Positions 1-47,989 of a stretch of DNA of 47,989 bases are shown piece after piece. The notes under the pieces were generated by a model. The model had not been told where the DNA came from. It saw only the letters and a program-made list of their open reading frames with translations, and searched no databases. The DNA lies in assembly GCA_030540225.1 (NCBI GenBank), contig JAUNWQ010000005.1, positions 1-47,989 of the forward strand. Direction: 5' to 3'. The stretch's first letter is position 1, and each line of letters opens with the position of its first letter. Source of the stretch: Coriobacteriia bacterium. GTDB taxonomy: Bacteria; Actinomycetota; Coriobacteriia; Coriobacteriales; Eggerthellaceae. A program made the translations under genes and the position numbers.

Positions 1-712
1 CCGCCGCCCAGTCTCCTATAACCGAACCATCGCTTATAACCACATAGCGGTCTGCGATGCCGTCAAGCCACCATAGACGATGCTCGGAGATAAGCACGGT
101 CTTTCCCTGACTCTTCAGAAGCGCAATCGTTCGTGCAAGATTTCGCATCGCATGCACATCGAGCGACGCGGTCGGTTCATCAAGCACGAAGATATCAGGA
201 TGCACCGCATAGGCCGATGCCAGGATAACCGACTGCTTCTGCCCGCCGGAAAGTGCCTCGGTACCGCGCCCGAGCAGGCCCTCAATACCGAGTGTTGCCG
301 CTGCCTGCGTCACACGTTCGACCATTTCCTCGCGATCGATTCCGAAGTTCTCGCATCCGAAGGCGATTTCCGAGGTCACGTCGAGATTGACGAACTGACT
401 ACGCGGGTTCTGGAACACCGACCCGACATACGCGGAAAGCTCGCCCATCGTCCATGCGGAAACGGGATTTCCCGCAACAAGCACCTCACCTTGAAGGTCC
501 CCTTCGTACATAAGAGGAATAAGCGCATTAACGAGGCGCGTAAGCGTTGTCTTGCCACATCCTGACTGCCCGGTCACAACAACGCATTGACCGTGAGGGA
601 TCTTCAGCGAAACGTCACGAAGCGATGGACGGGAAGCGCCTTTGTAGCAAAACGTGCATCCATCGAGCTCGACAGCATAGGGCGAAGCCTTCGCCGCGGC
701 GGCATTTTCCAT
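1..712 (-). CDS. ECF transporter energy-coupling ATPase (partial, C-terminus outside window)
   Basis: ABC ATPase that would power an energy-coupling-factor vitamin or metal importer together with the T-component encoded just upstream. Translated from the ATG at 710-712, the protein shows Walker A (GQSGCGKTT), a Q-loop (FQNPRSQF), the signature LSGGQKQ, Walker B with D-loop (IFVLDEPTASLD) and the switch histidine (SEH). About 237 codons are present and the reading frame runs off the left edge of the window. Its start overlaps the stop of the T-component gene by one base (TGATG), a sign of translational coupling. The ATPase class is firm. The substrate cannot be told because the S-component is not in the window. 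Confidence 0.9.
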   Translation of the reverse strand, partial: MENAAAAKASPYAVELDGCTFCYKGASRPSLRDVSLKIPHGQCVVVTGQSGCGKTTLTRLVNALIPLMYEGDLQGEVLVAGNPVSAWTMGELSAYVGSVFQNPRSQFVNLDVTSEIAFGCENFGIDREEMVERVTQAAATLGIEGLLGRGTEALSGGQKQSVILASAYAVHPDIFVLDEPTASLDVHAMRNLARTIALLKSQGKTVLISEHRLWWLDGIADRYVVISDGSVIGDWAA

Positions 713-1488
713 CAGCAGAGTACCCCCGTTCTAAGGCAAACGGCAAACACCAGAAGCACCGTCGCAGCGATGAGGCATACGACGTCAACCACGCACATCC
801 TCAAGCGGTAATACGAGGTGCGGTGCGCACTCGCCCCCACGCCGCGGACGACGACCGCGTTCCCCAGCTCGTCGGCAATCTGACCTAAACGCGCGATCAC
901 GGGCACAAGGAAATGTTCGGCGGTCTTCGCGGGATGGCACACAACCGATTTCGGTGTGAGCGCGATGCCGCGCGTCTTCATCGCGTCGGCGACGGCAGAG
1001 AATTCGCGTCCCATGGTGGGAAGGAAACGAAACGCCACGCACACGCCAACCGACACGTTCGCGGGAACGCGCATCGCCTGCAGCGCGCAAGCGAGCTCGC
1101 CGAGACGCGTGGTTGCAATCATGTTGAAAGCGAACATGAAAGCGGGCAGAACATGGCGGTACATGAGAAGCGATGCCGCAAAAGGCGAAAGCACGGTATT
1201 CCCGCTCGCCACGAACAGCTGCGCCGTCACGGCGAACAGCGCATAGAAGGCAAGCCAGCGCACGATCGCGGAGAAGCGACGGCAATACGCCATCACGACA
1301 ACGGTAAGCGCCAAAACGCCCATCTCGGCGAACAGGCTTTGCATAAGCGCCATCTGCACGTTGATCGCCGCCAGAACCGCAAGCGACGTACGCGGGTCAA
1401 GATGGCGCGGTGCAGCGTTGGCAGACGTCGAAGGCTGCGTCTGCACTACCGCGTTCAAGGGCAAAGGCGCGCCCATCGAAAGAGCCAT
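712..1488 (-). CDS. ECF transporter transmembrane (T) component, EcfT/CbiQ family
   Basis: Membrane coupling subunit of an ECF importer, 258 aa. It has about five hydrophobic segments (starting near residues 35, 60 and 85, and near the C-terminus) and both cytoplasmic coupling motifs that contact the ATPases, visible as ADAMKTRG and ELGNAVVVRGVG (the family's Ala-Arg-Gly motifs). It is the first visible gene of a minus-strand operon and its stop overlaps the ATPase start. An AraC-type regulator is divergent from it across a 94-bp gap, so control by that regulator is likely but inferred. The N-terminal 25 residues are polar and poorly conserved in character, so the true start could lie slightly downstream. 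Confidence 0.85.
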   Translation of the reverse strand: MALSMGAPLPLNAVVQTQPSTSANAAPRHLDPRTSLAVLAAINVQMALMQSLFAEMGVLALTVVVMAYCRRFSAIVRWLAFYALFAVTAQLFVASGNTVLSPFAASLLMYRHVLPAFMFAFNMIATTRLGELACALQAMRVPANVSVGVCVAFRFLPTMGREFSAVADAMKTRGIALTPKSVVCHPAKTAEHFLVPVIARLGQIADELGNAVVVRGVGASAHRTSYYRLRMCVVDVVCLIAATVLLVFAVCLRTGVLC

Positions 1489-1582
1489 GCGATTATCGTC
1501 CTTCTTCCTACTAGTTAGCCATATATAACTATTTACGATAAAATACGACTCAATAAGGCAATGCGGAAGACGGAACGGGAAG
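1489..1582. promoter_or_regulatory. Divergent promoter region, AraC regulator / ECF transporter
   Basis: This 94-bp AT-rich gap separates the divergent ECF and AraC genes. It holds an inverted repeat AGTTA-N8-TAACT at 1513-1530, a plausible operator, and AT-rich blocks that could serve as -10 elements in either direction. The function is inferred from position. Confidence 0.35.
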
Positions 1583-2635
1583 ATGGAAAACTACGCCGAA
1601 AAGAATTCAAGTTCTACCGAAAAATCGAACGGAAGCTACGCCTCAGAACAAGGAAACCCGCTTTACGACATGTTCGTCACACAGCTTTCTCAGTTGCACA
1701 CCGTATGCTCAAAGGAAGCGCTCGCGCGCGGATTCGGCCAGGCCAACCTGGTGCGAAGCATCGGCGAGACATGGTTCGTCGACCCCCGATACGGCAGGGG
1801 CTCTTATTGGTTCTACCTCATGGACGGCGACACCATCGTCGTGTCGATGGACATCACATACGAACGCGCCGTGGAGGCAGTCATAGAGACTATTCCCTAT
1901 CTGGGGTTCGGCCTCTATGAGCATGCGATGCCCATGTATTGCTCGCCTGAGTGCGCTGGATCAAACTGCAAGCTCATAGGGCACGACTGGGATGGCGGCC
2001 CCTACATAAGCTCGTTCGAGCCCGGCAAGCGACTGTCATCGGCGTCGATCACCATAGCCCCCGAAGCGATACACCGCTATGCGGATGCCCTACACTGCGA
2101 TGAGAAGGAACTACGCCGCGCCATCGAGCAGCTCACCACGTCGGACGGCGTGCCCGGCTTGCCCTCGGCACTTCGAGGACTTGACATCACCTACCCCGCC
2201 GCATCGGTAGCCGATGCGTATTACCACGCCAAGGTGATTGAATGCTTCGCGATACTAGCAAGCAGCATTCCCGAAAGGGACATGGCAGCCGACGCTGTGC
2301 GCATAAGCGACAGGGACTGCGTCGAGTGCATCTGCTCCTACATCGACAGCAACCTATCATCCGATCTCAGCACGAAAACACTGTGCGACATCGCCCATGT
2401 AAGCGAGGGGAAGATGATATCGGCGTTCCGCAATGTGCAGGGAGACACCCCACAAAGCTACATCCGCGCACGGCGCCTGGAGCACGGTCGACGCCTTCTC
2501 CTTGATGGAAGCCGCGAAATCGGCGGAATCGCCAAAAGCGCAGGCTATCGCAACCAAGGAGCGTTCACCGACGCATTCAAGCGCGCCTACGGCACAACGC
2601 CGCGCGCCTACCGCAAAAGACTACGAAACGAATAG
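1583..2635 (+). CDS. AraC family transcriptional regulator
   Basis: DNA-binding regulator of 350 aa. The last ~100 residues form the AraC double helix-turn-helix: the first helix region contains SSDLSTKTLCDIAHVSEGKMISAF in pieces and the second IGGIAKSAGYRNQGAFTDAFKRAYG, followed by the typical TPRAYRKR end. The N-terminal ~230 residues form an effector or dimerisation domain that I do not recognise; it is not a clear cupin. The gene is divergent from the ECF transporter operon and is the likely local regulator of it, by position only. The start at 1583 follows a GGGAAG stretch. Confidence 0.85.
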   Translation: MENYAEKNSSSTEKSNGSYASEQGNPLYDMFVTQLSQLHTVCSKEALARGFGQANLVRSIGETWFVDPRYGRGSYWFYLMDGDTIVVSMDITYERAVEAVIETIPYLGFGLYEHAMPMYCSPECAGSNCKLIGHDWDGGPYISSFEPGKRLSSASITIAPEAIHRYADALHCDEKELRRAIEQLTTSDGVPGLPSALRGLDITYPAASVADAYYHAKVIECFAILASSIPERDMAADAVRISDRDCVECICSYIDSNLSSDLSTKTLCDIAHVSEGKMISAFRNVQGDTPQSYIRARRLEHGRRLLLDGSREIGGIAKSAGYRNQGAFTDAFKRAYGTTPRAYRKRLRNE

Positions 2636-2646
2636 GAATAGCATCG

Positions 2647-2859
2647 AGCGATGTCCACTCCCCAAACAAAAGATAAGGAGCGCTCTGAGGATCCGCTAGG
2701 TACTTCTCCTGCAGATCCGAGAATACCTTGGTCTCCAAGACCGTCAGCTCGCATTTATGCTATACGATCATCTTCCTTGCCTCATCAGTAAGTGGAACGA
2801 GCTTTCCAGAGATTATGCTCTTCTTCAGTGATTTAGCCGGCGGTCTGCTGGTCCACCAT
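2647..2859 (-). pseudogene. Degenerate reading frame with internal stop
   Basis: On the minus strand a single frame continues from about 2859 to 2647 with a TAG at 2760-2762. Upstream of the stop it reads SLKKSIISGKLVPLTDEARK and downstream CELTVLETKVFSDLQEKYL. The second part resembles, from memory, the start of small TIGR04076-type proteins, but this is weak. There is no start codon with a ribosome binding site. It is best read as gene debris in a decaying region between the AraC gene and the toxin-antitoxin remnants. Confidence 0.25.
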
Positions 2860-2982
2860 TCGCTGCCACGCCCTTATCGCCACGACAGTTAAAACCGACA
2901 ACCCAACTGGAATTGACCGAAATAGCACAACAGCAAATCCGCGTGGCAGAGTGGGAATAGCGGGAATACGTGCAACATACGC

Positions 2983-3198
2983 ATGGGAAGACAGACGAGG
3001 GACGACGCGGCAAAGCTCTTCTCGGAGCTCGGCACAAGCACGACCCAGGCGATCAACATGTTCCTCGAGCAGGCCGTGAGGGAGCAGAGGATCCCCTTCG
3101 AGGTCACCGCAAGGCCGGCAATCGAGTACGGCAGCGAGAGCATGGAAAATAAGCACGCCTGCCCATCGCGTCGTCCGCCGCAGCGCCCTTGCGGCTAG
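2983..3198 (+). pseudogene. RelB/DinJ-family antitoxin remnant
   Basis: The frame carries the RelB/DinJ ribbon-helix-helix core: DDAAKLFSELGTSTTQAINM followed by FLEQAVREQRIPFEV. The usual N-terminal strand survives only as NIRM upstream, without an in-frame start codon or ribosome binding site, and the C-terminus departs from the family after about residue 50. No RelE/YafQ-type toxin follows. The homology is clear in character; whether any product is made is doubtful. Confidence 0.6.
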
Positions 3199-3242
3199 GC
3201 CAGCCGCCAGATCGGGGTTGCATGCTTTTGATAGGTCAAAAA

Positions 3243-3262
3243 TATAGTAAATGCGCTATACT
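3243..3262 (+). promoter_or_regulatory. Probable promoter/operator of the AbiEi antitoxin gene
   Basis: An inverted repeat TATAG-N8-CTATA (3243-3260) overlaps a -10-like TATACT (3257-3262). The likely start codon, ATG at 3269, sits 6 bases after this -10 and has no Shine-Dalgarno sequence, so the transcript may be leaderless. AbiEi proteins are known to repress their own promoter at inverted repeats; the assignment here is inferred. Confidence 0.4.
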
Positions 3263-3268
3263 TTCGGC

Positions 3269-3793
3269 ATGGCAAAAATCGACGACATATACGAGGCGGT
3301 AGACGACTTCGGCCTGATCACCTCTGCCGAGGCGGCCGAGCTCGGCATGTCCAGGGCGGAGATGGTCCAGCAAGAAAAGCTGGGGAAGCTCGTGCGCGTC
3401 GCGCGCGGCGTGTACCGCATGCCCATCTGGCCGTCGCAGCCGCAAGCGCCCTATGCCATCGCAGTGAAGGCGGCGGGCGAAGGGGCCTTCCTCTGCGGAG
3501 AGTCTGTTGTGGCGCTGCTGGGGCTGGCGCCAACGGACCCTACCAAAATGCGCCTCGCGTCGCCGAGGCGCTGCCGGCGCAATCTGGGCCCCGGGGTCAC
3601 CTTGGAGCGAATGGGCGGGACGGCCCCCGTCTACCTGGAGGGCATCGCCTGCCAGCCCTTGCCGGCCGCCATCGCGGCAGCCTCGAAGACCATGGGGGCC
3701 GACCGGGCCATCGAGGCCGCGAGCGAAGCGCTCGCGCGCGGCTACATTACCAAAGAGGAGGAAGAGCGGATCAAGGAGGAGATAACCCGATGA
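3269..3793 (+). CDS. AbiEi-type (type IV) antitoxin / transcriptional repressor
   Basis: Antitoxin of the AbiE class, 174 aa from ATG 3269 (a start at 3251 would add six residues). The N-terminal winged helix reads MAKIDDIYEAVDDFGLITSA and continues into a short basic helix and the typical KLVRVARGVYRMP turn. The remainder carries the AbiEi C-terminal body (CGESVVALLGL, PRRCRRNLGPGV). In intact AbiE systems this protein represses the operon and counteracts an AbiEii nucleotidyltransferase toxin. Here the stop overlaps the start of the toxin frame by four bases (ATGA), the normal arrangement, but the toxin is cut short, so the antitoxin is an orphan. It might still act as a repressor. Confidence 0.75.
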   Translation: MAKIDDIYEAVDDFGLITSAEAAELGMSRAEMVQQEKLGKLVRVARGVYRMPIWPSQPQAPYAIAVKAAGEGAFLCGESVVALLGLAPTDPTKMRLASPRRCRRNLGPGVTLERMGGTAPVYLEGIACQPLPAAIAAASKTMGADRAIEAASEALARGYITKEEEERIKEEITR

Positions 3794-3870
3794 AGAGGCC
3801 AAACAGCATGCGCCATCTCGACGACGCGATACGCAGGCTCTGCGGGGGCGGACGGGCGGCGCCGGCCTGA
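3790..3870 (+). pseudogene. Truncated AbiEii toxin (26-codon remnant)
   Basis: Starting in ATGA overlap with the antitoxin gene, the frame begins MKRPNSMRHLDDAIRRLCGG, like the start of AbiEii nucleotidyltransferase toxins, then stops at 3868-3870. Complete AbiEii proteins are about 10 times longer. The stop lies just before a strong hairpin (3873-3919) and the left 84-bp repeat of the radical SAM cassette, so insertion or recombination there probably removed the rest of the gene. Confidence 0.65.
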
Positions 3871-3872
3871 AT

Positions 3873-3919
3873 GGTTGGTCCCTTCTTTGTATAGATGACC
3901 ATACAGAGAAGGGACAACC
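3873..3919. repeat. Strong hairpin at the left edge of the radical SAM cassette
   Basis: The arms 3873-3892 and 3901-3919 pair almost perfectly (one bulged G and one wobble) around an 8-base loop, AGATGACC. The right arm runs into the 84-bp direct repeat. There is no T-run, so it is less like a terminator than like the end of a repeat or mobile element. Confidence 0.7.
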
Positions 3920-3987
3920 AAGAAGACGGGTTGCTGATGCGGATTCCCGCGCGCTCGCGATCACCCGACGGGGACTGTATTTTCATC
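3904..3987 (+). repeat. 84-bp imperfect direct repeat, left copy
   Basis: This copy begins CAGAGAAGGGACAACCAAG and ends with ACCCGACGGGGACTGTATTT and TCATC. It matches 6427-6510 with 10 mismatches in 84 and no gaps. The pair brackets the radical SAM pair and its TetR neighbour. The two copies have diverged, so they are not a fresh target duplication; they may be REP-like elements or recombination ends. Confidence 0.85.
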
Positions 3988-4060
3988 TTTTATACTGCAT
4001 TGCAGCATGTGAACTATCTCAGACGCTGATCGCTCGCATCGAATCATCGTCGATTTCCGT

Positions 4061-4969
4061 TTAACGATTTCTTTTCCCGGTATTTTCCGACCCCCGGATT
4101 TCCTCGTGATAGAAGTAATCCACAATCGCCGGATGCCCCTGCGGGACCCTGCCATAAGGCATTTCGTTATCCACAAAGGGGCAATCGTGCTTCTTTGCCA
4201 CTTCCCCGGCTTTCACTTCAAGCGCTTCAAAGTATATGCGGTCACGTTTGTTATAGATTTCATCGTAAAGCGGTAGAAGATCGGGATATTTCCCAGCGAT
4301 GTAATCCAGGATCGTCTTCTTGAAACCGCCCCGGAGGTTGAGGTTTTCGAGCCAAAACAAATCGCACTGATCCTTTACTCGCTCAAAGATCGCCTCAAAA
4401 TCCGTGATGCCGGGAAAAACCGGGGACACGAAGCAGACCGTACGGATTCCCGCATCATATACCTGCTTCATAGCGGTAATCCGGCGCTCAATGCTCGGAG
4501 CGGAGTCCATATCGTTCTTGAAGTTTTCATCCAGCGTGTTGATCGACCATGAAACGGTCACTCGTCCAAGCTTCTTCAAAAGGTCGATATCCCGTACCAC
4601 AAGGTCAGACTTTGTACAGATCAGGATATCTGCGTCGCCGCCGACCAACTGCTCCAGTAGTTTCCTGGTATTCCCGAATCGCTCCTCCTGCGGATTGTAG
4701 CCATCCGTCACAGAACCGATGACCACCCGCTGCCCGGCGTATTTCTTCGGGTTTTTGATTTGCGGCCAATGCTTCACATCAAGGAAGGTGCCCCACTCCT
4801 CCTTGTGCCCGGTAAAGCGCTTCATAAAGGAGGCGTAGCAATACTTGCAGGCATGTGTACAGCCTACATAGGGGTTGACCGAGTAACCGCCTACCGGCAG
4901 GCTGGACTTGGTCATGATGTTCTTTGTCTCCACCTCGTTAATGAGGATTCCGTCGATTACCTCTGCCAC
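4061..4969 (-). CDS. Radical SAM mobile pair protein B (SPL-like radical SAM)
   Basis: Radical SAM protein of 302 aa in the spore-photoproduct-lyase-like group. The [4Fe-4S]/SAM motif is CTHACKYC (Cys37, Cys41, Cys44), followed by a TIM-barrel body with GSVTDGYNPQEERF and VSWSINTLDENF. It starts at GTG 4967-4969 and overlaps the end of the upstream radical SAM gene by 13 bases, so the two are translated together. The two-gene arrangement and sequence match what NCBI names the 'radical SAM mobile pair' A/B, whose reaction is, as far as I know, not established. The A+T content and codon choice (many AAG/AAA, ATC/ATT, GAT) differ from the flanking high-GC genes, suggesting acquisition. Confidence 0.85.
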   Translation of the reverse strand: MAEVIDGILINEVETKNIMTKSSLPVGGYSVNPYVGCTHACKYCYASFMKRFTGHKEEWGTFLDVKHWPQIKNPKKYAGQRVVIGSVTDGYNPQEERFGNTRKLLEQLVGGDADILICTKSDLVVRDIDLLKKLGRVTVSWSINTLDENFKNDMDSAPSIERRITAMKQVYDAGIRTVCFVSPVFPGITDFEAIFERVKDQCDLFWLENLNLRGGFKKTILDYIAGKYPDLLPLYDEIYNKRDRIYFEALEVKAGEVAKKHDCPFVDNEMPYGRVPQGHPAIVDYFYHEEIRGSENTGKRNR

Positions 4970-5646
4970 GATCTCTGCATCTCCAGCACTTTATCGAACT
5001 CTTCCGGCAATTCCTGAATCATATTTTCATTCCCTACGATGGAGACGAGGTCTTCCTTCATAAACACCGGGATGCCAAGCGTATGCGCCTGGTCGGTCAG
5101 AGACCATGCCCACTCCGGTTCCGTATGAACCTTCCTGCTCTGCGCCCCGGTCATGGTACCGACGACGATCCAGTTGATCCCGGAAAGGTCGACCGTGCCG
5201 GGGTCGTCGAATAACGGCTCAAAGGTAACGAAGTAGTGCTTTGCTCTGACGTTTTTCCGAAGGGCGCCAATGCGCCACAGCTCTGCTTCCCTCGTCACCG
5301 TAACGCCAAACCATGCGTTTTCCAGGTCGGTATCAAAATTCAGCAGATCGGGTCTCTTGGTCAGGAACAGGAACTGATGCTGTGAATTCTCACGGATCTT
5401 TGCAAATACCTCGTCTCTCCATTCCGGATTCCATCCGGAGAGGTCGCTCATGCCGGTAAGAAGAAAGTTCTGCGGACGCTTCTTTTCCATCATCTTGAGC
5501 TTGCTCGGGAAGAACTCAGGATCAGCGAAGCTATCGATGACATGCCAGCGTTTCACATTGTTGCGGGCATAGCAATATGTGCACCCCACCGTGCAGCCGA
5601 TGACGATATTCATGTTCTGAATCTGATCTTTGATGCAGATACTCAT
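4957..5646 (-). CDS. Radical SAM mobile pair protein A
   Basis: Radical SAM protein of 229 aa, the first gene of the pair. The cluster motif lies close to the N-terminus: CTVGCTYC (Cys18, Cys22, Cys25), followed by YARNNVKRWHV. Later motifs include NFLLTGMSDLSGW and FLFLTKRPDLL, also seen in phage Gp37/Gp68-type radical SAM proteins (DUF5131), the family I think it is closest to. The start codon ATG 5646 follows GGGAACC. The adjacent partner overlaps it. Two different radical SAM enzymes encoded this tightly probably act on the same or consecutive substrates; the substrate is unknown. No precursor peptide gene was found beside them. Confidence 0.85.
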   Translation of the reverse strand: MSICIKDQIQNMNIVIGCTVGCTYCYARNNVKRWHVIDSFADPEFFPSKLKMMEKKRPQNFLLTGMSDLSGWNPEWRDEVFAKIRENSQHQFLFLTKRPDLLNFDTDLENAWFGVTVTREAELWRIGALRKNVRAKHYFVTFEPLFDDPGTVDLSGINWIVVGTMTGAQSRKVHTEPEWAWSLTDQAHTLGIPVFMKEDLVSIVGNENMIQELPEEFDKVLEMQRSWQR

Positions 5647-5852
5647 GGTTCCCGCCCATCCTCAAGGTGGTTGGTGGGCTCGACGATAAATTGCTCGTAT
5701 GCAGTCACCCCATGCACTCCTTTGGCTATAATCAACATGTGTCTACAAACAGTATCCTTGTTGATTTCCTCAGGGACAATGGACAAATGCGTGCACCTGT
5801 CGATAAACGAACAGCTATTGAACGTTGTCGAGCAACTTAGATTGGAGAGACG
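5647..5852. promoter_or_regulatory. Divergent intergenic region, radical SAM pair / TetR regulator
   Basis: This 206-bp gap holds the promoters of both divergent units. A -10-like TATAAT occurs in TTTGGCTATAATCAAC near 5727-5732. I saw no convincing long palindrome. Related mobile pairs are usually described with a MarR-type regulator; here the neighbour is TetR-like. Confidence 0.3.
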
Positions 5853-6413
5853 ATGGGAGAAGTGAAGATTGACCGCCGACGGCGCTACACCCTCTCGGTC
5901 ATACGGGAGGCGTTCTTTGCGCTGCTGACCGAGGTCGGCTTCGCAAAGATGACGGTGGCGGACATCTGCCGTCGCGCCGATATCAACCGGGGCACGTTCT
6001 ATCTGCACTATGAGGACAAGTTCGCGCTGCTCGATGCGCTTATCGACGAGGCCCTGGCGGCGGCGCCCCCGCTCGAGGGAGCGGAGGCGGGGGCCCTCTG
6101 CCAGCGCCCGCCGGCAGACGACGATTATCGCCTGCTATATTCGGATAGCGACGCGTATGCCCGCGTGGCACAGCGCGTCATCGAGCGCGGAGCCGAGCAG
6201 ATGGTCCCTCGGATCATGCAGAGAACAGGGCTTTCACGCGAGGACGCCCATCTGCTCTTCGTCCACAACGTCCAGGGAAATCTCGCGGTCAACCGCCTGC
6301 TCGGTTGGAGGCGGGGTCCCGAGTTCGCCCACGCCCAGGAGCTGCTCAGCGCCTATTCCGAAGGGGGCCTGCAGGCGGTATCGACTCGTCATGATTCCTT
6401 TAGTTCATCTTAA
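5853..6413 (+). CDS. TetR/AcrR family transcriptional regulator
   Basis: Repressor-type regulator of 186 aa. The N-terminal ~50 residues form the TetR helix-turn-helix: RRRRYTLSVIREAFFALL, then FAKMTVADICRRADINRGTF and YLHYEDKFALLDAL. The C-terminal ligand domain is unspecific in sequence. The gene is divergent from the radical SAM pair and lies inside the repeat-bracketed segment, so it may control the pair. Its base composition is high-GC like the host's, unlike the pair, which suggests a different history. Start: ATG 5853 after a GGAGAG stretch. Confidence 0.85.
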   Translation: MGEVKIDRRRRYTLSVIREAFFALLTEVGFAKMTVADICRRADINRGTFYLHYEDKFALLDALIDEALAAAPPLEGAEAGALCQRPPADDDYRLLYSDSDAYARVAQRVIERGAEQMVPRIMQRTGLSREDAHLLFVHNVQGNLAVNRLLGWRRGPEFAHAQELLSAYSEGGLQAVSTRHDSFSSS

Positions 6414-6426
6414 CCGTAAACCCATG

Positions 6427-6510
6427 CAGAGAAGGGACAACCAAGGAGACAGGTTGCTGACGCGGATATCCGCACGCCCGCGACTACCCGACGGGGACTG
6501 TGTTTTCATC
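6427..6510 (+). repeat. 84-bp imperfect direct repeat, right copy
   Basis: Same orientation as the copy at 3904-3987 and 74 of 84 bases identical. It starts 14 bases after the TetR stop codon. The hairpin arm found left of the first copy is absent here. A short frame (ATG 6424 to 6576) runs through it but has no ribosome binding site and is not considered a gene. Confidence 0.85.
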
Positions 6511-6609
6511 CCTGATTGCCGATTCAGCAGCATCCGCGAAAGCGCTTTGGCATCGCTGCTGAAGTGGCGCGGTTAGACTAGCTCTCTGGCGCATCTTTGC
6601 GCGTGTCGC

Positions 6610-6658
6610 CTTCTTGGTTTCGAAACTTTATAATAATTCGGGTTTCGAAACCAAGAAG
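6610..6658. promoter_or_regulatory. 17-bp perfect inverted repeat around a -10-like sequence
   Basis: Arms of 17 bases (core GGTTTCGAAACC type: CTTGGTTTCGAAAC / GTTTCGAAACCAAG) flank a 15-base centre containing TATAAT. It is followed by AAGGAG (6655-6660), a good ribosome binding sequence, yet no start codon or reading frame follows before the converging znuB gene. It looks like an autoregulated promoter/operator whose gene has been lost. The region 6414-6728 otherwise contains only the right 84-bp repeat. Confidence 0.6.
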
Positions 6659-6728
6659 GAGCGGATAACGGCTTAGGTAGACCGCAATACGTACATGGAG
6701 CAGCTTTGAGCGCGCAAAGGCACCCGAC

Positions 6729-7559
6729 CTACCGAAAGCAAGCAAGGCGTTTAGCCAGCGCCTTCACCGCAATCAAGGCAAGCAGGATCGCAACCTCGGT
6801 CAGCACGATCGCGCCTCCCGGCTTAAATCCCAGCGAGTACGACATCGCCAAGCCGATCGCCGCGCTTGTCACGCCCACCGAGCACGACACCGCCATGGTC
6901 TGCCTCCAGCTCCGAGCCACCACCAGGGCGCACGCCACGGGCACCGTCATCATGGAGCTTACGATGAGGGTTCCCACCGTGCGAGACGCGATGGAAACCG
7001 TAGCCGCCGTCATCAAGATGAACAAAAGGTTCACTGCCGTCACGCGGACGCCGGCAAGCCTTGCAGCGCGCTCGTCTATGGTCACCCAAAACAGCTCTCG
7101 ACGAAAAGCCGCGCACAGCGCAACCACTGCCGCGCCAAGGACCACGACGGACACAAGCTCGTCGTTGCTGACCGTCACGATGCTACCGAACAGAAAGCTT
7201 GAGAACGTGGAGCTGTTCGGCGTGAACCCGGAGAGCACACCGGCAAGCCCCACGCCCGCAGCCATCACCACGGCGATGGCGAGGTCGGCATGGCCCTCGA
7301 AGCGGCGGCGAATCCCCTCGATGGCAAGAGCCGATGTCATGCAGGCGACCGTTGCGCCTGCAACAGGGTTGATTCCGCCGATAAGGCCTGCCGCCACGCC
7401 GGCAAGCGAAGCGTGCGAAAGGGCGTCGCCCACCATCGAAAGGCGCTTGAGAACCACCACCACGCCCACCAATGGCACGGCTACGCCCAAAACGATGCCC
7501 GCGATGAACGCGCGCGTCATGAACCCATGGGAAAACATATCCGCAAGATACGCCAGCAT
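6729..7559 (-). CDS. znuB: Zinc ABC transporter permease
   Basis: Integral membrane permease of the manganese/zinc ABC-3 family, 276 aa with about eight hydrophobic segments. Typical family stretches are visible: VAVPLVGVVVVLKRLSMVGD, ALSHASLAGVAAGL and GTLIVSSMMTVPVACALVV. It is the last gene of the zur-znu operon and its start directly abuts the stop of the ATPase gene. With ZnuA and ZnuC it would import Zn2+ under zinc limitation. The preference for zinc rather than manganese rests on the Fur-type regulator and the His-rich loop of the binding protein in the same operon. Confidence 0.9.
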   Translation of the reverse strand: MLAYLADMFSHGFMTRAFIAGIVLGVAVPLVGVVVVLKRLSMVGDALSHASLAGVAAGLIGGINPVAGATVACMTSALAIEGIRRRFEGHADLAIAVVMAAGVGLAGVLSGFTPNSSTFSSFLFGSIVTVSNDELVSVVVLGAAVVALCAAFRRELFWVTIDERAARLAGVRVTAVNLLFILMTAATVSIASRTVGTLIVSSMMTVPVACALVVARSWRQTMAVSCSVGVTSAAIGLAMSYSLGFKPGGAIVLTEVAILLALIAVKALAKRLACFR

Positions 7560-8336
7560 CTACGCCTCCTTATCCCGCGCAACCGGTTCCCGGCATGCAG
7601 CGTTTTCCGCAAGCATGCTCGACTCGAGACGGAGCACGCGCGCGGACAGGCCGGAAAGGCGCCGTACATCGTGCGTCACGATGACCACCGATTTCGCCTT
7701 CGACTTCGCGATACCCTGCAAAAGCCCGGCGAACGCCTCGACAGCATCGGCGTCCATACCGCTAGTCGGCTCGTCGAGGATGAGCAAATCGGGATGGTTG
7801 ACCAAGGCGCGTGCCAGAAGCACGCGCTGCACCTGCCCACCGGAAAGCTCGCCGATGGGGCGCTTGGAGTAGCCCTGCATGCCCACGCTGGCGAGGGCGG
7901 TCGACACGGCGTCGTCATCTTCCGAACGGGACGGAAACCTTATGCGCAGCGCGTAGCGGTTCGCGGCGACGACCTCCTTGACGGTAGCGGGAAAGCGCTC
8001 ATAGGTTCCCGCTATGCACTGGGGCACGTAGCCAACACGCCGCCAATCGCAAAACGACGATGCCGGCACGCCGAAGAGCCTGACAGCGCCCGCAGTCGGG
8101 ATGAGCTCTCCGAGCATGACGCCGAGCAGCGTTGACTTCCCAGCGCCGTTTTCGCCCACAATCATGCACGTCTCGCCTTCTCCGATGCGCAAGCTCACAT
8201 CCCTCAGAACAGGGGACGATCCGTAGGAAAACGCCACCCGGTCCAGCTCCACCGCCGCATCCGCAGCACCGCCTGCATCTATCGCATCGGCCGAGCCCAA
8301 CCGGCCGGCCTGTTTGCTTGCAAGATTTCCGCCCAT
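7560..8336 (-). CDS. znuC: Zinc ABC transporter ATP-binding protein
   Basis: ATPase of the zinc importer, 258 aa. Walker A is GENGAGKST, the signature LSGGQVQR, Walker B LLILDEPTSGMD and the switch histidine VTHD. The first ~28 residues (rich in Ala, Gly and Asp) precede the normal ABC start at AVELDRVAFSYG, so translation might begin later. It lies between znuA (13-bp gap) and znuB (no gap). Confidence 0.9.
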   Translation of the reverse strand: MGGNLASKQAGRLGSADAIDAGGAADAAVELDRVAFSYGSSPVLRDVSLRIGEGETCMIVGENGAGKSTLLGVMLGELIPTAGAVRLFGVPASSFCDWRRVGYVPQCIAGTYERFPATVKEVVAANRYALRIRFPSRSEDDDAVSTALASVGMQGYSKRPIGELSGGQVQRVLLARALVNHPDLLILDEPTSGMDADAVEAFAGLLQGIAKSKAKSVVIVTHDVRRLSGLSARVLRLESSMLAENAACREPVARDKEA

Positions 8337-8349
8337 GTTCGCACTCGCT

Positions 8350-9339
8350 CTATTGCTGGTTCAATGCGCTGACAAGCTCCTTGAGGTTGTCGCGCATAAC
8401 GGAGAAGTAGTCTTCTCCCGCATCAAGCTCATCTTGCTCGAGGCCCTCGACGGGGTTGAGCACCTCGCACGAAGCCCCCGTCTCGCTGGCAATCTGCTCG
8501 GCGACCTTAGGGCTCACCAGGTCCTCCGAGAAAATGACCTTCACGTTGTGGTCGCGCACGAACTGCACGATCTCGGACATGGCCTTCGCATCGGGCTCGC
8601 CTTCCGCGTCCATGCCCGTGATGGGCTCCTGCGTCAGGCCGTACGCGTCGCACAGATAGCCGAACGCCTCATGGGACACGACGATGGTCTTGCCGGAAGT
8701 CTGGGAGAGCTGCTCGGAAAACTCCTTGTCGAGGGTGTCGAATTCACCAGCCCACTTCGTGTAGTTCGCCTCATAATCGGAAGCGTTATCGGGGTCGGCC
8801 TTCACGAGCGCGTCCTTGATGTTCTCGGCCTCCTTCTTCGCGTTCTCAGGCGCAAGCCACACGTGCGGGTCGTGCTCGCCGGCGTGCTCGCCCTCCTCGG
8901 CCCCGTCGGCATCGTGGTCGTGGTCGGCGAGGCGCAGATCGAGGCCGTCGGATGCGCAAACGGCAATACCGGCGAGGTTCGAGGAGGCCAGGGTATCGTC
9001 AACCCAGCCCTCCATGTCCGCCCCGTTGTAAACGAAGACGTCGGCGTCCTCGATGGCCTTGACGTCGCTCGGCGACGGCTCCCATTCATGCGGCTCCGTT
9101 CCCGCCGGGCAAAGGTTCGCGACCTCAACGTGATCTCCTCCGATCTTCTGGGCAAAGTCGGCCATCGGGTAGAAGCTCGCCACCACCTGGACCTTTTGAG
9201 GTTCGCTTGAGGACCCCTCATCACCAGCAGCTGCGCTCGAATTGCCCGAAGCGCTGGAGCACGCGGAAAGCCCCGCAATGCACAGCACGGCCACTGCGGC
9301 TGCAAAAGCCGCATAAATCAATTTATTCAGTTTTACCAT
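8350..9339 (-). CDS. znuA: Zinc-binding lipoprotein of the ABC transporter
   Basis: Extracytoplasmic metal-binding protein, 329 aa. It has a lipoprotein signal (hydrophobic residues 7-24, lipobox LSAC), then the cluster A-I fold with metal-ligand histidines in PHEWEPSP, DPHVW and SHEAFGY. Between the first two lies an acidic His-rich loop (DHDHDADGAEEGEHAGEHD) typical of zinc rather than manganese binders. Start choice: ATG 9339 has AGGGG upstream and begins the signal peptide; an ATG 30 bases earlier adds a non-signal decapeptide. A small hairpin with a T-run precedes the gene. Confidence 0.9.
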   Translation of the reverse strand: MVKLNKLIYAAFAAAVAVLCIAGLSACSSASGNSSAAAGDEGSSSEPQKVQVVASFYPMADFAQKIGGDHVEVANLCPAGTEPHEWEPSPSDVKAIEDADVFVYNGADMEGWVDDTLASSNLAGIAVCASDGLDLRLADHDHDADGAEEGEHAGEHDPHVWLAPENAKKEAENIKDALVKADPDNASDYEANYTKWAGEFDTLDKEFSEQLSQTSGKTIVVSHEAFGYLCDAYGLTQEPITGMDAEGEPDAKAMSEIVQFVRDHNVKVIFSEDLVSPKVAEQIASETGASCEVLNPVEGLEQDELDAGEDYFSVMRDNLKELVSALNQQ

Positions 9340-9356
9340 CGGTATATCCCCTGTTG

Positions 9357-9375
9357 AAAACGCCCGCAAGCGGGC
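9357..9375 (-). terminator. Hairpin with T-run upstream of znuA (attenuator-like)
   Basis: On the minus strand GCCCGC-TT-GCGGGC is followed by GTTTTC. It lies between the small membrane protein gene and znuA, so it could reduce read-through or protect the znuA transcript end. The stem is short (6 bp). Confidence 0.4.
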
Positions 9376-9407
9376 AAGGTGTACGGCTGCTCAAAAGAAG
9401 GCGTCTC

Positions 9408-9692
9408 CTAGCAGTCAAGCCTCACCTTCAGCCCGACGAGCGTCTGCTCGGCAACGCAGCTGCGCCGGGCGATGCAGAGCAGCACCAACAGGACAACCGA
9501 CGCAAGCGGGGCAATGCGCGCGGGGATATCGGCTCCGGAATGGGCAATAGAGCCGATGGCTGCAAGCACAAAGCAGATTTCGCACCCGTCCCCCGGGCAA
9601 TCGTGCTGCGCTTCGACGACGACGAACAAAGAAGGAGCGACGAGGGCGAACGCAAGCGCCAATGCCGCGATGCGCATGCGAAGGCTAGGCAT
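9408..9692 (-). CDS. Small Cys-rich membrane protein of the zinc operon
   Basis: Protein of 94 aa from ATG 9692, overlapping the end of the zur gene by 8 bases. It has two hydrophobic segments (about residues 6-24 and 55-75) and between them a short loop HDCPGDGCEIC, a possible metal site facing outside. A basic tail follows. I do not know a characterised homologue, but small membrane proteins with an H-C-x(4)-C-x2-C loop are familiar to me next to zinc uptake genes in anaerobic Gram-positives. Co-transcription with zur and znuA suggests a role in zinc handling. A longer frame starting at 9782 would overlap zur heavily and is unlikely. Confidence 0.7.
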   Translation of the reverse strand: MPSLRMRIAALALAFALVAPSLFVVVEAQHDCPGDGCEICFVLAAIGSIAHSGADIPARIAPLASVVLLVLLCIARRSCVAEQTLVGLKVRLDC

Positions 9693-10122
9693 CCGCACGC
9701 CCCTTCCCGTCATTCGCGCGACGTGCGCACGATTCGCAGACCCCGAACAAGACGGTGCTGGACATATCGACCCGAAAGCCATGATCGGTCAGCATATGGG
9801 TGCAAAGCTCATCGACTTTCTCGCAATCGAGATGGATGAGCCTGCCGCATACCGTACACTTCGCATGATAGCAACGGGTTCGCATGCACGCGCTGCGGTC
9901 GACGATCTCGAAGCAAGCGCTCTTCTCGCCGACAGGCCGGGATTTCACCGCAAGGCCCTCGTCGACGAGCTTCTCAAGCTGGCGATAGACCGTAGCAGGC
10001 GAAACCCGATGCCCGTTTTCGGCAAGCTCGGCGTACACGGCCGAGGCGGTCATATGGCCGCCCGCCCCGAGAAGGCAATCAATTACCGCCCTTCTCTGTT
10101 CCGTGTTGTACTGCTCGCGCAT
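9685..10122 (-). CDS. zur: Fur family regulator, probable zinc uptake regulator
   Basis: Metal-dependent repressor of 145 aa. The N-terminal winged helix (TASAVYAELAENGHRVSPAT, VYRQLEKLVDEG) is followed by the dimerisation domain with structural zinc cysteines CTVC and CESC and histidines (CYHAKC, LIHLDCE). It is the first gene of the znu operon, which argues for Zur rather than Fur or PerR. A well-formed promoter and TGAGAAT half-sites precede it, consistent with zinc-dependent autorepression of the operon. Confidence 0.85.
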   Translation of the reverse strand: MREQYNTEQRRAVIDCLLGAGGHMTASAVYAELAENGHRVSPATVYRQLEKLVDEGLAVKSRPVGEKSACFEIVDRSACMRTRCYHAKCTVCGRLIHLDCEKVDELCTHMLTDHGFRVDMSSTVLFGVCESCARRANDGKGRADA

Positions 10123-10140
10123 GAATGCCTGCCCTTCAAT

Positions 10141-10230
10141 TTGAGAATGTTTCGCATATTAAGACGGGGTGCTGAAGCTGTCAAGGCTATCTCACAATCT
10201 TTTTCATGCCTTTGCTTGATGATTCTCAAA
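10141..10230 (-). promoter_or_regulatory. Promoter and putative Zur sites of the zur-znu operon
   Basis: On the minus strand TTGACA (10179-10184) and TAATAT (10156-10161) are separated by exactly 17 bases. TGAGAAT half-sites occur on both sides, at 10142-10148 (opposite strand) and 10222-10228. Fur/Zur operators commonly contain TGAGAAT-type half-sites; regulation is inferred. Confidence 0.6.
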
Positions 10231-10387
10231 CAGGGATAATACCAATCCGCTGGCCGTCGGTGTCGGCGATGAGGTGCAGGCCCATGCGGGGATTCTCCCA
10301 GACGTTGCACCCCATCTTCTCGGGAAGAAACGCCTTAGACTCAAGGAAAGCTCCCTTGACGTTCGTATCGAAAAAGCTGTCCCATCA
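10226..10387 (-). pseudogene. C-terminal gene fragment, possibly VOC-like
   Basis: On the minus strand an open frame without a start codon reads FFDTNVKGAFLESKAFLPEK, then MGCNVWENPRMGLHLIADTD and GQRIGIIPV before a TGA at 10226-10228. The ending 'ADTDGQRIG' is reminiscent of glyoxalase/VOC proteins but this is only a hint. It overlaps the upstream part of the zur promoter, so it is a leftover of a lost gene. The rest of 10388-10494 holds only the ribosome binding site of the next gene. Confidence 0.35.
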
Positions 10388-10494
10388 ATATGCACAGAAA
10401 ACCTTCGTACAATGTTTAGGGGAATCGAAACGGCGGGCCTCCTTTACGGGTAAAATCGTGCTGATCGATCGCTTGGATACCAAAAGGACATCAC

Positions 10495-11283
10495 ATGGAA
10501 ATCCCTAGCACCCTGTGCAGCAACCTGTACGACTTCGCATTCTGCCCCGAGCCCTGCTACGACCGCCTGGTCGACCTGGCCGATCCCGAGGATTGGGGCC
10601 TCAACAACCGCATTCTCAAAAACTACCTGTCGTTCTCGTTTAGCCGCGCGGTATTCCTAACCGAGCGAGACGCGGAGCAAGAAGCACCGTCCAACCTGCC
10701 ATTAGTCTTCGACGACGGCCGCTGCCTGTTCAACACAGGCCTGTACACGCGCCGCTACGAGAACATCTACGGCCTGTTCGAGCCCAACACCAAGCCCGAT
10801 GCGCGCCAGCACTGGTTTTTGAAAGGCTTCTTCAAAGAGAGCGACCCCATGCTGGTCGCCTTCGAGTACCTTCCCTGCCGTGTGCACTTTGCCGAGGACC
10901 CCTCCGAACTCGTCTTCGACTACCGCCTGCCCATCCGATCCAACATCGACCACATCTTAGGCGATGAGGAAAATCTGACGCGCATTCCCGCCAGTCTCAT
11001 GGGGGAAGACAACTCGCTGCTGCTTCGCCGCGCCTTCGAGGGCGCCGTCGCCGAAGCAGCCCGCCGCGCCGCTGCCAACTATACGCTCGCCGTGCCGCAG
11101 TTCTATGGCGGCCGGATCCAGTTGCTGCTGCCGCTGTGTCTGACCAGCGACAAGCCCGAACTGGCACTGACCATCCAGCGCGAAGACGGGTTCTACGCCG
11201 CACGCACCTGTCTCACGATTGAGATGGCCTACAACAACGCGCGTCTTATCTGCCGTCCCGAGACCTCCTGGATTAAGCGGTAG
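10495..11283 (+). CDS. DUF3825 domain protein
   Basis: Soluble protein of 262 aa that I assign to the DUF3825 family from its overall pattern: a start like YDFAFCPEPCYDRLVDLA, the middle FNTGLYTRRYENIYGLFEPN, and the end CLTIEMAYNNARLICRPETS. In other bacteria this domain is found alone or fused to RNA- or nucleic-acid-related modules; its biochemical role is unknown to me. There is no signal or membrane segment. The start follows AAAAGGACATCAC. It stands alone between the zinc operon and trmO. Confidence 0.7.
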   Translation: MEIPSTLCSNLYDFAFCPEPCYDRLVDLADPEDWGLNNRILKNYLSFSFSRAVFLTERDAEQEAPSNLPLVFDDGRCLFNTGLYTRRYENIYGLFEPNTKPDARQHWFLKGFFKESDPMLVAFEYLPCRVHFAEDPSELVFDYRLPIRSNIDHILGDEENLTRIPASLMGEDNSLLLRRAFEGAVAEAARRAAANYTLAVPQFYGGRIQLLLPLCLTSDKPELALTIQREDGFYAARTCLTIEMAYNNARLICRPETSWIKR

Positions 11284-11405
11284 CGACTGGCTCATCTGCG
11301 AGGTTGCGCTTCATTTGGCACGCGGGGCAAGCCTTGCGCCAGCAGATTGGCTGATGAGCACGTAGAACCTGCCATGTCAGACGACCACCCTAGCTTAGGA
11401 GCAAC

Positions 11406-12131
11406 ATGAAGCCGATAGCGCACATCCGCACCGACCTACCGCAGAAGTTCGGAATCCCCCGCAACAGCTTTCTCGCGCCCCACCTGCGAGGATGCATCGT
11501 ATTCGAACCCGAATGCGCCCTCGAATCGGCAGTTGCGGGCATCGAGAGCTTCTCTCATCTCTGGCTGATCTGGCAATTCGAGAACGGCGTGCCGGGCGGA
11601 ACCGCCGACGACATCGCCGCCGATTATGCAGCGTCTAGCAGGAGCGGGGCAAACGCCAGATGGTCGCCGACCGTGCGACCCCCGCGACTGGGCGGCACCG
11701 AGCGGATGGGCGTTTTCGCATCGCGCAGCCCCTTTCGCCCGAACCCGCTGGGCTTAAGCTGCGTGAAGCTCGATCGGGTGGAACACACCGACGCCGGGCC
11801 CGTGCTTCACGTCCTCGGGGCAGATTTGCGAGACGGCACGCCGATTCTCGACATCAAGCCCTATATCCCCTTCGCCGACTGCCATCCCGACGCCCGCGGC
11901 GGATGGATCGAAGACGCGCCGTGGCACGAGCTTACGGTCGACTTCCCTGACCAGCTTCGCGAATCAATCGAGGAAGACAAGCTCGCCGGCCTCGTCGAGG
12001 TTCTGAGGCAAGACCCGCGGCGCGCGGGAAGCAAGCACGATCCCTCGCGCGTGTACCATCTCGCCTATTCCTCGCTCGACGTCGCCTTCACCGTAGACGG
12101 GGATGCCCTGCACGTCGTCTGCGTGAGCTAG
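11406..12131 (+). CDS. trmO: tRNA (t6A37) N6-methyltransferase TrmO
   Basis: SAM-dependent enzyme that methylates N6-threonylcarbamoyladenosine at position 37 of certain tRNAs. The 241-aa protein begins with the TsaA/YaeB beta-barrel: PIAHIRTDLPQKFGIPRN, then SHLWLIWQF, then the family signature GVFASRSPFRPNPLGLS and ILDIKPYIPFAD. The C-terminal part fits TrmO proteins with the usual extension. A terminator follows at 12178-12205. Confidence 0.9.
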   Translation: MKPIAHIRTDLPQKFGIPRNSFLAPHLRGCIVFEPECALESAVAGIESFSHLWLIWQFENGVPGGTADDIAADYAASSRSGANARWSPTVRPPRLGGTERMGVFASRSPFRPNPLGLSCVKLDRVEHTDAGPVLHVLGADLRDGTPILDIKPYIPFADCHPDARGGWIEDAPWHELTVDFPDQLRESIEEDKLAGLVEVLRQDPRRAGSKHDPSRVYHLAYSSLDVAFTVDGDALHVVCVS

Positions 12132-12177
12132 AGCTACCTCCCGCACGTCTTCCCAGCGGAGAGCACGTCGCACAACT

Positions 12178-12205
12178 CCCCGAATGACCACAAACTCGGG
12201 GTTTT
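12178..12205 (+). terminator. Rho-independent terminator after trmO
   Basis: Stem CCCCGA (12178-12183) pairs with TCGGGG (12196-12201), followed by TTTT. It lies 46 bases after the trmO stop and between converging genes. Confidence 0.6.
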
Positions 12206-12290
12206 GAACGTGCGTCTCGCCCTGGCCAAACCAAGGGCGGCGATTGCGCGTCCTGCGCAGTTGAGGCAGTCGCGGTATGCTCCCCGCGCA

Positions 12291-13439
12291 TCACGCGGTC
12301 GCAACAGCCTCCCCAACGGGGAGCTCCACGCGCATGACGGTGCCGTCCTCGGAGCTCGCCTCGACCTCCACCGTGCCGCCATGAAGCGCGGCGATTTCCC
12401 ATACAAGCGAAAGTCCCAGCCCAACGCCGCCGTATTCCCTGCTGCGGGACGAATCGACGCGGAAGAACGGCTGGAAGATGCTCTCCTTGAACTGCTCAGG
12501 GATCCCTGGGCCGCCATCGGCGATCCGCAGAACAACGCGCCCGCCCTCCTCACAGGCGGAGACGCGGACCGCCGTGTCGGGTCGGCTGTACCGAATTGCG
12601 TTCTCGACCAGGTTGAACACGAGCCGATACATCAACGTGTCGCTGCCGATCAGCCAGGCATCCCCGCTACGCTCAAGGGCGATGCCGCGCGCCTCGGCGA
12701 GGGGCGCAAGGTCGGCGAGAACCTCCTCGACCATCGGAGCTAACTCAATCCGGTCGTTGCAGGGCACGCTGCGAAGCTCGCTCATCTCGAGCAGCGTCTT
12801 CGTCATCTGCGACATCTTCTCGGTCTGCTCCTGAAGAAGCTCGAGGAAGGCAGCCTCTTCAGGCCCCATGTCGGGATGCTCGGCGGAGAACAGCTCGACC
12901 TGCGCCTGCATGAGCGCAAGCGGCGTCCGCAGCTCGTGCGCGGCGTTCCCCGTGAACTGCCGCTGTGCGCTAAAGCCCTCGTCAAGGCGGTCGATCATGC
13001 TGTTGAACGACTTGCTGAACTGCTGGAACTCGGGCAGCACGTCCTCGCTGATCTTCATGTCCGCCAAATTGCTCGGCTGCACGTTTTCAACCTGCGACGC
13101 AAAAGCCCGCAGCGGCCTGAGCGCGCGGCCGCTGACGAAGTACGCCAGCACGCCGCCGAGCAGCGTCACCGCAACCGTGATAAGCCAATTGGTCGCACTG
13201 AAGGATTCCTGTGCGTTGCTCACAACGATCGTAAGCTCTTCGTCGAGCTCGCGGTTGTCGGGGTCGAACGACGCGGCGGCACCCCCGTCGATGTCGGCGC
13301 ACGCCGATATGCCACTGCCGATCGAGTCCATGTAACGCATTCCCGAATACCCGATGAGGCAGTTCATCAGCACGCACGTCACACACACGAGAAGAGCCGT
13401 CATCAGCGTGATGCGCCACTGCAGCGAGAGCCTTTTCAT
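12291..13439 (-). CDS. Sensor histidine kinase of a two-component system
   Basis: Membrane-bound kinase of 382 aa. Two transmembrane segments (about residues 9-31 and 85-103) enclose a short ~55-residue extracytoplasmic loop. A HAMP linker follows, then the H-box NAAHELRTPLAL with His168, the N-box NLVENAIRYS, and the G-boxes DGGPGIPEQ and GVGLGLSLV. The start ATG 13439 overlaps the response regulator stop by four bases (ATGA). A longer upstream frame is only read-through of the regulator gene. The system is divergent from the CXXC peptide/polyferredoxin/redoxin genes and probably controls them, possibly in response to redox or thiol stress (inference). Confidence 0.9.
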   Translation of the reverse strand: MKRLSLQWRITLMTALLVCVTCVLMNCLIGYSGMRYMDSIGSGISACADIDGGAAASFDPDNRELDEELTIVVSNAQESFSATNWLITVAVTLLGGVLAYFVSGRALRPLRAFASQVENVQPSNLADMKISEDVLPEFQQFSKSFNSMIDRLDEGFSAQRQFTGNAAHELRTPLALMQAQVELFSAEHPDMGPEEAAFLELLQEQTEKMSQMTKTLLEMSELRSVPCNDRIELAPMVEEVLADLAPLAEARGIALERSGDAWLIGSDTLMYRLVFNLVENAIRYSRPDTAVRVSACEEGGRVVLRIADGGPGIPEQFKESIFQPFFRVDSSRSREYGGVGLGLSLVWEIAALHGGTVEVEASSEDGTVMRVELPVGEAVATA

Positions 13440-14110
13440 GAGACATCCTCCATCACGTAGCCCTCCCCGATGCGATTGCGTATAGGGTCGTGCCCCAAAG
13501 CAGCGCGCAGCTTCTTCCTCAAGGCGGAGATGTGCACCCTGATCGAGTTGCTGAAGTTGTTCACGCTGCTGTCCCACACGTGTTCGAGCAGCTCCTCCTG
13601 GCTGACCGGCCGCCCCTGATTGAGCATCATATACTCGAGTATCCCGATTTCCTTTCTCGTGAGGGACAAAGCCTCCTCGCCTACAGCCGCCCGGCGCGCC
13701 TTTGTGTCAAAAGTGAGATTTCCGCAGGTCAACAGCACATCATTTTGCGTAAAACGCCTGAGCGTGAGGCTGCGTATCCTCGCCGCAAGCTCTTCGAGGT
13801 GAAACGGCTTCGTGAGGTAATCGTTCGCGCCCGCGTCAAGGCCCGCCACCTTCTCGGCAACCTCGCTGCGCGCCGACAAGATGAGCACCTTGGTCTCGCA
13901 GTCAACTTCTCTCAGTGTCCTAAGCACCGTCATGCCATCCGCGCCGGGAAGGTTCAGGTCGAGCACGACAAGATCGAAGTTCTCGACGGCAAGCAGGTCA
14001 AGCGCTTCCCGCCCATCGTGGCAGCAGTCGACGCTGTACGCAAGGCGCCTCAAGCTGCGCGCGATCGCATCGCTCAGCGACCGTTCGTCTTCAACAACCA
14101 AAATGCGCAT
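13436..14110 (-). CDS. OmpR-family response regulator
   Basis: Response regulator of 224 aa. The receiver domain has acidic residues VVEDE, phosphoacceptor Asp51 in VVLDLNLPGADG and Lys101 in YLTKPF. The C-terminal winged helix ends with SNSIRVHISALRKKLRA and IRNRIGEGYVME. The ATG at 14110 is preceded by GAGGAGG at ideal spacing. It is co-transcribed with the downstream kinase. A -10-like TATAAA lies upstream, about 14150 on the minus strand. Confidence 0.9.
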   Translation of the reverse strand: MRILVVEDERSLSDAIARSLRRLAYSVDCCHDGREALDLLAVENFDLVVLDLNLPGADGMTVLRTLREVDCETKVLILSARSEVAEKVAGLDAGANDYLTKPFHLEELAARIRSLTLRRFTQNDVLLTCGNLTFDTKARRAAVGEEALSLTRKEIGILEYMMLNQGRPVSQEELLEHVWDSSVNNFSNSIRVHISALRKKLRAALGHDPIRNRIGEGYVMEDVS

Positions 14111-14224
14111 GCGGGCCTCCTCGCATAGACGCGTCTCTCTTAACACGGATTTTATAGGCGATATGTTCCAATGGGTCGCGGAACGGAAGGAATAGGCTTA
14201 TTTCTCCCGAAAGGAGCGATTGGA

Positions 14225-14371
14225 TTGTTCAAAGCGATAAAGCCTGCAGCGCAAATTGCCTTGCTGGCAGCCGGAGTGACCATGGTGTGTTTCGGCGCGA
14301 TGAGGGGCGAAGCCGACGCCGTGCTAGCCAAAGCGATTCGACTGTGCTTGGAGTGCATCGGAATTGGATAA
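14225..14371 (+). CDS. CD1871A-type CXXC membrane mini-protein
   Basis: Peptide of 48 aa with one hydrophobic segment (residues 8-24) and a C-terminal CLECIGIG, the hallmark of the small family NCBI calls 'CD1871A family CXXC motif-containing protein'. I chose the TTG at 14225 because AAAGGAG lies 8 bases upstream; an ATG at 14171 in the same frame lacks a ribosome binding site. Its end overlaps the start of the polyferredoxin gene by 8 bases. The two cysteines could pass electrons or form a mixed disulfide with neighbouring redox proteins; the function is not established. Confidence 0.75.
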   Translation: MFKAIKPAAQIALLAAGVTMVCFGAMRGEADAVLAKAIRLCLECIGIG

Positions 14372-15266
14372 GAGAAGAAACCCCGTATCGCAGTTTTTAA
14401 GCCGCTTCCGTAGCTGGATCCAAGCGGGCGCGACGCTGCTCACCAATATCCACCTGCCGAACTTCTTCAAGGGCACTATCTATCAGGGGCAGGGCAAAGC
14501 GGTCTGCGTACCCGGCCTGAACTGCTATTCCTGCCCCGCGGCCACAGGCGCCTGCCCCATCGGGTCGTTTCAGGCGATCGTGGGCTCATCGAAGTTCAGC
14601 TTTTCGTACTACGTGACCGGGTTTTTGATTCTCATCGGCGTGCTGTTGGGGCGTTTCGTGTGCGGGTTCCTCTGCCCCTTTGGCTGGCTGCAGGAGCTGC
14701 TGAATAAAATCCCTGGCAAGAAGTTGTCCACAAGGAAACTCAAACCGCTTAGGTACCTGAAGTACGTCGTGCTGCTGCTCACCGTGATCTTGCTGCCCGC
14801 GCTGCTTGTCAACGACGTCGGGATGGGCGACCCGTACTTCTGCAAGTACCTCTGCCCGCAGGGAGTGCTCGAAGGCGCGATTCCGCTCGCCATCGTCGAT
14901 GCCGGCATACGCTCCGCATTAGGGGCGCTGTTCACCTGGAAGCTTGTCGTCCTTATTGCAGTGGTCGTCTTGAGCGTGCTTATTTACCGCCCATTTTGCA
15001 AATGGGTCTGCCCGCTCGGCGCACTCTATGCGCTCATGAACAAGGTATCCCTGCTTGGAATAAAGGTTGACCAGCACCGATGCATCTCGTGCAGCACGTG
15101 CGCGAAGACATGCAAGATGGACGTCAAGGTCACAGAGTCGCCCAATCACACCGAGTGCATCCGCTGCGGCAAGTGTTTAAGGGCCTGCCCGACCGACGCC
15201 ATCGGCTTCAGCTACGGCCTGAGCTTGCCGGAAAAGCAACCGAAGCAGCAATGCGAAGAGAGCTGA
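14364..15266 (+). CDS. NapH/MauN-like 4Fe-4S membrane protein
   Basis: Polytopic iron-sulfur membrane protein, 300 aa, starting at TTG 14364. Cysteine motifs along the chain: CVPGLNCYSCP near residue 50, CGFLCPFGW, CKYLCPQG, CKWVCPLGALY, then two ferredoxin motifs CISCSTCAKTC and CIRCGKCLRACP near the C-terminus. Four to five hydrophobic helices lie between them. Such proteins carry electrons from cytoplasmic donors across the membrane. With the CXXC peptide and the thioredoxin-like lipoprotein downstream, it probably supplies reducing power to thiols outside the membrane (inference). Confidence 0.88.
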   Translation: MDKRRNPVSQFLSRFRSWIQAGATLLTNIHLPNFFKGTIYQGQGKAVCVPGLNCYSCPAATGACPIGSFQAIVGSSKFSFSYYVTGFLILIGVLLGRFVCGFLCPFGWLQELLNKIPGKKLSTRKLKPLRYLKYVVLLLTVILLPALLVNDVGMGDPYFCKYLCPQGVLEGAIPLAIVDAGIRSALGALFTWKLVVLIAVVVLSVLIYRPFCKWVCPLGALYALMNKVSLLGIKVDQHRCISCSTCAKTCKMDVKVTESPNHTECIRCGKCLRACPTDAIGFSYGLSLPEKQPKQQCEES

Positions 15267-15318
15267 CGAATTGAGAAAACGACAAGCAAAGCAAACGATT
15301 GCAAATGGAGGAATGATT

Positions 15319-16290
15319 ATGAAACTAACGAAAATTGCGGTAGTGCTGGTGGTCTCCCTTTTGGCGTTCAGCCTTGCAGCCTGTTCGGCTCCTAATGATA
15401 GCGAAGCCGACTCCGCAAGCGGCAACACCGATATCGCGGCTTTGCTGGCAACGCAGCCGAAGAACACCGAGGAGGCGACCGAACTGCACCAAAAACTCAT
15501 GCAGAAGGAAAACGAGATCCTCTCCGGCGACTCGAAGCTGTGGGAGAAAGTGTTTCTGGCAGCCAACAAGGACATGCCGATGATCGAGGACGGCAAGAAC
15601 TACGGCGACTTCCTCCTCGACACGATCGAGGGCGCCAAAGACCAGTTCTCGGCCGAGGAGCTGAAGACGCTCAAGACCGGAGCGCAGCAGGTCAAGGAAA
15701 TCGAGGACAAGCTCGCGGCCCTCGAGAAGGACTTCCCCGGATGCGGTAGCTCCCCGAGCTCAGGGGAGAGCGTCGACGCGTCGAGCGCCGGCATGCCGAA
15801 TAGCGCAGGCGCCGCTACCAGTGCGGGCAAGTTCCCGAGTTTCCAGGGGAAAGACCTCGACGGCAACGAAGTGACCAGCGACAAGCTCTTCTCGGGGAGC
15901 AAGGTGACCGTGGTCAACTTCTGGTTCACCACCTGCAAGCCGTGCGTGGGCGAGCTGGGCGACTTGGAAGCGCTCAACAAGGAGCTCGCCGGCAAGGGCG
16001 GCCAGGTCGTGGGCGTGAACTCCTTCACGCTCGACGGTGACGCGACCGCGATTTCCGAGGCGAAGGACATCCTCGCGAAGAAGGGCGTCACGTACAAGAA
16101 CGTCTGGTTCGCGTCGAGCAGCGAGGCTGGGAAGTTCACCTCCGAGATGTTCTCGTACCCGACCACTTACGTCGTCGACAAGAACGGGAACATCGTGGGA
16201 GACCCGATCGTCGGCGCTATCACCTCCCCCGAGCAGCAGAAAACGCTCAGCAAGCTCATCGACCAGGCAATCGCGAACAGCGAGGGATAA
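15319..16290 (+). CDS. Thioredoxin-fold (TlpA-like) lipoprotein
   Basis: Extracytoplasmic lipoprotein of 323 aa. The signal peptide ends in a lipobox LAAC (Cys22). Residues 40-140 form a helical, charged region of unknown role. A Ser/Gly/Ala linker is followed by a redoxin domain from about residue 170 with active site TTCKPC (Cys206, Cys209) and the cis-Pro region SYPTTYVVDKNG. The start at ATG 15319 is supported by GGAGG 8 bases upstream; the ATG at 15313 is too close. As third gene of the redox unit it is the likely electron acceptor, reducing disulfides of exported proteins. A strong terminator follows. Confidence 0.88.
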   Translation: MKLTKIAVVLVVSLLAFSLAACSAPNDSEADSASGNTDIAALLATQPKNTEEATELHQKLMQKENEILSGDSKLWEKVFLAANKDMPMIEDGKNYGDFLLDTIEGAKDQFSAEELKTLKTGAQQVKEIEDKLAALEKDFPGCGSSPSSGESVDASSAGMPNSAGAATSAGKFPSFQGKDLDGNEVTSDKLFSGSKVTVVNFWFTTCKPCVGELGDLEALNKELAGKGGQVVGVNSFTLDGDATAISEAKDILAKKGVTYKNVWFASSSEAGKFTSEMFSYPTTYVVDKNGNIVGDPIVGAITSPEQQKTLSKLIDQAIANSEG

Positions 16291-16310
16291 GCCCGCAAGC
16301 GAGCGCTATG

Positions 16311-16345
16311 GGAAGGCCCCGGCATGCGAACCACCGGGGCCTTCC
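16311..16345. terminator. Strong hairpin between converging genes
   Basis: A perfect 12-bp stem, GGAAGGCCCCGG (16311-16322) with its complement (16334-16345), closes an 11-base loop. The T-run is poor (TGCGTCTT), but the position, 20 bases after the lipoprotein stop, fits a terminator. Confidence 0.6.
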
Positions 16346-16388
16346 TGCGTCTTGCGAGGCATACGCGCCAATCTGTGAAATTCTTACG

Positions 16389-16430
16389 TATGGGTAAGAT
16401 TTTCGTGCAATTGGGAAAATCGTACCTATA
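16389..16430. repeat. Inverted repeat downstream of the UvrA-like gene
   Basis: TATGGGTAAGATTTTC (16389-16404) faces GAAAATCGTACCTATA (16415-16430) with two mismatches and a 10-base loop. It ends 13 bases before the uvrA-like stop codon, so it may terminate that gene's transcript. Confidence 0.5.
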
Positions 16431-16443
16431 GGTTAGAAATTCG

Positions 16444-18945
16444 CTAAAGCACCAGGTAGCGACCGGTAATGCTTTCCGGGTTCGCAGCGATTTCCGCGGG
16501 CGTCCCGCACGCCACGATGCGGCCGCCCGCCTTTCCGCCATGCGGGCCCATGTCGACCACGTAGTCGGCGTTCGCAATGAAATCGAGGTCGTGCTCGACC
16601 ACCACCACGGTGGCGCCCTGCTCCACAAGCCGCTCGAACACGCCGAGCAGCGTCTCGACGTCGCGCGGGTGCAGACCGATTGTCGGCTCGTCGAACACGA
16701 ACACGGCGTCTTCCTGCCCTCTGCCCATCTCGCTTGCAAGCTTCAGGCGCTGGGCCTCCCCGCCGGAAAGCGCGGGCGTTGCCTCGCCGAGCGTGAGATA
16801 CCCCAGCCCCAGGTCATGCAGGGTTTGCAGCTTCTCGTGCGCCTTCTTGATGTCGGCAACATGCGCAAGCGCCTCATCGACCGAGAGCGAAAGCAACGCT
16901 GGCAGGCTGAGCGTCTGGCCACAGGGCGCACCCTTCTCGGGGCGGCGAATGCCCTCGGCTGCGGCGCTATAGCGAGAGCCGCGGCAATCGGGGCAGGCGA
17001 TGTCGACGTCGGGCAAGAACTGCACATCAAGCGAGATCTGCCCCGTGCCGTCGCATGTGGTGCAGCGCAGGCTTCCCGTGTTGTACGAGAAGTCGCCCGC
17101 CTTAAGACCCGCCGCCTTCGCCGCCTCGGTGCGCGCATAGGCGCGGCGCAAGTCGTCGAGCACGCCACAGTATGTCGCCACGGTCGAGCGGACATTCACC
17201 CCGATGGGGGTCGCGTCGATCAGGTTCGCGCGCTTGATGCCGTCTGCGGCAAGCGCCGTCACGTGCTCGGGAAGCGCCTCGCCCGCCGCGGCGCAGGCAA
17301 GAGCGGGGATGAGCGTCTCCAGCACGAGCGTCGTCTTGCCCGAACCCGACACGCCCGTCACGGCGGTAAGCCGGCCCCGCGGGATGTCGATGGCGAACGG
17401 CTTCACCGTATGCAGCCCACTCGATTCGAGGTGAATCCGCCCCAAGTCGAACATTTCCCCAGCTTGCGCCTGCGAGCGAGCCGCCACGCGCTTCGCGCCA
17501 GAAAGGAAGGGTCCTATGATCGAGGCCTCATCGCGGGCGACCTCGCCAACCGATCCTTGGGAAACCACCGTGCCGCCGTCCGCACCCGCGACGGGCCCCA
17601 TTTCCACCAGATAGTCGGCGGCGCGCAGGATGCGCGTGTCATGGTCGACCATCACCACGGAATTCCCGTCGGCAATCAAATCGCGCATCACGCCCAAAAG
17701 GCCGTCGATGTTGGCGGGATGCAAGCCGATAGAGGGCTCGTCCATCACGTAGAGCACGCCAGTGGTTCGGTTCCTCACCGAACGCGCGAGCTGCACGCGC
17801 TGGCGTTCCCCCGTGGAAAGCGTGGCACCCGCGCGGTCGAGCGAGAGATACCCCAACCCCAGCTCCAGCAGGCGCCGAGCGGTGCCCGCAAACGACTCGC
17901 AGATGGATTTCGCCATGGGACGCATCTTATCGGGAAGACTTCCCGGCACGCCTTCCACCCACGAAACCGCCTCGTCAAGCGTCATTTCCGTCGCCTGCGC
18001 CAGGTTGATGCCGCGCACAAGCGGCCCGCGCGCGGCCACCGAGAGGCGCGTGCCTCCGCAATCGGGGCAGGGCCCCTCGGTCAAAAACTTCGCGACGCGG
18101 CGCAACCCCTTCTCGTCCTTCGCCTTCGCAAGCGAGTTCTCCACCGTGCGCACGGCGTTGTAATAGGTGAAGTCGAGCTCGGCGAAGTTCTCGCCCTTCT
18201 TCGCCTTGTACAAAATGTGCCGCTTCTCGGCCGGGCCATTGAACACGATGTCGCGCTCGGCGGGCGAAAGCTCGCGAAACGGCACGTCCGTGCGCACGCC
18301 CATAGCGCCGCACACCTGCTTCATAAGGTCCCACATAAGCGAGCCCCACACCACCACTGCGTCCTCGTCGATGGTCTTGCTCTCGTCGGGCACGAGCGCG
18401 GCGCGGTTCACGGTGCGCGCGATACCGGTGCCGCCGCAGGTGGGACAGGCCCCCTCGCTGTTGAAGGCAAGCTGCTCGGCACCGAGACCGAAGAACTCGC
18501 CACCGCAATGCGGGCACGAAATTGCCAGCTCAGCGACAACGTTCAAACTTGGCGGCACATGCTTTCCGCAATGCGGGCACACATGGCTGCCGACGCGCGA
18601 GAAGAGCAGCCGCAGGCTGTTCAAAAGCTCACTCGAGGTGCCGAACGTCGACCGCACGCCGGGCACCGCCGGGCGCTGGTGCAACGCGAGCGCGGCGGGA
18701 ACGTAGCGCACGTCGTCGACTGCGGCCTTGCCCGCCTGGGCGATGCGCCGGCGCGTGTAGGTGGAAAGCGCCTCCAAATAGCGACGCGACCCTTCGGCGT
18801 ACAGCACGCCAAGCGCGAGCGAGCTTTTACCCGAGCCCGACACGCCAGCGATGCCCACAAGCTGGCCGAGCGGAATGTCCACGTTCACGTTCTTCAAATT
18901 GTGCACGCGCGCGCCGCGCACCTCGATATGGTCGATATTCTGCAT
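16444..18945 (-). CDS. UvrA-like excinuclease subunit A paralogue
   Basis: Protein of 833 aa with the duplicated ABC ATPase plan of UvrA: Walker A GVSGSGKSS and GVSGSGKTT, signatures LSTGERQR and LSGGEAQR, and Walker B sequences ending DEPSIGLHP and DEPTIGLHP. Zinc-binding Cys pairs are present: CPHCG...CPHCGG, CPTCGGTG, CPDCGGTR, CTTCDGTG and CPDCRGSR. It is ~100 residues shorter than canonical UvrA (about 940), as seen in the second-class UvrA proteins that lack the UvrB-binding part and are linked to drug resistance or DNA damage tolerance. A MerR regulator lies directly upstream on the same strand (141-bp gap). The main uvrA of the genome is presumably elsewhere. Confidence 0.88.
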   Translation of the reverse strand: MQNIDHIEVRGARVHNLKNVNVDIPLGQLVGIAGVSGSGKSSLALGVLYAEGSRRYLEALSTYTRRRIAQAGKAAVDDVRYVPAALALHQRPAVPGVRSTFGTSSELLNSLRLLFSRVGSHVCPHCGKHVPPSLNVVAELAISCPHCGGEFFGLGAEQLAFNSEGACPTCGGTGIARTVNRAALVPDESKTIDEDAVVVWGSLMWDLMKQVCGAMGVRTDVPFRELSPAERDIVFNGPAEKRHILYKAKKGENFAELDFTYYNAVRTVENSLAKAKDEKGLRRVAKFLTEGPCPDCGGTRLSVAARGPLVRGINLAQATEMTLDEAVSWVEGVPGSLPDKMRPMAKSICESFAGTARRLLELGLGYLSLDRAGATLSTGERQRVQLARSVRNRTTGVLYVMDEPSIGLHPANIDGLLGVMRDLIADGNSVVMVDHDTRILRAADYLVEMGPVAGADGGTVVSQGSVGEVARDEASIIGPFLSGAKRVAARSQAQAGEMFDLGRIHLESSGLHTVKPFAIDIPRGRLTAVTGVSGSGKTTLVLETLIPALACAAAGEALPEHVTALAADGIKRANLIDATPIGVNVRSTVATYCGVLDDLRRAYARTEAAKAAGLKAGDFSYNTGSLRCTTCDGTGQISLDVQFLPDVDIACPDCRGSRYSAAAEGIRRPEKGAPCGQTLSLPALLSLSVDEALAHVADIKKAHEKLQTLHDLGLGYLTLGEATPALSGGEAQRLKLASEMGRGQEDAVFVFDEPTIGLHPRDVETLLGVFERLVEQGATVVVVEHDLDFIANADYVVDMGPHGGKAGGRIVACGTPAEIAANPESITGRYLVL

Positions 18946-19086
18946 GATTTCCTTAATCTAGCGTTGCACCAGCAAGAAGAGGCGCACCCAATGCGGCTAC
19001 CCGTATCCGCTCGCAGCTTCATGCCGATCGCCGATGCCCGCTTGCGGCTTTAAAACAACGGCCAGCACTTGCTCGCTGGCGGACTC

Positions 19087-19524
19087 CTACGAATGGCCCA
19101 GGTCGTAGAGCTTCCTGATATCCTTCGGCAACCCGTCGGGAATCATTCCCCAAAGGCCCTCTTCCCCGCCGTCTTTTTGGGCCGTCTCGTAGTACCAGCA
19201 CTTGAATTTCACCATGGCGAGCGCCTTCTGCATACGCTCGATTTCCTGCTCGGCCCGGACCTTGCGCGCCTCGAACAGCTCCCTTCGCTCGGCGTAGGTC
19301 GACGGCCCCTCTTGGACCATATCGACGAAGCGCTTGATGTCCTTGATCCCGAGCCCCGTTTTCTTCAGGCAATCGATGACACGAAGCAGTTCTAACTCCT
19401 GCTCGCCGAAGCGACGGATACCGCTCGAACGCTCTAAGCTGGGGAAAAGCCCTTCTTTGTCGTAGTAGCGCAACGTCGACACGGGGATATCGAACATCTC
19501 CGAAACCTGCCCGATTGAATACAT
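19087..19524 (-). CDS. MerR family regulator (AdhR-like)
   Basis: Regulator of 145 aa: N-terminal winged helix YSIGQVSEMFDIPVSTLRYY, then DKEGLFPSLERSSGIRRFGE, a long dimerisation helix with LKKTGLGIKDIKRFVDM, and a C-terminal region without conserved metal cysteines. It is divergent from an iron alcohol dehydrogenase and a CMD/cupin gene. In Bacillus subtilis AdhR, a MerR protein, controls an alcohol dehydrogenase and a carboxymuconolactone-decarboxylase-like gene in response to aldehydes; the same arrangement here suggests a similar role. It also sits upstream of the UvrA-like gene on its own strand. Confidence 0.85.
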   Translation of the reverse strand: MYSIGQVSEMFDIPVSTLRYYDKEGLFPSLERSSGIRRFGEQELELLRVIDCLKKTGLGIKDIKRFVDMVQEGPSTYAERRELFEARKVRAEQEIERMQKALAMVKFKCWYYETAQKDGGEEGLWGMIPDGLPKDIRKLYDLGHS

Positions 19525-19545
19525 AGTAAGTTCCTTCCAAAATAT

Positions 19546-19568
19546 CTTGACCTAAAGTGAGGTTCAGG
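19546..19568 (+). promoter_or_regulatory. MerR-type operator/promoter
   Basis: The imperfect dyad CTTGACCT-AAAGTG-AGGTTCAGG spans 19546-19568 between the divergent MerR and alcohol dehydrogenase genes. TTGACC can serve as -35, with TATTAG (19569-19574) as -10. MerR proteins typically bind such dyads inside long-spacer promoters. Confidence 0.6.
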
Positions 19569-19621
19569 TATTAGGGTGCCAACATCATACCAAATGCGAC
19601 CCGATAAGCGAAAGGGAAACC

Positions 19622-20809
19622 ATGCTCGGAAACTTCACCTACCACAACCCCACCAAGCTCATCTTCGGCAAGGGCGCTCTGGCCTCGCTTGCGGCGGAAC
19701 TCACCCCCTACAACACCATTCAACTCGTCTATGGAGGCGGCTCTATCAGGAGATTCGGTATTTACGACCAGGTTGTCGATGCGCTTCACGCCACTGGGAA
19801 GCGCATCGTCGAAGACGGCGGCGTCATGCCGAACCCCACCATCGAGAAGCTTCGCGAGGGCGTGCAAATCGCCCGCAGCAACGACGTCGATTTCATCCTT
19901 GCCGTGGGCGGCGGCTCGTGCGTGGACTACGCGAAGGCAGTTGCGGTCTCTAAGGACCTGCCCGCAGGCGAAGATCCGTGGGACGTGTACTTCGACCGAT
20001 TCGAAGAGCCCGCAGCGGATAGAGAGGTCGTGCCCGTGGGATCGGTTCTCACTATGGTGGGCACTGGCTCTGAGATGAATCGCGGCTCGGTCATCACCAA
20101 CCGAGAGCTCGGCAGGAAAATCGGCCACGTCTTCACCGACGAACGCGTCTCACCACGCTTTGCCGTGCTGAACCCCGAGTTCACCTACACGGTGCCGCGC
20201 TATCAGATGGTCGCAGGCATCTTCGACATCATGAACCATATCACCGAACAATACCTCAGCGGCACCGACGACAACACGAGCGATTATCTGGCCGAGGGTC
20301 TCATGCGCAGCCTCGTTACCGCAAGCCGCGCCGCCGTGGCCAATCCGACGGACTACGAGGCGCGCTCGAACATCATGTGGACGGCGACCTGGGCGCTCAA
20401 CACCCTTGTGGGCTGCGGCAAAACGCAGGACTGGGAGGTTCACATGATCGGCCAAGCCGTAGGCGCCGTCACCGATGCCACGCACGGCATGACGCTTTCC
20501 GCTGTGGCGCTTCCCTACTACCGCCTAATCATGCCGTATGGCCTGGAGAAATTCGCGCGCTTCGCCATAAACGTTTGGGGCATCGACACCGCAGGCAAAA
20601 CCAACGAGGAGCTCGCGGCGGCCGGCCTTGACGCCATGGAGAACTGGATGCGCGAAATCGGCTGCGTGATGAGCATCCGCGAGCTGGGCGCCGACGAATC
20701 GAGCCTCGACGCCATCGCCGACGCGACCCTCACAATGACGGGCGGCTACCGCACGCTCACCCGCGTCGAAGTCCTCGACGTTCTGCGCAAGAGCCTCGCA
20801 GCAAAGTAG
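19622..20809 (+). CDS. Iron-containing alcohol dehydrogenase (BdhA/YqhD type)
   Basis: NAD(P)H-dependent group III alcohol dehydrogenase, 395 aa, that reduces aldehydes to alcohols. The N-terminus NPTKLIFGKGALASL is typical of butanol dehydrogenases. The dinucleotide region GGSIRRFGIYD and DFILAVGGGSCVDYAK and the metal ligands in FDIMNHITEQ and DATHGMTLS are present. It is the first gene of a plus-strand unit controlled from the MerR operator and is followed by the CMD/cupin gene. Aldehyde detoxification is the most likely role, by analogy with AdhR regulons. Start: ATG 19622 after GAAAGGGAAACC. Confidence 0.9.
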   Translation: MLGNFTYHNPTKLIFGKGALASLAAELTPYNTIQLVYGGGSIRRFGIYDQVVDALHATGKRIVEDGGVMPNPTIEKLREGVQIARSNDVDFILAVGGGSCVDYAKAVAVSKDLPAGEDPWDVYFDRFEEPAADREVVPVGSVLTMVGTGSEMNRGSVITNRELGRKIGHVFTDERVSPRFAVLNPEFTYTVPRYQMVAGIFDIMNHITEQYLSGTDDNTSDYLAEGLMRSLVTASRAAVANPTDYEARSNIMWTATWALNTLVGCGKTQDWEVHMIGQAVGAVTDATHGMTLSAVALPYYRLIMPYGLEKFARFAINVWGIDTAGKTNEELAAAGLDAMENWMREIGCVMSIRELGADESSLDAIADATLTMTGGYRTLTRVEVLDVLRKSLAAK

Positions 20810-20901
20810 CGGCTGGCCCAAAGCGTAATCGTGAATGGCGCTGTCGTTCACCCCCTAACCGTCACTCGCCATGTGTAAAGAAAACAGGAAGGAAGTCCAC
20901 A

Positions 20902-21696
20902 ATGGCTATCAAACAAACCGCGGGACACGATGCGCTCGGCAAGTTCGCGCCCGAGTTCGCTCATCTCAACGACGACATTCTCTTTGGGGAAGTGTGGAGC
21001 CGCGAGGACAAGCTACCGCTCAAGCTGCGCAGCATCGTCACCGTAAGCGCCCTCGTTGGGAAAGGCATCGTCGACAGCTCGCTGAAATATCACCTGGCCA
21101 GCGCCAAGAAGAACGGCGTCACGCAAGAAGAGATGGCCGAGATTCTCACCCATATCGCCTTCTACGCCGGCTGGCCCAATGCGTGGGCGGCATTCAGCAT
21201 GGCGAAGGAAGTTTATGTGGAAGACGGGACGGATGGCGCGATCGGCGAGGGCAGCGCGGGCGACACCGCGGGCAGCGGCAGCCCCGAATCGCACGGCGGC
21301 TTCTTCGGCCTGGGCAAGCCCAACGACGCCTTCGCACAGTACTTCATCGGCCAAAGCTATCTCAACGCGCTCACCGGGCCCGATGACTACCTAGCAATTT
21401 TCAACGTGACCTTCGAGCCGGGCTGTCGTAACAATTGGCATATCCACCATGCGAGCAAAGGCGGCGGACAAGTGCTCGTCTGCGTGGATGGCGAAGGCTG
21501 GTACCAAGAAGAGGGCAAGCCCGCCGAGCGCCTGCGTCCCGGCGACGTGGTGGAGATTCCCGCGAACGTCAAGCATTGGCATGGCGCCGCTTCCGATAGC
21601 TGGTTCAGCCACCTCGCCTTCGAGTACCCAGGCGAGGATGCGAGCAACGAATGGCTCGAGCCCGTGGACGATGACGTCTACAACGCGCTTTCGTAA
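20902..21696 (+). CDS. Carboxymuconolactone decarboxylase-like / cupin fusion protein
   Basis: Protein of 264 aa in two domains. Residues ~20-105 form an AhpD/CMD-type helical domain (LPLKLRSIVTVSALV, HLASAKKNGVTQEEMAEILT, FYAGWPNAWAAF). It lacks the CxxC of AhpD, so no thiol peroxidase activity is expected. Residues ~155-250 form a cupin with metal-binding histidines in WHIHHASKGGGQV and PANVKHWHGA. A Gly/Ser-rich linker joins them. Such fusions are often found with alcohol dehydrogenases and MerR regulators; the reaction is unknown. A ribosome binding site AGGAAGG precedes ATG 20902. Confidence 0.85.
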   Translation: MAIKQTAGHDALGKFAPEFAHLNDDILFGEVWSREDKLPLKLRSIVTVSALVGKGIVDSSLKYHLASAKKNGVTQEEMAEILTHIAFYAGWPNAWAAFSMAKEVYVEDGTDGAIGEGSAGDTAGSGSPESHGGFFGLGKPNDAFAQYFIGQSYLNALTGPDDYLAIFNVTFEPGCRNNWHIHHASKGGGQVLVCVDGEGWYQEEGKPAERLRPGDVVEIPANVKHWHGAASDSWFSHLAFEYPGEDASNEWLEPVDDDVYNALS

Positions 21697-21907
21697 CGCG
21701 GGGGCGCTTTCCTAACACGAACATGCCTTCCTAACGCGGAGGAGCTTTCCTGGCCCGGCCTAGGACCGCAGCCCTTCAGCCAACTCCTCGGAATCGCCTG
21801 GGCAACGCGAGTGCTGCCCGGACGATTCGAGCTGTCCAAACGGCCCCGCATTCCAGCATCTGCACGAAAGAATGGGCGAGGCCCAGATAACCCCACGTCC
21901 CTGCTTC

Positions 21908-22079
21908 TGTACAAGATTGACGATAAGTTGTGAGGGAACGGTGAATTTGGCTGAGCATCAGCTTTCACTGTACCAAAAGTGTCTCATTTGAAGCGAATCC
22001 AATGCGAGTTATTCTACAGTTGAACTTGATTCGTGGAGTCGTACATAATTCCTTCGCAATAAATCGTCAATTTTGTACA
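21908..22079 (-). mobile_element. MITE-like remnant of an insertion sequence
   Basis: Two 33-base terminal inverted repeats, 21908-21940 and 22047-22079, share 25 of 33 bases; each begins at the outside with TGTACAA. On the minus strand, next to the right terminal repeat, AAGGAATT is followed by ATG (22046) and MYDSTNQVQL before a stop at 22014, like the first codons of a transposase. The 172-bp element is therefore probably an IS with its interior deleted. I could not identify a target duplication or the IS family. The rest of the gap 21697-22254 shows no gene. Confidence 0.55.
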
Positions 22080-22254
22080 TGGGGCTCGAAGCAGCTCGGT
22101 CGCGAACGCCACCAAGTGCGTCAAGCGACAAAGAAAGCAGCCCCCTCCCCCGCTGTCAACAGACAAGCGAAACGCCGAATCCGCGGACAAGCCGAAGCAC
22201 ACAAAAGGCGGCAGGCAAACTTTGCACCCGCCGCCCGTTTTCCAGTTACCCAGC

Positions 22255-22976
22255 CTAGGCCTTCACAAGCGTGACCGCGATGGTGTTCAAGAACTCGAGC
22301 GCGCCCGCCTCAACGGCCGCACGGTCGCCTTGAGCGTACTCGTTGTCGCAGGCAATCCAGTCAGCCCACGCCTCGGACGTGCACGCCATCTGGTGCATAT
22401 CCTCGATAACCACACCGCTCGTTTGGCCGATCATTTCTCGCCACCAGGCCAAATCGTGCATGTATTCAAGCTGCTCTGCGTTCCAGGATGCGAGCAGGCA
22501 TGCCGGCAGCGCGTCATGGCAGTCGCGCACCATGCCGGGGACGGAAAGGAAATCCTTCCGCCAGACTTCACATACGGAAGAAGCCGCTCCCCCAGATACT
22601 GCGGATCGCGCCCGAAATAGTTATACGAGTCGATGCTCACCACGGCGTCGAAGAACTCCGGCTCGAAAGGCAGGCCTTCCGCGGCGTTGGCCTTGACGGG
22701 ATGAATCCGCTCATCTGGCACGCTCATCTCCCGAAAGAACGCGCGATTCTCATCGGGGTCGCTCCACAGGTCGACGGCATAAACATCGAGCCCGCATTCG
22801 CGCGCAAGCATCACGCTCGTTATACCGGTACCGGACCCAAGGTCGCACACGCGCGACCCCTTCGCGATATTCGCGTCACGAAGAAGCTCCTCGCAGAGCT
22901 TAAGCGGATTGGGACCCATAATCTTGGATCGGGCCAGATTGATGTCGAAGCTATTCGCTTTTGGGAAGTTGGTCAT
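22255..22976 (-). pseudogene. SAM-dependent methyltransferase, frameshifted
   Basis: Two minus-strand frames together make one class I methyltransferase of ~240 aa. The first (22976 down) starts MTNFPKANSFDINLARSKIM with SAM motif RVCDLGSGTGITSV, and remains in frame through YVKSGGRIS near 22560. The second, ending at 22255, continues with VPGMVRDCHDALPACLLASW and the conserved-looking MHDLAWWREMIGQTSG and ACDNEYAQGDRA. The break lies near 22545-22565 and needs a one- or two-base change. Either the gene is inactivated or the sequence contains an error. The ribosome binding site AACAGGAG before ATG 22976 is intact. Confidence 0.75.
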
Positions 22977-23295
22977 TGTTACTCCTGTTCGCTAAGTTGG
23001 TGATGGAAACAGGTGCGGAACGGCGCAAAAGCACAAGGCCTTGATGCGGCCTTTTCAGAAGTGCTATGCGATTAACCGTTCCCTAAAGAACAATGACCAA
23101 AAAGACATCCCCTAAGATGTGTTTACGCGGAGCACGATTGCCCCATCGAGCAGAGTATAAGCCGAGCACGCACGAACGGCAACCGATTGCAGACGTCGCG
23201 GGCGGAAACAGCGGAACCCCGACGTCTTCCCGCAGGAGCGGAACCCAGGGCTATAATCGGAGCGCTGTCAATTTCTAACCCTTCGGAGACCCATC
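22977..23295. other. Intergenic region before the EamA gene
   Basis: No gene seen. It holds a small hairpin AAGGCC/GGCCTT (23035-23053) and a -10-like TATAAT (23252-23257) suitable for the EamA transporter gene; no good -35 was found. The leader of the methyltransferase gene lies at the left end. Confidence 0.4.
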
Positions 23296-24183
23296 GTGCA
23301 ACTTTGGCTTGTTGCGGCATTCGCGTCCGCACTATTCGCAGGCATCGTGTCCATCCTTGCCAAGTGCGGCATCAGGACCATCGACTCCGATGTCGCCACG
23401 GCACTTCGCACCTGCGTTGTGGCCCTTTTCACCTGGATAATGGCCGCAATCGTCGGTTCGGCAGGCACCATCGCCGATATCTCGCCTCGCTCGTGGCTCT
23501 TCCTCGCGCTCTCCGGCTTGGCGACGGGCGGCTCGTGGATCTGCTATTTCAAGGCGCTTTCCATCGGCGACGTCAACAAAGTCGTGCCTATCGACAAATC
23601 AAGCACGCTCATGGCGGTCATTCTCTCCATCGTGCTGTTCAGCGAAACCAACGACCTGGCCTTGCGCCTCGCGGGAACCGCCATCGCAACGATAGGCACC
23701 TTCTTGATGATCGAGAGGAAACTGGGCACCGACAGCGCCAGCCCCAGCAATCGCGATTATCGCGCAAGCATCGCCTACGCCTTAGCTGCCGCTGTGTTCG
23801 CCGCGCTTACCTCAGTGCTCGCCAAAGTGGGAATCGAAGGGGTCGAGAGCAACCTCGCCACCGCCATACGTACGATGTTCGTCCTCGCGATGGCTTGGGC
23901 TATCGTCGTCGGGAAAGGCAAGTTCAAGCTGGTCAGGGGCGCGAACCATCGCGAGCTTGGGTTTCTTGCCGCATCGGGCGTGGCAACGGGCGCATCATGG
24001 CTGTGCTACCACTACGCCATCCAGACAGGGCAGGTCAGCGTGGTCGTCCAGGTCGATAAGCTCTCGCTTCTCGTGTCCATCGCCTTCGCCGCGCTCGTCT
24101 TCGGCGAGCGACTTTCGCGGCGCAGTGGCGCAGGTCTCGCGCTCATCGTGGTGGGCACCGCAATCGTCGCCGCCTGCGGGTAG
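23296..24183 (+). CDS. EamA/DMT family transporter
   Basis: Membrane protein of 295 aa with about ten hydrophobic helices in two repeated halves, each with the EamA pattern (LWLVAAFASALFAGIVSILA and ASIAYALAAAVFAALTSVLA; later CYFKALSIGDVNKVVPIDK and CYHYAIQTGQVSVVVQVDK). The strong internal similarity shows the family's tandem duplication. Members export or import metabolites; the substrate cannot be told. The start is GTG 23296, with CGGAG upstream. Confidence 0.88.
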   Translation: MQLWLVAAFASALFAGIVSILAKCGIRTIDSDVATALRTCVVALFTWIMAAIVGSAGTIADISPRSWLFLALSGLATGGSWICYFKALSIGDVNKVVPIDKSSTLMAVILSIVLFSETNDLALRLAGTAIATIGTFLMIERKLGTDSASPSNRDYRASIAYALAAAVFAALTSVLAKVGIEGVESNLATAIRTMFVLAMAWAIVVGKGKFKLVRGANHRELGFLAASGVATGASWLCYHYAIQTGQVSVVVQVDKLSLLVSIAFAALVFGERLSRRSGAGLALIVVGTAIVAACG

Positions 24184-24254
24184 CAAAGCGAGGCCGCCCG
24201 ACAGAGCGCCCGCGTCCCACCCCGCAGCCTCCCGACAGCAAAAGTAGCAAGTCC

Positions 24255-24398
24255 TGGACAAAATACGCCGTTTGAGGGGGGTAAGGTGAATCCAGAACGG
24301 GTCCAATAGGCCAAACAACGATACGAAGGCCCCCGTTGAAGGGGGAAGCTCTCTCATCTAAAGGACGCCAACCCCCTCAAACGGCACTTTTTGTCCAG
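24255..24398. repeat. Palindromic intergenic element with 29-bp inverted ends
   Basis: CTGGACAAAATACGCCGTTT plus GAGGGGGGT (24255-24283) is repeated inverted at 24370-24398 with about four mismatches. The 86-bp interior contains a further GC hairpin, CCCCCGTTGAAGGGGG. No reading frame lies inside. The gap 24184-24613 shows nothing else except the ribosome binding site of dus. It resembles a REP- or MITE-type element. Confidence 0.65.
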
Positions 24399-24613
24399 AA
24401 TTCGCCGCAAACGATGTCGGGCGGTGCCGAGATAGACCGACTGGGACATAGCGCCGCCGCTAGATTGCACGAGCCAGGATGCAGCAAGGGCGCAACAAGG
24501 ACCAACCGAGAGATCGCAACGTCACGAACGGAAGTATCCTGCGATAATGAAACGAGTAGATTACCTGCGCAAAGATGATGCCAACAGATCGTCCAAACGA
24601 AGAAGGAGGCGGG

Positions 24614-25567
24614 ATGCAGCTGTCGCTCGCTCCCATGGAGGGAATCACCGGATATGCGTTTCGCCGCACCCACGCGGAAGTCTTCGGCGCGCTTGACCGC
24701 TACTACACGCCGTTCATCTCGCCGCTCCCCCAGGTCGGAGCGCCTCTCAGCAAACGCTACATTCGCGAGCTCGACCCCGCCAACAACCAGGGGCTCGATG
24801 TCGTACCCCAGCTTTTGACCAACGACGCCGACAGGTTCGTGTGGACGACGCAGCTTCTCGCCGACATGGGCTACAAGGAGGTGAACCTTAATCTCGGCTG
24901 CCCCTCGGGGACGGTCGTCGCCAAGGAGAAGGGCTCTGGCCTTTTGCGCAACCCGCCAAGACTCGAAGCTTTTCTTGCCGACGTGTGCGAGCGGTCACCT
25001 TTGCCAGTCTCGGTCAAGACGCGCGTCGGAATCGCGAAGGACGACGAATACGACGAGCTCATCAAGCTGTTTTGCCGCTGCGACATCTTCGAGCTCATCG
25101 TCCACCCCCGCGTGCAGAAGGACTTCTACAGCAGCAGCCCGCGCCAGGAGCTTTACGGCAAAACGCTCGAGTGCGCACCGTTTCCCGTGGCGTATAACGG
25201 GGACATCTTCACGCTGGACGACTACGGTGCACTGCTCGCGGCTTACCCGCAAACGCGCCATGTCATGCTCGGCCGAGGCTTGCTGGCCAACCCGGCACTC
25301 GCACGCGAGATTCGCGGCGGCACAGGTTTGACGCGCGAGGAACTCAAGCTCTTCCACGACAAGCTTTACGAGTCCTACACCAATGACATGGGCGGCAACG
25401 CAGTGTTCCGCATGAAGGAGTGGTGGGGCTATGCCAAGTGCGCCTTCGCCGATCCAAGCTCGGTCCACCGCGCCATAAGAAAGCTCCGCCGCGCCGACGA
25501 GTACGAAACCGCTGCGCGCCGAATCTTTTCCATCGAGAAGCTCGCCGACTCGCCGCGATTCAATTGA
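24614..25567 (+). CDS. dus: tRNA-dihydrouridine synthase
   Basis: FMN-dependent enzyme that reduces uridine to dihydrouridine in tRNA, 317 aa. It has the Dus start LSLAPMEGITGYAFRR, the catalytic region VNLNLGCPSGTVVAKEKGSG with its Cys, VSVKTRVGI, HPRVQKDFYS and YNGDIF, and a C-terminal helical domain. The ATG at 24614 has AAGGAGG at good spacing; an upstream in-frame ATG (24575) adds 13 residues without family character. I cannot assign DusA, B or C specificity. Confidence 0.9.
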   Translation: MQLSLAPMEGITGYAFRRTHAEVFGALDRYYTPFISPLPQVGAPLSKRYIRELDPANNQGLDVVPQLLTNDADRFVWTTQLLADMGYKEVNLNLGCPSGTVVAKEKGSGLLRNPPRLEAFLADVCERSPLPVSVKTRVGIAKDDEYDELIKLFCRCDIFELIVHPRVQKDFYSSSPRQELYGKTLECAPFPVAYNGDIFTLDDYGALLAAYPQTRHVMLGRGLLANPALAREIRGGTGLTREELKLFHDKLYESYTNDMGGNAVFRMKEWWGYAKCAFADPSSVHRAIRKLRRADEYETAARRIFSIEKLADSPRFN

Positions 25568-25668
25568 TGCCAGGCTGAAGCAGCCCGATTGGCAGACGGA
25601 AACCGCTGATGAACAGGTCGGACGGGAAAAGTACGAACAAATACTCTCGTCGCGCAACCAACAATTGC

Positions 25669-25697
25669 TTGGATTGATACCCCTTGCAGCGTATTCT
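25669..25697 (+). promoter_or_regulatory. Probable promoter of the XRE/zinc-ribbon gene
   Basis: TTGGAT (25669-25674) and TATTCT (25692-25697) are 17 bases apart, 39 bases before the ATG, which has AAAGGAGG upstream. Confidence 0.45.
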
Positions 25698-25736
25698 TAG
25701 GCCAGCAAAACAACCCCCCGCCGAAAGGAGGGTCTC

Positions 25737-26195
25737 ATGGCCTTCGCAGAAAAACTCGTCGCCATACGGCGCGCGCATAACCTTACGCAAGACCAGCTTG
25801 CCGAGAAGCTCTTCGTCACGCGCCAAGCCGTGAGCCGCTGGGAGCGCGGCGAGGTGACGCCGGGGATCGACATGATGAAGCTCATCGCCGCCGTCACTGA
25901 TGAGCCACTGGCCCATCTGCTGGAAATGCCCGAGCATTATTGCGAAAGCTGCGGCATGTACCTGACGCCCGACGATTGCGGAACCGATGCCACCGGCAAA
26001 AAGACCGACCATTACTGCAAGTGGTGCTACGACCATGGCAGCTACACCTACGAAACCACGATGGAGGCCATGATCGAAGACTGCGCTCCGCGCCTGGCCG
26101 AGAACACGGGCATGACGCTCGACGAGGCCGTCTCACTTATGGGTGCGATACTCCCCCGGCTCGAACGCTGGCGCGTCGTGCGAGAAAACGAGTAA
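25737..26195 (+). CDS. XRE-type HTH protein with putative zinc ribbon
   Basis: Protein of 152 aa. Residues 1-65 are a Cro/C1-type helix-turn-helix (KLVAIRRAHNLTQDQLAEKL, VTRQAVSRWERGEVTPG). Residues 70-105 hold a zinc ribbon of the 'putative zinc ribbon' type with YCESCGMYLTP and HYCKWCYDHG. The remainder is helical (MEAMIEDCAPRLAENTGMT). Such combinations are common in Firmicutes and Actinobacteria; the target genes are unknown. It converges with the YhgE/Pip gene across a hairpin terminator. Confidence 0.85.
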   Translation: MAFAEKLVAIRRAHNLTQDQLAEKLFVTRQAVSRWERGEVTPGIDMMKLIAAVTDEPLAHLLEMPEHYCESCGMYLTPDDCGTDATGKKTDHYCKWCYDHGSYTYETTMEAMIEDCAPRLAENTGMTLDEAVSLMGAILPRLERWRVVRENE

Positions 26196-26261
26196 GGCTC
26201 TGAAGCAGGCAAACGGTCCAGCGGTGAAGGCGTACGCAACGGCAAAACGCTAACAAGCCTT

Positions 26262-26298
26262 GCGCTGCCGCCTCACCACATGCGCGAAGCGGCAGCGC
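26262..26298. terminator. Bidirectional hairpin between the XRE and YhgE/Pip genes
   Basis: A perfect 10-bp stem, GCGCTGCCGC (26262-26271) with GCGGCAGCGC (26289-26298), closes a 17-base loop, lying between two converging stop codons. No long T-run. Confidence 0.55.
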
Positions 26299-26304
26299 CT
26301 CTTG

Positions 26305-28452
26305 CTACGAGAGTTCACCGCAATTCATCGACGCCGACTCGCTCGGCCCTACATGGTATGCGGAATATTCGGCGGCTTCGACATCGCGGCGCTTTTCAGC
26401 CAGCGGCCACAACAGAAGCGAGCAGGCAAGGCATACCAAGCCCATCCCCAGAAGAACCGACAGGTCCGAAAGCACCGTGCCTGCATTGCAGTAGGTAATC
26501 ACCTCGCGCAAGGCGTCCACCGAATATGTGAACGGCAGCCATGGCTGCATCGTCGCAAGAAGACCCTGTCCGAGGAAGGTGGGCAACGTACCGCCCGAGC
26601 ACGCCAGCTGCAAAATGAGGATCACAACCGCCAACGCCTTCCCTACCAGACCGAAGACCATGTTCAGGCACTGCATCATCAGCATGAAGCAGAAGCTGAT
26701 GGCGAACGCGGTCGCCCCGTACGCAAGCGGGGACGGCCCGTATGCATCTGCCACGCCGATAGCGTACGCCGCGGCAACGACCGCCATCGCCTCGAGCAGG
26801 CAGATGCCCGCATAAAGCGGAAGTCGCCCCAGCACCGTTTTGAGCCTGCCTCGTCCTTCGGTCTTCGGGGCCAACGGCTCGACTACGAAGAAGATGAGCA
26901 GCGATCCGAGCCATAGCGCCGTCGTCATGAAAAACGGCGAGAATCCCTGACCGTAATAATCCAGTTCGCCATATGCCTCGGTAACCGTCTCCGTGGGGCT
27001 TGCGACGTATTCGCCCATCTCCTCTGCGCCGGCGTGCAGGTTCCCCCCGATGCTTCCAGCGCCTTCGGACAGGGCCGATTGCAGCTGGGCGGAGCCGTCG
27101 GCAAGGGCTGCGCTCCCGCTTTGCGCCGAGTTCAAACCCGAGGTCAATGCGGGAAGCTTGCCCGCCAGCTCGCTGTTCCCCGAGGCGATCGTCTCAGCGC
27201 CCGCCTCTAATGCCTCCATGGAGCTTCGAGATCCGGCAAGGCCGGCTGTCAAAGTGCTCAACCCCGCATCGATGCTTCCTGCCGCATAAGCCAGCGTCTC
27301 GCCGGGGGCGTCGGCAGACCCGATCGCCGCGACGGAGGCGTCCAACTGAGATACGGCCTTACCAACGCCCTGCGCGGCACGCTCAGACTCCTCAGACGCC
27401 CCGGAAAGCCCAGCGGCCAGCTCGCTCGCGCCGCCCGCAACCTGATCGAGCGCGGCGTCGCCTCGAGCAATCCACTCGTCCGCGCTAAGTCCGCCATACG
27501 AGCCACCGCTGGCGAGGGCGGCTTGAGCAGCCTGATAGCACTGCTTCGCGCCGGCAGCTCCCGACGCAAGGGCTTCCGCCGAATCGCCGGCGGTACCAAG
27601 CTCGACGGAAAGCGTTTCCAAGCCAGCTTGGACGCTTGTCAGCCGAGCCGAGCCGTCGGATAGCCCCGAGGACAGCGACGAAAGCCCGGAATCTAATCGG
27701 GAGGAGGCGCTTTTCAACTGGCTCGCTCCCGAAGATGCGGCGTCCAAGGCGCCCGCGGCAGAGCCGACACCCGAAGCCAAGGCAGCGGAACCCGAGGCCA
27801 GCGACGACGCGCCCTCGGAAGCCGTCTGGGCACCAGCGGCGGCGGAAGCAAGGCCGTCGGCCAAATCCGACGCGCCCCCTTCGACCTCCTGCATGCCCGC
27901 CGCCGCATCGGAGAGCCCGTCGCGGGCGCTGAACAGCCCCTCATATGCCCCGGTCATGTATGCTTTTGCTATTTGCTGGTAGATGCTGGTCTCCAACGCG
28001 CCCGTGATACGCGAGGCGAACTGGGAGTAGATGAAGTTGTAGCGCTCGTTCTTGAAAATCGTCAAATCGGCCACCGAGGGCAAGCCGCTCTGTCCGGACG
28101 CGACGCGCTCGGAAAAATCAGAGGGGATCTCGAAGACGATCAGATAGCCGCTGGCCTCGATACCGCCGTCCATCGCATCCCGGTCAAGCGAAACAAATGT
28201 CGCGTCTTCGCTTTCCTGAGCAGCTTCGACGATGTCCGCACCCAGGTTCATGGTTTTGCCGCCGACGCTAGCGCCCTCGTCGAGGTTGACGATGCCCACC
28301 GGCACGCGCTTTATGGCGCCCATGACATCCCAAAAGCCCCAGCAATAAAACGCCGAGAAAAAGGCCCCTATGGCAACCACTCCCGCGATCTTGACAATCG
28401 TCTTAGCAGTTCTGCCCCTTCTAGCCCCATCGACGCTCCCTGCTCGTTCCAT
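26305..28452 (-). CDS. YhgE/Pip-family membrane protein
   Basis: Large membrane protein of 715 aa. It has one N-terminal transmembrane helix (about residues 20-40), then an extracellular Pip region (VPVGIVNLDEGASVGG), a long Ala/Ser/Gly-rich coiled-coil middle built of imperfect heptad-like repeats (ASGSAALASGVGSAAGALDA and similar, residues ~190-460), and five or six helices at the C-terminus. This is the plan of YhgE/Pip (phage infection protein) and type VII-associated EsaA-like proteins. The start ATG 28452 is chosen because AAAGGAG precedes it; a longer open frame upstream is the shadow of the divergent TetR gene. The TetR regulator with tandem operators probably represses it. Confidence 0.88.
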   Translation of the reverse strand: MERAGSVDGARRGRTAKTIVKIAGVVAIGAFFSAFYCWGFWDVMGAIKRVPVGIVNLDEGASVGGKTMNLGADIVEAAQESEDATFVSLDRDAMDGGIEASGYLIVFEIPSDFSERVASGQSGLPSVADLTIFKNERYNFIYSQFASRITGALETSIYQQIAKAYMTGAYEGLFSARDGLSDAAAGMQEVEGGASDLADGLASAAAGAQTASEGASSLASGSAALASGVGSAAGALDAASSGASQLKSASSRLDSGLSSLSSGLSDGSARLTSVQAGLETLSVELGTAGDSAEALASGAAGAKQCYQAAQAALASGGSYGGLSADEWIARGDAALDQVAGGASELAAGLSGASEESERAAQGVGKAVSQLDASVAAIGSADAPGETLAYAAGSIDAGLSTLTAGLAGSRSSMEALEAGAETIASGNSELAGKLPALTSGLNSAQSGSAALADGSAQLQSALSEGAGSIGGNLHAGAEEMGEYVASPTETVTEAYGELDYYGQGFSPFFMTTALWLGSLLIFFVVEPLAPKTEGRGRLKTVLGRLPLYAGICLLEAMAVVAAAYAIGVADAYGPSPLAYGATAFAISFCFMLMMQCLNMVFGLVGKALAVVILILQLACSGGTLPTFLGQGLLATMQPWLPFTYSVDALREVITYCNAGTVLSDLSVLLGMGLVCLACSLLLWPLAEKRRDVEAAEYSAYHVGPSESASMNCGELS

Positions 28453-28480
28453 TGCCAACTCCTTTAGCTGAACGTGTGTT

Positions 28481-28552
28481 AATATATTGACGGTTATCAA
28501 TATAAAAGCGGTCGAAGTACGGGCAATGCTCAATATATTGCAGCTTGTCAAA
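28481..28552. promoter_or_regulatory. Two related operator sites between YhgE/Pip and TetR
   Basis: AATATATTGACGGTTATCAA (28481-28500) and AATATATTGCAGCTTGTCAA (28532-28551) are near-copies on the same strand. Each contains a short dyad (ATTGA-N6-TCAAT in the first). This fits binding of the divergent TetR protein at two sites covering both promoters; TTGACG may also be a -35. Confidence 0.55.
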
Positions 28553-28599
28553 TGATTAACAAGTCGCATTATATTGTTCAGTTTTCGGGAAGGTTCCGC

Positions 28600-29211
28600 A
28601 TGGCGAATGTGAAGGACAATCAACGAGCCCAGCGCACCCGGTCGGCCATAGAGCAGGCTTTCTTCAGGCAGGCTGCCCAACTGCCGCTTCAGAAGATAAC
28701 GGTCTCGCGGATCGTCGAAGACAGCTGCATCTCGCGCGGGACCTTCTACTTGCATTACCGAGACGTCTACGATCTTGCCGAAAAGATCTGCGACCGAGCC
28801 CTGACCGAACTCGAAGAGGACATCTCGCGCTGCATAGCCGACGATCCTGATCCACACGGCTTCCCCATCCTGCGGCTCCTCTTCGCCTACGTCGCCGATC
28901 ATCGCGAGCAAGCAGGCTTCATTTTTTCGAAAAACGCTCCTGCGAAGGCGAGGGCGCGCGCAACGGAGCTGATGAACGAGTCCTTTCAGAAGGTCATCGG
29001 ACATTCGTATGGGAAAATTGATTCAGCGCAACAACCGTTTTTCCAATCGTATGTAAACGCAGGCTTGCTGGGCTTGCTAGAAAGTTGGCTTGCGCAAGGG
29101 TGCCCCTCCGATCCCGGGCACATGGCAATGCTGGCAGGCATAATAGCAACGCGGGGAGTCGAGGGGATGCAGATCGACCCTATCCCGGAGGCAAAACGGG
29201 CTGAAGTCTAG
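28600..29211 (+). CDS. TetR family regulator of the YhgE/Pip gene
   Basis: Regulator of 203 aa with the TetR helix-turn-helix (RTRSAIEQAFFRQAAQLPLQ, KITVSRIVEDSCISRGTFYL, HYRDVYDLAEKIC) and a C-terminal domain like TetR_C_8 proteins (GMQID ending, PFFQSYVNAGLLGLLESWL). ATG 28600 with GGGAAGG upstream is preferred over the ATG at 28552, which lies within the operator region. Divergent TetR-YhgE/Pip pairs are common, usually controlling export-type membrane proteins. Confidence 0.87.
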   Translation: MANVKDNQRAQRTRSAIEQAFFRQAAQLPLQKITVSRIVEDSCISRGTFYLHYRDVYDLAEKICDRALTELEEDISRCIADDPDPHGFPILRLLFAYVADHREQAGFIFSKNAPAKARARATELMNESFQKVIGHSYGKIDSAQQPFFQSYVNAGLLGLLESWLAQGCPSDPGHMAMLAGIIATRGVEGMQIDPIPEAKRAEV

Positions 29212-29296
29212 CGTCCGCCGCGCTTTCTCGCAGCACGACTCCCAGCGTAGCGTCTTGCGAAAAACACCAGCCGAGCCGCCCGACAACGACACAAGC

Positions 29297-29965
29297 CTAC
29301 TCAATCAGCCCGAGAGCTGGAGCTACGACCTTCGTGTAGAGCACCAGCCAGATCATCGAGACGCAAAAACCACCCAGAACGTCACTCGCATAATGAGTTC
29401 CCAGGTAAATGCGGCTTACACCCACCATCACGATGACCAGCGCGAACAGGCACACAAGCGCGATGCGGCGGCGCGGGTTCCTCTCATAGCGCCACACGCA
29501 CCACGCCAGCAAGCCGAAAGCGGCCATCGCGGCCATGGAATGCCCCGAAGGGAAGCTGAACCCGGACACGTCCGCCAGGCGAAGCACATCGGGACGCGGA
29601 CGTTGGATAACGAACTTCATCACCTGGTTCAAGAGGACGACCAGTCCCAAGTTCAGGACATTGAACCAACCTGGGCGCTTGACCGGCGCGAACGCGGCGG
29701 CAACGCCAAGCACCACCAAAAGCGTCACCGGCGTGGCCAGCGCCGAGAAGCTCTCCATGATGGGGGTGAGCCACGGCTGGCGCAACTGCTCGCCGAGCAA
29801 CCACCACGCCGCCGCATCGAGCTTCATGCTCTCTTCGCGCAGAACGTCTTCCAGCAACATCACGAACACGATAGCGCACAGCGACGCCACCACGAGCGCG
29901 CGGTTCTCCTTAGCGTAGCGTAAAAGACTTCGCCCGGCCGTGCCCGCTCCCAATGTTTTTCCCAA
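29297..29965 (-). CDS. PAP2-family membrane phosphatase
   Basis: Lipid phosphatase of 222 aa with about six helices. The three catalytic motifs of the type 2 phosphatidic acid phosphatase family are complete: KFVIQRPRP, FPSGHS and SRIYLGTHYASDVLGG, with the active site on the outer face. Probable substrates are undecaprenyl diphosphate or phosphatidylglycerol phosphate, which cannot be separated by sequence here. It converges with the TetR gene. It is a single gene. Confidence 0.9.
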   Translation of the reverse strand: MGKTLGAGTAGRSLLRYAKENRALVVASLCAIVFVMLLEDVLREESMKLDAAAWWLLGEQLRQPWLTPIMESFSALATPVTLLVVLGVAAAFAPVKRPGWFNVLNLGLVVLLNQVMKFVIQRPRPDVLRLADVSGFSFPSGHSMAAMAAFGLLAWCVWRYERNPRRRIALVCLFALVIVMVGVSRIYLGTHYASDVLGGFCVSMIWLVLYTKVVAPALGLIE

Positions 29966-30020
29966 CCTGTTCAGCTCCTCCGCCCCGCCGCCAACACGTC
30001 GATCGATATCGACAAGATTC

Positions 30021-30773
30021 CTAACTATTTGGGTGCGTGTACTGGCCGTGACGCTTCGTCCGGCTTCCGTACTGGATGGAGAACTTCGGGCAATGGTGCA
30101 GGCAAGTAAGGCACATCACGCACCGATCTTCCACCCAAACAGGCTTCTTATCGCGAATCTCAATGGCGCAGACAGGGCATCTCCTCGCGCAGAGCCCACA
30201 GCCAACGCAGGAGTCTTCAACAGTAAAATGGCTGGTCTTGCGCATCGAGTCGTACTCTAACGCATAGAACAGCTTCGCCGCGAACACAGGGACCTTGCGT
30301 CGCATGAAGTCCCCGGTTGCCCGGCTTTCCACCCCCTCGACCAAGAAGTCAATTTCCCGCTCCGCGCCCTGGTTAATGCGGTCGACTTTCTCCTTGTCGC
30401 TCAAGTCGAAAATGGGCGTCCAGGTGTCCGGCATCTTCACACCGAAGTACGCATCGAAAGCGAGGCCCTTCTCCCCCATGATCTCGTTGGCGAACCGCCC
30501 CGGCTGCCCTGGCGTACTTCCATAAGTGGCGGCATACCACAGATAGCTTGGCTTCCCGTCCAGCGACAACTCATTCAGGAAGTCCCGCACGATGCTGGGC
30601 AGCCCCCAGGCATACGCAGGGCTGACGATGCCGACGGGGCAGCCGTCTGCAACGAAGCGAAATCGCTGCTTTTTGATGCACTCGGCAATCGAAATCACAT
30701 CCTCCCCCGTCACCGCAGCAACACGCTGAACGAGATATTTCGAATTGCCCGTAGCGGAAAAGTAGAAAATCAC
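30021..30773 (-). CDS. EFR1-type flavodoxin-ferredoxin fusion
   Basis: Cytoplasmic redox protein of 250 aa. It begins with a flavodoxin-like FMN domain (IFYFSATGNSKYLV; the phosphate-binding loop is SATGNS), followed after ~180 residues by two [4Fe-4S] motifs, CVGCGLCARRCP and CVMCLTCLHHCP. This is the EFR1 family of anaerobes, whose partners are unknown. I prefer the GTG at 30771-30773, since GGGGGAG lies just upstream and the protein then begins at the conserved strand; an ATG 33 bases earlier is possible. Confidence 0.88.
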   Translation of the reverse strand: MIFYFSATGNSKYLVQRVAAVTGEDVISIAECIKKQRFRFVADGCPVGIVSPAYAWGLPSIVRDFLNELSLDGKPSYLWYAATYGSTPGQPGRFANEIMGEKGLAFDAYFGVKMPDTWTPIFDLSDKEKVDRINQGAEREIDFLVEGVESRATGDFMRRKVPVFAAKLFYALEYDSMRKTSHFTVEDSCVGCGLCARRCPVCAIEIRDKKPVWVEDRCVMCLTCLHHCPKFSIQYGSRTKRHGQYTHPNS

Positions 30774-30937
30774 GGCACTCCCCCCATTGAAGCTCTGCGA
30801 CGGCAATTATCGCAGCATTCTTCAAGGATTGCCCCGACGCGTCGGAAAAGACATGCCTTCCGGGCTTCAATTCTTGCGATGCCCCACTCGCGAATCTCGG
30901 CGATTGCCCGGAAAAGACCCACAAACAAGGCGCTCTT

Positions 30938-31300
30938 CTAACCTTTCGCGCGAGCGAGCTCAGCCTCCTCAGCTTCTTGCGTCCCCTTGCTGAGCAGCGC
31001 GATGCCGGCGACAACCGCAATCATCCCGATGCCGACAACGATGGAGAACGGGTCGTTCCAGAAGATGATGCCGATGAGCGTCGTCAAAAACGTGCCGACG
31101 CCGCCCCAGATGCCGTAAGCCATCCCCAGGCTCAGGTCCCTGAGCGCAAACGTCAGCATCACGAACGACAAGATGTAGCACGCCGCGGTCACGATGCCGA
31201 ACACGGGCTGGGTGAAACCCTCCGACAGCTTCATGAACGTGGTGCCGAGCACCTCGGACACAATAGCGACCGACAAAATCAGAATCGGGTTCCCCTTCAT
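30938..31300 (-). CDS. SMR-family transporter, second subunit
   Basis: Small multidrug resistance protein of 120 aa with four helices. The membrane-embedded glutamate is in SVAIVSEVLGTTFMKLSEGF (helix 1), and the helix 3 pattern YGIWGGVGTFLTTLIG is complete. A charged C-terminal tail of ~15 residues is longer than in EmrE. Its ATG directly follows the stop of the preceding SMR gene, so the two probably form a heteromer, as in paired SMR systems (EbrAB-type). Confidence 0.88.
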   Translation of the reverse strand: MKGNPILILSVAIVSEVLGTTFMKLSEGFTQPVFGIVTAACYILSFVMLTFALRDLSLGMAYGIWGGVGTFLTTLIGIIFWNDPFSIVVGIGMIAVVAGIALLSKGTQEAEEAELARAKG

Positions 31301-31621
31301 TTACATCGCCCCCAAGCGCAGGCATGCTACACCGAAAATGATGAGCGCGATGCCCGCGATCTTCTTTGCGTTGAACTTCTCTTTCCAGATGATGCGGCTC
31401 ACCACGGCGGTCAGCGCCACGGCCGCGCTCGTCCAGATTGCATACGCCAAGCCCAGCGGCAGGTCAGCAAAGACATGGGAAAGCGCATAGAATGACACGG
31501 CGTAGCCCACCACGATACCGATGATGGGAACCTTGCGCTTAAAGCCTTCGGAGAGCTTCATGCACGTGTCGCCGAACACCTCGAAGAGCACCGACAATCC
31601 CAAAAGCGCATAAGGGCTCAT
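31301..31621 (-). CDS. SMR-family transporter, first subunit
   Basis: Small multidrug resistance protein of 106 aa. Glu14 lies in LSVLFEVFGDTCMKLSEGF, and helix 3 reads YAIWTSAAVALTAVVSRII. ATG 31621 overlaps the MarR stop by four bases (ATGA); the longer frame upstream is read-through of the MarR gene. The two SMR proteins differ in loop charge, as expected for opposite membrane orientation of a pair. Substrate unknown: cations, polyamines or guanidinium are known for the family. Confidence 0.88.
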   Translation of the reverse strand: MSPYALLGLSVLFEVFGDTCMKLSEGFKRKVPIIGIVVGYAVSFYALSHVFADLPLGLAYAIWTSAAVALTAVVSRIIWKEKFNAKKIAGIALIIFGVACLRLGAM

Positions 31622-32052
31622 CGCTGCACCTCTTCTTGGAAGGTCTTCGCATACTGCTCGACCACCTTGATGAAGACCCCGATTTCTTCGGCGGTTATCG
31701 ACTCGGCGGCCTTCACCTCGAGCTCGCGCATTCTCTCGACCGGCGGGCTCCACCACTCGCGGCCCTCGTCCGTGAGTACCATGATTCTCTCGCGCTTATC
31801 GGCCTCGCTCGGATGCGCGGTCACAAAGTCGCGAGCCCCGAGGCGTTTGCAGATGGCGCTGACTGTCTGCTTGCCCATGTCGCACCGCTCGCAAATCGTT
31901 CTTTGGGAAAGCCCTTCGCCCTCATCCCACAAGGCATCGACGACGTAGAGCTCGCTTGTGTCCACGCCCATCTTCCTTGCAAGCGAACTGTAGGCGAACG
32001 AAATGTCGCGCCAGCAGTTCCACATCTCCTTCGAGAACGCTTCCGGTCTCAT
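31618..32052 (-). CDS. MarR-family regulator of the SMR pair
   Basis: Repressor of 144 aa with the winged helix of MarR (GLSQRTICERCDMGKQTVSA, ICKRLGARDFVTAHP, and the wing SEADKRERIMVLTDEG). It is the first gene of a three-gene operon with two SMR transporters, overlapping the next gene by four bases. An inverted repeat upstream is the likely autoregulatory site. Confidence 0.88.
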   Translation of the reverse strand: MRPEAFSKEMWNCWRDISFAYSSLARKMGVDTSELYVVDALWDEGEGLSQRTICERCDMGKQTVSAICKRLGARDFVTAHPSEADKRERIMVLTDEGREWWSPPVERMRELEVKAAESITAEEIGVFIKVVEQYAKTFQEEVQR

Positions 32053-32071
32053 TTCTCGTCTCCATTCGAAT

Positions 32072-32099
32072 TAGTCCAACTATTGACCAGTATAGTCTA
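32072..32099 (-). promoter_or_regulatory. Operator-like dyad upstream of the MarR operon
   Basis: TAGTCCAACTAT (32072-32083) and GTATAGTCTA (32090-32099) form an imperfect dyad across TTGACCA, overlapping a -10/-35 region 20-47 bases upstream of the MarR start. MarR proteins typically bind such sites. Confidence 0.45.
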
Positions 32100-32229
32100 T
32101 CTTCGGACTTTTCCCAAGTTCGAGCGGAAATGCGACGAGACCTCACCTGTCCTTCGCCGTTATACTGTTTCTATCTCAACGGCGACGGCACTACCACATG
32201 GCCCCGTTCCCCAATGAAAGGAGCCCGTC

Positions 32230-33069
32230 ATGGCGAAAGTGGATAAGACAGGCCCGAAAGAATTCATTTGCCCAGGTTGCGGAGCCGTCATGAAGAACAC
32301 GGCCTTCAGCCCCATCACCGAAACCTGCGGAGCGAAGCTCGTAGACGGCTGGCTTTGCAAGGACTGCGCCTCCAAGCTGCGCATCAAGTATCCGATGTAT
32401 TACGAAAAGGACAAGAAGTACTTCTACGAGAAAGAGGGCGATAGCTACGTTCGCGTAAAATCGGAAGACGGCGGGCGGCCTGTTCTCACCGCAATCAAAA
32501 ACGAGCTCTTCTACACAGACGAGTACAGCATCATCGACAACAGCACTACCAGCTACACCGAGCATTTGAACTTCGACCCGCTCGCAAAGCTGACTTCTAG
32601 CCAGGTGCGGACTGAACTGGCAAGCATCGGTTCGTATCGCGAAGAAACGCGGCAGAAATTCGCTGGTGCCAAAAACGCTTTCGAGGTGCTCGAGGTCATG
32701 AACATGCCGAAGCTCAAGCCCTTACGAGTCGGCCTTCCGAACATCAAGCGCTACAAGGGCGCGATTGCGCTTGCGGGAATCGTGCGCCTGGGCGCCTTCC
32801 GCAAGGGCGACGTGGTTGAGATTCGCCATGGGGACGAAACCCTGTCGGCGACGATCCTTACCGCGAGGGAGTCGCGCCTCCATCTGAGCCTTTGGCTGTA
32901 TCCGGCATACGCCTCCGCCTCGGGCAAGTATCCCAAGGAAAGCAACATCGACGGCGGCGACCTCGAATCCGATAGAGCGGGAATTCTCGAAGGGATGCAC
33001 GCCATAGTGATCTTAAGCCCGCAAGCCGCAGGCATCGCCCCCGGTGACGCCATCACGCTCCGCTCCTAG
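32230..33069 (+). CDS. Unrecognised protein with N-terminal zinc ribbon
   Basis: Soluble protein of 279 aa. The first ~50 residues contain FICPGCGAVMKN, ETCGAKLVDGWLCKDCASKL, together a likely four-cysteine zinc site resembling DUF4428-type ribbons. The middle is charged and Tyr-rich (YYEKDKKYFYEKEGD). The C-terminal ~130 residues, with PNIKRYKGAIALAGIVRLGA and FRKGDVVEIRHGDE, look like a small beta-barrel of unknown type. No membrane segment. It is divergent from the MarR operon and ends before a hairpin at 33190-33221. I cannot give a function. Confidence 0.75.
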   Translation: MAKVDKTGPKEFICPGCGAVMKNTAFSPITETCGAKLVDGWLCKDCASKLRIKYPMYYEKDKKYFYEKEGDSYVRVKSEDGGRPVLTAIKNELFYTDEYSIIDNSTTSYTEHLNFDPLAKLTSSQVRTELASIGSYREETRQKFAGAKNAFEVLEVMNMPKLKPLRVGLPNIKRYKGAIALAGIVRLGAFRKGDVVEIRHGDETLSATILTARESRLHLSLWLYPAYASASGKYPKESNIDGGDLESDRAGILEGMHAIVILSPQAAGIAPGDAITLRS

Positions 33070-33189
33070 CGCAAGCAAAACTTTCCTGCCGAGTAGGACG
33101 AGGCGAGGCGGAGGTCGGGCGGTTCGTCTCACTGCCTAACGGGAATCAGCCGAGGCCCGGTCAGGCGAGTAACGCGAAAGCGAGACAAA

Positions 33190-33221
33190 TCACCCGACCC
33201 TTGTCTCAGGAGGGGTCGGGT
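33190..33221. terminator. Hairpin terminator
   Basis: A perfect 10-bp stem, CACCCGACCC (33190-33199) with GGGTCGGGTG (33212-33221), lies between the zinc-ribbon gene and the converging molybdenum hydroxylase gene. GC-rich inverted sequence (GCCGAGG / CCTCGGC) flanks it on both sides. Confidence 0.55.
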
Positions 33222-33266
33222 GGGAGCCAACCTCGGCCCCAACCCCAGTCCCAAGCCCCCGTCGCT

Positions 33267-35561
33267 CTAGTCTTCCTCCGGCTTCGCGAGCAGGATATGC
33301 TCCGGCAGAATCGGCAGCTCGCGATGCCATACGCCCGTCGCCCGGTAGATCGCGTGCGCGATCGCGGGAGCCGGCGTGTTGATGACGATCTCGCCGATCG
33401 ACTTCGCGCCGAAGGGGCCGGTGGGCTCGTAGGAATGCTCGAACTCCACGCGCACGTCGCCCACATCGAGGCGCGTGGGCAAACGGTAGGTGAACAGGCT
33501 CGACTCGCGGATAGCGCCCTTGGGCGTGCGGGTGACGTCCTCCATGAGCGTGTGCCCGATGCCCTGCACGATGCCGCCCTCAACTTGGATGCGCGCGAGC
33601 GCCGGGTTGATGGGAATACCGCAGTCGACCACGGCGTCAAAGTTGAGCACCTCGACTGTGCCGGTTTCGCGATCGAGCTCGATTTCCGCCATGCCCACCA
33701 TGAACGGCGGCGGAGACACTGGGGAAGAATGCATCGCGGTTGCCTCCGCCAACTGGCAGCTGTTGCACTGGCTCTTCTCGGCGATGGCGGGAAGGGAAAC
33801 CGTCTCGCCCGTGCTCTCGCGGACCACACGACCGTCCTCGAAGGCAAGCTCTTCGGCGGGGCACCCAAGAATCTCGGCCGCAATGGCGCAGAACCGTTCC
33901 TTCAAGAGCGCGCACGCCTTCTCGACAGCCATGCCGGTGACATACGTCGTCGAAGACGCGTAGGAGCCGGAATCATAGGGCGAGGCATCCGTATCGGCGC
34001 CGAACACCGAGACGTCGTCCACCGAGCATTCCATATGCTCGGCGACCATCTGGGCCAGAATGGTGTCGCAGCCCGTTCCCATGTCGGCCGCGCCGATGAC
34101 CAGCATATAGGTCCCGTCGTCGTTCAGCCTGACGGTGACCGACCCCGAATCGATGCCGGCGATGCCCGAGCCCTGCATGGACATGCCCACGCCCGCAGCG
34201 CGAACCTTGCCGTTGCCCATATCGCGCACAGGATACTTCGCTTCCCAGTCGAACATGTCGCGGCAGTGGTCCAAACAGCGGTCGAGCGCGCATGCGTTGG
34301 CCACCTCGTTGAAGTAGGCGGGCATGGTCATACCTTCGCGCAGCATGTTCTGCTCGCGCAGCCCGACCGGGTCGCGGCGCAGCATCTCGGCGAGCTCGTT
34401 CACCGCGGTTTCCACGGCGAACTGGCCCTGCGTCGCCCCGAACCCACGGTACGCGCCCGAGGGCTGCATGTTCGTGTAAACCACGTCGGCCGTGAACTTG
34501 AACGCCTCCAAAGAGCCCGTGTACAGGGGGATGGACTTGTGTCCGGTGAGACCCACCGTCGCCCAGCCGTGCTCACCGTATGCGCCCGAGTTCGACAACG
34601 TCGTCACGTCGAGCGCGCGGATGCGCCCGTCGTCGTTCGCGCCGAGGCGGACCTTGATTTCCATCTCATGACGCGGAGAACCGCAGGTCTGGGCCTCTTT
34701 TCGCGTGAAGACGCACATCGCGGGGCGGCCCGTCTTCATCGTGACGAACGCGGGGTACACCTCGCATACCGCGGTCTGCTTCGCGCCGAAACCGCCGCCG
34801 ATGCGCGGCTTCTCCACGCGAATGCGGCTCTTCGGGATGCCCAGCGCATGGGACAAGATGCGACGGACGTGGAACACGATCTGCGTGGACGAGATCACAT
34901 GCAGGCGCCCGTAGCGATCCATCTCGGCGTACGTGCGGAAGGTCTCCATCATGGCCTGGTTGAAGGCCTTCGTGTGGTAGGTGCGCTCCAGAACGATGTC
35001 GCAATCGGCGAGCACCGCTTCGACGTCGCCGTCAGCGTCAGCGGTCGTGCCCACAAGGTTGCGTTTGTTGTCTCCGCCCAAATCGCACAGCATATGCCAG
35101 TTGTCCTCTGGGTGCACAAGCGTGGGATTGTCCTTAGCAGCGCGGAAATCCAGCACGGGATCGAGCACGTCGTAGGTCACCTTGATGCGCGAAAGGGCCG
35201 CCTCAGCAGCCTTCTCGTTTTCCGCAGCGACGATCGCCACCACGTCGCCCACATAGCGCACATGGCGGTCGATGATCAGGCGGTCGTAGGGGCTTGTCTC
35301 AGGGTAGGTCTGTCCCGCGTTGCTGAAGCGCTCCCCCGGCACGTCTTCCCAGGTGTAGATGTCCACCACGCCGGCGATCTTTTTCGCTTTCGACGTATCG
35401 ATATCTTCTACGATGGCGTTGGCATGAGGGCTTCGCAAGAGCTTCACCACAAGCGCGTCGGGCGCGATGTCCTCGGTGAACACGGGCTTGCCCAAAAGGA
35501 GCTGCAGCGAGTCCTTCTTGCGGACGGACTTGCCGACCGATTGGTAGTCGGGTCTATTCAC
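33267..35561 (-). CDS. Molybdenum hydroxylase large subunit (xanthine dehydrogenase family)
   Basis: Mo-cofactor subunit of a xanthine-oxidase-type enzyme, 764 aa. Family signatures are GGGFGAKQ and SGAYRGFGATQGQF for cofactor binding and the C-terminal GPFGAKSIGEI with the catalytic glutamate. The GTG start at 35561 has AGGAAGGGGG upstream and overlaps the end of the 2Fe-2S subunit gene by 8 bases. Together with the FAD and FeS subunits, a MocA-like gene and an NCS2 purine permease it is most likely a xanthine or related purine dehydrogenase; the sequence alone does not exclude another N-heterocycle or aldehyde. No in-frame TGA (selenocysteine) was seen. Confidence 0.88.
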   Translation of the reverse strand: MNRPDYQSVGKSVRKKDSLQLLLGKPVFTEDIAPDALVVKLLRSPHANAIVEDIDTSKAKKIAGVVDIYTWEDVPGERFSNAGQTYPETSPYDRLIIDRHVRYVGDVVAIVAAENEKAAEAALSRIKVTYDVLDPVLDFRAAKDNPTLVHPEDNWHMLCDLGGDNKRNLVGTTADADGDVEAVLADCDIVLERTYHTKAFNQAMMETFRTYAEMDRYGRLHVISSTQIVFHVRRILSHALGIPKSRIRVEKPRIGGGFGAKQTAVCEVYPAFVTMKTGRPAMCVFTRKEAQTCGSPRHEMEIKVRLGANDDGRIRALDVTTLSNSGAYGEHGWATVGLTGHKSIPLYTGSLEAFKFTADVVYTNMQPSGAYRGFGATQGQFAVETAVNELAEMLRRDPVGLREQNMLREGMTMPAYFNEVANACALDRCLDHCRDMFDWEAKYPVRDMGNGKVRAAGVGMSMQGSGIAGIDSGSVTVRLNDDGTYMLVIGAADMGTGCDTILAQMVAEHMECSVDDVSVFGADTDASPYDSGSYASSTTYVTGMAVEKACALLKERFCAIAAEILGCPAEELAFEDGRVVRESTGETVSLPAIAEKSQCNSCQLAEATAMHSSPVSPPPFMVGMAEIELDRETGTVEVLNFDAVVDCGIPINPALARIQVEGGIVQGIGHTLMEDVTRTPKGAIRESSLFTYRLPTRLDVGDVRVEFEHSYEPTGPFGAKSIGEIVINTPAPAIAHAIYRATGVWHRELPILPEHILLAKPEED

Positions 35562-36027
35562 GTGAGCCCCCTTCCTCGTTTCTGCTGGTGAGGAAGTTGC
35601 GAATGCCGCGCAACTGGCCCACATACCCCGAGCAGCGGCACAGGTTACCGGAAAGGTACGAAAGAATCTCCTCATCGGTAGGGTCGGGATTCTCGCGCAA
35701 AAGCGCGATCGTGTTCATCACGAAACCCGGGTTGCAGAAACCACACTGCTCAGCGCCCTGATCGGCGATGAAGCCCACGAACTCGGACGCTTCATCCTGC
35801 AGTCCCTCGAGGGTCTGCACGCTATGCCCATCGGCGCGGGCAACCAACGTGGAGCAAGACAGCACCGGCTCACCGTCGAGAAGCACCGTGCAGAGACCGC
35901 AGGCAGACGTCTCGCAGCCGCGCTTCACGCTTAAGCAGCCATGAGCGCGAACGAAATCGATGAGCAGCATATCGGCCGAGATGTCGTCGGACACCGCCTT
36001 GCCGTTCAGCTTGATCGTAATCTCCAT
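35554..36027 (-). CDS. Molybdenum hydroxylase 2Fe-2S subunit
   Basis: Iron-sulfur subunit of 157 aa. The N-terminal plant-ferredoxin-type cluster has RGCETSACGLCTVLL...SC, and the C-terminal helical cluster has QCGFCNPGFVM and GNLCRCSGY. It passes electrons from the Mo site to FAD. ATG 36027 overlaps the stop of the FAD subunit gene by one base (TAATG). A longer frame upstream only reads through the FAD gene. Confidence 0.9.
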   Translation of the reverse strand: MEITIKLNGKAVSDDISADMLLIDFVRAHGCLSVKRGCETSACGLCTVLLDGEPVLSCSTLVARADGHSVQTLEGLQDEASEFVGFIADQGAEQCGFCNPGFVMNTIALLRENPDPTDEEILSYLSGNLCRCSGYVGQLRGIRNFLTSRNEEGGSRE

Positions 36028-36797
36028 TACCGCACCTCCCCCAATGCCAGCAGGGTGCGACGCGCAAGCACGGGTACCAACGCGCGGCGATACTCCGCCG
36101 AGCCCCACATGTTCCCGGAAACAGGAACGGCACCCGCCGCATACTCGGCGAACGCCGCAGCGCTTTCCTCGGTGATGCCGCCAGCGAGAATGCCCCGCTC
36201 ATCGCGAAGAAGCATCGCGCGCGTCGGGCGGGAACCCACGACGAGGCGATATTCGTCCCCCACCTTGGCCGCTGCGCAATTGAGCGTGGGCAGGTCGGTT
36301 CGCTGCTTGCGCACCGCCTGGTAGGCGAAGGCGCCGGGACGCTTCTTGACGATCAGGCGCACGAGGATGTCGTTGTCGTAGGGCATGCGCACAAACTCCT
36401 CCAAGGGCACGACGCCGCCCTTGAAAAGCTCAACGGAGCTGTCCATGGCAAGGAATATTGCAACGACGTCGGAAAAGCCCATGCGGCGCCACAGGCTTCC
36501 GCCCAGCGTGGCGCCGTTGCGGAATTGCACACCCACGATGTCGCGCAGCGCGGCCTTTACCGCGCCGCAGGAGTAAACGTCCAGGCCAGGATGCTTCTCC
36601 ATCTGACGCAAGGTTGCCATGGCGCCGATACGGAACTCGTCTTCGGTCTCCTCGATCGCATCCAAACCAAGATCGCAAAGGTCGATGGCCGTGTTGAAGG
36701 AATGCGTGCCCATCTTCAACCACATCATGCCCGCAACCACGCGGTTGCGCTTCTTTTGATTGAGCTCCCACGCCTCTTCCAGGCTTTGCGGGCGCAC
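36027..36797 (-). CDS. Molybdenum hydroxylase FAD subunit
   Basis: FAD-binding subunit of 256 aa. The FAD motifs are reduced but recognisable: VVAGMMWLKMG and the second loop FRNGATLGGSLWRRM. The GTG start at 36797 has no ribosome binding site, and the in-frame codons just upstream (IITFQKYV) look like the usual beginning of the family; no ATG, GTG or TTG precedes them. The true start is therefore uncertain and may be a rare codon, or the sequence may carry an error. A -10-like TATAAT at 36859-36864 on this strand fits a promoter for the three-gene operon. Confidence 0.85.
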   Translation of the reverse strand: MRPQSLEEAWELNQKKRNRVVAGMMWLKMGTHSFNTAIDLCDLGLDAIEETEDEFRIGAMATLRQMEKHPGLDVYSCGAVKAALRDIVGVQFRNGATLGGSLWRRMGFSDVVAIFLAMDSSVELFKGGVVPLEEFVRMPYDNDILVRLIVKKRPGAFAYQAVRKQRTDLPTLNCAAAKVGDEYRLVVGSRPTRAMLLRDERGILAGGITEESAAAFAEYAAGAVPVSGNMWGSAEYRRALVPVLARRTLLALGEVR

Positions 36798-36930
36798 GTA
36801 TTTTTGGAAGGTAATAATGTCACTCGCCCCATTATTTGAGGTTTACATAGTCTTCGCTATTATACTGTGGCGCAGGGGCATCCCCGAAAACACACCTGAC
36901 CAACCATCGAATTTGCAGAGGCGCCCCATC
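36798..36930. promoter_or_regulatory. Divergent promoter region, Mo-hydroxylase operon / MocA-like gene
   Basis: It contains TATAAT on the minus strand (36859-36864) about 60 bases before the FAD subunit frame. No clear operator palindrome. The MocA-like gene starts on the other strand with GCAGAGG upstream. Confidence 0.4.
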
Positions 36931-37542
36931 ATGACCCACCCCGCCCGAGGATCGCAGACAAAGCGCGGATGCATCATCATGGCATCGGGCACGAGCACCC
37001 GCTTCGGAGCGAACAAGCTTATAGCCGAGCTCGGCGGCATGCCGCTTATCCAGCACGTGCTGCGAGCAACCGATGGGCTGTACACCAGACGCGTCGTGGT
37101 CACGCGACATCCCGACGTAGCGCGTCTGTGCGACAAGCTGGGAGTCGAAGCCGTCCTGCACGATGAGCCCCTAAGAAACGACACCGTGCGCTTGGGAATG
37201 GAAAAGATGGCGGACTGCGACACGGTCACGTTCGTTCAAGGTGATCAGCCGCTCGTCAGCGCAAACAGCCTCGCTGCGCTTCTTCGCGGCGCTGAGGGAC
37301 ACCCCGATTGCATCTGGCGCGCAAGCTTTCGGGGCACGCCGGGCGCTCCCGTGCTCTTTCCCTCGTGGTCGTTCGACGAGCTGCGATCGCTTCCACCCGG
37401 CAAGGGCGGCGGCGTGGTCGCCAAGGCGCACAAGGAGCGCGTGCGCACCATCGAGGTTTCCAGCAAATGGGAGCTCTTTGACGTGGACACCCCCGACGAC
37501 CTGCGCATTCTTCAGGAGCATCTCGAAAGCGAAATCGAATAG
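36931..37542 (+). CDS. MocA/MobA-like molybdenum cofactor nucleotidyltransferase
   Basis: Nucleotidyltransferase of 203 aa. The N-terminal nucleotide-binding loop is MASGTSTRFGANKL, followed by TRHPDVARLCD, FVQGDQPLVSA and a C-terminal FDVDTPDDLR, the normal end of MobA/MocA proteins. It would attach CMP (or another nucleotide) to molybdopterin for the neighbouring hydroxylase. ATG 36931 is the start that fits the fold; an open frame continues upstream without family features. It is divergent from the hydroxylase operon and ends at a bidirectional terminator. Confidence 0.85.
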   Translation: MTHPARGSQTKRGCIIMASGTSTRFGANKLIAELGGMPLIQHVLRATDGLYTRRVVVTRHPDVARLCDKLGVEAVLHDEPLRNDTVRLGMEKMADCDTVTFVQGDQPLVSANSLAALLRGAEGHPDCIWRASFRGTPGAPVLFPSWSFDELRSLPPGKGGGVVAKAHKERVRTIEVSSKWELFDVDTPDDLRILQEHLESEIE

Positions 37543-37552
37543 GGGCCGAAAA

Positions 37553-37587
37553 AAGGCGCCTCGCGGAATCGCTCCGTGAGGCGCCTT
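37553..37587. terminator. Bidirectional terminator
   Basis: AAGGCGCCTC (37553-37562) pairs with GAGGCGCCTT (37578-37587) and the stem extends inward (GGA/TCC). The upstream A-run (GAAAAAA) becomes a T-run for the converging permease gene on the minus strand. Confidence 0.8.
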
Positions 37588-37629
37588 CTATGGCTGCGCT
37601 TCTTCTGCGCTCTATCTGCAAGCTAGCCG

Positions 37630-39177
37630 CTAGGCGTTCGCGTCCGTTTTCGGGACAATCTCCTTGTCCTTGGGAAGCACGATGTTCAAGACGATGGCCA
37701 CCGCCGCCGCGGCGACGATGCCGGAACCGCCGAAGATAAGGCTCACCATCTGGGGAGATCCAGCAAGGATAGCGGGGTTTGCGCCAATGCCGTAGCCCAA
37801 ACCCAACGCCACCGACACGATGCTCAGGTTGCGCGGGGTCAGCGGGTCGCGCGTGATCAGCTGGATGCCGCTCACCACGATGGACGCGAACATGATAACG
37901 GCCGCACCGCCCAAGACGGACTGCGGCATGATGGACACGACAGCGCCCAACTTCGGGCACAGACCGCACAAGATCAGGAAAACGGCGCCGCAGGCCAAAG
38001 CCTTGCGGTTCACCATCTTGGTCATGGTGACCAGGCCCACGTTCTGGCTGAACGACGTGTTCGGCAGCACGCCGAAGAGGGCGGCGAAGCTCGAGCCCAC
38101 GCCGTCGCAGACCACGCCGCCGGAAAGCTCCTTGTCGGTCGCCTCGCGATCCATGCCGCCCTGCGTGACACCGGAGATGTCGCCGACAGTCTCGACCGCC
38201 GTGACGATGAACATCACGAGCACCGGAGCGATGGCGCGCATGTCGAACACGGGTGCCACAGGTAGCGGGTTCGGGATGGCAAACCATGCCGCCGCAGCGA
38301 CCTTATCCCAGTTCAGGACCCATGCCTTGGTGTACTCGACGCCCTCGGAGTTGATGCCCGTGGTGGGCAGCACCAGCCCCATGATGCCCGCGACAACATA
38401 GCCGACGATGATGCCGACCAGGATGGAAGACGCGCTCACGAAGCCCGTCGTCGCATGCTTCACCGCCAGGATGACGACAAGGACGACAAGCGCCAGGCAC
38501 AGGTTCTCAAGCGAGCCGAAATCGGCCGCGCTGTTGCCGCCGCCGAACGCGTTGACACCGACGCTGATGAGGCTCAGGCCGATGGAAAGAACAACGGTGC
38601 CCGTAACGATGGACGGGAAGAAGCGGCGCAGCGGTTTCAGGAAAAAGCCGAGCACGGCCTCGAACAGGCCGCCGATAATCGAAGCTCCCATGATGGCACC
38701 GTAGGCAACGAGGCCGCCGCCCATCGAGGCCGCCACGGAATTGAACACGCCGATGAAGCCCGACGACGTGCCCATGATGATAGGAACCCTACCGCCAACA
38801 GGGCCGATGCCGAAAAGTTGAACCAGAGTCACAACGCCTGCAATCCACATGGCGTTCTGCAGCAGCGACAACTGGACATCGGCGAACTCGGCTCCCGCCA
38901 GGCCACACGCACCCGTCACGATCAAAAGCGGCGTCAGGTTGCCCACGAACATGGCCAGGACATGCTGCAAGCCCAGGGGAATCGCCTGAGCGAGGGGCAT
39001 ATCTCCCTCGAACGAGAAGACGCCGAGCGACCTCGCGCTGCCGGACGTCTCCTCCGAAGAAGCGGCCGCGGGCTTCTCTCCCGAAGCTTCAGACGTCTGA
39101 GCTTCAGACGCCGCCTCTTGTTTTCCTCCACCATCTGCATCCCTCTCTAAAAGGACAGTAAAGTGAGAAAATAACAC
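37630..39177 (-). CDS. NCS2 family xanthine/purine permease (apparent N-terminal frameshift)
   Basis: Nucleobase-cation symporter of ~455-515 aa with about 12-14 helices. The core begins FSFEGDMPLAQAIPLGLQHV and contains NCS2 motifs such as GNLTPLLIVTGA, TETVG-like AVETVGDISGVT and NTSFSQNVGLV. It would import xanthine, urate or another purine for the neighbouring hydroxylase. The start is abnormal: this frame has only a GTG at 39177 without ribosome binding site, while a well-placed ATG (39140, AGAGAGGG upstream) is in another frame. One extra A in the AAAA run at 39121-39124 would join MQMVEE to the permease frame. ATG 39003 with GAGGGAG is an alternative internal start. Confidence 0.85.
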   Translation of the reverse strand: MLFSHFTVLLERDADGGGKQEAASEAQTSEASGEKPAAASSEETSGSARSLGVFSFEGDMPLAQAIPLGLQHVLAMFVGNLTPLLIVTGACGLAGAEFADVQLSLLQNAMWIAGVVTLVQLFGIGPVGGRVPIIMGTSSGFIGVFNSVAASMGGGLVAYGAIMGASIIGGLFEAVLGFFLKPLRRFFPSIVTGTVVLSIGLSLISVGVNAFGGGNSAADFGSLENLCLALVVLVVILAVKHATTGFVSASSILVGIIVGYVVAGIMGLVLPTTGINSEGVEYTKAWVLNWDKVAAAAWFAIPNPLPVAPVFDMRAIAPVLVMFIVTAVETVGDISGVTQGGMDREATDKELSGGVVCDGVGSSFAALFGVLPNTSFSQNVGLVTMTKMVNRKALACGAVFLILCGLCPKLGAVVSIMPQSVLGGAAVIMFASIVVSGIQLITRDPLTPRNLSIVSVALGLGYGIGANPAILAGSPQMVSLIFGGSGIVAAAAVAIVLNIVLPKDKEIVPKTDANA

Positions 39178-39256
39178 CGCAGGGCGCGCATTTGAAGAAG
39201 CATCGGGGAATTTTCCACGTAGGGTCTTTAATTCCGCCCCTTGGTTCGGACCCGCG

Positions 39257-40546
39257 TCACATAAGCGGCCGCAAGCTGCGCTCCAAGATGCCGTGCACGC
39301 AGGCGATCGCCGCGCCGTAGTTCACCATGGGCGTGCCGCTTTTCGCCGCCACGCTCTGACGCCAGTGCATTTCCTTCTCGTTGAGCATGCACCCGCCGCA
39401 GTGGACCACCACGTCGTAGCCGCTCACATCGTCGGGGAACCCGCGCCCCTGCGTGAACTCGAACGTCGGGTTCGCTCCGCAATGGCTGCGGATCCACGCG
39501 GGCATCTTCACCGTGCCAATGTCCTCGCACTGGCGATGGTGCGTGCAGCCCTCCGAGATGAGCACGCGGCTTTCGTCGGTGAGCGCACTAAGCGCCGCCG
39601 CACCTTCCACAAGCGTGTGCAAATCGCCCTTATAACGCGCCATGAGAAGGGAAAACGACGTGAGCGGCGTCGTTTCCGCAACGATGCGCGCGACCTTCGC
39701 GAACGCTTGCGAGTCGGTGATCACGAGGCGGATGTCGCCAACCGCCGCCAAAAGGTCGGCGAGCTCTTCGGGCTGGCAGACGAGAGCGCCCGCATGGGCA
39801 TCGAGGACGTCGCGCAGCACGAGCTGCTGCGGCAAGATGATGCGGCCCTTCGGCGCCGACGAGTCGATGGGCACGACGAGCACCACCTTGTCGCCCGGCG
39901 AGAGCAGGTCGGCCACAACGCGGCGCTCACGCGTTGCCGAGACGCGCACGTGCGCGAGGGCCTCTTTCAACTCGGTTATGCCCTCGCCCGTGCGTGCGCT
40001 TGCGAGCACCTCCGCGCGAGCTGGGGAAACAGGGGCGGCAGAGGCGGGAGCGGCATCGGGGGCGGCTAGGATCTCGGGGGTGGAAGCGTCGGCGGCGCCC
40101 CGTGCGGTCGCCCTGGTGCTCCCCGAGCCCGCGACCGCCTCTTCCCCGGGCAGCAGGTCGGCCTTGTTGCGCACCACGATGAATGGCAGCCCGAGCTCCT
40201 CGAACAGGGAAAGAAGCTCGCGCTCGGCGGCGAGAGGTTCGCGCGTGGCGTCGGTCACGAGCACAGCCACGTCACAGCTGCGCAAGGTCTCGCGCGTCCG
40301 CTCGACGCGGCGCGCGCCCAGCTCACCGACGTCGTCGATGCCGGGGGTGTCCACAATGTCGACCGGCCCGAGCGGCAGAAGCTCCATGGCCTTGCGCACT
40401 GGGTCGGTCGTGGTGCCCGCGACATCGCTCACGAGCGCCACCTGCTGCCCGCACACCGCGTTCACCAGGCTCGACTTCCCCGCATTTCGCACGCCGAAGA
40501 ACCCGATCCGCACGCGCTCGCCCGAAGGCGTCTCGTTCAATCCCAT
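39257..40546 (-). CDS. hydF: [FeFe]-hydrogenase maturation GTPase HydF
   Basis: Scaffold GTPase that carries the 2Fe precursor to HydA, 429 aa. It starts MGLNETPSGERVRIGFFG with the P-loop GVRNAGKSS and DTPGIDD, NKAD. The C-terminal cluster domain has CTHHRQCEDIG and HCGGCM. Between NKAD and the following strand there is an Ala/Ser/Pro-rich stretch of ~45 residues (about 140-185) that I do not expect in HydF. ATG 40546 begins at the usual HydF N-terminus with AAAGGACGG upstream; an ATG 33 bases earlier is possible. Last gene of the hydrogenase run, 100 bp after hydG. Confidence 0.93.
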   Translation of the reverse strand: MGLNETPSGERVRIGFFGVRNAGKSSLVNAVCGQQVALVSDVAGTTTDPVRKAMELLPLGPVDIVDTPGIDDVGELGARRVERTRETLRSCDVAVLVTDATREPLAAERELLSLFEELGLPFIVVRNKADLLPGEEAVAGSGSTRATARGAADASTPEILAAPDAAPASAAPVSPARAEVLASARTGEGITELKEALAHVRVSATRERRVVADLLSPGDKVVLVVPIDSSAPKGRIILPQQLVLRDVLDAHAGALVCQPEELADLLAAVGDIRLVITDSQAFAKVARIVAETTPLTSFSLLMARYKGDLHTLVEGAAALSALTDESRVLISEGCTHHRQCEDIGTVKMPAWIRSHCGANPTFEFTQGRGFPDDVSGYDVVVHCGGCMLNEKEMHWRQSVAAKSGTPMVNYGAAIACVHGILERSLRPLM

Positions 40547-40646
40547 GTCGAAGCCGTCCTTTCGCCTTGTCATCGCCACTCATCGCGCCCGCGCCGCGGG
40601 TCGCAGGTCGCGAGTCGCGCGCCTTCCGCACCGCGCGAAAACCCCG

Positions 40647-42098
40647 CTAGAACCTCAAATCGCGCTCGCCCTTGTGCACGACCGCGGAAATCGCCTCAAC
40701 GCACTGGCGGCGGCGCTTCTCGTCCTCGACCTTCTGCAACTCGCGCTCGATGAGCGCAAAGCCCTTTTGGAAGGTGTCGGGCTTGGCGTAATCGGTCAGG
40801 TACTCCGCAAGCGTGACGAGCGCGTTGGGATGACAGTAATTCAAAATCTGCCCGCTTTTGCAGAAGCTCATGAACCGGTCGCCCGTGCGCCCCGCGCGGT
40901 AGCACGCCGTGCAGAAGCTGGGCACATGCTCCTGGTCGATCAGCCACGAGACCACGTCGTCGAGTGTGCGCTGGTCGCTCACGTCGAACTGCTCGGTGTC
41001 GTGCGGGCGCGCCTGCTCGGTGTAGCCGCCCACGCTCGTGCGGCTCCCACCCGAGATCTGGCTGATGCCGTAGCGCAGCGCGCGCTCCCGCACCGCCTGG
41101 CTCTCGCGCGTGGAGATGATCATGCCCGTGTAGGGCACCGTGATGCGGATGAGCGCGATGATCTTCTCGAACATCTCGTCGGGAATGCCGTTGTCGAACA
41201 CGTCGGGGTCGATATCCATGGCGGGCTTCACGCGCGGCACGCTGATGGTGTGCGGGCCCACGCCGTGGACGGCCTCCAGATGCTCCGCGTGCATGATAAG
41301 GCCCGCGAACTCGTAACGGTAGCTCTCAAGCCCGAACAGCACGCCCAAGCCCACGTCGTCGATGCCGCCCTCCATCGCGCGGTCCATCGCCTCGGTGTGC
41401 CAGTTGTAGTCGCTTTTCGGCCCCGTCGGGTGCAGGCGCTTGTAGCCCTCCTTGTTGTACGTTTCCTGGAACAGGATATACGTACCGATCTCGGCCTTCT
41501 TGAGCATGCGGTACTCGTCCACCGTCGTAGCGGCGATGTTCACGTTCACGCGGCGGATGGCACCGTTTTTGTGCTTGATGGAATAGATGGTGTCCATCGA
41601 TTCCAAAATATACTCGATGGGGTTGTGCTTCGGGTCCTCGCCCGCCTCGATGGCCAGGCGCTTGTGGCCCATGTCCTGCAGCGCGATGACCTCGGCGCGA
41701 ATCTCGTCCTGCGTGAGCTTGCGGCGCGGAATCTCGCGGTTCTTGGCGTGATAGGGGCAGTACAGGCAGCTGTTCACGCAGTAGTTCGACAGGTACAGCG
41801 GCGCGAAAAGCACGATGCGGTTGCCGTAGTATGCCTGCTTGATGTCGTGCGCAAGCTGCTTGATGGCGGCGTTCACCCCCGCATCCTCGCAAGCCAGAAG
41901 CACGCTCGCCTCGCGATGGGTTATCATGGCGCCGTGCTCGTTGGCCGGGTGCAGGTGGGGCTTGCACTTCTCCAGAATGTCGTAGCACAGCTGCAGGTCA
42001 TCCTTGTGCGCATCGGCGAAGGCGAGTGTCTCCAAGATCTCCTCGTCGTTGATGAACTCATCGGCGCAGAGCGATTTCGGGTTATACGAATACCCCAT
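40647..42098 (-). CDS. hydG: [FeFe]-hydrogenase maturase HydG (radical SAM tyrosine lyase)
   Basis: Radical SAM enzyme of 483 aa that cleaves tyrosine to give CO and cyanide for the H-cluster. The SAM cluster motif is CVNSCLYC (Cys107, Cys111, Cys114). The C-terminal auxiliary cluster motif is CTACYRAGRTGDRFM. Full length for the family. It lies 42 bp after hydE and 100 bp before hydF in the same direction. The ATG at 42098 is preceded by AGAAAGAAGGA. Confidence 0.95.
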   Translation of the reverse strand: MGYSYNPKSLCADEFINDEEILETLAFADAHKDDLQLCYDILEKCKPHLHPANEHGAMITHREASVLLACEDAGVNAAIKQLAHDIKQAYYGNRIVLFAPLYLSNYCVNSCLYCPYHAKNREIPRRKLTQDEIRAEVIALQDMGHKRLAIEAGEDPKHNPIEYILESMDTIYSIKHKNGAIRRVNVNIAATTVDEYRMLKKAEIGTYILFQETYNKEGYKRLHPTGPKSDYNWHTEAMDRAMEGGIDDVGLGVLFGLESYRYEFAGLIMHAEHLEAVHGVGPHTISVPRVKPAMDIDPDVFDNGIPDEMFEKIIALIRITVPYTGMIISTRESQAVRERALRYGISQISGGSRTSVGGYTEQARPHDTEQFDVSDQRTLDDVVSWLIDQEHVPSFCTACYRAGRTGDRFMSFCKSGQILNYCHPNALVTLAEYLTDYAKPDTFQKGFALIERELQKVEDEKRRRQCVEAISAVVHKGERDLRF

Positions 42099-42140
42099 AG
42101 GGTCCTTCTTTCTTCAGTGCTTTCAAGCGCCCGACGGCAA

Positions 42141-43229
42141 TCACGTCTCGGGCAGGGGCGCCATATCGCCGCGATCGACGACGAGCTCGTAGCCGATCGA
42201 CAGCATGCGCGCACCCAAACAGCCGCGGCATTCCGCAGCCTCTTCGCCCGTACATATCTTGTTATCGTACAAATCGTAGTCTTTGCGGCGATTAACCGGC
42301 GAAAGGTTCGGCATCACCACGTTTGCGCCTGCGAGAATCCCCCGCTCGCGCCCATCGGGAACGATCGTGCCGAGCGCCGTGGTTGCGGGAAGCAGCACAT
42401 TCGGCTTGATGAGCCTGATGATCGACAACAGATAGCACGTGAGCTCCGCCGTGCCCGGCGAAAAGGCGGAAAACGGCGTCGCGTGGTGCGGGACGAACGG
42501 GCCGATGCCGCACATCTCAGGCTGGAACCGCTCGATAAACTGCAGGTCGCACGCAAGGTCGGCCGCGGTTTGGAACGGCGCACCCACCATGAAGCCGGCA
42601 CCCACCGCATACCCGATCTCGCGCAAATCGGACAGACAGCGCATGCGGTTCTCAAGCGACATCTCGGCGGGATGCCAACGCCTGTAGAGCGTGGGGCTTG
42701 CCGTCTCGTGACGCAGCAGGTAACGTTCGGCGCCCACCTCATGCAGACGCTCATAGCCTTCGCGGCTTCGCTCGCCGAACGACAGCGTGATCGCACAGTC
42801 GGGATGCGCCGCATGGATGCGCTCCACAATGCCGCACAGCACGTCATCGGTGAAGAAGGGGTCTTCCCCACCCTGCAAAACGAACGTGCGAAATCCCAGC
42901 TCGTAGCCTGTGTCCGCACATTCGACGATCTCGTCGGCGGAGAGGCGGTAGCGGCGTGCAGAGGCGTTCGACCGGCGGATGCCGCAGTACAGGCAATCGT
43001 TCTTGCAGAAGCTCGACACCTCGATGAGCCCGCGGGTGAACACCTTCGTGCCGTATGCCCGCCTGCGCACGGCATCGGCGCGACTCGCAAGCTCACGGGC
43101 CGTGCCGGGCGTGCGCTGCGCGATGAGCCGCTCGTATTCGCCAAGCGAAAGCGAGCGGGTGCAGCACAGCTTGTCGATGAGGAGCGCGAGCCCCTCATCG
43201 GCTTCACTGCTATGTAAGTCGTGGGGCAC
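42141..43229 (-). CDS. hydE: [FeFe]-hydrogenase maturase HydE
   Basis: Radical SAM enzyme of 362 aa acting in assembly of the dithiolate-bridged 2Fe unit. The SAM motif is CKNDCLYC (Cys75, Cys79, Cys82) with the following GIRRSN, and later LQGGEDPFFTD and GIGPFVPHHATPF, all typical of HydE. The GTG start at 43229 directly follows the hydA stop codon (TAG then GTG), so translation is probably coupled; the ribosome binding site is weak. Confidence 0.93.
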   Translation of the reverse strand: MPHDLHSSEADEGLALLIDKLCCTRSLSLGEYERLIAQRTPGTARELASRADAVRRRAYGTKVFTRGLIEVSSFCKNDCLYCGIRRSNASARRYRLSADEIVECADTGYELGFRTFVLQGGEDPFFTDDVLCGIVERIHAAHPDCAITLSFGERSREGYERLHEVGAERYLLRHETASPTLYRRWHPAEMSLENRMRCLSDLREIGYAVGAGFMVGAPFQTAADLACDLQFIERFQPEMCGIGPFVPHHATPFSAFSPGTAELTCYLLSIIRLIKPNVLLPATTALGTIVPDGRERGILAGANVVMPNLSPVNRRKDYDLYDNKICTGEEAAECRGCLGARMLSIGYELVVDRGDMAPLPET

Positions 43230-44948
43230 CTAGATATCCCACGTAAGCTGATCGGTGTGGAGCAGCTTCTCGGCCTTCTCGGAAAGCGGACGCTCATAGA
43301 GTCTCTCGTAGAGCGCCGCGATGTCGGGGTTCTCGTGCGAGTAGCGCAGCACGTCGGCCCCGTCGAGCGAGTTGAGCACCGCAGCACGCTCGCGCGCGAG
43401 CTCCTGGTTGAAGGCGATCGGCTGGCCGCCGCCGCCCACGCAGCCGCCCGGGCAGGCCATGATCTCGACGAAGTCGTAGCTCGCCTCGCCCGATTCGAGC
43501 GCGTCGAGCAGCGCCGCCGTATTCTCCAGACCGCTCGCGATGGCGATGCGAAGCTGCAGGCCCGCGATCTCGAGCGTCTTGTCGACCCAGGGCTTATCGG
43601 GCGTCGCTGCCGTGGTGTCGCACGTGCTGAAATCGGGGTTTTCGCCCGTAAGGAAGAACGCCGCCGAACGAAGCGCTGCCTCCATCACGCCACCCGTGCG
43701 CCCGAAGATGGTTCCCGCGCCCGTCGATGTTCCCAGCGGGTCGTCGAACTTCTGCTCGGGCAGCGCGGTGCAGTCCACGTTGAACATGCGCAGCATGCGA
43801 TCGAACTCGCGCGTGGTGAGCACGGCGTCGACGTCCTGGCCGGCCTCCGAGGACAGCTGCGGGACACCCGCCTCGTACTTCTTGGCGACGCACGGCATGA
43901 CGGAGACGACGAAGATTCGTTTTCCCTGTTCGGCAGCTTGCTCGGACAGAAGCGCCTTCGCCGTGGCACCCAACATCTGGTGCGGCGACTTGCTCGACGA
44001 GAGCTGCGCGACGAATTGCGGGTAGTGCAGCTTGGCGAAGCGCACCCAGCCCGGGCAACAGCTCGTGAACATGGGCCGCGGCTTGCCCTCCTTGACCCAT
44101 TCGATAAACTCGTTCGCCTCTTCCATGATGGTGAGGTCGGCGGCGAAGTCGGTGTCGTAGACGTGGTCGAAGCCGAGCGCGCGCAATGCCGACACCATGC
44201 GGCCCTGCGTGGCCTGCTCGCGGGCAAGGCCCACGCCCTCGCCCCACGCCGAGCGGATGGCGGGCGCGACCTGAACCACCGTTATCGTCTGAGGATCGGC
44301 AAGCGCCGCGAGCACGTTGTCGGTGTCGTCGCGCGCAGTAAGGGCGCCCGTCGGACAATGGGTGATGCACTGGCCGCAGAGAGCACAGCCTGCATCGGCG
44401 ATGTGCACACCGCCAGCGACCCGCACGCCCCGATAGGAGGCGGGGCCGGACATCTCCCACACCGAGCAGTGCTGCACCTTGGCGCATTCGGCGATGCAGC
44501 GCATGCAGCGGATGCATTTGGTGGCGTCGCGCTGCAAGGGGAATTCCCCATCCCACGCTTCGAAGTCAAACACGGGGTCGCGCTCCAAGTCCGCCACGCC
44601 GAGCGAGTTCGCGAGATTTTGCAGCGCGCAGGTACCTCTGCGCTTGCACGTGGTGCATTCGCTACGATGACCTGCGAGAATGGTCTTCACGTTCTGGCGA
44701 CGGGCGGAGATGGCGCGCGGGGTCGCCGTGCGCACGGCCATACCGTCGAACACGGGGGTGTTGCAGGCGGCGGCCAGGCCGTCCTGCCCTTCGACCTCGA
44801 CCACGCACACGCGGCACGAGCCGATCTCGTTAATCTTCGCCATATAGCACAGCGTCGGGATGTCGACGCCGGCGAGCTTCGCGGCATCCAAGATGGTGGA
44901 GCCCTCGGGGACCTCTACGGCCACACCGTCGATGGTAACCTTACACAT
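43230..44948 (-). CDS. hydA: [FeFe]-hydrogenase catalytic subunit
   Basis: Hydrogenase of 572 aa (group A plan). The N-terminal [2Fe-2S] domain has Cys34, Cys45, Cys48 and Cys62; the His-Cys cluster has His94, Cys98, Cys101 and Cys107; two [4Fe-4S] motifs follow (CIRCMRCIAEC, CALCGQCITHC). The H-cluster motifs are complete: FTSCCPGW (Cys297, Cys298), MPCVAKKYE (Cys353) and MACPGGCVGGGGQP (Cys499, Cys503). ATG 44948 has GAGGGAAGGG upstream and overlaps the end of the flavoprotein gene by 8 bases, so the two subunits are made together. It probably couples H2 to NAD(P)(H) and ferredoxin through that partner. Confidence 0.95.
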   Translation of the reverse strand: MCKVTIDGVAVEVPEGSTILDAAKLAGVDIPTLCYMAKINEIGSCRVCVVEVEGQDGLAAACNTPVFDGMAVRTATPRAISARRQNVKTILAGHRSECTTCKRRGTCALQNLANSLGVADLERDPVFDFEAWDGEFPLQRDATKCIRCMRCIAECAKVQHCSVWEMSGPASYRGVRVAGGVHIADAGCALCGQCITHCPTGALTARDDTDNVLAALADPQTITVVQVAPAIRSAWGEGVGLAREQATQGRMVSALRALGFDHVYDTDFAADLTIMEEANEFIEWVKEGKPRPMFTSCCPGWVRFAKLHYPQFVAQLSSSKSPHQMLGATAKALLSEQAAEQGKRIFVVSVMPCVAKKYEAGVPQLSSEAGQDVDAVLTTREFDRMLRMFNVDCTALPEQKFDDPLGTSTGAGTIFGRTGGVMEAALRSAAFFLTGENPDFSTCDTTAATPDKPWVDKTLEIAGLQLRIAIASGLENTAALLDALESGEASYDFVEIMACPGGCVGGGGQPIAFNQELARERAAVLNSLDGADVLRYSHENPDIAALYERLYERPLSEKAEKLLHTDQLTWDI

Positions 44949-46779
44949 ATTGGACCCTTCCCTCGTCAAGAACACCGCAGCCGAAATGATCGCAGCGCAG
45001 GCAGCGACGCGCTTCCTGGAACGCCTCTTCGGCCGACATCTCCACCTCGACCGCATCGAAGTCTTCCTTGCGCTCTCGCGCGGGGCGCTCCACGATGTTC
45101 ACGCGGCCGCAGGGCTGACGCCAGTTCGCAGCCGCGGGAGGAACCTCGACGCCGCAATCGAGCTCGTGGTTGAATCCCAGGAAATCGTCGATGTTACGCG
45201 CAGCCACCTTGCCAGCGCCGATAGCGATGATCACGGTCTTCGGGCCCACCTGGCAGTCACCGCCCACGAACACGTTGTCGAGCGACCCCATCGATTTCAA
45301 GCCGTCGTCCGCCTCGAAGTAGGTGCGATCGGCCTGCATGCCCGCCTCTTCGAACGGCGCGCTCTCGATATCTTGTCCCACGGCGATGAGCACCACGTCG
45401 GCAGGCACGCGAACAAGCGGCTTGTCGGCCTTCTGCGGAGCCGGGCGGCCGCGCTTCACGGGGCCGATGAACTGCGGCTGAGCGTACAATGCCACCGCGC
45501 GCCCGTCTTCGACCTCGATGTGGTCGGGTGCCTGCAGGGTCATCATCTCGACGCCTTCCTGCATGGCGGAGTCGATTTCCGCACGCAGCGCCGTCATGTC
45601 CTCGAGACGGCGGCGATAGGCGACCGTCACGCTCGCAGCACCGGCTCGCACGCTCGTGCGCGCGCAGTCCATGGCGACGTTGCCGCCACCGACGACCACC
45701 ACGTTCTTGCCCGTGAAGTCGGGGTACTCGCCATCGCCGATCTTGGTGAGCAGATTGACAGCGCTCATGACGCCCCCGGCGTCAGCCCCATCGAGCTTCA
45801 AAGTCTTGCCGCCCTGGGCGCCGATGGCCACATACACCGCGTCATATTCGCTCGAAAGGCGGCGCATGCCCTCGGCGTCGATGCGGCACTCCGTGTGCAC
45901 GGTGACGTTGCCCGCCGACACGATGGCGCGGATGTCCTCGTCGAGGCGCTCGCGCGGGAAGCGGTACGCCGGGATGCCATAGCGCATCATGCCGCCGAGC
46001 TGCTTGCGCATCTCGATCACATGCACCTCATGTCCCATAAGGGCGCAGAAGTATGCGCAGGTCAGGCCAGAGGGGCCACCGCCCACTACGGCGATCTTCT
46101 TGCCCGTGGGCGCGGCGGGGGCGGGAGTCGGCACCTGATCGGCGGCGAGCTGGTCGACCGCGAACTTCTTGATGCCCCGGATGTTGATCGGCGCATCGAT
46201 GAGCGTGCGGCGGCAGCGATTCTCGCACGGATGCTCGCACACGAACGCGCACGCCGTGGGGAACGGGTTGTCCTTGCGAATCATGCCGATTGCCCCGGCG
46301 TAATCGCCCGAGCCCGCAAGCGCGATGTATGCCGGCACGTTCACGTGTGCCGGGCACAGCGTTTCGCACGGCACCGTCTGCGCGACACCTTCGCGGCATT
46401 GCCCCTGCTTGACGTGGCTTTCGAACTCTTCCTTAAACGTGTCGAGGCCCGCAAGGAGCACTTCGGCCGCATGCCAGCCGATAGCGCAATCGGCAGTGTC
46501 GCGCACGACCGTGGCCTGGGCGCGGATCTCGTCGAGCACATCGGGCTCGACGTCGAACGCGAGAACCTCTTCGAGCAGTGTCTCGATATGGGCTATCCCC
46601 TCGCGGCACGGCACGCATTTGCCGCACGTTTGGCATCCGCCCGCACGCAGTAGGTCGAGCTGCATCGCCACTGCGCACATGCCAGGCGGCGTGGCCTCCA
46701 CCCTGCGCTCGTACTCGTCCAAAAACGTTGCGAACTTGGCGTCGTCTTTGGCACGTGGCGCGACCGATAGTCTTGCCAT
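44941..46779 (-). CDS. GltD-like flavoprotein with N-terminal NuoF-type iron-sulfur domain (hydrogenase partner)
   Basis: Protein of 612 aa. Residues ~40-75 contain GGCQTCGKCVPCREGI, the [4Fe-4S] motif of NuoF/HydB C-terminal regions, but the FMN/NADH-binding body of NuoF is absent. A Cys-rich GltD/NfnB-type domain follows (CETLCPAHVNVPAYI, CEHPCENRCRRTLID), then the first dinucleotide fold (KKIAVVGGGPSGLTCAY) and the second (KNVVVVGGGNVAMDCA), and the C-terminal CLRCDHFGCG. This is the make-up of NAD(P)H diaphorase partners of [FeFe]-hydrogenases. ATG 46779 has GAGGGGGG upstream; an earlier ATG (46851) lies within the promoter repeats. Confidence 0.88.
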   Translation of the reverse strand: MARLSVAPRAKDDAKFATFLDEYERRVEATPPGMCAVAMQLDLLRAGGCQTCGKCVPCREGIAHIETLLEEVLAFDVEPDVLDEIRAQATVVRDTADCAIGWHAAEVLLAGLDTFKEEFESHVKQGQCREGVAQTVPCETLCPAHVNVPAYIALAGSGDYAGAIGMIRKDNPFPTACAFVCEHPCENRCRRTLIDAPINIRGIKKFAVDQLAADQVPTPAPAAPTGKKIAVVGGGPSGLTCAYFCALMGHEVHVIEMRKQLGGMMRYGIPAYRFPRERLDEDIRAIVSAGNVTVHTECRIDAEGMRRLSSEYDAVYVAIGAQGGKTLKLDGADAGGVMSAVNLLTKIGDGEYPDFTGKNVVVVGGGNVAMDCARTSVRAGAASVTVAYRRRLEDMTALRAEIDSAMQEGVEMMTLQAPDHIEVEDGRAVALYAQPQFIGPVKRGRPAPQKADKPLVRVPADVVLIAVGQDIESAPFEEAGMQADRTYFEADDGLKSMGSLDNVFVGGDCQVGPKTVIIAIGAGKVAARNIDDFLGFNHELDCGVEVPPAAANWRQPCGRVNIVERPARERKEDFDAVEVEMSAEEAFQEARRCLRCDHFGCGVLDEGRVQYV

Positions 46780-46800
46780 ATGACCCCCCTCATCGTTTAA

Positions 46801-46830
46801 GTGATGAAATGTGATAAGATGTGACACGTG
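46801..46830. promoter_or_regulatory. Three head-to-tail 10-bp repeats upstream of the hydrogenase operon
   Basis: GTGATGAAAT (46801-46810), GTGATAAGAT (46811-46820) and GTGACACGTG (46821-46830) stand in exact 10-bp phase, 22 bases upstream of the flavoprotein start. Helically phased direct repeats like this usually bind several protomers of one regulator. TGTGATAAGATGTGACA also looks loosely CRP/FNR- or Rex-like. Confidence 0.5.
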
Positions 46831-46851
46831 TATGGCATGCATCGTCATCAC

Positions 46852-47197
46852 GGTTTCCTCACCCTACCATTACGCTATGAAAGCCCGCAAACCCCAATCG
46901 CCGAAGCGGGAATCTGCGGCCATCAGCGGTATAGGGGTTTGCAAGCGCACCGTTATCACCCGTTGCGACACCTTTTTCCTTCCTCCTCCGCGCAAGCACA
47001 CCCTGCCCGCCTCGCCCCTCGCAGCCCCTTCTCTTGCCAGCACACGCCATCGCCCCCCATCGCCCCAACACGCAGGACGGGCAGAATCTACCGCTGGGCA
47101 AGCTCGCAGGAATCGATTGCTACCTCGCAAGCCACATATGGCTAGAATCGGCACATACCCCAATCGCAGGGGAAATCCCCATCAATAAGGAGGACCC
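46852..47197. other. Intergenic region before the short-chain dehydrogenase gene
   Basis: No gene supported. An inverted repeat GCAAACCCC (46887-46895) / GGGGTTTGC (46934-46942) encloses a GC-rich segment and may fold into an mRNA structure or serve as operator. A C-rich, G-poor tract lies at about 46975-47070. TAGAAT near 47143 could be a -10 for the dehydrogenase gene, whose ribosome binding site is AAGGAGGA. Confidence 0.35.
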
Positions 47198-47989
47198 ATG
47201 GGCTTCTACAGTGGAAAGACCGCCATCGTCACGGGTGCCGGCTTCGCGGCACTGAAGGACGGCTCCGCCGGATCGATCGGCTACGGCATCGCCACGGCGT
47301 TCGCCAAGGAAGGCGCGAACCTCGTCATCACCGGCCGCAATGAGAAGAAACTCAACGCCGCGAAGGAGAAGCTCGAGAGCGCCTACGGCATCGAAGTGCT
47401 AATCGCGCAAGCCGACATCAACGCGTCCGCCGACAACAAGGCGATTGCGCAGGGCGTCGTTGACGAGGCGATGGCCAAGTTCGGACGCATCGATTTCCTC
47501 GTGAACAACGCGCAGGCGTCCGCGTCGGGCGTCACGCTCGCCGACCACACCCCCGAGCAGTTTGACCTCGCCATCTATTCCGGCCTCTACGCCGCCTTCT
47601 ACTACATGCAAGCGTGCTACCCTCATCTTAAGGAGACGAAGGGTTCCGTCGTGAACTTCGCAAGCGGCGCCGGCCTGTTCGGCAACTACGGGCAGTGCGC
47701 CTACGCGGCCGCCAAAGAGGGAATCCGCGGCCTGACGCGCGTCGCGGCAACCGAGTGGGGCCCGGACGGCATCAACGTGAACATCGTGTGCCCGCTTGCA
47801 TGGACCGCCGCCTTGGAGAACTTCAAGGAGCAATACCCCGAGGCCTACGAGGCCAACGTTCACATGCCGCCGATGGGCCACTACGGCAACGTCGAGACCG
47901 AGATCGGCCGTGCGGTGCTCCAGCTCTGCGGCCCCGACTTCAAGTTCATGAGCGGCGAGACCATCACGCTGGAAGGCGGCATGGGACTG
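47198..47989 (+). CDS. Short-chain dehydrogenase/reductase (partial, runs off right edge)
   Basis: NAD(P)-dependent oxidoreductase; 264 codons are inside the window without a stop. It has the Rossmann start KTAIVTGAG, NNAQASASG in place of the usual NNAG, the catalytic serine in NFASGAG and the YAAAK motif (Tyr/Lys), ending with SGETITLEGGMGL, typical of the SDR C-terminus, so only a few residues are missing. The glycine-rich loop is interrupted: about 11 residues (FAALKDGSAGS) separate TGAG from IGYGIA. From memory this resembles SDRs of Eggerthella-type gut actinobacteria, including hydroxysteroid dehydrogenases, but no substrate can be claimed. AAGGAGGA precedes ATG 47198. Confidence 0.9.
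   Translation, partial: MGFYSGKTAIVTGAGFAALKDGSAGSIGYGIATAFAKEGANLVITGRNEKKLNAAKEKLESAYGIEVLIAQADINASADNKAIAQGVVDEAMAKFGRIDFLVNNAQASASGVTLADHTPEQFDLAIYSGLYAAFYYMQACYPHLKETKGSVVNFASGAGLFGNYGQCAYAAAKEGIRGLTRVAATEWGPDGINVNIVCPLAWTAALENFKEQYPEAYEANVHMPPMGHYGNVETEIGRAVLQLCGPDFKFMSGETITLEGGMGL

Follow-up and report, generated by a model that had tools for sequence, protein, structure and literature searches.

Gene content of the locus

The window, which is the whole stretch of 47,989 nucleotides that was analysed, contains two radical SAM genes and a divergent TetR gene between two same-direction repeats (Table 1). The repeat measures 89 nt (3899–3987 and 6422–6510) and its copies are 88% identical and ungapped, in keeping with the repeats of about 84 bp described by the sequence-only reading, which had also noted that transposase and integrase are absent; no ORF for either was seen between the repeats. 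The draft genome is in 160 contigs, so that some junctions could be assembly errors. The two repeat copies differ by 12%, which makes them poor points for misassembly.

Table 1. Features of the locus, in window coordinates
Feature	Position	Strand	Basis
AbiEi antitoxin, intact, toxin lost	3251..3793	+	PADLOC AbiEi 307 bits
AbiEii toxin gene, 5′ fragment of about 20 codons	3790..3870	+	intact 273-aa gene in same-genus G001
Former expression platform of left riboswitch, now a near-perfect hairpin	3870..3915	-	sequence after aptamers, fold
Left azaaromatic (yjdF) riboswitch aptamer, decayed	3893..3996	-	RF01764 32.7 bits
Radical SAM mobile pair protein B, CX3CX2C present	4061..4969	-	TIGR04470 592.9 bits, cutoff 410; PF04055
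Radical SAM mobile pair protein A (DUF5131), CX3CX2C present	4957..5646	-	TIGR04471 406.5 bits, cutoff 355; PF07505
21-codon scar ORF, Sir2a start and MarR end	5643..5708	-	compared with L108 and L078
Candidate TetR operator TGTCTACAAACA, imperfect dyad	5740..5751		inference, read from TetR/pair divergent region
TetR-family regulator, partner of Sir2-like operon in Collinsella	5853..6413	+	PF00440 (TetR_N) 43 bits
Right azaaromatic riboswitch aptamer, core intact, without expression platform and yjdF	6417..6519	-	RF01764 54.8 bits
Perfect 18-bp inverted repeat (CTTGGTTTCGAAAC...)	6609..6659		self-comparison and relatives
ATPase gene start remnant (VDRNTYMEQL*)	6677..6709	+	versus G001:C38 MMTWVDRNAYMEQLWALEG

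The radical SAM mobile pair

The two radical SAM genes overlap by 13 bp and were correctly recognised from the letters as a mobile pair, both products scoring above the cutoffs of their families. Their lower GC content relative to the neighbours was likewise confirmed: GC and GC3 are 0.514 and 0.65 for pair B and 0.519 and 0.687 for pair A, against 0.634 and 0.813 for the pooled neighbours. Protein B is up to 94% identical to copies in Treponema and Clostridia. In a phylogenetic tree the window copy groups with Collinsella (support 100), and the next kin of these two are Treponema and E. infirmum (support 95). Pair A was found above cutoff in 2 of 138 family genomes and pair B in 11 of 398 class genomes; the distribution is patchy and crosses phyla at high identity. 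Values of dN/dS between 0.04 and 0.19 indicate purifying selection. Pair A/B is a genuine radical SAM mobile pair, foreign in composition, and its proposed horizontal acquisition is upheld by the tree, the cross-phylum identity and the composition.

The window pair resembles the described radical SAM mobile pair (TIGR04471/TIGR04470/TIGR04472) in its overlap, gene order, high cross-phylum identity and the scores of both enzymes. It differs in that MarR, which lies upstream of the pair in 62 related loci, survives as about eight final codons, and in that the divergent TetR of a Sir2-like operon replaces it. Directly upstream of the window pair no MarR (TIGR04472) was found beyond these C-terminal codons.

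Confidence in the structure models of the two proteins was low to moderate (pLDDT 68 and 62), and the pair A model was too poor for interpretation; for pair B, the highest query TM-score in the PDB list (0.48) was obtained with spore photoproduct lyase. PDB sequence searches with pair A and pair B gave no credible match. With the Rv2578c and PA0069 families pair B gave further matches, both under the cutoff. It differs from all three in scoring far below the equivalog cutoffs and in belonging to a two-gene unit. As the likeliest reaction we would tentatively name one on nucleic acid, damaged or modified, by a two-protein radical SAM system akin to spore photoproduct lyase. A literature search found no paper naming the pair or its families.

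The repeats are riboswitch aptamers

Both repeats were compared with the covariance model of the azaaromatic riboswitch, RF01764. The right copy scored above the gathering cutoff of 45 bits. The left copy (E=0.0018 in a 3-kb search) scored below it, and is classed as a decayed paralogue of the right aptamer because of their 88% identity. Of the 78 positions with conservation of 95% or more among 21 relatives, 8 are altered in the left aptamer and 2 in the right. Each of the 84-bp repeats is an azaaromatic (yjdF) riboswitch aptamer encoded on the minus strand.

The hairpin reported at the left copy is real. Its arms (3878–3892 and 3901–3915) are 93% complementary, and the minus-strand RNA was computed to fold with -24.8 kcal/mol (z = -6.4). 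The Shine-Dalgarno region of this copy reads AAGAAGGGAC where relatives read AAGGAGGAAC, and ATT stands at the place of the relatives' yjdF ATG. This hairpin is the altered ribosome-site region of the riboswitch. No yjdF gene was found behind either aptamer or elsewhere in the assembly, which is 94.5% complete. Both copies match RF01764 riboswitches in sequence and structure; they differ from those of relatives, which carry yjdF directly behind, in being two on one strand, neither with yjdF, and in the degenerate core positions of the left copy. As to ancestry they are aptamers, but neither is a functional yjdF switch.

The sequence-only reading had named, as grounds for refuting it, many occurrences of the repeat genome-wide without the pair. 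These are absent: within the genome the two copies are the only strong matches (the next has E=0.09), and a genome-wide element is excluded. Across the family, however, 57 of 138 genomes contain the repeat, almost always without the radical SAM pair, and riboswitch aptamers were found in 56 of the 138. Most of the family aptamers examined stand ahead of yjdF, and in one relative, G095, two yjdF loci point the same way at a distance of 18.9 kb. In three relatives the 18-bp inverted repeat likewise precedes the yjdF riboswitch, and in the same-genus genome G001 it precedes an ATPase gene start.

The syntenic site of G001 lacks the DNA corresponding to window positions 3851 to about 10,443; in its place are other genes, among them an intact AbiEii. 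The right repeat lies midway in the absent stretch. Thus the repeats do not delimit gained DNA, and the clean empty site anticipated in a strain without the cassette was not found at the repeats in this same-genus comparison. The pair is absent from this locus in relatives, and so the other ground for refutation named by the sequence-only reading, as worded, did not arise either.

TetR and the remains of a Sir2-MarR operon

The TetR gene had been described as host-like in GC, which is accurate (0.635, with GC3 of 0.759, against GC of 0.634 for neighbours), and as perhaps unrelated to the cassette, which is not. In Collinsella, TetR and the pair are arranged as in the window, which rules out a mere host neighbour, and the window TetR is 87–90% identical at the amino acid level to two Collinsella copies (dN/dS 0.13–0.15). 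The full order in Clostridia is TetR-Sir2a-Sir2b-MarR-A-B, with a MarR that matches TIGR04472 at 288 bits. In the window, the scar ORF joins the N-terminus of Sir2a (VTAYEQFIVE) in frame to the C-terminus of MarR (NHLEDGREP*), and its stop codon overlaps the start of pair A as the MarR stop does. Judged by these comparisons, TetR is no stray neighbour of the pair.

The scar indicates that a deletion put the pair behind the divergent promoter of TetR. A deletion shared with Collinsella was rejected, as the junctions differ: in the window about codon 13 of Sir2a is joined to the MarR tail, and in Collinsella about codon 97 of Sir2a leads directly to pair A with no MarR tail. A testable statement is that a pair without its MarR can come under a TetR/Sir2-type promoter by two or more independent routes, a constraint on its possible inducers. 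The Collinsella counterpart of the candidate TetR operator is TGTCTATAAACA. A search for sigma-70-type promoters between 3780 and 6740 gave no match.

A mobile MarR-A-B unit in Clostridia

In 1137 comparisons the Clostridial MarR-A-B unit, about 2.1 kb long, was found to have sharp ends. The unit ends at a 10-bp same-direction core, TTCMAGTTTG, with the extended consensus TTCMAGTTTG nnGAAYTGA. Outside the unit, core sites numbered 21 on the plus strand and 1 on the minus strand, compared with a null mean of 4.6 for both strands, and were mostly located directly after stop codons. Sequences are swapped at the core: the 3′ end of the unit was found with 14 different right flanks and the 5′ end with 15 different left flanks, and among the Clostridial relatives unrelated sequences meet precisely at the core in many combinations. 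On this sequence evidence, the Clostridial mobile unit is MarR-A-B bounded by TTCMAGTTTG, a putative gene cassette of integron-like kind. The window copy retains neither core.

In the Clostridial relatives the unit shares with integron gene cassettes (attC/IntI) its sharp ends, the same-direction sites and the swapping of unrelated genes; it differs in that the core is without the attC RYYYAAC/GTTRRRY boxes. IntI (TIGR02249) exceeded its cutoff in 1 of 12 host genomes, that of T. putidum, where the pair lies about 70 kb from the integron and outside the attC array. A classical integron was rejected for T. putidum on that position and on the different attC repeats. Viral contigs with the extended core gave 12 single matches and no arrays, and none of the papers listed by a literature search dealt with TTCMAGTTTG.

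The pair may well be cargo of a new cassette system of gut Clostridia and their neighbours, in which same-direction TTCMAGTTTG cores with a CAGTT-N5-AACTG dyad flank promoter-bearing genes and are served by a putative site-specific recombinase distinct from attC/IntI, the pair having joined TetR/Sir2-like operons more than once, which would hint at a function in common. It is possible, if on balance doubtful, that TTCMAGTTTG is instead a general intergenic repeat in Clostridia, subject to ordinary recombination and no recombinase-served cassette site. The arrays are indeed short, with two to five sites, and no recombinase is consistently found beside the core sites. Against a general repeat stand the 21 to 1 strand bias outside the unit, the position of most sites right behind stop codons, and the exact joining of unrelated sequences at the core in many combinations; 10 bp is also a short length for homologous recombination. 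The TTCMAGTTTG gene cassette is a concrete candidate for how a transposase-less pair crosses phyla.

History of the region

Probably the region went through several insertions and deletions and is a worn remnant whose complete genes, kept by selection, are TetR, pair A and pair B; its repeats are orphan yjdF aptamers and its pair derives from a MarR-A-B unit. Two same-direction yjdF loci would be ancestral, their yjdF genes having later been deleted and the aptamers left behind. The unit entered the lineage from outside, the tree placing its nearest kin in Collinsella, and then in Treponema and Clostridia. A derivative of MarR-A-B presumably came to sit behind the start of the Sir2-like gene, and a deletion of perhaps 2.4 kb then cut Sir2a and MarR down to the scar, with loss of Sir2b if one was present. 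From the layout, pair A/B is most likely transcribed from the promoter diverging from TetR, which may repress it at the candidate dyad until released by a small molecule. In Clostridia the cassette would move by recombination at TTCMAGTTTG, with a recombinase supplied in trans; loss of both cores would have fixed the window copy in place. Use of the core, which was seen in Clostridia, is suggested for the window's lineage by the descent of the unit.

Other accounts of the repeats are less probable. The sequence-only proposal, in which a composite transposon-like cassette has the repeats as its ends or as duplicated target sites, matches their common direction, the exact bracketing and the foreign composition inside, but we regard it as extremely improbable: throughout the family this repeat is met ahead of yjdF as a conserved RNA already described, a target duplication would not have diverged by anything like 12%, and the segment absent from G001 extends well beyond the right repeat. 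The transposon with 84-bp ends is thus removed as a false lead. A single crossover between a circle carrying TetR, the pair and an aptamer and one resident yjdF riboswitch, the aptamer serving as homologous landing site, would leave the cassette enclosed by direct repeats, with a promoter and hybrid aptamer to one side of it and a hybrid aptamer followed by yjdF to the other. Each copy corresponds to one half of the intact G001 locus and complements the other: the upstream palindrome is kept at the right copy and the ribosome-site side at the left. In Collinsella, a same-direction yjdF riboswitch lies 0.8–4 kb downstream of the pair. Such a crossover is nevertheless unlikely, given that the copies are 88% identical and each unlike those of G001 and Collinsella, that the syntenic G001 site has no riboswitch, and that G095 already has two same-direction yjdF loci, from which duplication and deletion would suffice with no circle. 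Very unlikely is a working right riboswitch that governs the pair through a transcript running from the palindrome side through the aptamer and antisense TetR into pair A/B, under the control of azaaromatics. Its aptamer core is intact and on the strand of the pair, and the upstream palindrome is kept in relatives with yjdF loci; yet about 770 nt, including the whole antisense TetR, separate the aptamer from pair A, the expression platform is lost in a class that controls translation from the start codon following it (PMC9142559), and the Collinsella riboswitch lies downstream of the pair, beside an intact yjdF. Repeats around foreign genes may be ordinary riboswitch copies, and scans of this kind should therefore include a comparison with Rfam at an early stage.

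The carriage of the pair on other replicons was also surveyed. Among 50,697 phage records none matched; on plasmids, the pair was found in two megaplasmid records of L. eligens.

The flanking repeats are riboswitch aptamers

The repeats, hairpin, overlapping pair, divergent TetR gene and low GC content described in the sequence-only reading were all confirmed as real features. The direct repeats are 89 nt long and 88% identical, and an Rfam scan identified both as azaaromatic (yjdF) riboswitch aptamers on the minus strand, scoring 54.8 bits (right copy) and 32.7 bits (left copy) against a gathering score of 45. This riboswitch is present in 56 of 138 family genomes, and in most of the family loci examined the yjdF gene (DUF2992) lies directly 3′ of the aptamer. 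No yjdF gene lies behind either window aptamer, and none was found elsewhere in the genome, a draft assembly that is 94.5% complete. The sequence 3′ of the aptamer reads AAAGGAGGAACC...ATG in relatives and AAAGAAGGGACC...ATT at the left window copy, while the right aptamer runs into the end of the TetR gene. Conserved aptamer positions are altered at 8 of 78 sites in the left copy and 2 of 78 in the right; most relatives have 0 to 2 such changes in a leave-one-out comparison. In the published azaaromatic switch, translation is controlled through release of the ribosome-binding site (PMC9142559). Since the switch acts on translation and yjdF follows neither copy, neither can act on yjdF here. 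The riboswitch family and the radical SAM pair families are already known; two yjdF-less aptamers serving as bracketing repeats are new.

The hairpin is the altered ribosome-site region of the left aptamer. Its left arm is formed by the conserved 3′ part of the aptamer; the right arm has changed into a near-exact complement of it. The equivalent region of G001, a genome of the same genus, folds weakly and not beyond chance (z = -1.0). The near-perfect hairpin therefore looks like the outcome of quasi-palindrome correction in an unused, functionless copy.

At four related loci from Collinsella and the window's family (L093, L130, L012 and L160), a yjdF riboswitch precedes yjdF and three SAM-dependent methyltransferase genes. 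The proteins of this block are approximately 95% identical across families, and the block may itself be mobile.

Positions of features in the window and at related loci
Feature	Position	Strand	Remark
Segment resembling other contigs	1-2652		91% identical to C147 of the same genome, 90-91% to G001:C18
Hairpin	3870-3915		
Left repeat (aptamer)	3899-3987	-	
Pair B	4061-4969	-	NCBIfam 593 bits, above cutoff
Pair A	4957-5646	-	NCBIfam 406 bits, above cutoff
TetR gene	5853-6413	+	
Right repeat (aptamer)	6422-6510	-	
Palindrome	6609-6659		18-bp inverted repeat, then ten-codon stub
Palindrome in G001	G001:C38:870-928		
Palindrome in G102 (family set)	G102:C22:16844-16893		
Zinc ABC transporter genes and Fur-type regulator	6729-10122		missing at the G001 syntenic site
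yjdF-methyltransferase block	L093 9666-13601		
yjdF-methyltransferase block	L012 4471-7511		
TetR gene lacking its middle part	L130 6692-6984		Collinsella, beside the pair

Extent of the foreign segment

A single G001 contig is collinear with the window over 2981-3850 (95% identity), 10,443-21,926 (92-93%) and most of 30,925-47,989. Between the points matching 3850 and 10,443, G001 carries the remainder of an intact AbiEii toxin gene and other genes. The window instead contains the left aptamer, the pair, the TetR gene, the right aptamer, the palindrome, the stub of an ATPase gene, and genes for zinc transport and a Fur-type regulator. The repeats are therefore not the borders of the segment, and the proposal that they form cassette ends was not borne out. 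AbiEii is truncated after approximately 20 codons and its antitoxin gene stands alone; the intact G001 counterpart of the ten-codon stub is the start of an ATPase gene. The stretch from AbiE to the zinc operon is thus a succession of junctions in which three complete genes remain. Low dN/dS values for the pair (0.04-0.19) and for TetR (0.13-0.15 against Collinsella TetR) indicate that all three genes are maintained.

The zinc genes and the pair lie within one 6.6-kb difference from G001. The palindrome, composed of GGTTTCGAAACC twice, precedes different genes in the family and resembles a shared operator, for which it is a candidate. The first segment of the window is unlike the G001 contig that matches the remainder, and its similarity to the other contigs stops at 2652, a pattern of duplication, rearrangement or a mixed bin.

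A TetR-coupled form of the pair

The TetR gene had been thought possibly unrelated to the cassette, a view that comparison with Collinsella contradicts. There the pair again has this TetR gene in divergent orientation beside it (87% identical as DNA over window 5725-6398), and a second TetR copy diverges from an operon of three Sir2-like genes, so labelled from weak matches to NAD-dependent deacylase. Five Clostridial loci have the pair downstream of Sir2-like genes and MarR, in the order TetR, Sir2a, Sir2b, MarR, A, B, with the divergent TetR in view in four. The window retains a scar of this arrangement in the 21 codons before pair A, VTAYEQFIVEPTN followed by HLEDGREP*. The beginning of this stretch corresponds to the N-terminus of Sir2a (TFYEQIVNE) and its end to the C-terminus of MarR (NLEDWQES*), and its stop codon overlaps the pair A start as that of MarR does. 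In Collinsella, Sir2a is fused at about codon 97 directly to pair A; the junctions differ, and the two deletions are therefore independent. Both place the pair behind the divergent TetR promoter, and so presumably under its regulation. This MarR-less, TetR-coupled form with its scar is new.

Identity to the Clostridial counterparts is 33% for window TetR, 65% for Collinsella Sir2a and about 90% for the pair. As TetR and Sir2a are far more diverged than the pair, the pair must have entered such operons on at least two occasions. At a third locus (L143), a Sir2a-like gene diverges from the regulator-pair block. Recurrence beside the pair in lineages with diverged TetR and Sir2a suggests independent associations, a hint, not proof, of a functional link. 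Sir2-like genes recur beside the pair in L088, L107, L108, L110, L093, L130 and L143, with a divergent TetR in most. The pair in L130 may be derepressed, its TetR being damaged.

Relatives and possible function of the pair

In Treponema, Lachnospiraceae, Oscillospiraceae, Erysipelotrichaceae, Collinsella and other groups, protein B has relatives that are 85-94% identical along its full length; in all, 372 candidate stretches were found to encode relatives. A tree built from 73 pair sequences places the window pair as the sister of three copies from Collinsella (support 100), and next to Treponema and E. infirmum (support 95). The pair A cutoff was passed by 2 of 138 family genomes (G000 and one other), and that of pair B by 11 of 398 class genomes.

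The CX3CX2C radical SAM motif is present in both proteins and invariant across the alignments. Pair A is a DUF5131 protein that also has matches to the candidate-defence models PDC-M41B and PDC-M30B; its structure model was poor. Pair B is near the Rv2578c/PA0069 radical SAM families, scoring below their cutoffs. Among the radical SAM enzymes matched by its structure model (pLDDT 68), spore photoproduct lyase had the highest query TM-score, 0.48. A role in nucleic-acid repair or modification is a tentative guess of low confidence.

Cassette-like movement in relatives

In 1137 comparisons among 49 pair loci, DNA similarity broke off 480-560 bp upstream of pair A, immediately before the MarR promoter, in 967 cases; at the other end it was lost within -10 to +30 bp of the stop codon of pair B in 1100 cases. 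Both ends of this MarR-A-B unit carry the 10-bp core TTCMAGTTTG in the same direction. In 593 kb outside the unit, 21 occurrences of the core lay on the same strand and 1 on the opposite strand (null mean 4.6 for both strands). The 61 core sites fell into 38 left and 40 right clusters with 58 distinct joins; a given left flank was joined to various right flanks exactly at the core, and the converse was also seen. The flank before the unit is common to Blautia luti and Blautia massiliensis; after the unit, B. luti has one additional 1.1-kb piece bounded exactly by two cores. Sharp ends and exchange at the core, as read from these alignments, amount to apparent gene-cassette behaviour.

The core has no attC boxes, and an integron integrase exceeded the cutoff in only 1 of 12 hosts, T. 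putidum, where the pair lies outside the integron array; a classical integron was therefore rejected. The core arrays are small, with two to five sites each, and no recombinase was found consistently adjacent to them. Neither the 5′ nor the 3′ core is present at the window copy, the former lost along with MarR and the latter replaced by the junction to the left aptamer. The core in relatives of the window pair is new in that a limited literature search found no earlier description.

In gut Clostridia, short same-direction arrays of the core lie between unrelated small genes (L098, L104, L111, L118, L149 and L087), and their flanks have recombined exactly at the core. At five pair loci (L119, L134, L146, L152 and L082) a large serine recombinase gene is found 0.5-1.2 kb upstream of pair A, and some copies of the pair are probably carried at the margins of integrative elements.
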